From a virus, in the IMG/VR virus record IMGVR_UViG_3300006641_000112, positions 1-30,178 of that record: 30,178 nt of DNA; one strand, 5' to 3'. Numbering within the stretch: the first letter of the stretch is position 1; every line of letters starts with the position of its first letter. The notes below the pieces were generated by a model. That model made no database searches and had not been told where the DNA came from. It saw only the letters and a list, made by a program, of their open reading frames with translations. A program made the translations under genes and the position numbers. Shown piece after piece: positions 1 to 30,178 of this stretch.

Positions 1-34
1 CGCCGCTCAAGCGCAGGGGAGGTTATTCGCATGA
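1..34 (+). CDS. 3' end of an upstream gene (partial)
   Basis: One frame is open from the window edge (codons from base 2) to a TGA at 32-34, giving the C-terminal residues AAQAQGRLFA. The stop would overlap the next gene's ATG as ATGA, the junction used repeatedly in this phage. That is the only support; the fragment is too short to identify, and an open stretch of this length could occur by chance. Confidence 0.3.
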   Translation, partial: AAQAQGRLFA

Positions 35-525
35 CACCGAACGACCGCGCCGAGATGGCGCGCATCCTGGTCTCGCTCGCGGAGATGAAACCAGGCGGAA
101 AGATCACGCCGGAGTCGCTCGAGCTCTGGTACTCGGCGATGAGCTCCTGGTCGATCGAGGAGTTTCGCGCGGCAGCTCAACACCTGATGTTGCACGAGGA
201 ATACTTCCCGAACCCCTGGCATTTTCAGCAGCTCCGCAAGGCGCAACGAATGACGCCGGGCGAGGCCTGGGCGATTGCTTTGCAGCACGTCCGCTCGGGC
301 TCCTATCACGCAGGCCCGGCGATCCCGGAGGTCGAGCGCGCCGTCCAGGCGCTCGGCGGATGGAAGGTCATCGCCTGGTCAAGCGTCGACGCGCTTCCGT
401 TTCTCGAGAAGCGATTCGCCTCGCACTACGACCAACTCGCCGACGTCGCCGAGACGCGCCAGGAGCTCCCGCAGCTCGCGCACGACAACCCGGTCCGCGG
501 ACTGATCGGAGCGATCGGCAAGTGA
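31..525 (+). CDS. putative helicase loader (G39P-like)
   Basis: A 164-residue soluble protein. Its first ~75 residues (short acidic helix, a Trp-Tyr pair, then a pattern ending in PNPWHFQQL) resemble the loader/inhibitor family typified by SPP1 G39P, which delivers the replicative helicase to the phage origin. The family match is recognised by pattern, not by search. A strong ribosome binding site, GGGGAGG at 16-22, lies eight bases before the ATG and fixes the start. It opens a run of tightly packed small genes that includes an SSB-tail protein, a nuclease-like protein and RusA, which fits a DNA replication role. No partner helicase is visible in the window. It could instead be another replication-associated helical protein. 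Confidence 0.5.
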   Translation: MTPNDRAEMARILVSLAEMKPGGKITPESLELWYSAMSSWSIEEFRAAAQHLMLHEEYFPNPWHFQQLRKAQRMTPGEAWAIALQHVRSGSYHAGPAIPEVERAVQALGGWKVIAWSSVDALPFLEKRFASHYDQLADVAETRQELPQLAHDNPVRGLIGAIGK

Positions 526-758
526 GACTTGTCGATTCGATGAACGAAGCCTGGATGGCGCGACGCCTTGGACTCCCGCTCGATTGGGATGCGGGCGTCA
601 CGACCGCCGAGCAGCGCCGCGAAAAGATCCGCACCTCGATTCTCGAGCAGCAGCGCGCGCTCTCGATCGCAGGCAAGCGCAAAGGCCAACCCGCCGAAAC
701 ATGGAAGGCGCTCTTCGAGCGTCTGTATCGCACACCGTTAAACAACCCGGAGACCTAG
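522..758 (+). CDS. small hypothetical protein
   Basis: A 78-residue charged protein of unknown function. The GTG at 522 overlaps the previous stop as GTGA and has a GGAG about nine bases upstream, so I prefer it over the in-frame ATG at 540, which would give 72 residues. The sequence looks helical and soluble: an N-terminal segment with MARRLGLPLDWD, then a basic Arg/Lys/Gln-rich helix. No catalytic motif or membrane segment is visible. Its position between the putative helicase loader and an SSB-tail protein suggests replication or a small DNA-associated role, which is inference from position only. Coding is supported by the overlap junctions at its start and the well-placed ribosome site of the next gene just before its end. 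Confidence 0.6.
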   Translation: MRLVDSMNEAWMARRLGLPLDWDAGVTTAEQRREKIRTSILEQQRALSIAGKRKGQPAETWKALFERLYRTPLNNPET

Positions 759-761
759 ACG

Positions 762-1031
762 ATGCCTCAATACGACAACACGAACAGCGGACTCCTCGCG
801 AAAAACAAACGCAAGGAGAAGGACACGCACCCGGACTACTCCGGCTCGATCAACGTCGGAGGCGTCGAGTATTGGCTCTCCGGATGGCTAAAGACCGGCA
901 AAGAAGGATCGAAGCTCGCAGGCGAGAAGTTTTTCTCGCTCTCCGTTCGACCGAAGGACGAGCAGCGCGCACCGGCTCCCGCACCGGCTCCTGTCCCGGC
1001 TGACGACTTCAACGACGACATCCCGTTCTGA
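762..1031 (+). CDS. small protein with SSB-like acidic C-terminal tip
   Basis: An 89-residue protein with a GGAGA ribosome site at 749-753. The first ~65 residues form a compact, probably beta-rich domain (DNTNSGLL, then HPDYSGSINV, GVEYWLSGWLK and FFSLSV) of a type common in phage replication regions. A flexible Pro-Ala linker (residues ~68-80) follows, then the ending DDFNDDIPF. The acidic DDIPF ending closely matches the C-terminal tip with which bacterial SSB recruits its partner proteins. Architecture of small fold, disordered Pro/Ala linker and acidic tip copies SSB in miniature. A role as ssDNA-binding protein or as a lure for SSB-interacting host proteins is inference; no canonical full-length OB fold can be confirmed by eye. 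Confidence 0.6.
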   Translation: MPQYDNTNSGLLAKNKRKEKDTHPDYSGSINVGGVEYWLSGWLKTGKEGSKLAGEKFFSLSVRPKDEQRAPAPAPAPVPADDFNDDIPF

Positions 1032-1033
1032 CC

Positions 1034-1312
1034 GTGACGACCATCCATCGAGAGTCGCCGTTCGGGCGAGTGAAGCAGACCGTGATCCCGATCTCGCGCG
1101 TCCGGATTGTTCATCACGTTGATCGCGTGAGCGGAATGAACAACGGGTGGCACGTCGAGTACCTACCGGCCGGGAAGTCGCGGTGGTGGTGGAACTGGCG
1201 CGTCTACCGTCGCGAACGCACCGAGCAGGGCGCGCGTCTCCTCGCGGATGTGCTGATCGCCGAGCGATCGGTGACGCTCACCGGCTACGAGAACAACGAG
1301 GTCGAGATATGA
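1034..1312 (+). CDS. hypothetical protein
   Basis: A 92-residue protein beginning at GTG 1034, two bases after the previous stop. I do not recognise it. It is basic and aromatic, with a WWWNWRVYRRER stretch near residues 50-61 that looks like an exposed beta-strand pair, and an acidic C-terminus. There is no signal peptide, membrane segment or metal motif. Its stop overlaps the next gene's ATG as ATGA, so it sits in the same translationally coupled run as its neighbours. Several Trp and Arg residues might suit nucleic acid binding, but that is speculative. Confidence 0.6.
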   Translation: MTTIHRESPFGRVKQTVIPISRVRIVHHVDRVSGMNNGWHVEYLPAGKSRWWWNWRVYRRERTEQGARLLADVLIAERSVTLTGYENNEVEI

Positions 1313-1488
1313 CCGTCGCTCGAGAGATCCAACCGCCTCGAGAGACCGTCGCACCTCGAGACCGGCAAGACCTCGAGGAGATCGCCAGGCTCGCTCGATG
1401 GGTCGGTGCGCTCGAGGTCGATGACGAATACACCCTGACGCTCGAGCAGCTCGAGCGCCTGGCACGGCTCCTCAAGGTGGCAGCATGA
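1309..1488 (+). CDS. small hypothetical protein, CTCGAG-rich gene
   Basis: A 59-residue, highly charged, mostly helical protein of unknown function; the second half is a leucine-rich amphipathic helix (LEQLERLARLLKV). The ATG overlaps the previous stop as ATGA and the stop overlaps the next ATG in the same way. The oddity is in the DNA: this 180-base gene holds seven copies of the palindrome CTCGAG, at 1319, 1337, 1355, 1372, 1411, 1441 and 1450. The first three straddle codons (xCT-CGA-G) and the last four read CTC-GAG, so one codon pair does not explain them all. Confidence 0.6.
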   Translation: MTVAREIQPPRETVAPRDRQDLEEIARLARWVGALEVDDEYTLTLEQLERLARLLKVAA

Positions 1489-1613
1489 AGAAACCAGGCC
1501 TCGGCTCGCTGATCAGCGGGCTTGTCTCCGTCGCCGTCGTTGGCGCGATCCTCGGCATTGGTGCGGGCGCGCTCGCAGTCGTCGCGACGTGGATCTATCG
1601 GGTCTTCACTTGA
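1485..1613 (+). CDS. 42-residue single-span membrane protein
   Basis: A tiny gene of 42 residues whose ATG overlaps the previous stop as ATGA. It begins MKKPGLGSL, followed by a long hydrophobic segment (residues ~10-37, rich in Val, Ala, Gly, Ile) and a short tail WIYRVFT. The two lysines before the span predict an inner-membrane peptide with the C-terminus in the periplasm. No lipobox is present. Function is unknown; small early phage membrane peptides have varied roles, including exclusion and host takeover, but nothing here selects one. Overlap with its neighbour and a typical positively charged N-terminus support it as real. Confidence 0.55.
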   Translation: MKKPGLGSLISGLVSVAVVGAILGIGAGALAVVATWIYRVFT

Positions 1614-1616
1614 CAC

Positions 1617-2204
1617 ATGGCATTCACGGTAGACGTCCATCCGCGGGTTCTCGAGGAGTCGCTGACGTTAGCGTCGAGCGTCAATCTCGGCCGTCGCGGA
1701 GACGGAAGCGACGGAACGCCAGAGCAGCAGCTCGTCGGGATTCTCGGGCAGAACACGATCAACTTCGCGATCGGTCGGAAGCTCATGCAACCGAGCAACC
1801 GACACGACGGCGGCGTCGACTTCGAGCTCTTCGGTCTGACGTTCGACGTCAAGACGATGACGCGCTCGGTCGATCCGAAGCTCGAGTACGTCAACAACCT
1901 AGTCGCGAGTCAGATCGCATTCGACGTCGACGCTTACCTGTTCCTGTCATTCAACCGCACGACAGACCGGATGACCGTCTGCGGATGGTTACCGAAGGAC
2001 GAATTCCTCGCTCGAGCGGAACTGTACGCGGCGGGGGAGACCCGGCACCGAGCGGACGGGACATCGTTCGAGATGAAAACCGACACCTTCGAGATCGCGA
2101 ACGCGGAGCTCTACAGCACGGCGACATCTTGGCCGGAGCTGTTCGTTCAGATGTCAACCTACGCGACATTTCAGCAATTAACGCGGAGGTCGGGAACGAG
2201 GTGA
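1617..2204 (+). CDS. PD-(D/E)XK nuclease-like protein
   Basis: A 195-residue protein whose middle carries the spacing expected of the PD-(D/E)XK nuclease fold: Glu36 in a helix, Asp68 in the segment GGVDFELFG, and Asp77-Val-Lys79 in FDVK on the next strand. These would be the metal-binding acidic residues and catalytic lysine. The C-terminal half (residues ~100-190) lacks further recognised motifs. It sits directly before RusA with a GTGA overlap, so the two are probably made together, suggesting processing of recombination or replication intermediates. Family membership comes from the motif alone. A degenerate, non-cleaving nuclease fold or a restriction-enzyme-like protein remains possible. 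The ATG at 1617 is four bases after the previous stop. Confidence 0.55.
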   Translation: MAFTVDVHPRVLEESLTLASSVNLGRRGDGSDGTPEQQLVGILGQNTINFAIGRKLMQPSNRHDGGVDFELFGLTFDVKTMTRSVDPKLEYVNNLVASQIAFDVDAYLFLSFNRTTDRMTVCGWLPKDEFLARAELYAAGETRHRADGTSFEMKTDTFEIANAELYSTATSWPELFVQMSTYATFQQLTRRSGTR

Positions 2205-2599
2205 TCCCCTTGGAATTCACGCTTCCTTGGCCTCCCTCGGTGAACCATTACTGGCGCAATTTCCGCGGCCGGATGGTGATCGGTGCTCGAGGTCGCGCGT
2301 ATCGGAAGGATGCGACCTCGGCAATACACGAGCAGGCGGTCCCGATCGAGGAGATCGGCGGACCGTTGAAGGTCGAGCTCCTGGCGTTCCCGCCTGATCG
2401 ACGCCGTCGCGATCTCGACAACCTACAGAAGGCGCTCCTCGACTCGATCGTCGCAGCGGGCGTGATCGAGGACGACAGCAATATCGACGACCTCCGCGTA
2501 GTTCGCGGTCCGGTCTTCCCAGGCGGGAAGGTCGAGGTCGTCATCCGACCGTACACCTCGGAGACTAACTTCACGACACGCAGGGGATCTGAACCGTGA
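2201..2599 (+). CDS. rusA: RusA-type Holliday junction resolvase
   Basis: A 132-residue protein of the RusA family, which cuts four-way DNA junctions symmetrically as a dimer and removes branches before packaging. The signature is clear: a start rich in PWPPSVNHYW, then DLDNLQK at residues 71-77 and DD at 91-92. Asp71, Asp73, Lys77 and Asp92 keep the spacing of the E. coli RusA catalytic residues Asp70, Asp72, Lys76 and Asp91. Length is normal for the family. The start is GTG at 2201, overlapping the upstream stop as GTGA; its own stop overlaps the next GTG likewise. It lies beside a nuclease-like gene and just ahead of the putative late regulator. Confidence 0.93.
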   Translation: MIPLEFTLPWPPSVNHYWRNFRGRMVIGARGRAYRKDATSAIHEQAVPIEEIGGPLKVELLAFPPDRRRRDLDNLQKALLDSIVAAGVIEDDSNIDDLRVVRGPVFPGGKVEVVIRPYTSETNFTTRRGSEP

Positions 2600-3045
2600 G
2601 CACATCAACCGCCGACGCTTTCGAGCGAAAACCCAGGAACGCAACCGACGCGACCGCCTTCGTGGACTGGCGAATGTACCAATGGGCCAGGTTCGCTCGA
2701 GATCGTCTCGGGGAGCTCGGGTTCCCCAGGGAATCGGTCAGCACGAAGCTACTGCGCGAGATCGTGCTCGGGATCAACTCACCGTCCGGATATTGTCCGG
2801 ATGAGACCTGGCCGCAGGAGGTCGCCGCGGTCGAGCGCTGTCTGACTCGGTTATGTCGCGGGCGTCACGCCTGGGCGCAGCTTGTCGAGGTTACCTACCT
2901 CACACCGCGCGACGAACCGAACGAGGCGAGGGCGCGACGGATGCGGATCAGCGAGCGCCAGTACAAAGAGCTCCTCGCTCGATTCCGGAATGCGATGTTC
3001 GGTGCGCTGATCATGGAAGACGGTCAGATGCAAAAAAGCGCTTGA
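2596..3045 (+). CDS. putative Q-like antiterminator / late gene regulator
   Basis: A 149-residue protein at the junction between replication genes and the late operon. After a polar N-terminus comes FVDWRMYQWARFARDRLG and, near residues 113-140, a helix-turn-helix-like stretch ending RRMRISERQYKELLARFRNAM, reminiscent of sigma region 4 and of phage Q-type antiterminators. Q proteins bind DNA near a late promoter and modify RNA polymerase to read through terminators. Context agrees: it is the last gene before HNH/terminase, and three terminator-like hairpins lie inside the late operon downstream without promoters I can recognise. The GTG start at 2596 overlaps the RusA stop as GTGA. An alternative is a sigma-like or RinA/ArpU-like regulator. 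Confidence 0.5.
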   Translation: MSTSTADAFERKPRNATDATAFVDWRMYQWARFARDRLGELGFPRESVSTKLLREIVLGINSPSGYCPDETWPQEVAAVERCLTRLCRGRHAWAQLVEVTYLTPRDEPNEARARRMRISERQYKELLARFRNAMFGALIMEDGQMQKSA

Positions 3046-3058
3046 AGACGTCTTTTGC

Positions 3059-3400
3059 ATGACGAAACTATCGAAACCTCGACTCTGGTCGAGGGAAACG
3101 CAGCGCGATCGTTTGTACGGTCGCAGATGGCGATCAGCTCGAGAGACACACCTTGCAGCTCATCCGCTCTGCGTCTACTGCGAGCAGCTCGGACGAGTGA
3201 CGGCCGCGACGATCGTCGATCACATCGTTCCGCATCGAGGCAACGAGACGCTCTTCTGGGACGCGGCGAACTGGCAGTCACTCTGTCAACCGTGTCACGA
3301 CGGAGCGAAGGCAGAGCTCGAGCAGACCGGAACCCTGCGAGGGTGCGATACCTCGGGCGTCCCGGTAGATCCCGGCCATCCCTGGAATTTTTCGCGATGA
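3059..3400 (+). CDS. HNH endonuclease associated with terminase
   Basis: A 113-residue HNH nuclease. Cys38-x-x-Cys41 and Cys76-x-x-Cys79 form the zinc-binding cysteines, Asp54-His55 provide the catalytic first motif, Asn71 the middle Asn, and His80 follows the last Cys. Small HNH proteins encoded next to terminase are widespread; in HK97 the equivalent nuclease assists terminase in cutting DNA at the packaging site. It precedes the small terminase by 85 bases, the usual order. The ATG at 3059 follows the previous stop by 13 bases. The gene belongs to the packaging module and should act in the cytoplasm on concatemeric phage DNA. Confidence 0.9.
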   Translation: MTKLSKPRLWSRETQRDRLYGRRWRSARETHLAAHPLCVYCEQLGRVTAATIVDHIVPHRGNETLFWDAANWQSLCQPCHDGAKAELEQTGTLRGCDTSGVPVDPGHPWNFSR

Positions 3401-3485
3401 GGGAGGGGAGGGTCGAATCTCTACAGCTCTACGCTTGGACACCGAGCGCGAGCCTGTTCTGTGCTAATCGGCAAGGATTCCAGGA
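3401..3485 (+). other. gap between HNH and small terminase
   Basis: Eighty-five bases without a supported gene. It opens with a purine run (GGGAGGGGAGGG) and ends with AAGGA at about 3472-3476, a plausible ribosome site for the small terminase. A packaging (cos/pac) site often lies near this junction in HK97-like phages, but I see no symmetric element that would identify one. A reading frame starting at ATG 3397 runs through it, but into the terminase gene in another phase. Confidence 0.3.
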
Positions 3486-3896
3486 ATGCTACAACGCGGC
3501 CGGAAATCGGCGGAGGGCCTCTCGGTGGTTCGGGTGGCACCCCATGAAAGGGTCCCCCCTCCTGATCGCCTGGGAGACGACGAGAGCGCGATCTGGCGCG
3601 AGATCGTTTCCTCGAAGCCTGCGGACTGGTTCGGTCCCGACAACCTCCCGCTCCTCGAGCACTACTGCTCGATGGCGGCGGAATCCCGGCGCGTCGCGCG
3701 CAAGCTGCGCGAGGTGAGCCCGGAATGTCTCGACGACTACGACCGCCTGATCAACCTACAGACGAAGATCGGCGGACAACTCGCAAGCCTGGCGACGAAA
3801 ATGCGGCTCACGCAACAGAGTCGATACGGCGCTCGAGCGGCAGCAACCGCAAGCGATCGCGCGGCTCCGAAGAAACCCTGGGAGTTCGGAACCTAA
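3486..3896 (+). CDS. terS: terminase small subunit (P27 family)
   Basis: A 136-residue protein resembling the P27 family of small terminases, which recognise the packaging site and regulate the large subunit. The N-terminal ~30 residues are basic and proline-rich (VPPPDRLGDDES), followed by a helical core with Trp, a DNLPLLEHYC helix and a final helix QLASLATKMRLTQQSRYG; the C-terminus KKPWEFGT is typical of the family. It stands immediately before the large terminase, as expected. AAGGA about nine bases upstream supports the ATG at 3486. The large-terminase reading frame overlaps its last 172 bases if read from that frame's first ATG. Confidence 0.85.
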   Translation: MLQRGRKSAEGLSVVRVAPHERVPPPDRLGDDESAIWREIVSSKPADWFGPDNLPLLEHYCSMAAESRRVARKLREVSPECLDDYDRLINLQTKIGGQLASLATKMRLTQQSRYGARAAATASDRAAPKKPWEFGT

Positions 3897-5410
3897 CCAG
3901 GGGCGACCGGAACATCGCCTGGATCGAGGCGACCTGTCGGGTGCCGGAAGGCGCGCACGTCGGGCGACCTGTCGCTCTGCGTGAGTTCCAGAAACAGATC
4001 ATTCGAGGGATCTACGATTCCCCGACGAGACGAGCGATCGTTTCGTATGGGCGCAAGAACGGGAAGACCTCGCTCTCCGCGTTCCTGCTACTACTGCACC
4101 TCTGCGGACCGGAAGCTCGAGCGAACTCGCAGCTCTTCTCGGCAGCGCAGAGTCGCGACCAGGCGGCGATCCTTTTCGCGCTCGCCGCGAAGATCGTCCG
4201 GATGTCTCCGGATCTGAATGCGGTCGTCGCGATCAGAGACACGGCGAAGCAGCTCTACTGCCAGGAGCTCGGGACTCTGTACCGGGCGCTCTCGGCGGAG
4301 GCCTCGACCGCCTACGGTCTCTCGCCGGTCTTCACGGTGCACGACGAGCTCGGCCAGGTGAAGGGGCCGCGGAGCGAATTGTACGAAGCGCTCGAGACTG
4401 CGAGCGGCGCCCAGGCGGAGCCGCTCTCGATTGTGATCTCGACGCAGGCGCCGACCGACGCAGACCTTCTGTCGGTGCTGATCGACGACGCGAAAACCGG
4501 CGCCGATCCGAAGACGAAGATTTTCATGTTCTCGGCAGACGAGTCGATGGACCCGTTCTCCGACGAAGCGATGAGGGCGGCGAATCCCGCCTTCGGCGAC
4601 TTCCTCAACCCGACGGAGGTCCGAGAGCAGGCCGCAGCGGCGAAGCGAATGCCGTCGCGCGAGAGCAGCTATCGGAACCTGGTGTTGAACCAACGAGTCG
4701 ACCAGACCTCGCCGTTCGTGCCTCGAGCGATATGGCTGCGGAATTCCCGCGAGCCGGACGAGAGCGCGTTCTACGAGAACCCGGTCTATATCGGGCTCGA
4801 CTTGTCGGCGCGTAACGACCTGACGGCGATGATTGCCGTCGCTCGAGATCGCGAAGGATTGTTTCACGTTCGACCGTTTTTCTACGCGCCGAGCCTGGGG
4901 CTCTCTGACCGGGCCTCGAGGGATCGTGCACCGTATGACGTCTGGCGTGATCGAGGCTCCCTGGTGGCGACTCCGGGCGCCTCCGTCGATTACGCGACCG
5001 TCGCCGAGGAACTCTGTCAGCTCTGCGACGACTACGACGTCGCCGCGATCGCCTTCGATCGGTGGCGGATGGATGTGTTCAAGACCGAGTTGTCGCGGCT
5101 CGGTCGCGAGCTCCCCCTGGTGGAGTTCGGGCAAGGTTTCCGCGACATGGCTCCGGCGCTCGATGCGCTCGAGGGCGAACTGATGGCGGAGCGGATCTGT
5201 CACGGCGGGCATCCCGTCCTGACCTGGAACGCTGCGAACGCAGTCGCAACTCGAGACGCCGCCGGGAATCGCAAACTGGACAAAGCAAAAGCGACCGGCC
5301 GCATTGACGGCATGGTCGCGCTCGCGATGGCGATCGGCGCCTTCGCGAAGGCCGCACCGAAGCTCGACGGACCAAGTGTCTACGAAGAGCGCGGCATCCT
5401 GACCATCTAA
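3725..5410 (+). CDS. terL: terminase large subunit (HK97 type)
   Basis: The packaging motor: an N-terminal ATPase translocates DNA and a C-terminal RNase H-like nuclease cuts it. Numbering from ATG 3725 (561 residues), the Walker A variant is GRKNGKT with Lys114, and Walker B is FTVHDE with Asp207-Glu208. The nuclease carries Asp359 in GLDLSARND, an Asp in IAFDRWRMD and another in GRIDGMVAL. The start is uncertain. Family-like sequence begins only near residue 58 (TRGDRNIAW), just after the small-terminase stop, and no ATG, GTG or TTG lies there. Choices are ATG 3725, with a 57-residue Arg-rich extension overlapping terS; a non-standard CTG at 3878; or GTG 3941 with GAGGCG upstream, which would lose conserved residues. 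Function is certain, N-terminus is not. Confidence 0.93.
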   Translation: MSRRLRPPDQPTDEDRRTTRKPGDENAAHATESIRRSSGSNRKRSRGSEETLGVRNLTRGDRNIAWIEATCRVPEGAHVGRPVALREFQKQIIRGIYDSPTRRAIVSYGRKNGKTSLSAFLLLLHLCGPEARANSQLFSAAQSRDQAAILFALAAKIVRMSPDLNAVVAIRDTAKQLYCQELGTLYRALSAEASTAYGLSPVFTVHDELGQVKGPRSELYEALETASGAQAEPLSIVISTQAPTDADLLSVLIDDAKTGADPKTKIFMFSADESMDPFSDEAMRAANPAFGDFLNPTEVREQAAAAKRMPSRESSYRNLVLNQRVDQTSPFVPRAIWLRNSREPDESAFYENPVYIGLDLSARNDLTAMIAVARDREGLFHVRPFFYAPSLGLSDRASRDRAPYDVWRDRGSLVATPGASVDYATVAEELCQLCDDYDVAAIAFDRWRMDVFKTELSRLGRELPLVEFGQGFRDMAPALDALEGELMAERICHGGHPVLTWNAANAVATRDAAGNRKLDKAKATGRIDGMVALAMAIGAFAKAAPKLDGPSVYEERGILTI

Positions 5411-5420
5411 CGAGGTTTCC

Positions 5421-6644
5421 GTGTCCTGGATTGACCGAATCATGCGACGAAAGAGCGCAGGCCAGACCGCGCTCGATCGTCTGATCATGCGCCTCGAGGG
5501 CACGAGTTCCGCCTCGGGTGTGCACGTCAACGAGCAGACCGCGATGCGCGTCGCGGCCGTCTACGCCTGCGTCCGCGTGATCGCCGAGACGATTGGCTCG
5601 ATGCCGCTCAATATGTACCGCAAGCGGGCCGACGGTGGGCGTGAACGCGCCGCCGAGCATCCGCTCCAGATCCTTCTGCACGATCGACCGAACTCCTGGC
5701 AGACCTCGCAAGAGTTTCGCGAAATGTTGACCGAACACGCGCTCCTTCGCGGCGCCGGGTTCGCGTATATCAACTGGCGCTCACGCGCCTCAAACATCGT
5801 AGACGAGCTGATTCCGCTACACCCGGATCGCGTAACTATTAAGCAGCTCCCGGATATGCAGCTCGTCTACGAGCTACGCAGAGAGCAGGGCGACACGATC
5901 ACCCTGCAAGCCGACGAAGTCTTCACGCTCCGCTACCGGACGAGCGACGGAGTGCAGCCTGTCGGTGTGATCGAATCAGGCCGCGACTCGATCGGTGTCG
6001 CTTATGCGACGCAAGAGTACGCGGGCCGGTTCTATCGAAACGACGCGACGCCTGGTGTGGTGCTGAAGCATCCCGCCAAGCTCTCCGCCGAGGCCGCAGG
6101 ACGACTGAAGGAGACCTGGAACTCCGCCTACGCCGGGAGCGGTAACGCTCGCCGGACCGCGCTCCTCGAGGAGGGGATGTCGATCGAGCGGCTCTCGCTC
6201 TCGAACGACGACTCGCAGTTCCTACAGACGCGCGAATATCAGCGCTCGGAGATCGCGGGACTTTTCCGCGTTCCGCCGCACCTGATCGGCGATCTCTCGA
6301 GGGCGACGTTCTCAAACATCGAGCACCAGTCGCTCGACTTCATCGCGCATTGCATCGGTCCCTGGATGGCTCGATGGGAGCAGTCGATCTCTCGAGATCT
6401 CGTGACCGCTCCGGCGACCTACTTCCCGAAGCTCTCACCGGAGGCGCTCCTGCGCGGCGATCTGAAGTCGCGCTACGACGCCTATGCAATCGGGCGGAAT
6501 TGGGGATGGTTATCGGTGAACGACGTCCGTCGTCTCGAGGATCTGAACCCGATCGACGAGGGCGATGTGTATCTGCAACCGCTCAACATGACCGCGGCAG
6601 GAATGCCGCCGAACAACGACGTCGCGCCTCCTGGCGCGGCATGA
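5421..6644 (+). CDS. portal protein (HK97 family)
   Basis: A 407-residue portal protein, which forms the dodecameric ring at one capsid vertex through which DNA enters and leaves. Recognisable features are the N-terminal VYACVRVIAETIGSMPLNMYR segment (split here as VYACVRVIAETI and SMPLNMYR), PNSWQTSQEFREML, and the later FRVPPHLIGDLSRATFSNIE block, all characteristic of the HK97/lambda-like portal family. Length is normal. Start is GTG at 5421, ten bases after the terminase stop, with CGAGG just upstream. The stop overlaps the protease start as ATGA. Order terminase, portal, protease, capsid is the standard head module. Confidence 0.95.
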   Translation: MSWIDRIMRRKSAGQTALDRLIMRLEGTSSASGVHVNEQTAMRVAAVYACVRVIAETIGSMPLNMYRKRADGGRERAAEHPLQILLHDRPNSWQTSQEFREMLTEHALLRGAGFAYINWRSRASNIVDELIPLHPDRVTIKQLPDMQLVYELRREQGDTITLQADEVFTLRYRTSDGVQPVGVIESGRDSIGVAYATQEYAGRFYRNDATPGVVLKHPAKLSAEAAGRLKETWNSAYAGSGNARRTALLEEGMSIERLSLSNDDSQFLQTREYQRSEIAGLFRVPPHLIGDLSRATFSNIEHQSLDFIAHCIGPWMARWEQSISRDLVTAPATYFPKLSPEALLRGDLKSRYDAYAIGRNWGWLSVNDVRRLEDLNPIDEGDVYLQPLNMTAAGMPPNNDVAPPGAA

Positions 6645-7309
6645 GGACACACATGGAAACGAAACGCTTCAACGTCGCCGCCGAGATCAAGGCGGTCGAC
6701 GACTCGGGAATCATTGAGGGCTACGGCTCCGTCTTCGGAAACCTCGACAGCTACAGCGACATCGTCGCGCCTGGCGCGTTCGCGAAGTCGCTCGAGGAGG
6801 CGAAGGCCTCCGGCCGGATGCCCGCGATGCTCTGGCAGCACAACCAGGAAGAGCCGATCGGTGTCTGGACGGAGATGCGCGAGGACGATCGCGGTCTCTT
6901 CGTGAAGGGCAAGCTCGCCGACACGCAGCGCGGCAAAGAGGCGCGCGAGCTGATCAAGCTCGGCGCTCTGACCGGGCTCTCGATCGGTTACACGACGCGC
7001 AGCTACCAGGTCGACCGCGAGAACGACTCGCGCGTCCTAACGGATGTGCAGCTCTGGGAGGTGTCGCCGGTTACGTTCCCGGCTAACTCCGAGGCGCGCA
7101 TCACGGGCGTCAAGGCGAGCGACATCAGCTCCCCCAAAGATTTCGAGAGGTTCCTGCGTGACGCCGGATTCTCTCGCAAAGAGGCCAAGCAAATTACCGC
7201 GCATGGCTTCGGTGATTCAGATCTGCGTGACGCAGATCCGGATGACATCGCAGAGAACGAGCTCGCCGATCACATCAAGCGAGCGGTCGAGCAGCTCACG
7301 CGCAAGTGA
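6641..7309 (+). CDS. prohead maturation protease (U35/HK97 gp4 type)
   Basis: A 222-residue serine protease that trims the scaffold portion from the capsid protein during head maturation. The family pattern is clear: IIEGYGSVFGNLDSYSD..APGAF near the start, the catalytic His67 in LWQHN, catalytic Ser114 in GLSIGY, and WEVSPVTFPAN after it. Two starts are possible: ATG 6641, overlapping the portal stop as ATGA, and ATG 6653, which has GAGGA five bases upstream; the latter trims four residues. The C-terminal ~60 residues are charged and likely interact with the capsid shell. It lies directly upstream of its substrate, the major capsid protein. Confidence 0.93.
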   Translation: MRTHMETKRFNVAAEIKAVDDSGIIEGYGSVFGNLDSYSDIVAPGAFAKSLEEAKASGRMPAMLWQHNQEEPIGVWTEMREDDRGLFVKGKLADTQRGKEARELIKLGALTGLSIGYTTRSYQVDRENDSRVLTDVQLWEVSPVTFPANSEARITGVKASDISSPKDFERFLRDAGFSRKEAKQITAHGFGDSDLRDADPDDIAENELADHIKRAVEQLTRK

Positions 7310-7349
7310 GCAGAACCTTTCCATCCTTTAATTTTTTGAGGTATTGATC
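7310..7349 (+). promoter_or_regulatory. U-rich leader and ribosome site of capsid gene
   Basis: This 40-base gap contains an AT-rich run, TTTAATTTTTT, unusual in so GC-rich a genome, followed by GAGG at 7338-7341, eight bases before ATG 7350. U-rich tracts ahead of a Shine-Dalgarno are known S1-binding enhancers, which suits the most abundant virion protein. This placement favours ATG 7350 over an upstream in-frame TTG at 7344. No convincing -35/-10 promoter pair is visible. Confidence 0.55.
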
Positions 7350-8567
7350 ATGTCAATCGAAGTGAAGAGCGCCGTCGATGCGCTCGCAAAGGTCGTACAC
7401 GACGAGCGCGTCGCGCTCGACGAGTTCAAGAGCCGCTCGGAAGGCGAGCGCAAGGAGCTCGAGGCGAAGGCTGACGCTCGGTTCGCCGAGGTGCAGAAGT
7501 CGCTCGAGGAAGTGAACGTGAAGCTCGGCCGCATGACGGTCCTGGGCGCGGGCGAAGGTCAGAAGGACAGCGAGCACAAGAGCGCCTTCGTCAACTACAT
7601 CCGCAACCCGCGCGACCAGAAGGCGATCGCAGCTCTCCAGGACGCCGAGCGCAAGGCCGTCTACACGACCGGCTCGGGTGGTTCTGCGGCGGGCGGCTAC
7701 GCTGTCCCCGAGGAGATCTCGCGCGCCATCGTGACGCAGTTGACGAACGTCTCGCCGATGCGCCAGGTGTGCTCGGTGGTGACCGCCTCGAGCCCGGACT
7801 ACAAGATCCTGGTCGACACCCTTGGCACGGGTACGGCATGGGCCGGCGAGAACGGCGCCCGCTCGGAGAGCAACACTCCGCAGCTCGGCGAAGTCGCTCC
7901 GACCTTCGGCACCCTCTACGCTTACCCGAAGGCCTCGGAAGAGTCGCTGAACGACATCTTCGTCGATGTCGCCGGATGGCTGACAAACTCGGTGTCGGTG
8001 GCGTTCGCCGCGGCTGAAGGCGCCGCCTTCACCTCGGGCAACGGAACCAACAAGCCGACCGGCCTGATGGTTGCCACGAAGAGCGCGAACGACGACGCGA
8101 CCCTCGCGTTCGGTTCGCACCAGTTCGTTCTCTCGGGTGGCGCTTCAGACTTCGCGGCCTCCAACCCGTCGGACGCTTTGATCACCCTGATCCACAAGCT
8201 GAAGGCGGGCTACCGCGCGAACGCTCGGTTCATGATGAACAAGGGCGTCCTCGCGTCGGTTCGCAAGTTCAAGGACTCCCAGGGGAACTATTTGTGGCAG
8301 CCGGGCCTCGCGGCCGGAATGCCGAGCACCCTCTTGGGTTACCCGGTCGTCGAGAACGAGGACATGGCCGACGTAGCCGCGAATGCGTTCCCGATTGCCT
8401 TCGGTGACTTCCGTGCCGGTTACACGATCGTCGACCTGGTCGGCCTCCGTGTGACGCTTGACGAGGTCACCTCGCCGGGTCAGGTGAAGTGGATCTTCCG
8501 CAAGCGTGTCGGCGGCAAGGTCACCGACAACCAGGCGGTCAAGGTTCTCAAGATCGCCGCGGCCTAA
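7350..8567 (+). CDS. major capsid protein (HK97 fold)
   Basis: A 405-residue capsid protein. Residues ~1-100 are charged, heptad-like helix (DALAKVVHDERVALDEFKSR and onward), equivalent to the HK97 delta domain that scaffolds the prohead and is then removed by the protease encoded just upstream. The mature region begins around YTTGSGGSAAGGYAVPEEI and shows the family blocks SPMRQVCSVV, AWAGENGARSES, FGTLYAYPKASEESLND and a closing GYTIVDLVGLRVTLDEVTSPGQ. Cleavage probably falls near residues 95-110, by analogy with HK97 at residue 103; the exact site is inferred. It ends in tandem stops TAATAA and is followed by a strong hairpin, consistent with a highly expressed transcript end. Confidence 0.95.
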   Translation: MSIEVKSAVDALAKVVHDERVALDEFKSRSEGERKELEAKADARFAEVQKSLEEVNVKLGRMTVLGAGEGQKDSEHKSAFVNYIRNPRDQKAIAALQDAERKAVYTTGSGGSAAGGYAVPEEISRAIVTQLTNVSPMRQVCSVVTASSPDYKILVDTLGTGTAWAGENGARSESNTPQLGEVAPTFGTLYAYPKASEESLNDIFVDVAGWLTNSVSVAFAAAEGAAFTSGNGTNKPTGLMVATKSANDDATLAFGSHQFVLSGGASDFAASNPSDALITLIHKLKAGYRANARFMMNKGVLASVRKFKDSQGNYLWQPGLAAGMPSTLLGYPVVENEDMADVAANAFPIAFGDFRAGYTIVDLVGLRVTLDEVTSPGQVKWIFRKRVGGKVTDNQAVKVLKIAAA

Positions 8568-8582
8568 TAAGCCAGGAGCCAA

Positions 8583-8618
8583 CCAGGGCGGGAGGGCAAC
8601 CTCCCGCTCTGGTCTTTC
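8583..8618 (+). terminator. hairpin after capsid gene, probable intrinsic terminator
   Basis: A near-perfect inverted repeat: arm 8583-8595 pairs with 8600-8612 in 13 base pairs (one G-U wobble) around the GNRA tetraloop GCAA at 8596-8599. The following bases TCTTTC are only moderately U-rich, so it could terminate partially, or protect the capsid mRNA 3' end. It begins 16 bases after the tandem stop codons, and the next gene starts eight bases after the stem. Confidence 0.8.
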
Positions 8619-8620
8619 AT

Positions 8621-8857
8621 ATGAAGATAATCGTCAAGCATCCCTTCCGGGGCGTCCCGGACGGCGAATATCACGCGCGCGAATTCCAGGTCGGCGACGA
8701 GCTTACGGGCGAACTCGCAGACGTCGCGCTTCTCAATGGATGGGCAGCTCGAGCAGGAGCTCCAGGTCCTACTGAACACCAGGCGCTCGGCGGTGCGCCG
8801 GAACCGTTTCGCGCAGATACATCGACGACCCTGCGTCGTCGTCGCGAGCGGCCCTAG
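8621..8857 (+). CDS. small protein downstream of capsid gene
   Basis: A 78-residue protein. Its first ~45 residues (KHPFRGVPDGEYHAREFQVGDELTGELADVALLNGWA) form a small beta-rich domain of a kind often found between capsid and connector genes in siphoviruses; function is unestablished there too. The remaining tail is polar and Arg-rich and overlaps the next gene by 122 bases in another frame, much more than the 4-base junctions elsewhere. The ATG at 8621 sits eight bases after a stable hairpin and lacks a recognisable ribosome site, so expression may be weak or may depend on read-through. Confidence 0.6.
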   Translation: MKIIVKHPFRGVPDGEYHAREFQVGDELTGELADVALLNGWAARAGAPGPTEHQALGGAPEPFRADTSTTLRRRRERP

Positions 8858-9386
8858 TCTTACCGCGCAGGACGTCGACTACTGCCGCGATCGCGCAGCG
8901 GTGATCGTCGTCAACGACAACTACAAGCTCGCACCCTGGGCGGATGTGCTCTACGCAGCCGACCCGGAATGGTGGGATCTCCACGAGGGCGTGGCGAGCT
9001 TCAAAGGTTTACGAGTGACGCAGGACGCCGGAGCCGCGAGACGGTGGCGTCTGCACTACATCGAGAGCAGGGCGAAGCAGGGCTTTTCCCTCGAGCAGGG
9101 CGTCATTCACCAGGGCGACAACTCGGGATTCCAGGCATTGAACCTAGCGGTCCTGGCGGAGTGCTCGCCGATCGTGCTCCTCGGGTTCGACATGAAAAAG
9201 TCGGGCGCGCGGCGGCATTGGTTCGGGGATCACCCCGGACTACTGAACAAAGATTCCCCGTTCGGGATCTTTGCGTCGGCCTTTAACGAGGCCGCGCAGC
9301 GACATCCCGAGCTGACCATTTACAACGCGACACGCGAGACGGCGCTCGAATGCTTCCCGCGAGTGGCACTTCGCGACGTGATCTAA
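8736..9386 (+). CDS. MptE/DUF115-like Rossmann-type protein (often called norphogenetic protein)
   Basis: A 216-residue protein with a Rossmann-like beginning: CVVVASGPSLTAQDVDYC near residues 33-50, then AAVIVVNDNYKLAPWADVLYAADPEWW, and NSGFQALNLAVL..IVLLGFDM in the C-terminal half. The G-P-S-L loop and N-x-G-x-x-A motif resemble the DUF115/MptE-like family and related sugar-transferase-like folds. Phage relatives are commonly listed under the misspelt name norphogenetic protein without tested function. A role in modifying virion or host-surface glycans is inference. The ATG at 8736 has no obvious ribosome site; GTG 8793 is an alternative that reduces overlap with the upstream gene and keeps the conserved core. 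Confidence 0.65.
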   Translation: MDGQLEQELQVLLNTRRSAVRRNRFAQIHRRPCVVVASGPSLTAQDVDYCRDRAAVIVVNDNYKLAPWADVLYAADPEWWDLHEGVASFKGLRVTQDAGAARRWRLHYIESRAKQGFSLEQGVIHQGDNSGFQALNLAVLAECSPIVLLGFDMKKSGARRHWFGDHPGLLNKDSPFGIFASAFNEAAQRHPELTIYNATRETALECFPRVALRDVI

Positions 9387-9401
9387 CAGGAGACCAAAAA
9401 A

Positions 9402-9833
9402 ATGTCCAAGGGCAATACATTCGAGAACGATCTGATGAAATTGATTTTCCAGGGGACGGCGATCGCCAACCTGGCAGACAACGCGGCGGCATCGCCAAAC
9501 ACCGCGCTCTTCGTGTCGCTGCACACCGCCGACCCCGGCGAAGCGGGCGCTCAAAACACGAGCGAGGCAAGCTACACCGGCTACGCGCGCGTCTCCGTGG
9601 CTCGCACGTCGGGCGGATGGACCGTGACGAACAACTCCGTCACGAACGCCGCCGCGATCACGTTCCCGCAATGCACGGGCGGATCGAACACGATCACGCA
9701 CTTTGCGGTCGGCACCGCTTCGAGCAGCACAGGGAAAATCCTCTACAAGGGCGCGCTCACCGCGTCGCTCGCCGTGTCGAACTTAATCATCCCGGAATTT
9801 GCCGCAGGCACCCTTACGATTTCCGAGGAATAA
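9402..9833 (+). CDS. small virion-associated protein, tail-fibre region
   Basis: A 143-residue protein of a family common in phage structural modules: N-terminal FENDLMKLIFQGTAIANLADN, then ALFVSLHTADPGEAG, YTGYARVSVAR and a beta-rich C-terminus ending in LTISEE. It is often found beside tail fibre genes and is sometimes annotated as tail fibre or decoration protein; no function is proven to my knowledge. CAGGAGAC just upstream provides a good ribosome site for the ATG at 9402. The large fibre begins seven bases after its stop, so the two are likely co-translated. Expected to be part of the virion. Confidence 0.7.
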   Translation: MSKGNTFENDLMKLIFQGTAIANLADNAAASPNTALFVSLHTADPGEAGAQNTSEASYTGYARVSVARTSGGWTVTNNSVTNAAAITFPQCTGGSNTITHFAVGTASSSTGKILYKGALTASLAVSNLIIPEFAAGTLTISEE

Positions 9834-9840
9834 TCGAACC

Positions 9841-12800
9841 GTGGCAACGATCACGACTCGGTCTGGTAAGGGCGCAGCTCTTACTCACCAGGAGGTCGAC
9901 GACAACTTCACGGGGCTCAATACCGAGCTCGGGCAGAAGGAGGTCGCATCGAACAAGGGCGTCGCTAATGGCTACGCCTCCCTCGATGCGGCGGGGAAGG
10001 TTCCGTCCGCACAGCTTCCGTCCTATGTGGACGATGTTGTCGAGGTCGCGAACTTTGCGTCGCTCCCTGGTACGGGCGAGACCGGCAAGATCTACGTCAC
10101 GATCGACACGAACAAAACCTATCGATGGACCGGCTCGGCCTACATCGAGATCAGCGCGTCTCCAGGTTCGACGGACTCGCTCGCTGAAGGATCGACGAAT
10201 CTCTACTTCACCCAGGCTCGAGCTCGCGCATCGGTCTCCGCGTCGGGCTCGCTGTCCTACAATTCGTCGACGGGCGTCTTCTCGTTCTCCGATGCGGTGA
10301 CCTCCGTCGCCGGTCGCACAGGTGCGGTCACGCTCACCTCGAGCGACGTCGGTCTCGGGAGCGTCGAGAACAAAAGCTCCGCGACGATCCGCGGCGAGCT
10401 AACGTCAACGAACGTGACGACGGCTCTCGGTTTTACTCCATACAACTCGACGAACCCGAGCGGATACATCACAAGCTCGTCGTCAATTACTGGCAACGCG
10501 GCAACAGCGACGACGCTTGCGACCGCTCGCACGATCGCGCTCTCTGGCGCAGCAACCGGAACTGCGACCTCGTTCAATGGCTCGGCAAACATCACGATCC
10601 CCGTGACGGGATTGAACGCAAGCAACCTGTCCGCCGGGACGGTTCCAGATGCGCGACTAACCGGGATCTATTCGGGCTTCAGCCACAAGATCGACGGATC
10701 GAACACCGTCTTCACGACGCCAAACAGCGGCAGCACAAGCACAAGCGGGCGCACGGTCTACGGGCTCGCTGAATATAAGAGCGACTCGTCTGCACAGGTC
10801 GGCGCGATCGTTTTTATTGCGCCGAGCGCGGTCTATAACACGATGCACCAGCTCGAGGTGCAGGGGATGTTATACAGTCAGAACATCTTCCGCATGACCG
10901 TGCAAGGTTACAGCTACCTCGGCGCGACGACGGCATGGGCAGACGTTCGCAAGATTAGCTTTGGAACGGTCGACATACAGACGCGGTGGGCGTACACGCC
11001 AGACGGCAAACCGTGCCTAATACTTGGAGACGTTGGGACGACTTGGAGCTACCCGCACATCTCCATCGTTCGCGCGATGTTCTCTCACTCCGGAAGCAGC
11101 GACGCATATTGCTCTGGATGGACTGTCGCGATCGTTACCAGTCTTACGGGCTACCAGTCGATCAGCTCGACGATTTCGGACAGCAGTCTCGTCGGAAGCA
11201 TCACCGGCAACTCTGCAACCGCGACGACACTTGCGACGGGTCGCACCATCGGCATGACTGGCGATGTGACGTGGACGAGCGCATCGTTCAACGGGTCTGG
11301 CAATGTCACAGGAACGGCTACGCTTGCGAACTCTGGGGTGACCGCCGGGACGTATACGAAGGTCACCGTCGATGCAAAAGGTCGAGTCACAACAGGCGCC
11401 TCTCTTGCCTCGGCTGATCTGCCGACCTACACCGGCACCATCACGTCGTCGCAAGTAACGACCGCTCTCGGCTACACCCCGCTCTCCAACGCAACCAGTT
11501 ATTTACCGCTCGCGGGCGGCACAATGACAGGAGCGATCACGTTTGCGGGTGGGCAAACATGGCCGACGTTTAATCAAAACACGACGGGAAGCGCGGCGAC
11601 GCTAACCACCGGCCGAACCATCGGGATGACCGGCGACGTAACGTGGACAAGTTCATCATTTAACGGCTCGGCCAACGTCACGGGAACCGCGACTCTCGCA
11701 AACAGCGGAGTCACAGCGGGAACGTATACAAAGATCACAGTCGATGCGAAGGGTCGAGCGACTAGTGGAACAACCCTTTCTGCTGCGGATATTCCGGCGC
11801 TTACGATGGCGAACATTCCGGGCGCCGCCTACAAGCAAAGCGTCAGATGCGCGACAACGGCAAACATTACGCTTTCCGGAACACAAACTATTGACGGAAT
11901 CGCCGTTGTGGCCGGAGATCGTGTTCTGGTTAAAAACCAGACGACCGCATCGCAGAACGGCATCTATGTCGTTTCAGCATCGACATGGACTAGATCAACA
12001 GATGCGGATGCTGCGGACGAAATTGGAGCGGCTGTAGTAAACGTCGACCAAGGCACCGCAAACGGTGGTGAACTTTGGACGACCACATTCAAGACAACAG
12101 ACACTCTTGGCACGACCTCGATGAACTGGTACGAGGTCCTCTACAACACCGGATCGTGGGCAATCTCCGTCACCGGCTCGTCGGCATCTTGCACGGGCAA
12201 CGCTGCGACAGCGACGACGCTACAGACTGCTCGGACAATCAACGGCGTCAGCTTCAACGGCTCTGCGAACATCACAGTCGCAGACTCAACAAAGCTCCCG
12301 CTCGCAGGCGGAACAATGACTGGGGCGATTACGTTCGCCGCCGGGCAGACTTGGCCGACCTTTAACCAGAACACGACAGGCAGCGCCGCAACCCTGACAA
12401 CAGGTCGAACGATCGGCATGACTGGCGACGTCACTTGGACGAGCGCATCATTCAACGGCTCGGCGAATGTGACCGGAACGGCAACTCTTGCGAACAGCGG
12501 AGTGACTGCCGGGACGTACACGAAGGTGACGGTCGACGCAAAAGGTCGAGCGACTAGCGGGACAACGCTGTCAGCGTCCGATATTCCCGCTCTGACAATG
12601 GCGAACATTCCAGGCGCCGCGTACAAGCAGAGCGTCAGATGTGCAACCACCGCAAATATCACGCTCTCGGGAACGCAAACGATAGACGGAGTCGCGGTAG
12701 TTGCGGGAGATCGCGTTCTAGTAAAGAACCAAACAACCGCATCGCAAAACGGCATCTATGTCGTTTCTGCGACAGCGTGGGCAAGAGCGACGGACGCAGA

Positions 12801-13566
12801 CGCATCGGATGAGATCGGCGCTGCGATGGTTAATATTGACCAAGGCACCGCAAACGGCGGCGAGCTTTGGACAACAACCTACCGGACGACCGACACGTTA
12901 GGGACGACCTCGATGAATTGGTACGAGGTTGTCTATAACACGGGATCGTGGGGAATATCTGTCACCGGATCATCGGCTTCATGTACTGGAAACGCAGCAA
13001 CCGCGACGACGCTTGCAACAGCTCGAACGCTTACGATTGGAAGCACCGGGAAAACATTCAACGGTTCCGCGAACGTATCGTGGACTCTTGCGGAAATTGG
13101 GGCGATCTCGGGCGTCACGATTACCAACGACACGACGACGGCAGCGACTCGGTATCTCACATTCACAAGCGCAACTAGCGGCGCAATCTCGGCCGCAAAT
13201 GTGTCGTCAACAAAGCTGACGTTTAACCCGTCAACCGGAGATTTTACGGCAGGCGGCAACGTCACCGCATACTCTGATGAACGAGTCAAGGCGAACTGGC
13301 GGCAGCTAGACGACGGGTTCCTGGTCAAGCTCGCAAGCGTGAAGTCAGGGATCTACGACCGCACCGACGCAGAGATCACACAAGTCGGTGTGTCCGCACA
13401 GTCTCTTCGCGACGTTTTACCGCACGCCGTGATCGAGGCAGAAAACGGAGATTTTTCGGTCGCCTACGGTAACGCGGCGCTCGTCTCTGCGGTAGAACTT
13501 GCGAAAGAAGTCGTCGTGTTAAAGAAAGAGCTCGACGCCTTGCGCCGTTCGCTTGGGGAGCGCTAG
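9841..13566 (+). CDS. tail fibre with C-terminal S74 intramolecular chaperone
   Basis: A 1241-residue, Ser/Thr/Gly-rich beta protein. The GTG at 9841 is preferred because it starts the usual fibre N-terminus (TTRSGKGAALTHQEVDDNF); an ATG at 9799 would only add residues overlapping the previous gene. Residues ~155-460 include typical fibre shaft motifs (YTP, GNAATATTLATARTI). From residue 555 two tandem 264-residue units follow (11503-12294 and 12295 onward), preceded by a partial copy. The last ~97 residues are a peptidase S74 chaperone: Ser1145 and Lys1150 in SDERVK form the likely catalytic dyad, followed by GVSAQSLRDVLPHAV and a C-terminal coiled coil. It should trimerise the fibre, then cut itself off. 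Probably host receptor binding. Confidence 0.85.
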   Translation: MATITTRSGKGAALTHQEVDDNFTGLNTELGQKEVASNKGVANGYASLDAAGKVPSAQLPSYVDDVVEVANFASLPGTGETGKIYVTIDTNKTYRWTGSAYIEISASPGSTDSLAEGSTNLYFTQARARASVSASGSLSYNSSTGVFSFSDAVTSVAGRTGAVTLTSSDVGLGSVENKSSATIRGELTSTNVTTALGFTPYNSTNPSGYITSSSSITGNAATATTLATARTIALSGAATGTATSFNGSANITIPVTGLNASNLSAGTVPDARLTGIYSGFSHKIDGSNTVFTTPNSGSTSTSGRTVYGLAEYKSDSSAQVGAIVFIAPSAVYNTMHQLEVQGMLYSQNIFRMTVQGYSYLGATTAWADVRKISFGTVDIQTRWAYTPDGKPCLILGDVGTTWSYPHISIVRAMFSHSGSSDAYCSGWTVAIVTSLTGYQSISSTISDSSLVGSITGNSATATTLATGRTIGMTGDVTWTSASFNGSGNVTGTATLANSGVTAGTYTKVTVDAKGRVTTGASLASADLPTYTGTITSSQVTTALGYTPLSNATSYLPLAGGTMTGAITFAGGQTWPTFNQNTTGSAATLTTGRTIGMTGDVTWTSSSFNGSANVTGTATLANSGVTAGTYTKITVDAKGRATSGTTLSAADIPALTMANIPGAAYKQSVRCATTANITLSGTQTIDGIAVVAGDRVLVKNQTTASQNGIYVVSASTWTRSTDADAADEIGAAVVNVDQGTANGGELWTTTFKTTDTLGTTSMNWYEVLYNTGSWAISVTGSSASCTGNAATATTLQTARTINGVSFNGSANITVADSTKLPLAGGTMTGAITFAAGQTWPTFNQNTTGSAATLTTGRTIGMTGDVTWTSASFNGSANVTGTATLANSGVTAGTYTKVTVDAKGRATSGTTLSASDIPALTMANIPGAAYKQSVRCATTANITLSGTQTIDGVAVVAGDRVLVKNQTTASQNGIYVVSATAWARATDADASDEIGAAMVNIDQGTANGGELWTTTYRTTDTLGTTSMNWYEVVYNTGSWGISVTGSSASCTGNAATATTLATARTLTIGSTGKTFNGSANVSWTLAEIGAISGVTITNDTTTAATRYLTFTSATSGAISAANVSSTKLTFNPSTGDFTAGGNVTAYSDERVKANWRQLDDGFLVKLASVKSGIYDRTDAEITQVGVSAQSLRDVLPHAVIEAENGDFSVAYGNAALVSAVELAKEVVVLKKELDALRRSLGER
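11503..13032 (+). repeat. tandem 792-bp duplication within tail fibre
   Basis: Copy 1 runs 11503-12294 and copy 2 from 12295 to about 13032, offset exactly 792 bases (264 codons), beginning at LPLAGGTMTGAITFA. Proteins are almost identical. DNA is not: in the first 50 aligned codons I count 30 different codons, with only one amino-acid change (Gly to Ala). A third partial copy of the TIGMTGDVTW...KGR segment lies upstream at about 11250-11390. Confidence 0.9.
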
Positions 13567-13569
13567 TCG

Positions 13570-14199
13570 ATGGGATTAAACACATCGGGCACAATCAGCA
13601 TCGGCGGGGCTACCGTTGGGCAGTCAGTAAACCTTGAGCTCGGAAGAGCATCGTCAGCCAATAGCAGCCTCGGAGAGAGTGCGCTGCGAAGCCTTGCGGG
13701 TGTTGCAACAGGTGCAATCGCACTCTCAAATTTTTACGGAAAGTCGAACCTTGCGGCAACTTTGAACCAGTACGCAGCGGCGGGCGGCTATGACGTCGTC
13801 ATGGAACGGTCAATCGTTCAAATGTTTGCAAGCTACGTCGAGGCCTACGTCAAATTGGTGTTAAACACGAACGGGACGGCCTATTACCAGTACGGCGACA
13901 CCAACACGGCGACAACTAACTTTTCCACGTTTACATGGAAAACGGGCGGCGGCGCCGTTGGTGATTATTACGCATACATGACAACACCGACGGGCGACGC
14001 ATTTTCTGCAAGTAGCGCAACCAATACTGCTCTGGCGTTAAGCACGACTCGCGAGTGGATGATTCTCGCATCTGCCGGAAATGGTAGCGAGATGACCGTT
14101 GCTAATAACTCAACAATTCAAATCCGAAATGTAGGCGGATCAGTTCTAGCGAGCAGGACCGTCTCAATGTACGCATTCGCATCGGCGCCGTCGTTCTGA
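13570..14199 (+). CDS. virion/fibre-associated protein
   Basis: A 209-residue protein starting three bases after the fibre stop. The first ~60 residues (SGTISIGGATVGQSVNLELGR, LGESALRSLAGVATGAIALSNFYGKS split here) form a module often found at the start of phage virion proteins; the GAIALSNFYGKS ending is characteristic. The remaining ~145 residues are a beta-rich domain with many Asn, Thr and Ala and no recognised enzyme motif. Codon use is AT-richer than in the head genes, like the second half of the fibre, and it contains no CTCGAG site, so it probably travelled with that segment. Likely an accessory tip or a fibre-attached protein; precise role unknown. Confidence 0.65.
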   Translation: MGLNTSGTISIGGATVGQSVNLELGRASSANSSLGESALRSLAGVATGAIALSNFYGKSNLAATLNQYAAAGGYDVVMERSIVQMFASYVEAYVKLVLNTNGTAYYQYGDTNTATTNFSTFTWKTGGGAVGDYYAYMTTPTGDAFSASSATNTALALSTTREWMILASAGNGSEMTVANNSTIQIRNVGGSVLASRTVSMYAFASAPSF

Positions 14200-14372
14200 T
14201 GAACAAATACGTCGCAACAATTCGACGCGCTGACGGCGTCGAGGAAATAATCTTGTCAGCAGAGACTATGCAGGCAGCAATCGCAGAGTCTTTTGAAATT
14301 TTGAAGAGTCGAGATCAAGCGATTGGATTTAGTGTTGCAAGGTTTCAGATCGACAACGTCACCGCGGAGTGA
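14199..14372 (+). CDS. 57-residue hypothetical protein
   Basis: Begins at ATG 14199, sharing one base with the previous stop (TGATG). The product is a small soluble protein: MNKYVATIRRADGVEEI, then a helix (SAETMQAAIAESFEILKSR) and a final strand (GFSVARFQID). The beta-alpha-beta look suggests a compact fold, but I do not recognise it. Junction type and codon pattern support coding. Confidence 0.55.
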   Translation: MNKYVATIRRADGVEEIILSAETMQAAIAESFEILKSRDQAIGFSVARFQIDNVTAE

Positions 14373-14374
14373 AA

Positions 14375-14542
14375 GTGAGCAGCGTGATCTTATTGAATGT
14401 AACGGTCGAAGAGGCAAACGTCATCCTTGCATCTCTTGCAAAGCAACCCTTCGAGATCGTCGCCGGACTGATCGACAAGCTGCAACGCCAAGCGCAACCG
14501 CAGCTCGCACCGAAGGCAGAAGGAGCTGATCCGGCTCCGTGA
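14375..14542 (+). CDS. 55-residue hypothetical phage protein
   Basis: A GTG at 14375, two bases after the preceding stop, opens a 55-residue frame: a strand (VILLNVTVEEANVIL), a helix (ASLAKQPFEIVAGLIDKLQRQA) and a flexible Pro/Ala/Gln tail. Short proteins with this N-V-I-L-x-x-L-A-x-x-P-F pattern are frequent in phage structural regions, without known function. A second GTG three codons in is an alternative start. Its stop shares a base with a 15-codon frame that follows. Confidence 0.55.
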   Translation: MSSVILLNVTVEEANVILASLAKQPFEIVAGLIDKLQRQAQPQLAPKAEGADPAP

Positions 14543-14589
14543 TGAATCAGGCCGCGTCCGACTTCGAGACCGGCTCGGAGGTTGAATGA
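14542..14589 (+). CDS. 15-codon coupled mini-ORF
   Basis: ATG 14542 shares a base with the previous stop (TGATG), and its TGA at 14587-14589 overlaps the next gene's ATG (ATGA). The peptide would be MNQAASDFETGSEVE. It exactly fills the only gap in this operon section, so its use may be to carry ribosomes across to the repeat-protein start at 14586, which also has GGAGG at 14577-14581. Whether the peptide itself matters is unknown. Confidence 0.4.
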   Translation: MNQAASDFETGSEVE

Positions 14590-16127
14590 GCGGCCTATAT
14601 GTCCAGAGCGACTACTGGCTCTTCGGCTATGCCGTAGGGGACACCCTCTACGGCACGGCTGCGGGAGCCGCGACTGTCACGGGATCGCTTCGTCCAAAGA
14701 TTGCCTCGCCTGGCGCGAGTGTCGGCACGGCAACGGTCACGGGTGACATCGACGCGATCGGCCGTCCGATCGCAAGCTCTTCGGGATCGTCGACGACCTC
14801 GGCGACCTCGCGAGCATTCGCCAGGGGGACCGGCTCCGCATCCGGCACCGGCGCGACCTCTGGTTCGGTTATCGCAGCAGGCTCGGCGAGCGGCAGCTCC
14901 TCGGGATCTGCAACGGTCGACGGCGCGGTCGTCGCGCTCGGTCCGATCTCCGCCTCCTCGAGCTCGAGCTCAACGGCAACGGCGAACGGCTCCGGCCTCC
15001 TCGAGGGCGAGGGCGCCGCAGCAGGCACGGCAACAGCCGCCGCCGACGTCGAGGCTCGCACCGGGCTTGCCGCCTCGAGCTCGGGCAGCGCATCCGTCTC
15101 GGGCGATGCGTTCGCTACCGGTCAGGCATCCGGGCAGGCCGAAGCCTCGGCGACCGTTACGGCTACGGGAACGGCTCGATATTCGAGCCGCGGCGAGACG
15201 TCCGGCACGTCAACGGTCGACGGCGCGCTCCAGGGCATCCTCCCGGCTAACGGGGAGACGCAGGGGACGAGCGCGAGTGCGGGGAATGTCGCCGCATACG
15301 GTCGGCCTGACGCTACCTCTGCGGGCTCTGCGGAGGCGAGCGCGGGCATCTTTGCGACCGCCCAGGTCAGCGCAACCTCGAGCTCATCGAGCTTGGTCTC
15401 GGGTGCGCTCCAAGGTGTGCTCGAGGCCTCGGGCTTGGCCGAAGGTCTGGCGGCTGTAACGGGCGAAGGTCAGCGAAAGATCTCCGCTCCCGGCGAGGCA
15501 ATCGGCAGCTCGAGCACGAGCGCGGTCATCCTAGCATTCGCTCGAGCGGATGGCTCGATCTCGAGCTTGGCAACGGTCAACGCAGACGCGCGGGCCTACG
15601 CGATTGCGGCAGGCTCGAGCGATGGCGCCGTCTCGGTCGATGCGAATGTCCTCGGACGGACGACGCTCGACGGTGCGTCGGCGGGTGAAGCTGTCGTCGA
15701 TGACGCTTTGCTCGGCGCGAAGGCATTCATCGAAGGCGTCGAGAGCGGCAGCTCGAGCGCGAGCGCCGCAATCTCTGCGATAGGTCGACCAACTGGCGAC
15801 ACGACGGGCGAGGCAAGCTCGATCGTCACGATCTACGGTCGCGGTCCGATCCTGGGCCTGGTTTACGGCAGCGCCGAGATCAGCGCGCAGGCGCGCGGCT
15901 TCGGTGTTGTCGACGGCGACGCCGAGGGCGATGCGACTGTATCCGGACGGCTACGGATTCGGACCTTCACTCCGGATTCGCGCGAGCTGAAGGTGCCGTT
16001 CCAGGATCGGCGAGAAGTTATCCCGCAGCGACCGACGCTCTCGGTCGGTGCTGACAGTTCGATCGAGGTCGAGGCGGAAGGCCGCACGATCAAGGTCTCA
16101 CGCAATAACAGGAGAATCGCTGCATGA
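14586..16127 (+). CDS. repetitive Ala/Ser/Gly protein, about 20 repeats of ~21 residues
   Basis: A 513-residue low-complexity protein. After a ~38-residue N-terminal segment (YVQSDYWLFGYAVGDTLYG) come about twenty repeats of 18-23 residues following the loose pattern xxGxSxGxAxVxGxxxAxGRx, for example ASVGTATVTGDIDAIGRP and GSSSGSATVDGAVVALGP. The regular small-residue and Val alternation suggests a beta-solenoid or fibrous rod. The last ~50 residues change character (VPFQDRREVIPQRPTLSV..EGRTIKVSRNNRR), resembling short virion proteins that precede connector genes. There is no signal peptide or cysteine-rich part. It lies directly upstream of a fibre-adaptor-like gene by an ATGA overlap. Most likely an extended virion appendage; function inferred, not known. 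A long Arg-rich frame within it (14701-15459) is a compositional shadow. Confidence 0.7.
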   Translation: MSGLYVQSDYWLFGYAVGDTLYGTAAGAATVTGSLRPKIASPGASVGTATVTGDIDAIGRPIASSSGSSTTSATSRAFARGTGSASGTGATSGSVIAAGSASGSSSGSATVDGAVVALGPISASSSSSSTATANGSGLLEGEGAAAGTATAAADVEARTGLAASSSGSASVSGDAFATGQASGQAEASATVTATGTARYSSRGETSGTSTVDGALQGILPANGETQGTSASAGNVAAYGRPDATSAGSAEASAGIFATAQVSATSSSSSLVSGALQGVLEASGLAEGLAAVTGEGQRKISAPGEAIGSSSTSAVILAFARADGSISSLATVNADARAYAIAAGSSDGAVSVDANVLGRTTLDGASAGEAVVDDALLGAKAFIEGVESGSSSASAAISAIGRPTGDTTGEASSIVTIYGRGPILGLVYGSAEISAQARGFGVVDGDAEGDATVSGRLRIRTFTPDSRELKVPFQDRREVIPQRPTLSVGADSSIEVEAEGRTIKVSRNNRRIAA

Positions 16128-16399
16128 CGATCATCGCGGCATTCACGAAGGACCCGAACTCGACGATCGACTTCGAGGTCGACTGGAATCCCTGGTTGAA
16201 CGGGGACACGGTCACGACCTCCGCCTGGGAAGTTCCCGAGGCGCTCTCGATCGTCTCGGAAGGTGTGACGGCAAACGTGACGCGCGCCTTCCTCTCCGGC
16301 GGAGTCGCCGGGGCGGACTACCTCATCACGAACCGCGTCACGACTCCGGGCGGACGCATTGAGGACCGCTCGGTCCTGGTACAGGTGCGGCAGCTATGA
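16124..16399 (+). CDS. small Ig-like virion protein, possible fibre-tail adaptor
   Basis: A 91-residue beta-sandwich-like protein: AAFTKDPNSTIDFEVDWNPWL, then GDTVTTSAWEVPEAL, a strand-rich centre and a conserved end TPGGRIEDRSVLVQVRQL. This family is widespread just upstream of connector genes in siphoviruses, and is in places named fibre-tail adaptor. Both junctions are ATGA overlaps, with the repeat protein before and the connector after, so it links the accessory block with the neck module. Role in anchoring appendages is plausible from its name and position, but not demonstrated here. Confidence 0.65.
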   Translation: MTIIAAFTKDPNSTIDFEVDWNPWLNGDTVTTSAWEVPEALSIVSEGVTANVTRAFLSGGVAGADYLITNRVTTPGGRIEDRSVLVQVRQL

Positions 16400-16971
16400 A
16401 TCACACCCTGATCACGGCTCCGGCAGGCGAGCCGGTAACAGTCGAAGAGGCGCGCGCTCATTGCCGCATCGACGGCAACCAGGACGACGAGATCCTCTTC
16501 GCTCTCACGAAGGCCGCGCGCGAATACGCCGAGGCCTACACCGGGCGCTCGTTCGTGAATACGACCTGGGAGCTGCGCGTCGATCAGTTCCCGCTCTACT
16601 TTCAGCTCCCGAAGGCGCCGCTCTCGAGCGTGACCTCGATCACCTACATCGACATCGAGGGCAACACGCAGACGCTCTCGGCGAACGCCTACCAGGTTGT
16701 GAACGATGCGGGGCCGTTCGCTCAACCTGGGAAGATCTTCCAGGCCTACAACCAGACCTGGCCGAGCTCTCGAGGTCACATCAACGACGTCCGCATCCGC
16801 TATGTCGCGGGCTACGGTGCGCCGACGGATGTCCCGCCTGCGATCAAGGCCGCGATCAAATTGATGACCGCGCACCTCTACGAGAACCGCGAAGCGACGC
16901 TCACCGGGACGATCGTCTCGGAGTTCCCGCTCGGGTTCACCGCGCTACTGTCACCCTTCAAGGTGTTCTGA
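16396..16971 (+). CDS. head-tail connector (gp6-like)
   Basis: A 191-residue helical connector protein that forms a ring below the portal. The typical opening is ITAPAGEPVTVEEARAHCRI followed by DDEILFALTKAAREYAEAYTGRSF, a central beta region (PLSSVTSITYID), then RIRYVAGYG..DVPPAIKAAIKLMTAHLYENRE. This pattern is characteristic of HK97 gp6 / YqbG-type adaptors. It starts at ATG 16396 (ATGA overlap) and ends sharing a base with the next start (TGATG). It is normally placed straight after the capsid gene; here 7.8 kb separates the two. Confidence 0.9.
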   Translation: MNHTLITAPAGEPVTVEEARAHCRIDGNQDDEILFALTKAAREYAEAYTGRSFVNTTWELRVDQFPLYFQLPKAPLSSVTSITYIDIEGNTQTLSANAYQVVNDAGPFAQPGKIFQAYNQTWPSSRGHINDVRIRYVAGYGAPTDVPPAIKAAIKLMTAHLYENREATLTGTIVSEFPLGFTALLSPFKVF

Positions 16972-17297
16972 TGCAGGCCGGGCGTCTTCGACATCGCGTC
17001 ACCGTTCAACGGGCGACCGACTCGATCGACCAGTACGGAGACCAGACGCCGACCTGGGCGTCCCTCGGGACGGTCTGGGCGTCTGTCGAGCCGCTCTCCG
17101 GTCGAGAGTATTTCGCCGCCGCGCAGATGCAAAGCGAAGTCTCGACGCGGATCGTGATCCGCCCGATCTCGGGCGTCACGCTCACGCCGAAGGATCGCGT
17201 CAAGTTCGGCTCGCGGTATTTCGACATCCAGTCGGTGATCAATCGCGACGAGCGAAACCGCGAGCTTCAGCTTCTCTGCGTCGAGCGATTCACTTGA
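16971..17297 (+). CDS. head closure / head-tail adaptor protein
   Basis: A 108-residue protein of the SPP1 gp16-like head-tail joining family. Recognisable are the start MQAGRLRHRVTVQRATDSIDQYG, WASLGTVWASVEPLSGREYFAA and the C-terminal strands KFGSRYFDIQSVINRDERNRELQLLCVE (split in phase by turns). It would plug or seal the connector after packaging and provide the tail docking surface. TGATG junctions on both sides indicate tight coupling with the connector and the gp10-like gene. Length is usual for the family. Confidence 0.9.
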   Translation: MQAGRLRHRVTVQRATDSIDQYGDQTPTWASLGTVWASVEPLSGREYFAAAQMQSEVSTRIVIRPISGVTLTPKDRVKFGSRYFDIQSVINRDERNRELQLLCVERFT

Positions 17298-17818
17298 TGC
17301 CAATTGTCACGAACATCAAGGTCGAAGGGCTCCAGGAGCTCGAAGCGCGGCTCCTCGAGCTCGATGCGATCGCAGCAAAGCGGCTCCTCACTCGAGCAAC
17401 CCGTCGCTCGTTGATCAAGCTCGAGCGCCAGGCAACCTCGAACGCGGAGAGCTTCTCGCGATCCGGAGCTCTCGCCGAGTCGGTGAAAATCGTCACGGTC
17501 AAGCCAAAGGGCAGCGAGACCGTCGCGGTCCAAGTCGGACCAAAGAAAAAGGACAAGCGCGGAGTCGCGCTGCACAACGTCTACTACTCGCGCAAGCGTC
17601 GCGGCATTTTCTACGGACACTTGATCGAGTTCGGTCACCGTGTACGCGGCTCGAGCGGTCGGAGCGTCAACGGGCGCCCCTGGTTCGGTCCCGCTTGGGA
17701 TGCGACTCGCAGCGGCATCCTTCCAGAGTTTCAGCGCATCTTGCGCCAGGGTATCACCCGCATCGAGAAACGACTGCGCGCTCGCGCAGCAGAGACAGAG
17801 GGGCTCGTCGATCCGTGA
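17297..17818 (+). CDS. HK97 gp10-like neck/tail protein
   Basis: A 173-residue protein of the HK97 gp10-like family, required at the head-tail joint. Evidence includes the opening strand VTNIKVEGLQELEARLLEL, a long basic helix (AAKRLLTRATRRSLIKLERQA), and the hallmark YGHLIEFGHR followed by a PWFGPAWDATR stretch. ATG 17297 shares its A with the previous TGA; an in-frame TTG at 17294 adds one residue and is unlikely. The stop overlaps the next GTG as GTGA. Highly basic C-terminal helix is normal. Confidence 0.88.
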   Translation: MPIVTNIKVEGLQELEARLLELDAIAAKRLLTRATRRSLIKLERQATSNAESFSRSGALAESVKIVTVKPKGSETVAVQVGPKKKDKRGVALHNVYYSRKRRGIFYGHLIEFGHRVRGSSGRSVNGRPWFGPAWDATRSGILPEFQRILRQGITRIEKRLRARAAETEGLVDP

Positions 17819-18201
17819 GTATCGAGAACGCAATCATCGCGAAGATCGCCGCGCTCAATACTGGCGCAGGCGCTCGCGTCTACCGAGAGATCATCGTCCA
17901 GGAGCCGCAGCTCCCCGCCGTCGCGGTCAGTCGCACGAGCGGACAGGGCATGGCGCGCACCCTGGGGAACAACCCGCTCCTCTATCGAGCGGTCCTTCGG
18001 ATCGAGACCGTCGGCGAAACGATGGCGCAAGTGTCGCCAGTCGCCGAGGCGATCCGCGCAGGCCTCGATGGGTGGACGGGAACGCAAAGCGGAGTGACGG
18101 TCCTGATGTCGCGGCTCTCGCAACAGCAGGAGCAAGCCGACGCGATGGGTGATCGCACGATGCGAATCGTGCAGCAAGATTTCGAGTTCGTGTTTCGTTA
18201 A
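17815..18201 (+). CDS. tail completion / terminator protein
   Basis: A 128-residue protein matching the tail-terminator group (DUF3168/gp17-like): an N-terminal helix IENAIIAKIAAL, then ARVYREIIVQEPQLPAVAVSRTSG, an alternating beta core (VLRIETVGETMAQVSPVAEAIRAGLDGW) and a final strand VQQDFEFVFR. Such proteins form a hexamer capping the assembled tail tube so it can attach to the head. GTG 17815 overlaps the previous stop as GTGA. It is the last gene before two tandem terminators and the major tail protein. Confidence 0.8.
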   Translation: MSIENAIIAKIAALNTGAGARVYREIIVQEPQLPAVAVSRTSGQGMARTLGNNPLLYRAVLRIETVGETMAQVSPVAEAIRAGLDGWTGTQSGVTVLMSRLSQQQEQADAMGDRTMRIVQQDFEFVFR

Positions 18202-18226
18202 TTGGGTTAACCACCGCAGACCTCTC

Positions 18227-18250
18227 GGCGCCTTCGGGCGCCTTTTTTTT
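18227..18250 (+). terminator. intrinsic terminator 1 before major tail protein
   Basis: GGCGCC at 18227-18232 pairs with GGCGCC at 18237-18242 around a TTCG tetraloop (18233-18236), followed by eight Ts at 18243-18250. This is a textbook Rho-independent terminator, 25 bases after the tail-terminator gene's stop. Confidence 0.92.
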
Positions 18251-18261
18251 CTTTCAACAAC

Positions 18262-18286
18262 GACCGCCTCGCGCGGTCTTTTTTTT
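18262..18286 (+). terminator. intrinsic terminator 2 before major tail protein
   Basis: GACCGC at 18262-18267 pairs with GCGGTC at 18273-18278 over a five-base loop, followed by eight Ts at 18279-18286. It comes 11 bases after the first terminator. Only 14 bases separate its T run from the major tail protein ATG, room for a ribosome site (GGAG at 18287-18290) but not for a promoter. Confidence 0.9.
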
Positions 18287-18300
18287 GGAGTGCATAGATC

Positions 18301-18723
18301 ATGGCTGCAAACATTTCGACCGGGACGCTCTTCAAGGTCGGCAACGGGTCCTCGCCGGAGACCTTCTCGACCGTCGCCCAGGTGCAGGAGATCAAGTGGA
18401 GCGGCTACGCTCGCAAGATCGTCGACACCTACACGATGGGCTCAACCTATCCGACCCGCATGGTCGGCTCCCAGGACCCGCAGAACGTCGAGCTGAAGCT
18501 CCTCTTCGACCCGGCTGACGCCGCGCACGAAGCGATGCGGACGAAGCTCATCGCGGGCACCCTCTCGAACTATCAGATCATCCTCCCGGACTCGAGCGCC
18601 TACCAGGTGCAGTTCGGCGGCTACATCACGAAGTTTGAGATCGACGCTCTTACGGCTGAAGGTGCCGAGATCGTCGCGAACGTGACGATCGAGATCACCG
18701 CGGCGCCGACGGTGACCCCGTAA
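18301..18723 (+). CDS. major tail protein (tail tube)
   Basis: A 140-residue tube protein that stacks as hexameric rings to form the non-contractile tail. The sequence shows the family pattern: MAANISTGTLFKVGNG near the start, VQEIKWSGYARKIVDTYTM, then PQNVELKLLFDPADAAHEAM and a C-terminal strand VANVTIEITAAPTVTP. Length fits a single-domain tube protein without an extra Ig domain. GGAG at 18287-18290 serves as ribosome site. Two terminators lie just upstream, so transcripts must read through them, or the hairpins may mark the processed 5' end of a tail mRNA. Its stop shares a base with the next start (TAATG). Confidence 0.9.
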   Translation: MAANISTGTLFKVGNGSSPETFSTVAQVQEIKWSGYARKIVDTYTMGSTYPTRMVGSQDPQNVELKLLFDPADAAHEAMRTKLIAGTLSNYQIILPDSSAYQVQFGGYITKFEIDALTAEGAEIVANVTIEITAAPTVTP

Positions 18724-19064
18724 TGAGTCGCGAGCTGCTCAAGGCAACGATCAGCAGCGCGTTCTCAAAGTCATCCGTCCGCGAGCTCGAGGTCGGGGGT
18801 GTGAAGCTCTACGTCCGCGGGCTCACCGGAGGCGAGCGCGTCACCTTGCAGCAATGGGCAGCGGAGGCGTCGCACGGAGGCGAACCGCTCGCCGACTACA
18901 AGGTTGTGGCGCTCGGTCTTTGCGATGCGGACGGTGTCCGTCTCTTCGACGATCCTCTCGAGGTCGCGAAGCTCGACGGGGCCGTTCTCTTGCAACTGTC
19001 GAAGGCGATCCTTGAAGCGTCGCAACTGACAGACAACGCGGTCGGGGAAGCTGAAAAAAAATAG
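18723..19064 (+). CDS. tail assembly chaperone G
   Basis: A 113-residue soluble chaperone corresponding to lambda gpG. It starts at ATG 18723 directly overlapping the tail protein stop, and shows a beta-rich first half (VGGVKLYVRGLTGGERVTLQ) and a helical second half. It ends on eight As and TAG, the codons GAA-AAA-AAA-TAG forming a slippery run. Most ribosomes should stop here to make G; a minority slip back one base and continue into the T part to make GT. Both forms hold tape measure and tube subunits together before tail polymerisation. Confidence 0.88.
   Translation: MSRELLKATISSAFSKSSVRELEVGGVKLYVRGLTGGERVTLQQWAAEASHGGEPLADYKVVALGLCDADGVRLFDDPLEVAKLDGAVLLQLSKAILEASQLTDNAVGEAEKK
19054..19061 (+). 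other. -1 frameshift slippery run of eight A
   Basis: Eight As immediately before the TAG of the G chaperone allow A-AAA-AAA slippage by one base backwards. The -1 frame then reads on as IAGEPELQMWFRLAAQ, joining in phase with the downstream T part. A hairpin begins six bases after the run. Confidence 0.88.
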
Positions 19065-19381
19065 CGGGCGAGCCGGAACTGCAAATGTGGTTCCGACTCG
19101 CAGCGCAACTCGGCGCGACGGTGAGCGAGCTCCAGGAGCGAATGAGCTCCGCGGAGTTCACCTACTGGATCGCGTTCTACGGGCTCGAGCCTTTCGGCTA
19201 CGACGTCGAGATGTGGCGCATGGGAATGCTCGCATCCACGACGGCGAACGCCGCAGGCCCGAAGAAAGGCGGCAAGGCCTGGAATCCGGACGACTTCATC
19301 CCGAAAAAAGACACGACTCCCAAGACGCAATCGGTCGCTGAACAGCGAGCGATTCTGCAATCAATGGTGAAGCATGGCTGA
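19061..19381 (+). CDS. T extension of tail chaperone GT (made by -1 frameshift)
   Basis: This is the second part of a fusion, not a stand-alone gene. Joined to residues 1-113 of G it gives a GT protein of about 219 residues. The T segment begins IAGEPELQMWFRLAAQLG and continues with the typical pattern SSAEFTYWIAFYGLEPFGYD, then a basic, disordered end (GPKKGGKAW, PKKDTTPKTQ). In lambda, GT recruits tape measure through the G part and tube protein through the T part. An internal ATG at 19085 exists but lies within the loop of the frameshift hairpin and has no ribosome site. The stop overlaps the tape measure start by eight bases. Confidence 0.88.
   Translation: MAGEPELQMWFRLAAQLGATVSELQERMSSAEFTYWIAFYGLEPFGYDVEMWRMGMLASTTANAAGPKKGGKAWNPDDFIPKKDTTPKTQSVAEQRAILQSMVKHG
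19068..19101 (+). promoter_or_regulatory. frameshift-stimulating hairpin
   Basis: Bases 19068-19079 pair with 19090-19101 in a 12-position stem with a single C-A mismatch (19073/19096) and a ten-base loop at 19080-19089. It starts six bases after the slippery A run, the usual distance for a structure that pauses the ribosome and promotes -1 slippage. Confidence 0.75.
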
Positions 19382-21134
19382 TATAGGCACTCTAGTCGTC
19401 AAAATGGCGGCGGACTCCGCGCAGATGCGCTCGGAACTCGACCGCGTCAAGAAAGACCTCAAGAAAACCGAAGGTGGCGTCGGGTTCCTCGCGAGCAACC
19501 TAAAGCTCCTCGGAGGCGTCGCGGCGGCGGTCTCTTTCACGGCGCTCATCTCCGAGTCGATACAGCTCGCGGGCGTCCTCAACGACACCGCGATCAAGAC
19601 CGGGATCTCGGTCGACGCCTTGCAGCGCCTCCAGTTCGCAGCCGGGCTCTCGGGCGGTTCGCTCGAGTCGGTCTCGGGCGCCGTCGCCAAAATGCAAAAG
19701 GCGCTCGTCACGGCCGGTGAAGGATCGGCCCAAGCAAAAGAGGCGCTCGATCGCCTCGGGCTTTCGGCGCAACAGATCCTTGCGCTGACGCCGGACAAAC
19801 AGTTCGAGGCGATTGCAGTCGCGGTCGCGGGCATCCAGGACCCGGCAACCCGCACGACCGCAGCGATTGGTCTGTTCGGGAAGTCTGGCGCCGAGCTTGT
19901 GCCGACCCTGGTTGCGATCGGCACGAACGCCGAGGGCATCAATGCCGCGCTCTCCGAGATCGGCGGGCCGGTGTCCGCACAGGCAATCGAGGCAGTCGAC
20001 ACCCTAGGCGATCAGCTCGACATCCTCAAAACCGCAGGCAAAAACACCGTCATCGAGCTCGCGGCTCTCGCCGCGGTCGTCGTCGGTCCATTGTTAAGTG
20101 CGACGAACGAGTGGATCAGCTCGCTCCGCATCCTGGTCGGCGGAGGCGGAGAGCTTGAGCGCCTTGAGCGAAAGCTCGAGATCCTGCGAGAGTCTCGCGA
20201 CTCTGGGCTTCCGTTTTTTCTGAATCTTGGTTACGTCGAGAACGGAAAAGTCATCCTGGGGCCGCGCGCGCTCGAGCAAGCAATCGCGCAAGTCGGCCGC
20301 GAGATCGACAGCCTCAAGTCGAAGGCATCGTTCGAGCCGATCATGGTCGACATTCCGATCGACATCCCAGAGCCCCAGATTCCGGACTTGAGCAAAAAGC
20401 CGGAGCTCTCGCCGCAGCAACGCCGCGAAAAGGCGGCGGAGGCATTCGAGCAGGAGCTACAGCTCCAGATGTCGCATCAGCAGATGGTCGAGATGCTTCA
20501 GCAGCAGCACCTCGACAATCTGATCTCGATGGATATGTCGGCGATGGCGCAGCGTATCCAGGTCGCGAGCGATCTCGAGTTCCTGCGGATGGACATCGCG
20601 CAGGCCTTCGGTCTACAGCTTCTCGACTTTGAGGCGATCAAAAACCAGTCGATGATCTCTCTCGCGGGTGAACTCTTCACGACGCTCGCCGCACAGAACT
20701 CGACGCTCTTCAAAGTTCAGCAGGCCTTCGCAATCGCGAACGCTGTCATCAACACCGCCGAGGGCGTCACTCGCGCGCTGACTCTCCCGTTCCCCGCCAA
20801 CCTCGCCGCAGCGGCGAAGGTCGCGGTCGCAGGCGCAATTCAGATCGCCAAGATCAAAGCGACCAATCCCGGCGGCTCCGCAAGCGTCACGCAGAGCGGT
20901 CTATCCGGCGGCACCACGAACGCCGCAAACCGTACCGCTCCCGCAGGCAACGCGCAGCAGGCCCAGGAACCGCAGCAAAAGATCGCCCAGGTCGTTATCC
21001 AGGGCAGCGTCTTCTCGAGCCGCGAGACCGCCGACTGGCTGATCGGGCAGCTCTCCGAAGCGATCAACGATCGCGACGTCGTCTTCATCAACGGTAACAG
21101 CCGACAAGCCGGACTGATCTCGGGGGCCGCATGA
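19374..21134 (+). CDS. tape measure protein
   Basis: A 586-residue protein that sets tail length. It begins MADIGTLVVKMAADSAQMRSEL, a standard tape-measure opening of coiled-coil type, followed by a hydrophobic stretch (LKLLGGVAAAVSFTALI, residues ~43-59), and the helix-rich GLSGGSLESVSGAVAKMQKAL and LGLSAQQ..LTPDKQFEAIAVAVAGI blocks typical of the family. A Gln/Met-rich coiled coil spans about residues 340-400, and an Ala/Gly-rich helix lies near 455-500. At about 0.15 nm per residue, as in lambda, the tail would be near 90 nm. No lysozyme or peptidase domain is visible. ATG 19374 overlaps the chaperone reading frame; the stop overlaps the next ATG as ATGA. Confidence 0.9.
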   Translation: MADIGTLVVKMAADSAQMRSELDRVKKDLKKTEGGVGFLASNLKLLGGVAAAVSFTALISESIQLAGVLNDTAIKTGISVDALQRLQFAAGLSGGSLESVSGAVAKMQKALVTAGEGSAQAKEALDRLGLSAQQILALTPDKQFEAIAVAVAGIQDPATRTTAAIGLFGKSGAELVPTLVAIGTNAEGINAALSEIGGPVSAQAIEAVDTLGDQLDILKTAGKNTVIELAALAAVVVGPLLSATNEWISSLRILVGGGGELERLERKLEILRESRDSGLPFFLNLGYVENGKVILGPRALEQAIAQVGREIDSLKSKASFEPIMVDIPIDIPEPQIPDLSKKPELSPQQRREKAAEAFEQELQLQMSHQQMVEMLQQQHLDNLISMDMSAMAQRIQVASDLEFLRMDIAQAFGLQLLDFEAIKNQSMISLAGELFTTLAAQNSTLFKVQQAFAIANAVINTAEGVTRALTLPFPANLAAAAKVAVAGAIQIAKIKATNPGGSASVTQSGLSGGTTNAANRTAPAGNAQQAQEPQQKIAQVVIQGSVFSSRETADWLIGQLSEAINDRDVVFINGNSRQAGLISGAA

Positions 21135-21553
21135 CAGCAGCCGTCTACACAGCAAAGCGATCCGTCATCGCCGGACATACCTCCGGCTCGCAGTATTCGC
21201 TGAACCTCCGCGTCGTCGAGGCCGGTCTCACGATCGGCCGCAAGGTCGGCTCCGAAGTGCAGCGGACACTCTCGGACAAGACGGAGACGCTCTACTACTA
21301 CGGGAAGACGACCTGGTCGGTGTCCGCGATGGTCACGAGCTCGAGCGAGCTCGCCGCGCTCCAGGAGTTCCTGCATTCCGTCGAGGCCCAGGAGAGCTTC
21401 ACGTTCTCGCCTTACGGAACCGCCGCCTCCCTCGGCACGACCTACACCGCGCGCCGCGTGATCTCCAACTACACGCTCGAGCGCCTGGACGGAACCGGCA
21501 GCTCGCCGAGCGAGGATGCGATGCGCGTCACCTTTGACCTCGAGGAGGCCTGA
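21131..21553 (+). CDS. minor tail protein (distal tail / gpM-like position)
   Basis: A 140-residue beta-rich protein between tape measure and hub. Features include YSLNLRVVEAGLTIGRKVGSEV, a KTETLYYYGKTTWSVSAMVTSS stretch, and ALQEFLHSVEAQESFTFSPYG, a pattern seen in small tail-tip ring proteins. By position it would initiate the tube on the baseplate, like lambda gpM or a shortened distal tail protein. Both junctions overlap (ATGA before, TGATG after). There are no separate genes here for lambda gpL, gpK or gpI, so this protein and the large hub seem to make up the whole tail tip. Confidence 0.7.
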   Translation: MTAAVYTAKRSVIAGHTSGSQYSLNLRVVEAGLTIGRKVGSEVQRTLSDKTETLYYYGKTTWSVSAMVTSSSELAALQEFLHSVEAQESFTFSPYGTAASLGTTYTARRVISNYTLERLDGTGSSPSEDAMRVTFDLEEA

Positions 21554-24500
21554 TGCGTACCGACGGCGAAGTCTTCGACGTTCTCAACACTTCCTCGGTC
21601 AAGGAGCCGAGGTTCGTCGTCAAGATCGAGTATCCCGTCGACTCGATCTACATCACGTCGCACACCGGCATCGCGGGCATCCCTGGGACGGTCCTCGAGG
21701 GCGCGCTCCAGGAACCCTCAATCGTTTCGCAACGGCTGAACCCGATCGAAGGGCGCAGCGAGATCGGCTCCGCGTCGTTCTCTGTCGTCGACCTGGGCGC
21801 CGACTTCACGACGGAGATCCGCGAGCGTCTGAACGACGACGTCGGCCTCCGGCAGCGACAGGTTCGCTTCTATCTCGGCTACGCCGGGCTCGCGTTCTCC
21901 GACTTCGTTCTCGTCGGGACGCAACAGGTCACCCAGGCAACCTACGATCGCGCGCGCTACTCGATCTCCTGCGCGGATGTTCAGCGCTCCACAAAAAAAG
22001 ACATTTTTGATCTTGCGGAGACAACCCTCGCGCAATCTTTGAGCGCGACGGACACGACGGTCTATGTCACCTCGACGACCGGTTTCTCGACCGTTTATCA
22101 CGGCTCAAGCTACACGGACGCCGCGAACCAGACCGTCGGCTACATCAAAATCCGCGACGAGGTTATCCGCTACACCGGCAAAACCGCGACGACCTTCACC
22201 GGCTGCACCCGTGGCGTCCTGGGAACGATCGCGAACAAATACGACGTCGACGGATCTACACCCGCAGCTCGCCGCGAAAAGGTCACCGAGCACGTCTACC
22301 TCGAGCTCCCGGCCGTCAAGCTCGCCTACGCGATCCTGACCGGCACCCTCTACGGCGACGCCGCATCGCTCCCCTCGACCTGGAACCTGGGCGTCAGCGC
22401 CGGACTCGTTCGCCTTTCCGACTTTACGGGCATCGGCTCGGATATGTGGGACGGCGCGAACGGTGGCGTCGTCATTCGCTTCGAGGGAATCAAAAAGACC
22501 GACGGCAAGAAGTTCCTCGAGGAGGAGATCTGTCGTCTCCTCGGGATGTTCATGCCGGTTTACGCCGACGGCGCTCTCGGTCTCAAGCGCGCCGCGCGCG
22601 TTCTCGCGGACTCGGCAACCGTCGCAACCCTCGACGAGTCGAACTCGATCCAGGTCGGCGAGCTCACGCATGAACTGGAGGACGTCCACAACGTCTTCCG
22701 CATCTACTGGAACTGGACCGGCTCGGACTATTCACGCACGACCTCGCTGATCGACGCGACCTCCGTCGCCATTCACGGACGCGCCGATCCGCTCGATCTT
22801 AAATTCAAGGGCCTATACGGCGGACGCGCGACAGACTCGCTCCTCTTTCAGCTCGTTGACTCTCTGCGCGATCGCTACGCCTCGCCGCCGGAGCGGATGT
22901 CCGTCACGGTCGTCCATTCGCTGAACAAGCTCGAGGTCGGCGACGTCGTCCGCGTCAAGTACGCGAGCGTCCGCGACTTCGCGGGAACCGGCTCGAGCAT
23001 CGACCGCGCGTTCGAGATCCAGAACATCTCCGCCAACCATCGCACCGGCCAGGTGCAGCTCGAGCTCTTCGGCTCAACCTCTGCGGCGTCGGCGCTCTCG
23101 CCGACAACCGCGACGACCGCGCTCCCGGACGCCTTCTACACCGCAACCGGGACGCCGCTCTCGAACGTCGCAAGCATCACCTCGGGCGTGATGGCGACCG
23201 GCACCTATACGCTCGCAGGCACCTCGGACATCACCGCAGCGGCCTCGATCTGGTATCACAACGGCGACCTCACAATCCCCCAGGGGACGACGCTCAACAT
23301 CTCCGGGAACGTGCAGCTCCGCGTGAAGGGGTACCTCACGATCAACGGAGTGATCAACGGAACCGGCGGAGGCCTGGCGGGTGTCGCCGACAACAACGAC
23401 CCGAAGGCGATCATCTACGGGAACCCCGGATGGGTCGGCAACTCGCGCGGATGGGATGGCATCGACGCGCAGCAGGACTACAGCGACGGCAACGCGCGAC
23501 TCATTACGACGCCGGTCCCGGTGACCCAGGGCAAACACGCGAGCTTCCCGTACCTCGAGCTCTCGGTCAGCGGGAACTCTCTCGTCGGACTACCGACCGA
23601 TCTGCGCGGCACGGGCGGCGGTCCTGGCGGCAAGATTACCTCGGGCGGCAAGGCCGACAAGCGCGCCAACGGTGGCGCAGGCGCCGCGGGTGGAGCAGGG
23701 CTCCTCACGGTCTCGCGCGGCTTCACGACTGGCGTCTCGGCGACGATCCGTCTCGATGGCAACAGCTCGAGCGCGACTCCGCTGCACGTTACCGGCGGCG
23801 GGAACCAATACTACCCAGGCCCAGGCGGCGCGGGCGGTCCTGGTTCGTTCCTTCTGCTGCTCGATGGCGGCAACGTCAGCGCGCCCGATCTGACGAACCG
23901 ATTCATCGCAACAACCGGCTCCGTCCCGACGCCTCCGGCGGAGACCTTCCTCGATAACGAAGGCGCGCACCGTTACGACGACAACCACGACCCCTGGGCG
24001 GGCTATCCCGACCCGGCCGTGATCTCAAACCGCTTGCTCTCGGGCTCGTGTCTTCGCATTCAGTTTGTCCCGGCGCCGGAAACGGCAACCGCCGACCAGG
24101 ATCAAAAACCTCCCGCGATCACCGCGCTCACGGCTACTTCCCAGGACGGCTTCGCGCTGATTGCCTGGACGCTTCCAAACGATCCCGCCTCCTACGACTC
24201 GATCGAGCTCTTCGCCTCGACCGCAAACGATCGCGGCACGGCGACGAAGATCTTCGACGGTCGCTCGTCTGATTTTCAGCACGTCACGAACGACACCTCT
24301 GCGCGCTACTACTGGATCAGGACTCGTCGCGCTCGCGTTCGCTCTGACTGGTATCCGAACTCGACCTCGAGCTCCGTCGCGATCGCCGCGAAACCGCCGA
24401 CCCTGACCGGCTACCTCACGAACGAAGCGGTCACTCTCCCCGCAGACGCGAACGGAACGGTCAGCTCGTTCTCGACCGCGACTGGCGACTTCAAGGTCTT

Positions 24501-26541
24501 CGTCGGCGCGACGGACGTCTCGAGCTCCTGCACGTTCTCGATCCTGGGGCAGACCAACGTCACCGCCTCGATCAACGCTTCGACCGGCGCGTACTCGGTG
24601 AGCGCGATGTCTGCGGACACCGGCTCCGTCGCATTCCGCGCGACTTATGCCTCGAGCTACACCGTCGACAAGGTGTTCACCGTCACGAAGGCGAGGGCGG
24701 GCAACAACGGCACGAACGGGACAAACGGCACCAACGGCACCAACGGCACCAACGGCACAAACGGGAACAACGTCTCCCAGGTCTACGCCTACAAGCGAGC
24801 CTCCTCGGCACCTGGCGACAACCCCGGCGCGGTGACCTTCGACTTCACGACCGGAACGATTACGACCGCAACGCTCGCGAATGGATGGTCAAAGACGATC
24901 CCGGCAGGCACAGACCCGCTCTATGTCGTCGTCGCTTCGGCCGTCTCTGCAACCGCGACGGATTCGATCGCCGCGAACGAGTGGAGCTCACCGGTACTCC
25001 TCGCACAGAACGGAGCCAACGGCGCGGACGGTCTGAACTCGGCGACCGTGTTTCTGTATCAGCGCACCTCAAGCAATACGGCGCCGAGTGTCGCGACCGC
25101 AGGGACGACGACCTACACCTTCTCGAGCGGTGCGGTCAGCGGGCAACCGAGCGGATGGACGCGCGCGGTCCCGTCCTCGGGCGGCGGCTATCTCTGGGCA
25201 ATCCAAGCGACCGCGGCCTCAAGCTCGAGCACGGACTCAATCGCGAACAGCGAGTGGAGCGCGCCGTCTCTCGTTTCGCAGGACGGCGCCAACGGAACGA
25301 ATGGGACAAACGGGACAAACGGCGCCGACGCGGTCAGCATTCAGCTCTCAAAGAATGCGTTCCAACTGTTCGCCTACGCTGACGGCTCCGTCCCGAGTTT
25401 TTCGGGTGCGGATGGCTTGCTCAAGGTTTACCTCGGCGCAACAGATGTGACGGCCTCCGCGACACTTTCCGCATCTGCGGGATCTGGCGTCACGGGCACG
25501 ATCAACACGGCGACGAACTCGCCGGTCTCTGGCCAGGCGAAGGGCTACTACCGAATCACGGGCCTGACCGTTGACGTCGGCACACTTACGCTCTCGGCGG
25601 TCTATAACGGCGTCACCTACACCGCGACCTTTACCGTCTCAAAGAACAAGGTCGGATACGAGATCGTCGCGACGCTCCCGTCGACGAACTTGTTCGCCGG
25701 TCGCATGGTATTTCTCACGAGCGACTCAAAGCTCTATCGCTACACGGGCTCCGCCTGGACGACAGCGGTCCCGACATCGGATCTCTCGGGGCAGGTCATC
25801 TCTACGCAGATCAGCGACGACGCGATCACGACCGCAAAGCTCGCCGCCGACTCGGTCACAACGAATAAGATCGCCGCCGGACAGGTCACAGCCGGCAAGA
25901 TTTCGGTCACGGAGCTCTCAAGTCTGTCTGCGAACATGGGCAGCATTACCGCCGGAACGATTGTTCTGCCCTCGGGCGGGTTTATCAGATCCGGGCAGAC
26001 CGCCTACAACTCCGGGACCGGCTTCTACCTTGGCAACGATGGCGGCACCCCGAAGTTTTCGATCGGCAACAGCGGCGGGAAAAACATCCGGTGGGATGGT
26101 TCTGACCTAACTGTCAACGGCGGGATCATTGTCACCGACAGCGTCGCCGCAGACGCGATCACCGCGAGCGCGTCAGACACCCCGGCAAATGTGACCTTGA
26201 CAGCAGCGAACAGCGGCACAGATTCGACCCTATCAACCGTCAGCGTCACAACCGTCTCGGGTTCAAAGGTTCTGGTCCGTTGCGATCTGACCTTCAAGTT
26301 CACGCTTGCATCGGGCGCCTTGATCAACATCTATAAAATCTATCGCGGGCCGACATTGATCGTCGACATACCGATCACCAGTCTTGCATCCGCCGGAACC
26401 TACCGTGTCCCGCTGCAATATCTGGACTCGCCATCTGCCGGGACAAACACCTACTACATAAAGGTCGAGCCGACGCTTGGCGGAAGCACGACCTACGTCT
26501 ACGAAGACATCATAACGATCGCGACGGAGTTCAAGCGATGA
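21553..26541 (+). CDS. tail hub and central fibre protein with collagen-like segments
   Basis: A 1662-residue multidomain protein forming tail hub and probably receptor-binding tip. Residues ~1-160 and ~260-540 look like the hub ring (beta-sandwich, then FLEEEICRLLGMFMPVYADG and LEVGDVVRVKYASVRD). Residues ~165-235 hold a recurrent insertion motif (DEVIRYTGK..FTGCTRGVLGT). Around 680-765 lies a polyglycine section (GTGGGPGGK, GGAGAAGGAG, GPGGAGGPG). A fibronectin-III-like domain follows (~850-940), then collagen-like Gly-x-y tracts at 1050-1073 and 1245-1259, separated by two related knob domains ending in EWS-P. The stretch ~1416-1520 (DAITTAKLAADSVTTNKIAAG) resembles the lambda J C-terminal coiled region, and a final beta domain may bind the host surface. 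The start overlaps the previous stop (TGATG). Confidence 0.82.
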   Translation: MRTDGEVFDVLNTSSVKEPRFVVKIEYPVDSIYITSHTGIAGIPGTVLEGALQEPSIVSQRLNPIEGRSEIGSASFSVVDLGADFTTEIRERLNDDVGLRQRQVRFYLGYAGLAFSDFVLVGTQQVTQATYDRARYSISCADVQRSTKKDIFDLAETTLAQSLSATDTTVYVTSTTGFSTVYHGSSYTDAANQTVGYIKIRDEVIRYTGKTATTFTGCTRGVLGTIANKYDVDGSTPAARREKVTEHVYLELPAVKLAYAILTGTLYGDAASLPSTWNLGVSAGLVRLSDFTGIGSDMWDGANGGVVIRFEGIKKTDGKKFLEEEICRLLGMFMPVYADGALGLKRAARVLADSATVATLDESNSIQVGELTHELEDVHNVFRIYWNWTGSDYSRTTSLIDATSVAIHGRADPLDLKFKGLYGGRATDSLLFQLVDSLRDRYASPPERMSVTVVHSLNKLEVGDVVRVKYASVRDFAGTGSSIDRAFEIQNISANHRTGQVQLELFGSTSAASALSPTTATTALPDAFYTATGTPLSNVASITSGVMATGTYTLAGTSDITAAASIWYHNGDLTIPQGTTLNISGNVQLRVKGYLTINGVINGTGGGLAGVADNNDPKAIIYGNPGWVGNSRGWDGIDAQQDYSDGNARLITTPVPVTQGKHASFPYLELSVSGNSLVGLPTDLRGTGGGPGGKITSGGKADKRANGGAGAAGGAGLLTVSRGFTTGVSATIRLDGNSSSATPLHVTGGGNQYYPGPGGAGGPGSFLLLLDGGNVSAPDLTNRFIATTGSVPTPPAETFLDNEGAHRYDDNHDPWAGYPDPAVISNRLLSGSCLRIQFVPAPETATADQDQKPPAITALTATSQDGFALIAWTLPNDPASYDSIELFASTANDRGTATKIFDGRSSDFQHVTNDTSARYYWIRTRRARVRSDWYPNSTSSSVAIAAKPPTLTGYLTNEAVTLPADANGTVSSFSTATGDFKVFVGATDVSSSCTFSILGQTNVTASINASTGAYSVSAMSADTGSVAFRATYASSYTVDKVFTVTKARAGNNGTNGTNGTNGTNGTNGTNGNNVSQVYAYKRASSAPGDNPGAVTFDFTTGTITTATLANGWSKTIPAGTDPLYVVVASAVSATATDSIAANEWSSPVLLAQNGANGADGLNSATVFLYQRTSSNTAPSVATAGTTTYTFSSGAVSGQPSGWTRAVPSSGGGYLWAIQATAASSSSTDSIANSEWSAPSLVSQDGANGTNGTNGTNGADAVSIQLSKNAFQLFAYADGSVPSFSGADGLLKVYLGATDVTASATLSASAGSGVTGTINTATNSPVSGQAKGYYRITGLTVDVGTLTLSAVYNGVTYTATFTVSKNKVGYEIVATLPSTNLFAGRMVFLTSDSKLYRYTGSAWTTAVPTSDLSGQVISTQISDDAITTAKLAADSVTTNKIAAGQVTAGKISVTELSSLSANMGSITAGTIVLPSGGFIRSGQTAYNSGTGFYLGNDGGTPKFSIGNSGGKNIRWDGSDLTVNGGIIVTDSVAADAITASASDTPANVTLTAANSGTDSTLSTVSVTTVSGSKVLVRCDLTFKFTLASGALINIYKIYRGPTLIVDIPITSLASAGTYRVPLQYLDSPSAGTNTYYIKVEPTLGGSTTYVYEDIITIATEFKR
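24700..24771 (+). repeat. collagen-like Gly-Thr-Asn tract in hub gene
   Basis: Eight Gly-x-y triplets, mostly Gly-Thr-Asn, written by a nine-base unit with codon variation (GGCACCAAC and relatives). Similar shorter tracts recur near 25015 and at 25285-25329. Short collagen-like runs in phage fibres trimerise as flexible linkers; the DNA repeat could also expand or contract by slippage. Confidence 0.85.
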
Positions 26542-26921
26542 GGTATGCAACGGTCGCAAAAAATGGGCGAATTCTTGGGGTGTTCGATTCCGACCCGGAG
26601 CTCGTTTCTTTACGACCAATGCCCGATGGCGCCGAAATTATCGAATGCCCAAACGCGAACCCGACGACCTGTTACTGGGACGGAGCGGAATTTGTCGATC
26701 GGCCGATGTCGAGCGTGACATTCAGCGTCGAGGGGAACACGGTCACCCTTGCGAATCTACCGGAGAGCTCCATCGTCAGCGTCACCTCCGCCTTGCAATA
26801 TCAAGTCTTTGAGGCGTCGCAGACGGTGACTCTTTCTTTGCAGGAGCCGGGCGGTCACGTTTTCCAGATTGATCCTTGGCCGTATCGGAAAACGACTTTT
26901 TTCACTTTGATCGAGGCATAA
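26538..26921 (+). CDS. tail-fibre-associated protein
   Basis: A 127-residue protein overlapping the hub stop as ATGA. It begins MRYATVAKNGRILGVFDSDPELV and has a YWDGAEFVDRP segment near residues 46-56, a layout common to tail fibre assembly proteins and small fibre-tip proteins. The second half is beta-rich (VTFSVEGNTVTLANL, VTLSLQEPGGHVFQIDPWPYR). It may help fold the C-terminus of the hub protein or sit on it. No catalytic motif is visible. The family assignment is by resemblance and position only. Confidence 0.55.
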   Translation: MRYATVAKNGRILGVFDSDPELVSLRPMPDGAEIIECPNANPTTCYWDGAEFVDRPMSSVTFSVEGNTVTLANLPESSIVSVTSALQYQVFEASQTVTLSLQEPGGHVFQIDPWPYRKTTFFTLIEA

Positions 26922-26924
26922 GTG

Positions 26925-27116
26925 ATGAGTGCACCACAACGAGCGGCAGACGCCGCAGTCGCGAGCTCCGCCGTGTCGGCGAGCGTTTCATGGCTATCAC
27001 AAGCGAACGAGATCGTCTCGCTGATCGCGGGACTGATCGCGATCTGCGCGGGTGTCTTCGCGATAATGGTGCACGCGCTGAACATCAGAGAAAAGATCCG
27101 CAACGGCAACCGATAG
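26925..27116 (+). CDS. holin-like membrane protein
   Basis: A 63-residue protein with a polar, Ala/Ser-rich N-terminus (~25 residues), one hydrophobic span (IVSLIAGLIAICAGVFAIMVHAL, residues ~30-51, split by a Cys) and a basic tail LNIREKIRNGNR. This is the layout of small single-span phage holins and pinholins. The amidase starts at the very next base after its stop, supporting a lysis role: holin opening the inner membrane to release the endolysin. GAGG at 26913-26916 is eight bases before ATG 26925; an in-frame GTG at 26922 would add one residue. Confidence 0.65.
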   Translation: MSAPQRAADAAVASSAVSASVSWLSQANEIVSLIAGLIAICAGVFAIMVHALNIREKIRNGNR

Positions 27117-27659
27117 ATGCTCTACCTATCGGCCGGTCACCATCCGCGCGCACCGGGCGCGGCCTGGCAGGGCTTCGTTGAACACACCGAGGCGATGCTC
27201 TGGGTGCAGGAGATCGCTCGAGCGCTACCGTCCGCGATGGTCGTCCCGACCGGCGAGCTCGGCGCGAAGGTTCGATGGATCAATGCTCGAGCAGGGGCTT
27301 TTGATCTCGCGCTCGAGATTCACTTCAACGCCGCACCAGGCAATCGAGGCCAGGGCTCCGAGGTGCTTTATATGCCGGGCAGCTCGACCGGACTGAAGGT
27401 CGCGCGAACCGTCCAGGCAACCGTCGCGCAGCATTTCGCGCCGGATCGCGGAATCAAACCGGGCTTCTACCAGGCGGAACCGACGAAGGGGCCGCTCTAC
27501 TTCCTCAAGGCAACGCGCTGCACGGCTCTAATCCTCGAGCCGGAGTTCATCTATCACGCCGACATCATCCGAGCGCGACGCTCGAGCTGTTGCGCGGCTC
27601 TCGCCAACCTTCTACGAGGGATTGCACATGACGGAAGAATCACCGATCTCGCTGCGTGA
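27117..27659 (+). CDS. endolysin: N-acetylmuramoyl-L-alanine amidase (Amidase_3-like)
   Basis: A 180-residue zinc amidase that would cut the bond between N-acetylmuramic acid and L-alanine in peptidoglycan. Expected residues are His8 in LSAGHH, Glu22 (or Glu25) in VEHTEA, His69 in LALEIHFNA and the catalytic Glu140 in LILEPEF, in the order found in the Amidase_3 family. There is no signal peptide or cell-wall binding domain, so export depends on a holin, matching the gene just upstream. The ATG follows the holin-like stop without a gap. The last 32 bases overlap the next gene, which has its own ribosome site inside this one. Confidence 0.88.
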   Translation: MLYLSAGHHPRAPGAAWQGFVEHTEAMLWVQEIARALPSAMVVPTGELGAKVRWINARAGAFDLALEIHFNAAPGNRGQGSEVLYMPGSSTGLKVARTVQATVAQHFAPDRGIKPGFYQAEPTKGPLYFLKATRCTALILEPEFIYHADIIRARRSSCCAALANLLRGIAHDGRITDLAA

Positions 27660-27855
27660 CTGGTTACGCGGAGCTGTTCGCTCGCGCACCGTCTGGATGA
27701 ACGTGATCCTCGCGATCCTGGGAGGCCTCGAGCTCGTCGGCTCGCACCTGACGACGCTGTTCGGCGCGGAAGTCGCCGCGGGCATTCTCCTCGTCGGCTC
27801 GATGGCGAATCTGATCCTCCGAGCGATCACGACGACGCCGCTCCCGCATCGGTGA
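27628..27855 (+). CDS. second holin-like membrane protein
   Basis: A 75-residue membrane protein. ATG 27628 is placed seven bases after GAGGG (27616-27620) within the amidase gene. The N-terminus is charged (EESPISLRDWLRGAVRSRTVW), followed by two hydrophobic segments, about residues 22-38 (VILAILGGLELV core) and 47-63 (VAAGILLVGSMANLIL core), then LRAITTTPLPHR. Proteins of this type occur regularly in phage lysis regions and are annotated as holins or unknown membrane proteins. With another holin-like protein upstream of the amidase, one of the pair might act as antiholin; the sequence does not say which. Confidence 0.6.
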   Translation: MTEESPISLRDWLRGAVRSRTVWMNVILAILGGLELVGSHLTTLFGAEVAAGILLVGSMANLILRAITTTPLPHR

Positions 27856-27859
27856 CCCG

Positions 27860-28156
27860 GTGTCGACCGGCATCCCGAAGGAGTTCCAACTCCTAGGACA
27901 CACGATCAAGGTCCGCGTCATCCCGCGCTCGAAATGGCGCCACGGCAAGAGCGTCGTCGGAATGTGGATTCCCGACAAGCTCCGCATCGACCTCCTCGCA
28001 GATCCGATCGAGACACAGCTCCAGGCGACCTTTTGTCACGAGCTCTGTCACGCACTCCTGGACATGATGAACCACGACCTCTCGCACGATGAGGTGTTCG
28101 TCGACAACCTCGGCGCGCTACTACAGCAAGCGCTGACGACGTTTAAAACAGAATGA
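27860..28156 (+). CDS. HExxH zinc-peptidase-like protein
   Basis: A 98-residue protein with the zincin motif HELCH: His60, Glu61 and His64, and a downstream acidic ligand candidate Glu78 in DEVFVDNLG. The segment ETQLQATFCHELCHALLDMM resembles compact ImmA/IrrE- or SprT-like metallopeptidases, reduced here to little more than the catalytic helix pair and a preceding sheet. Such proteins in phages may cleave repressors or host proteins, but the target here is unknown. Start is GTG 27860, four bases after the holin-like stop; the stop overlaps the next ATG as ATGA. Its place inside a lysis cassette is unusual for a peptidase of this kind. Confidence 0.7.
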   Translation: MSTGIPKEFQLLGHTIKVRVIPRSKWRHGKSVVGMWIPDKLRIDLLADPIETQLQATFCHELCHALLDMMNHDLSHDEVFVDNLGALLQQALTTFKTE

Positions 28157-29349
28157 GCACAGCAAAGAAAAACCTCGACTCGGCGGCTGTTCACGCAGCC
28201 TGGATCAAACACGGTCGAAACTTGCGACAGACGGCGCTCGCGCTCGGAGTCAATTCCGGCACGATCCGTCTGCACGTCGACAAGATCGAGGGAGCGGAGG
28301 AGCGTCCGCACACCCTCGAGGAGCAGCTTCGCGCAGCTCGAGCTCACATCAAAGAGCTCGAGGGTAAGATGCTCAACGACGCGGTCGTTCGCGATGAGAT
28401 CTTCAAGCTCTCGCGCGCAACCGTCGACCCTCCGTCCTGGCTGACGAAACCCTCGCGGCCGGTGTCGGAGTTTGCAGGCGTCCCGACGCTGTTCGCTTCC
28501 GATTGGCACTTCGGCGAGGTCGTTCGTCCCGCCGAGATCGGAGGCGTCAACGAGTACAACGTCGAGATCGCAAAGGATCGAGCGCGAACCTTTGTCACGG
28601 TCGCGATCGAGCTCCTGCGGAAACACATCCAGGGCGGCAAGTATCCAGGCGTCGTCTTTATCCTGGGCGGCGATATGCTCTCTGGAGACATTCACGAGGA
28701 GCTCTCGGAGACGAACGAAATGCCGACGATGCCAGCTCTCATCGAGCTCGTCGGTGTGTTGTCTTGGTGTATCCGAACGCTCGCTGACGAGTTCGGCGCC
28801 GTGTTCGTTCCCTGCGTGACCGGCAATCACGGCCGCACCAGTCGCAAGCCTCGAGCGAAGCGACGCAATCACACGAACTTCGACTGGCTTCTGTATCAGA
28901 TGCTCGCGAAGGTGTTCGAGGCCGATCGCCGCGTGACGTTCCTGATCCCAGAAGGGCCGGACGCCTATTACAAAATCTTTGGGACGCGATACCTCCTCAC
29001 GCACGGCGATCAGTTCCGCGGCGGTGACGGCATGATCGGTGCTCTCGGTCCGATCGCTCGAGGCGACAAAAAGAAACGCGCGCGCAACGTTCAGACCGAT
29101 AAGAGCTTCGACGTCATGCTCCTCGGACATTGGCATCAATACATTCACATGAATCGCTTTATCGTGAACGGGACGCTGAAGGGCTACGACGAATACAGTG
29201 ACGCGAATAATTTCGACGTCGAGCCTGCACAACAGGCTCTCTGGATCACGCACCCGCATCACGGCATCACGTTCCGAATGCCAGTCTATGTACAGCGCGG
29301 CACGGCTACGTCAAAGACCGAATGGATCAGCATCCCGAGGGCCGCATGA
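28153..29349 (+). CDS. HTH-calcineurin-like metallophosphoesterase fusion
   Basis: A 398-residue protein. Residues ~8-45 form a helix-turn-helix (LRQTALALGVNSGTIRLHVDK), followed by a short coiled coil (~55-75) and a full metallophosphoesterase domain. The metal and catalytic residues are present: Asp117-x-His119 (DWH), Asp174 in GGDML, Asn225-His226 in GNHGR, His284 in THGD, and His326-x-His328 in GHWH. The domain resembles SbcD/Mre11-type and other calcineurin-like phosphoesterases. Binding DNA through the HTH and acting on nucleic acid ends or on a nucleotide is inference. ATGA overlaps join it to genes on both sides, so it is expressed with the lysis genes. It shares no obvious function with lysis. 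Confidence 0.85.
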   Translation: MSTAKKNLDSAAVHAAWIKHGRNLRQTALALGVNSGTIRLHVDKIEGAEERPHTLEEQLRAARAHIKELEGKMLNDAVVRDEIFKLSRATVDPPSWLTKPSRPVSEFAGVPTLFASDWHFGEVVRPAEIGGVNEYNVEIAKDRARTFVTVAIELLRKHIQGGKYPGVVFILGGDMLSGDIHEELSETNEMPTMPALIELVGVLSWCIRTLADEFGAVFVPCVTGNHGRTSRKPRAKRRNHTNFDWLLYQMLAKVFEADRRVTFLIPEGPDAYYKIFGTRYLLTHGDQFRGGDGMIGALGPIARGDKKKRARNVQTDKSFDVMLLGHWHQYIHMNRFIVNGTLKGYDEYSDANNFDVEPAQQALWITHPHHGITFRMPVYVQRGTATSKTEWISIPRAA

Positions 29350-29561
29350 AGGACGCGATCAACCCGAGCCACTACCAGGGCGACATCGAGTGTATCGACG
29401 CGCTGCGCGCCGCTCTAACGCCGGAAGAGTTCCGGGGCTACGTTAAAGGCTCCGCGATCGCTTACCTCTGGCGCCTGGGCAAGAAGGACGCGCCGGAGCA
29501 GGAGGCCGGCAAGGCGATCTGGTACATCACCTGGCTCACCGGCCGCGACCCCCGCGAATGA
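29346..29561 (+). CDS. DUF3310 family protein
   Basis: A 71-residue protein with the DUF3310 pattern: INPSHYQGDIECIDALRAAL at the start, FRGYVKGSAIAYLWRLGKKD in the middle and AGKAIWYITWL near the end. This family is widespread in phages, often beside nucleotide-metabolism genes, sometimes under the label SaV-like or nucleotide kinase, but without a proven activity. The preceding phosphoesterase and this protein might form a small nucleotide or DNA-related pair. ATGA overlaps connect it to both neighbours. Confidence 0.85.
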   Translation: MKDAINPSHYQGDIECIDALRAALTPEEFRGYVKGSAIAYLWRLGKKDAPEQEAGKAIWYITWLTGRDPRE

Positions 29562-29923
29562 TCCCTTCCTGGCTCCTGCGATACCTCCCGCACCTGGTCG
29601 CCGTCCTGGCGGTCCTGGCGCTCCTGCTTGGGGCTTACCGATGGGCCTACGGGAACGGAGTCGAGGCCGAGCGGGCTCGATGGGAGGCCGCGACGGCGGA
29701 GGCGGGCGAACGATTCGCCGAGGCACTCGCCGAGCAGCAGCTCGTCTTGACGGGCCTCGAGCGTGACCTGGTAGCGGCACGTCGCTTTGCAAATAGGAAA
29801 CGCGAGGATCTAGCCAATGCCACAACAACCGACCCGGCGAGCCGCGATTGGGCTCTCGATCCTATCCCTGACCGGGTGCGCTGGTCGCTCGGTGATCGTC
29901 GAGACGTGCCCCCCGATCCCTGA
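29558..29923 (+). CDS. Rz-like inner-membrane spanin
   Basis: A 121-residue protein with an N-terminal signal-anchor (residues ~10-27, LPHLVAVLAVLALLLGAY), then a long charged helix (AERARWEAATAEAGERFAEAL..., to about residue 85) predicted as periplasmic coiled coil, and a Pro/Asp-rich end. This is the architecture of Rz, which with the outer-membrane lipoprotein Rz1 spans the periplasm and fuses the membranes at lysis. The Rz1-like frame begins inside its 3' end in the +1 phase, a classic nested arrangement. The ATG overlaps the DUF3310 stop as ATGA. Confidence 0.85.
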   Translation: MIPSWLLRYLPHLVAVLAVLALLLGAYRWAYGNGVEAERARWEAATAEAGERFAEALAEQQLVLTGLERDLVAARRFANRKREDLANATTTDPASRDWALDPIPDRVRWSLGDRRDVPPDP

Positions 29924-30092
29924 CTACCTGACGGCAGAGTGTGTCGTCCCGGAGCGATCGCTCCAGACAAACGGAGACCTCGCCAGGGCTTATCTCGACG
30001 CGACCGAATGCCTCGACGAGGCAAACCTCAAGCTCCGCTCTGTGCGCTCCCTGGCGAGCTGTCGGCTAGGCCGCGAGCAGCTTGGAAAATAA
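29817..30092 (+). CDS. Rz1-like outer-membrane spanin lipoprotein
   Basis: A 91-residue lipoprotein. After MPQQPTRRAAIGLSIL comes the lipobox LTGC with Cys21 as the lipidated residue; small residues AGRS follow, which do not favour inner-membrane retention. The rest is periplasmic, with four more cysteines (for example in VETCPPIPDYLTAEC) that could form disulphides, and a helical end. It overlaps Rz by 107 bases in a different frame. The protein is longer and less proline-rich than lambda Rz1, but the position and lipobox support the call. It is the last gene in the window. Confidence 0.85.
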   Translation: MPQQPTRRAAIGLSILSLTGCAGRSVIVETCPPIPDYLTAECVVPERSLQTNGDLARAYLDATECLDEANLKLRSVRSLASCRLGREQLGK

Positions 30093-30178
30093 CGGCGGAC
30101 CGCCTCGAACAAGTGGTACCATTTCATAATAAGGAAGCGAGCCCCCGCTACCATTCTGTGAAACACCCGCCGCTCGCA
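30093..30178 (+). other. noncoding end region with short direct repeat
   Basis: Eighty-six bases after the last gene, AT-richer than the genes. TACCATT occurs twice, at 30117-30123 and 30149-30155, 32 bases apart, the first inside the palindrome TGGTACCA (30114-30121). CATAAT at 30125-30130 resembles a -10 box, but no matching -35 element stands at the right distance. No T-run terminator is present. It could hold an operator or promoter for genes beyond the window. Confidence 0.3.

Follow-up and report, generated by a model that had tools for sequence, protein, structure and literature searches.

Over-representation of the palindrome CTCGAG in a clade of related phages

The closest described systems are HIP1 (GCGATCGC) and the alternative HIP palindromes of cyanobacteria, which are tied to host methyltransferases and for which methylation- or repair-linked accumulation has been proposed (Elhai 2015, PMC4390886). 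For CTCGAG itself, an orphan methyltransferase has been described from Nocardia (Blow et al. 2016, PMC4752239). The Nocardia motif, tied to this solitary enzyme, is clustered in non-coding DNA near replication genes, whereas in the phages described here the same hexamer is spread over coding DNA. CTCGAG is also the target of the XhoI/PaeR7I restriction-modification systems. Restriction-site avoidance by phages accounts for losses and not for a gain of CTCGAG, although most other palindromes are avoided here too: in the window the other 63 hexamer palindromes, pooled, stand at 0.74 of expectation, in agreement with the remark in the preliminary description that phages lose palindromes.

The object of the analysis was a 30,178-base IMG/VR virus record, hereafter the window, together with its relatives. 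Like HIP1 and the alternative HIPs, the phage clade has one GC-rich palindrome far above expectation, in several reading frames within genes, with other palindromes not enriched and with a density of about one or more per kb. Unlike HIP1, the palindrome is another sequence, is found in phages and occurs about 2-fold more often than codon models predict; most CTCGAG-rich carriers yielded no cognate methyltransferase. HIP1 itself is unremarkable here (10 GCGATCGC sites).

Site counts and codon-based expectations

Exact counting, which for a palindrome covers both strands, gave 94 CTCGAG sites in the window. Base composition predicts 10.0 and a third-order Markov model, a check proposed earlier, predicts 45; the 83 sites expected by a fourth-order model are a near-circular figure, since its pentamers include CTCGAG itself. 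The preliminary description had reported 24 sites in the first 5,000 bases and seven in the 180-base gene at 1309, and both counts were exact (the seven at 1319–1450 within 1309–1488). It had confined the enrichment to 1–10857, which does contain 40 sites but was too narrow, since 14586–30178 is as rich as the first block and only one stretch of the window has no site (Table 1). Within the densest cluster, the sites at 1411, 1441 and 1450 are retained in some relatives, and the other four lie in a badly aligning stretch.

Table 1. Features of the window and the evidence for them
Feature	Position	Strand	Evidence or remark
3′ end of N6/N4 DNA methyltransferase gene, cut by window edge	1..34	+	Window base 1 = base 2973 of L003
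First CTCGAG block, 40 sites	118..10857	. (palindrome)	Exact count; excess over codon shuffles
Densest CTCGAG cluster, 7 sites in small gene 1309–1488	1319..1455	.	Exact count; relatives' alignment
Terminase large subunit gene	3725..5410	+	8 CTCGAG vs 2.5 expected; query that found the clade
CTCGAG-free 4.1-kb stretch, mainly variable distal tail-fibre module	10858..14956	.	Own codons predict ~1 site
Second CTCGAG block, 54 sites	14957..29761	.	Exact count; codon shuffles

The tail-fibre module (10430–14400) has a lower GC content of about 0.57, aligns poorly among relatives and ends with an S74 chaperone domain. It has no CTCGAG, but the idea that it lags behind the rest of the genome in acquiring the motif is weak, because its own codons give only about one expected site. 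Outside this module the index of dispersion per 500 bases is 1.15, indicating near-random placement.

Within genes the window has 93 sites, against 26.0±4.5 expected after permutation of synonymous codons and 38.0±4.9 after a shuffle that also keeps the dinucleotides at codon junctions. These sites comprise 42 CTC-GAG, 22 xCT-CGA-G and 29 xxC-TCG-AGx, where the junction-preserving null predicts 24, 3.4 and 10.5. All three frames therefore exceed the codon-based nulls, which supports the earlier proposal of a bias at the DNA level. The use of several frames had been recognized correctly, and the C-TCG-AG site indicated near 4916 is present at 4915 in the terminase frame, but "at least one" was a large underestimate for this frame. 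A codon-pair-preserving shuffle, also suggested earlier, returned 89±1.5 against 93, close to the observed count; this null is nearly vacuous because it leaves just 9% of codons free to change place and keeps CTC-GAG as one of its pairs.

The choice of codons depends on whether the neighboring bases can complete the motif. In pooled related genomes, arginine is encoded by CGA in 124 of 196 NCT_G contexts versus 96 of 345 N[AGT]T_G contexts, leucine by CTC in 244 of 278 cases ahead of GAG versus 753 of 1,262 ahead of other GNN codons, and serine by TCG in 178 of 226 C_AG contexts versus 55 of 111 [AGT]_AG contexts; the pooled genomes are related and non-independent, which inflates P values and z scores, and the window alone gives the same pattern. 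Among all 4,096 hexamers in five pooled genomes, CTCGAG (546 versus 242, z 24.7, likewise inflated) was behind only a CCTGG word. It was enriched 2.3-fold, while words one letter off were near expectation.

Many words are avoided in the clade, and if codon totals are fixed, a null shifts codons to the remaining words. To test for such displacement, Gibbs sampling was used to fit codon models to the window and G003, a related 37.5-kb record, which together contain 235 sites. The expectation was 94±8 from codons and their junctions, 108±8 when 164 depleted hexamers were added, 141±8 with all tetramers, and 145±9 in the strictest fit with all tetramers and the 164 depleted hexamers, leaving a ratio of 1.6. 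Overall, the window has about 9 times the number of sites expected from base composition, and the excess is 2.4–3.6-fold over synonymous shuffles and 1.6–2.5-fold over fitted codon models, still well beyond chance under both. The CTCGAG excess is a bias on the DNA sequence itself, acting in every frame and exceeding what codon usage, tetranucleotide bias and displacement from avoided words produce. The HIP1-like behavior proposed in the preliminary description is supported by the codon shuffles, the hexamer survey, the codon-context choice and the fitted models.

CCWGG occurs at about 2.3 times the codon expectation in the clade, whichever strand or frame is considered, and is wholly avoided in a sister record, G010. 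As a second, equally enriched motif it did not hold up, since in the strictest model CCTGG fell to 185 versus 154 and CCAGG to 171 versus 129, so that context and displacement make up most of this signal. Flanking by G or C at both ends of CTCGAG is about 3-fold enriched and an A flank about 1-fold, figures that are uncorrected for tetramer bias and on which we do not lean.

Distribution among relatives and turnover of sites

A search with the terminase large subunit recovered some 28 contigs whose identity was at least 82%. The excess is common to more than 20 related IMG/VR contigs (about 2–4 sites per kb). Every locus of the main clade has 1.9–3.7 CTCGAG per kb, and the longer records have 2.7–3.9, where HIP palindromes are expected on the order of one per kb. 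CTCGAG was the top outlier of the 64 palindromes in each main-clade genome tested (z 7.2–13.5). The excess also occurs in three loci found through the integrase (L316, L317 and L326) and, at a greater distance from the clade, in L323 and L324. By contrast, G010, with a terminase 84% identical and a GC content of 0.55, has 3 sites versus 13.4 expected, and also avoids CCWGG, while G015 and L023 (82% terminase identity, GC 0.69) show little excess (39 versus 25 and 23 versus 13). Since the excess is clade-wide but reversed in the first of these and weak in the other two, it follows lineage and not protein content.

Outside the clade, CTCGAG reached z >4 in 1 of 52 terminase relatives. Only one of 111 contigs not picked for the motif had any palindrome with z ≥7 and a ratio of at least 2. 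This palindrome was GGATCC in the unrelated phage contig L236 (26 against 11), which may be another instance of such enrichment. Of 79 contigs selected for containing a CTCGAG cluster, a sampling that gives no frequency, 11 still had z ≥5 after removal of the cluster genes; these 11 have little in common with the clade.

At about 85–87% DNA identity, 58–79% of CTCGAG sites are retained versus 43–50% for all hexamers, a retention similar to that of other xTCGAx words. Only 38 of 86 sites are retained in all compared relatives that align. Such turnover, together with the near-random spread, points to a bias at the level of density and not to fixed functional sites. A packaging-related motif, one of the earlier suggestions, is unlikely at a density of 3 sites per kb when the sites turn over in the ordinary way.

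Gene content and candidate hosts

The window encodes terminase, portal, prohead protease and major capsid proteins in a row, followed by tail genes and an exonuclease, and the last codons of an integrase are found at its far end. G003 adds a serine integrase, an S24-type repressor, YqaJ and RecT recombination genes, a replication-type protein and a DNA methyltransferase. Since this gene set includes an integrase and a repressor, and the window contains the integrase end, this tailed phage is probably temperate.

A weak match to an Rz-like spanin hints that the host is Gram-negative. The related contigs are metagenomic, and many of the source samples we take, from their IMG numbers, to be freshwater or estuarine. 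One scan of genome contigs gave a single portal relative, at 39%. A picocyanobacterial host is not favored: one exonuclease gene weakly matches those of the cyanophages S-CBS1 and KBS-S-2A (32%), which avoid CTCGAG, and nothing else shared with them was detected. A verrucomicrobial host was dismissed, as phage P8625 has weak tape-measure and RecT matches and no CTCGAG excess. An alphaproteobacterial host is a further candidate: the best-listed plasmid relatives of the integrase are alphaproteobacterial, yet the sampled plasmids lack the excess. It was found in none of ten bacterial plasmid stretches, nine of them alpha- or betaproteobacterial and in part chosen as relevant to integrase or terminase matches. 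In contrast to the clade, a 30-kb stretch of the Methylorubrum extorquens AM1 megaplasmid (L333) strongly avoids CTCGAG (3 versus 20.2 expected, z -6.2).

Possible origins of the excess and the avoided motifs

The methyltransferase gene cut by the window edge spans positions 2257–3006 of L003, a record of the same phage, and encodes 249 aa in L003, G003 and G009, with a C-terminal part like DpnA- and CcrM-type enzymes. It is inserted with a replication-type gene on one side and a DUF6475 gene on the other (L207, 10314–11063, minus strand; window 1–34). That this enzyme, carried by three enriched records, recognizes CTCGAG and drives the excess is very improbable. In G004, G005, G006, G007, G014 and G016 the genes that flank it elsewhere adjoin each other directly, the methyltransferase being absent, and the excess is equal, which argues that the phage methyltransferase is not its cause. 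Moreover, relative to the G003 copy, the gene is identical at 750 of 750 bases in G009 and 749 of 750 in L003, while the genomes are otherwise about 84–87% identical to the window; near-identity in genomes some 15% different points to a recent move of the gene. When motifs restored in the carriers were used to derive its target, none was consistent. In the clade records that were searched, PF01555 matched only G003 and G009, and PF00145 and PF07669 matched none. The search for a CTCGAG methyltransferase advised in the preliminary description thus gave none of these families in most enriched relatives, where a HIP palindrome would have its cognate enzyme in the same genome, and no CTCGAG methyltransferase or nuclease of an XhoI/PaeR7I-type system was recognized in the window or most relatives.

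We tentatively favor, at somewhat short of even chances, a signature from a shared host lineage, to which we attribute the bias. The host would modify CTCGAG, for example by a solitary methyltransferase, and this modification would shield the sites from restriction; a methylation- or repair-linked mutation bias could then let them pile up, as proposed for HIP palindromes, and the phages would acquire the signature during residence as prophages. The ten plasmid stretches lacking the excess and the strictest-model ratio of just 1.6 speak against this explanation. Its main rival is ordinary higher-order composition, that is, favored CTC, GAG, CGA and TCG codons, common TCGA and CTCG tetramers and displacement by avoided restriction-type motifs. 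The third-order Markov model already expects 45 of the 94 sites, with tetramers the fitted models expect 141 sites instead of 94, and many words are strongly avoided, so composition accounts for part of the raw ratio. It does not account for the remainder under the models tried, which still leave 235 sites against 145±9, nor for one-letter neighbors near expectation or codon preferences seen only where they complete CTCGAG, and we consider it unlikely, with perhaps one chance in a few, as the full explanation.

Selection by the phages for CTCGAG as a dense DNA signal, such as a mark for recombination, packaging or self-recognition, appears improbable. The similar density throughout the clade and the retention above that of the average hexamer would agree with it, but other TCGA hexamers are retained equally well, fewer than half of the sites are common to all compared relatives, their spread is near random and no motif-reading protein is known in the phage. 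A host signature could also mean that a HIP1-like system exists beyond the known cyanobacterial cases, in a bacterial lineage that uses CTCGAG methylation for repair or self-recognition and has driven its temperate phages to about 3 sites per kb, a broader reading that we regard as rather doubtful. Phages unrelated to the clade may bear this mark as well, as in the 11 cluster-picked contigs. A small clade whose close relatives accumulate or avoid the same palindrome is a compact test of host methylation, repair and selection as reasons for a genome to fill with one palindrome, a question that HIP1 also poses. Its motif profile could act as a fingerprint to locate the host.

Avoidance of restriction-type motifs is strong in the window, the fibre module included. 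CTNAG (the DdeI site) is absent where codon shuffles predict about 54 sites, and GGATCC, CCCGGG, CTGCAG and ACGCGT are also absent; GCCGGC occurs 3 times, CCAGC/GCTGG 3 times (68 expected) and CAGTG/CACTG once (24 expected). TCCGGA, retained in the window, is nearly missing from G004, G007 and G016. Such differences in the avoided sets of close relatives may record different host restriction systems. G009 (L220) retains CTNAG, CTGCAG and CCAGC, all avoided by the window, and since it has the CTCGAG excess despite this different set, the excess is separable from restriction avoidance.
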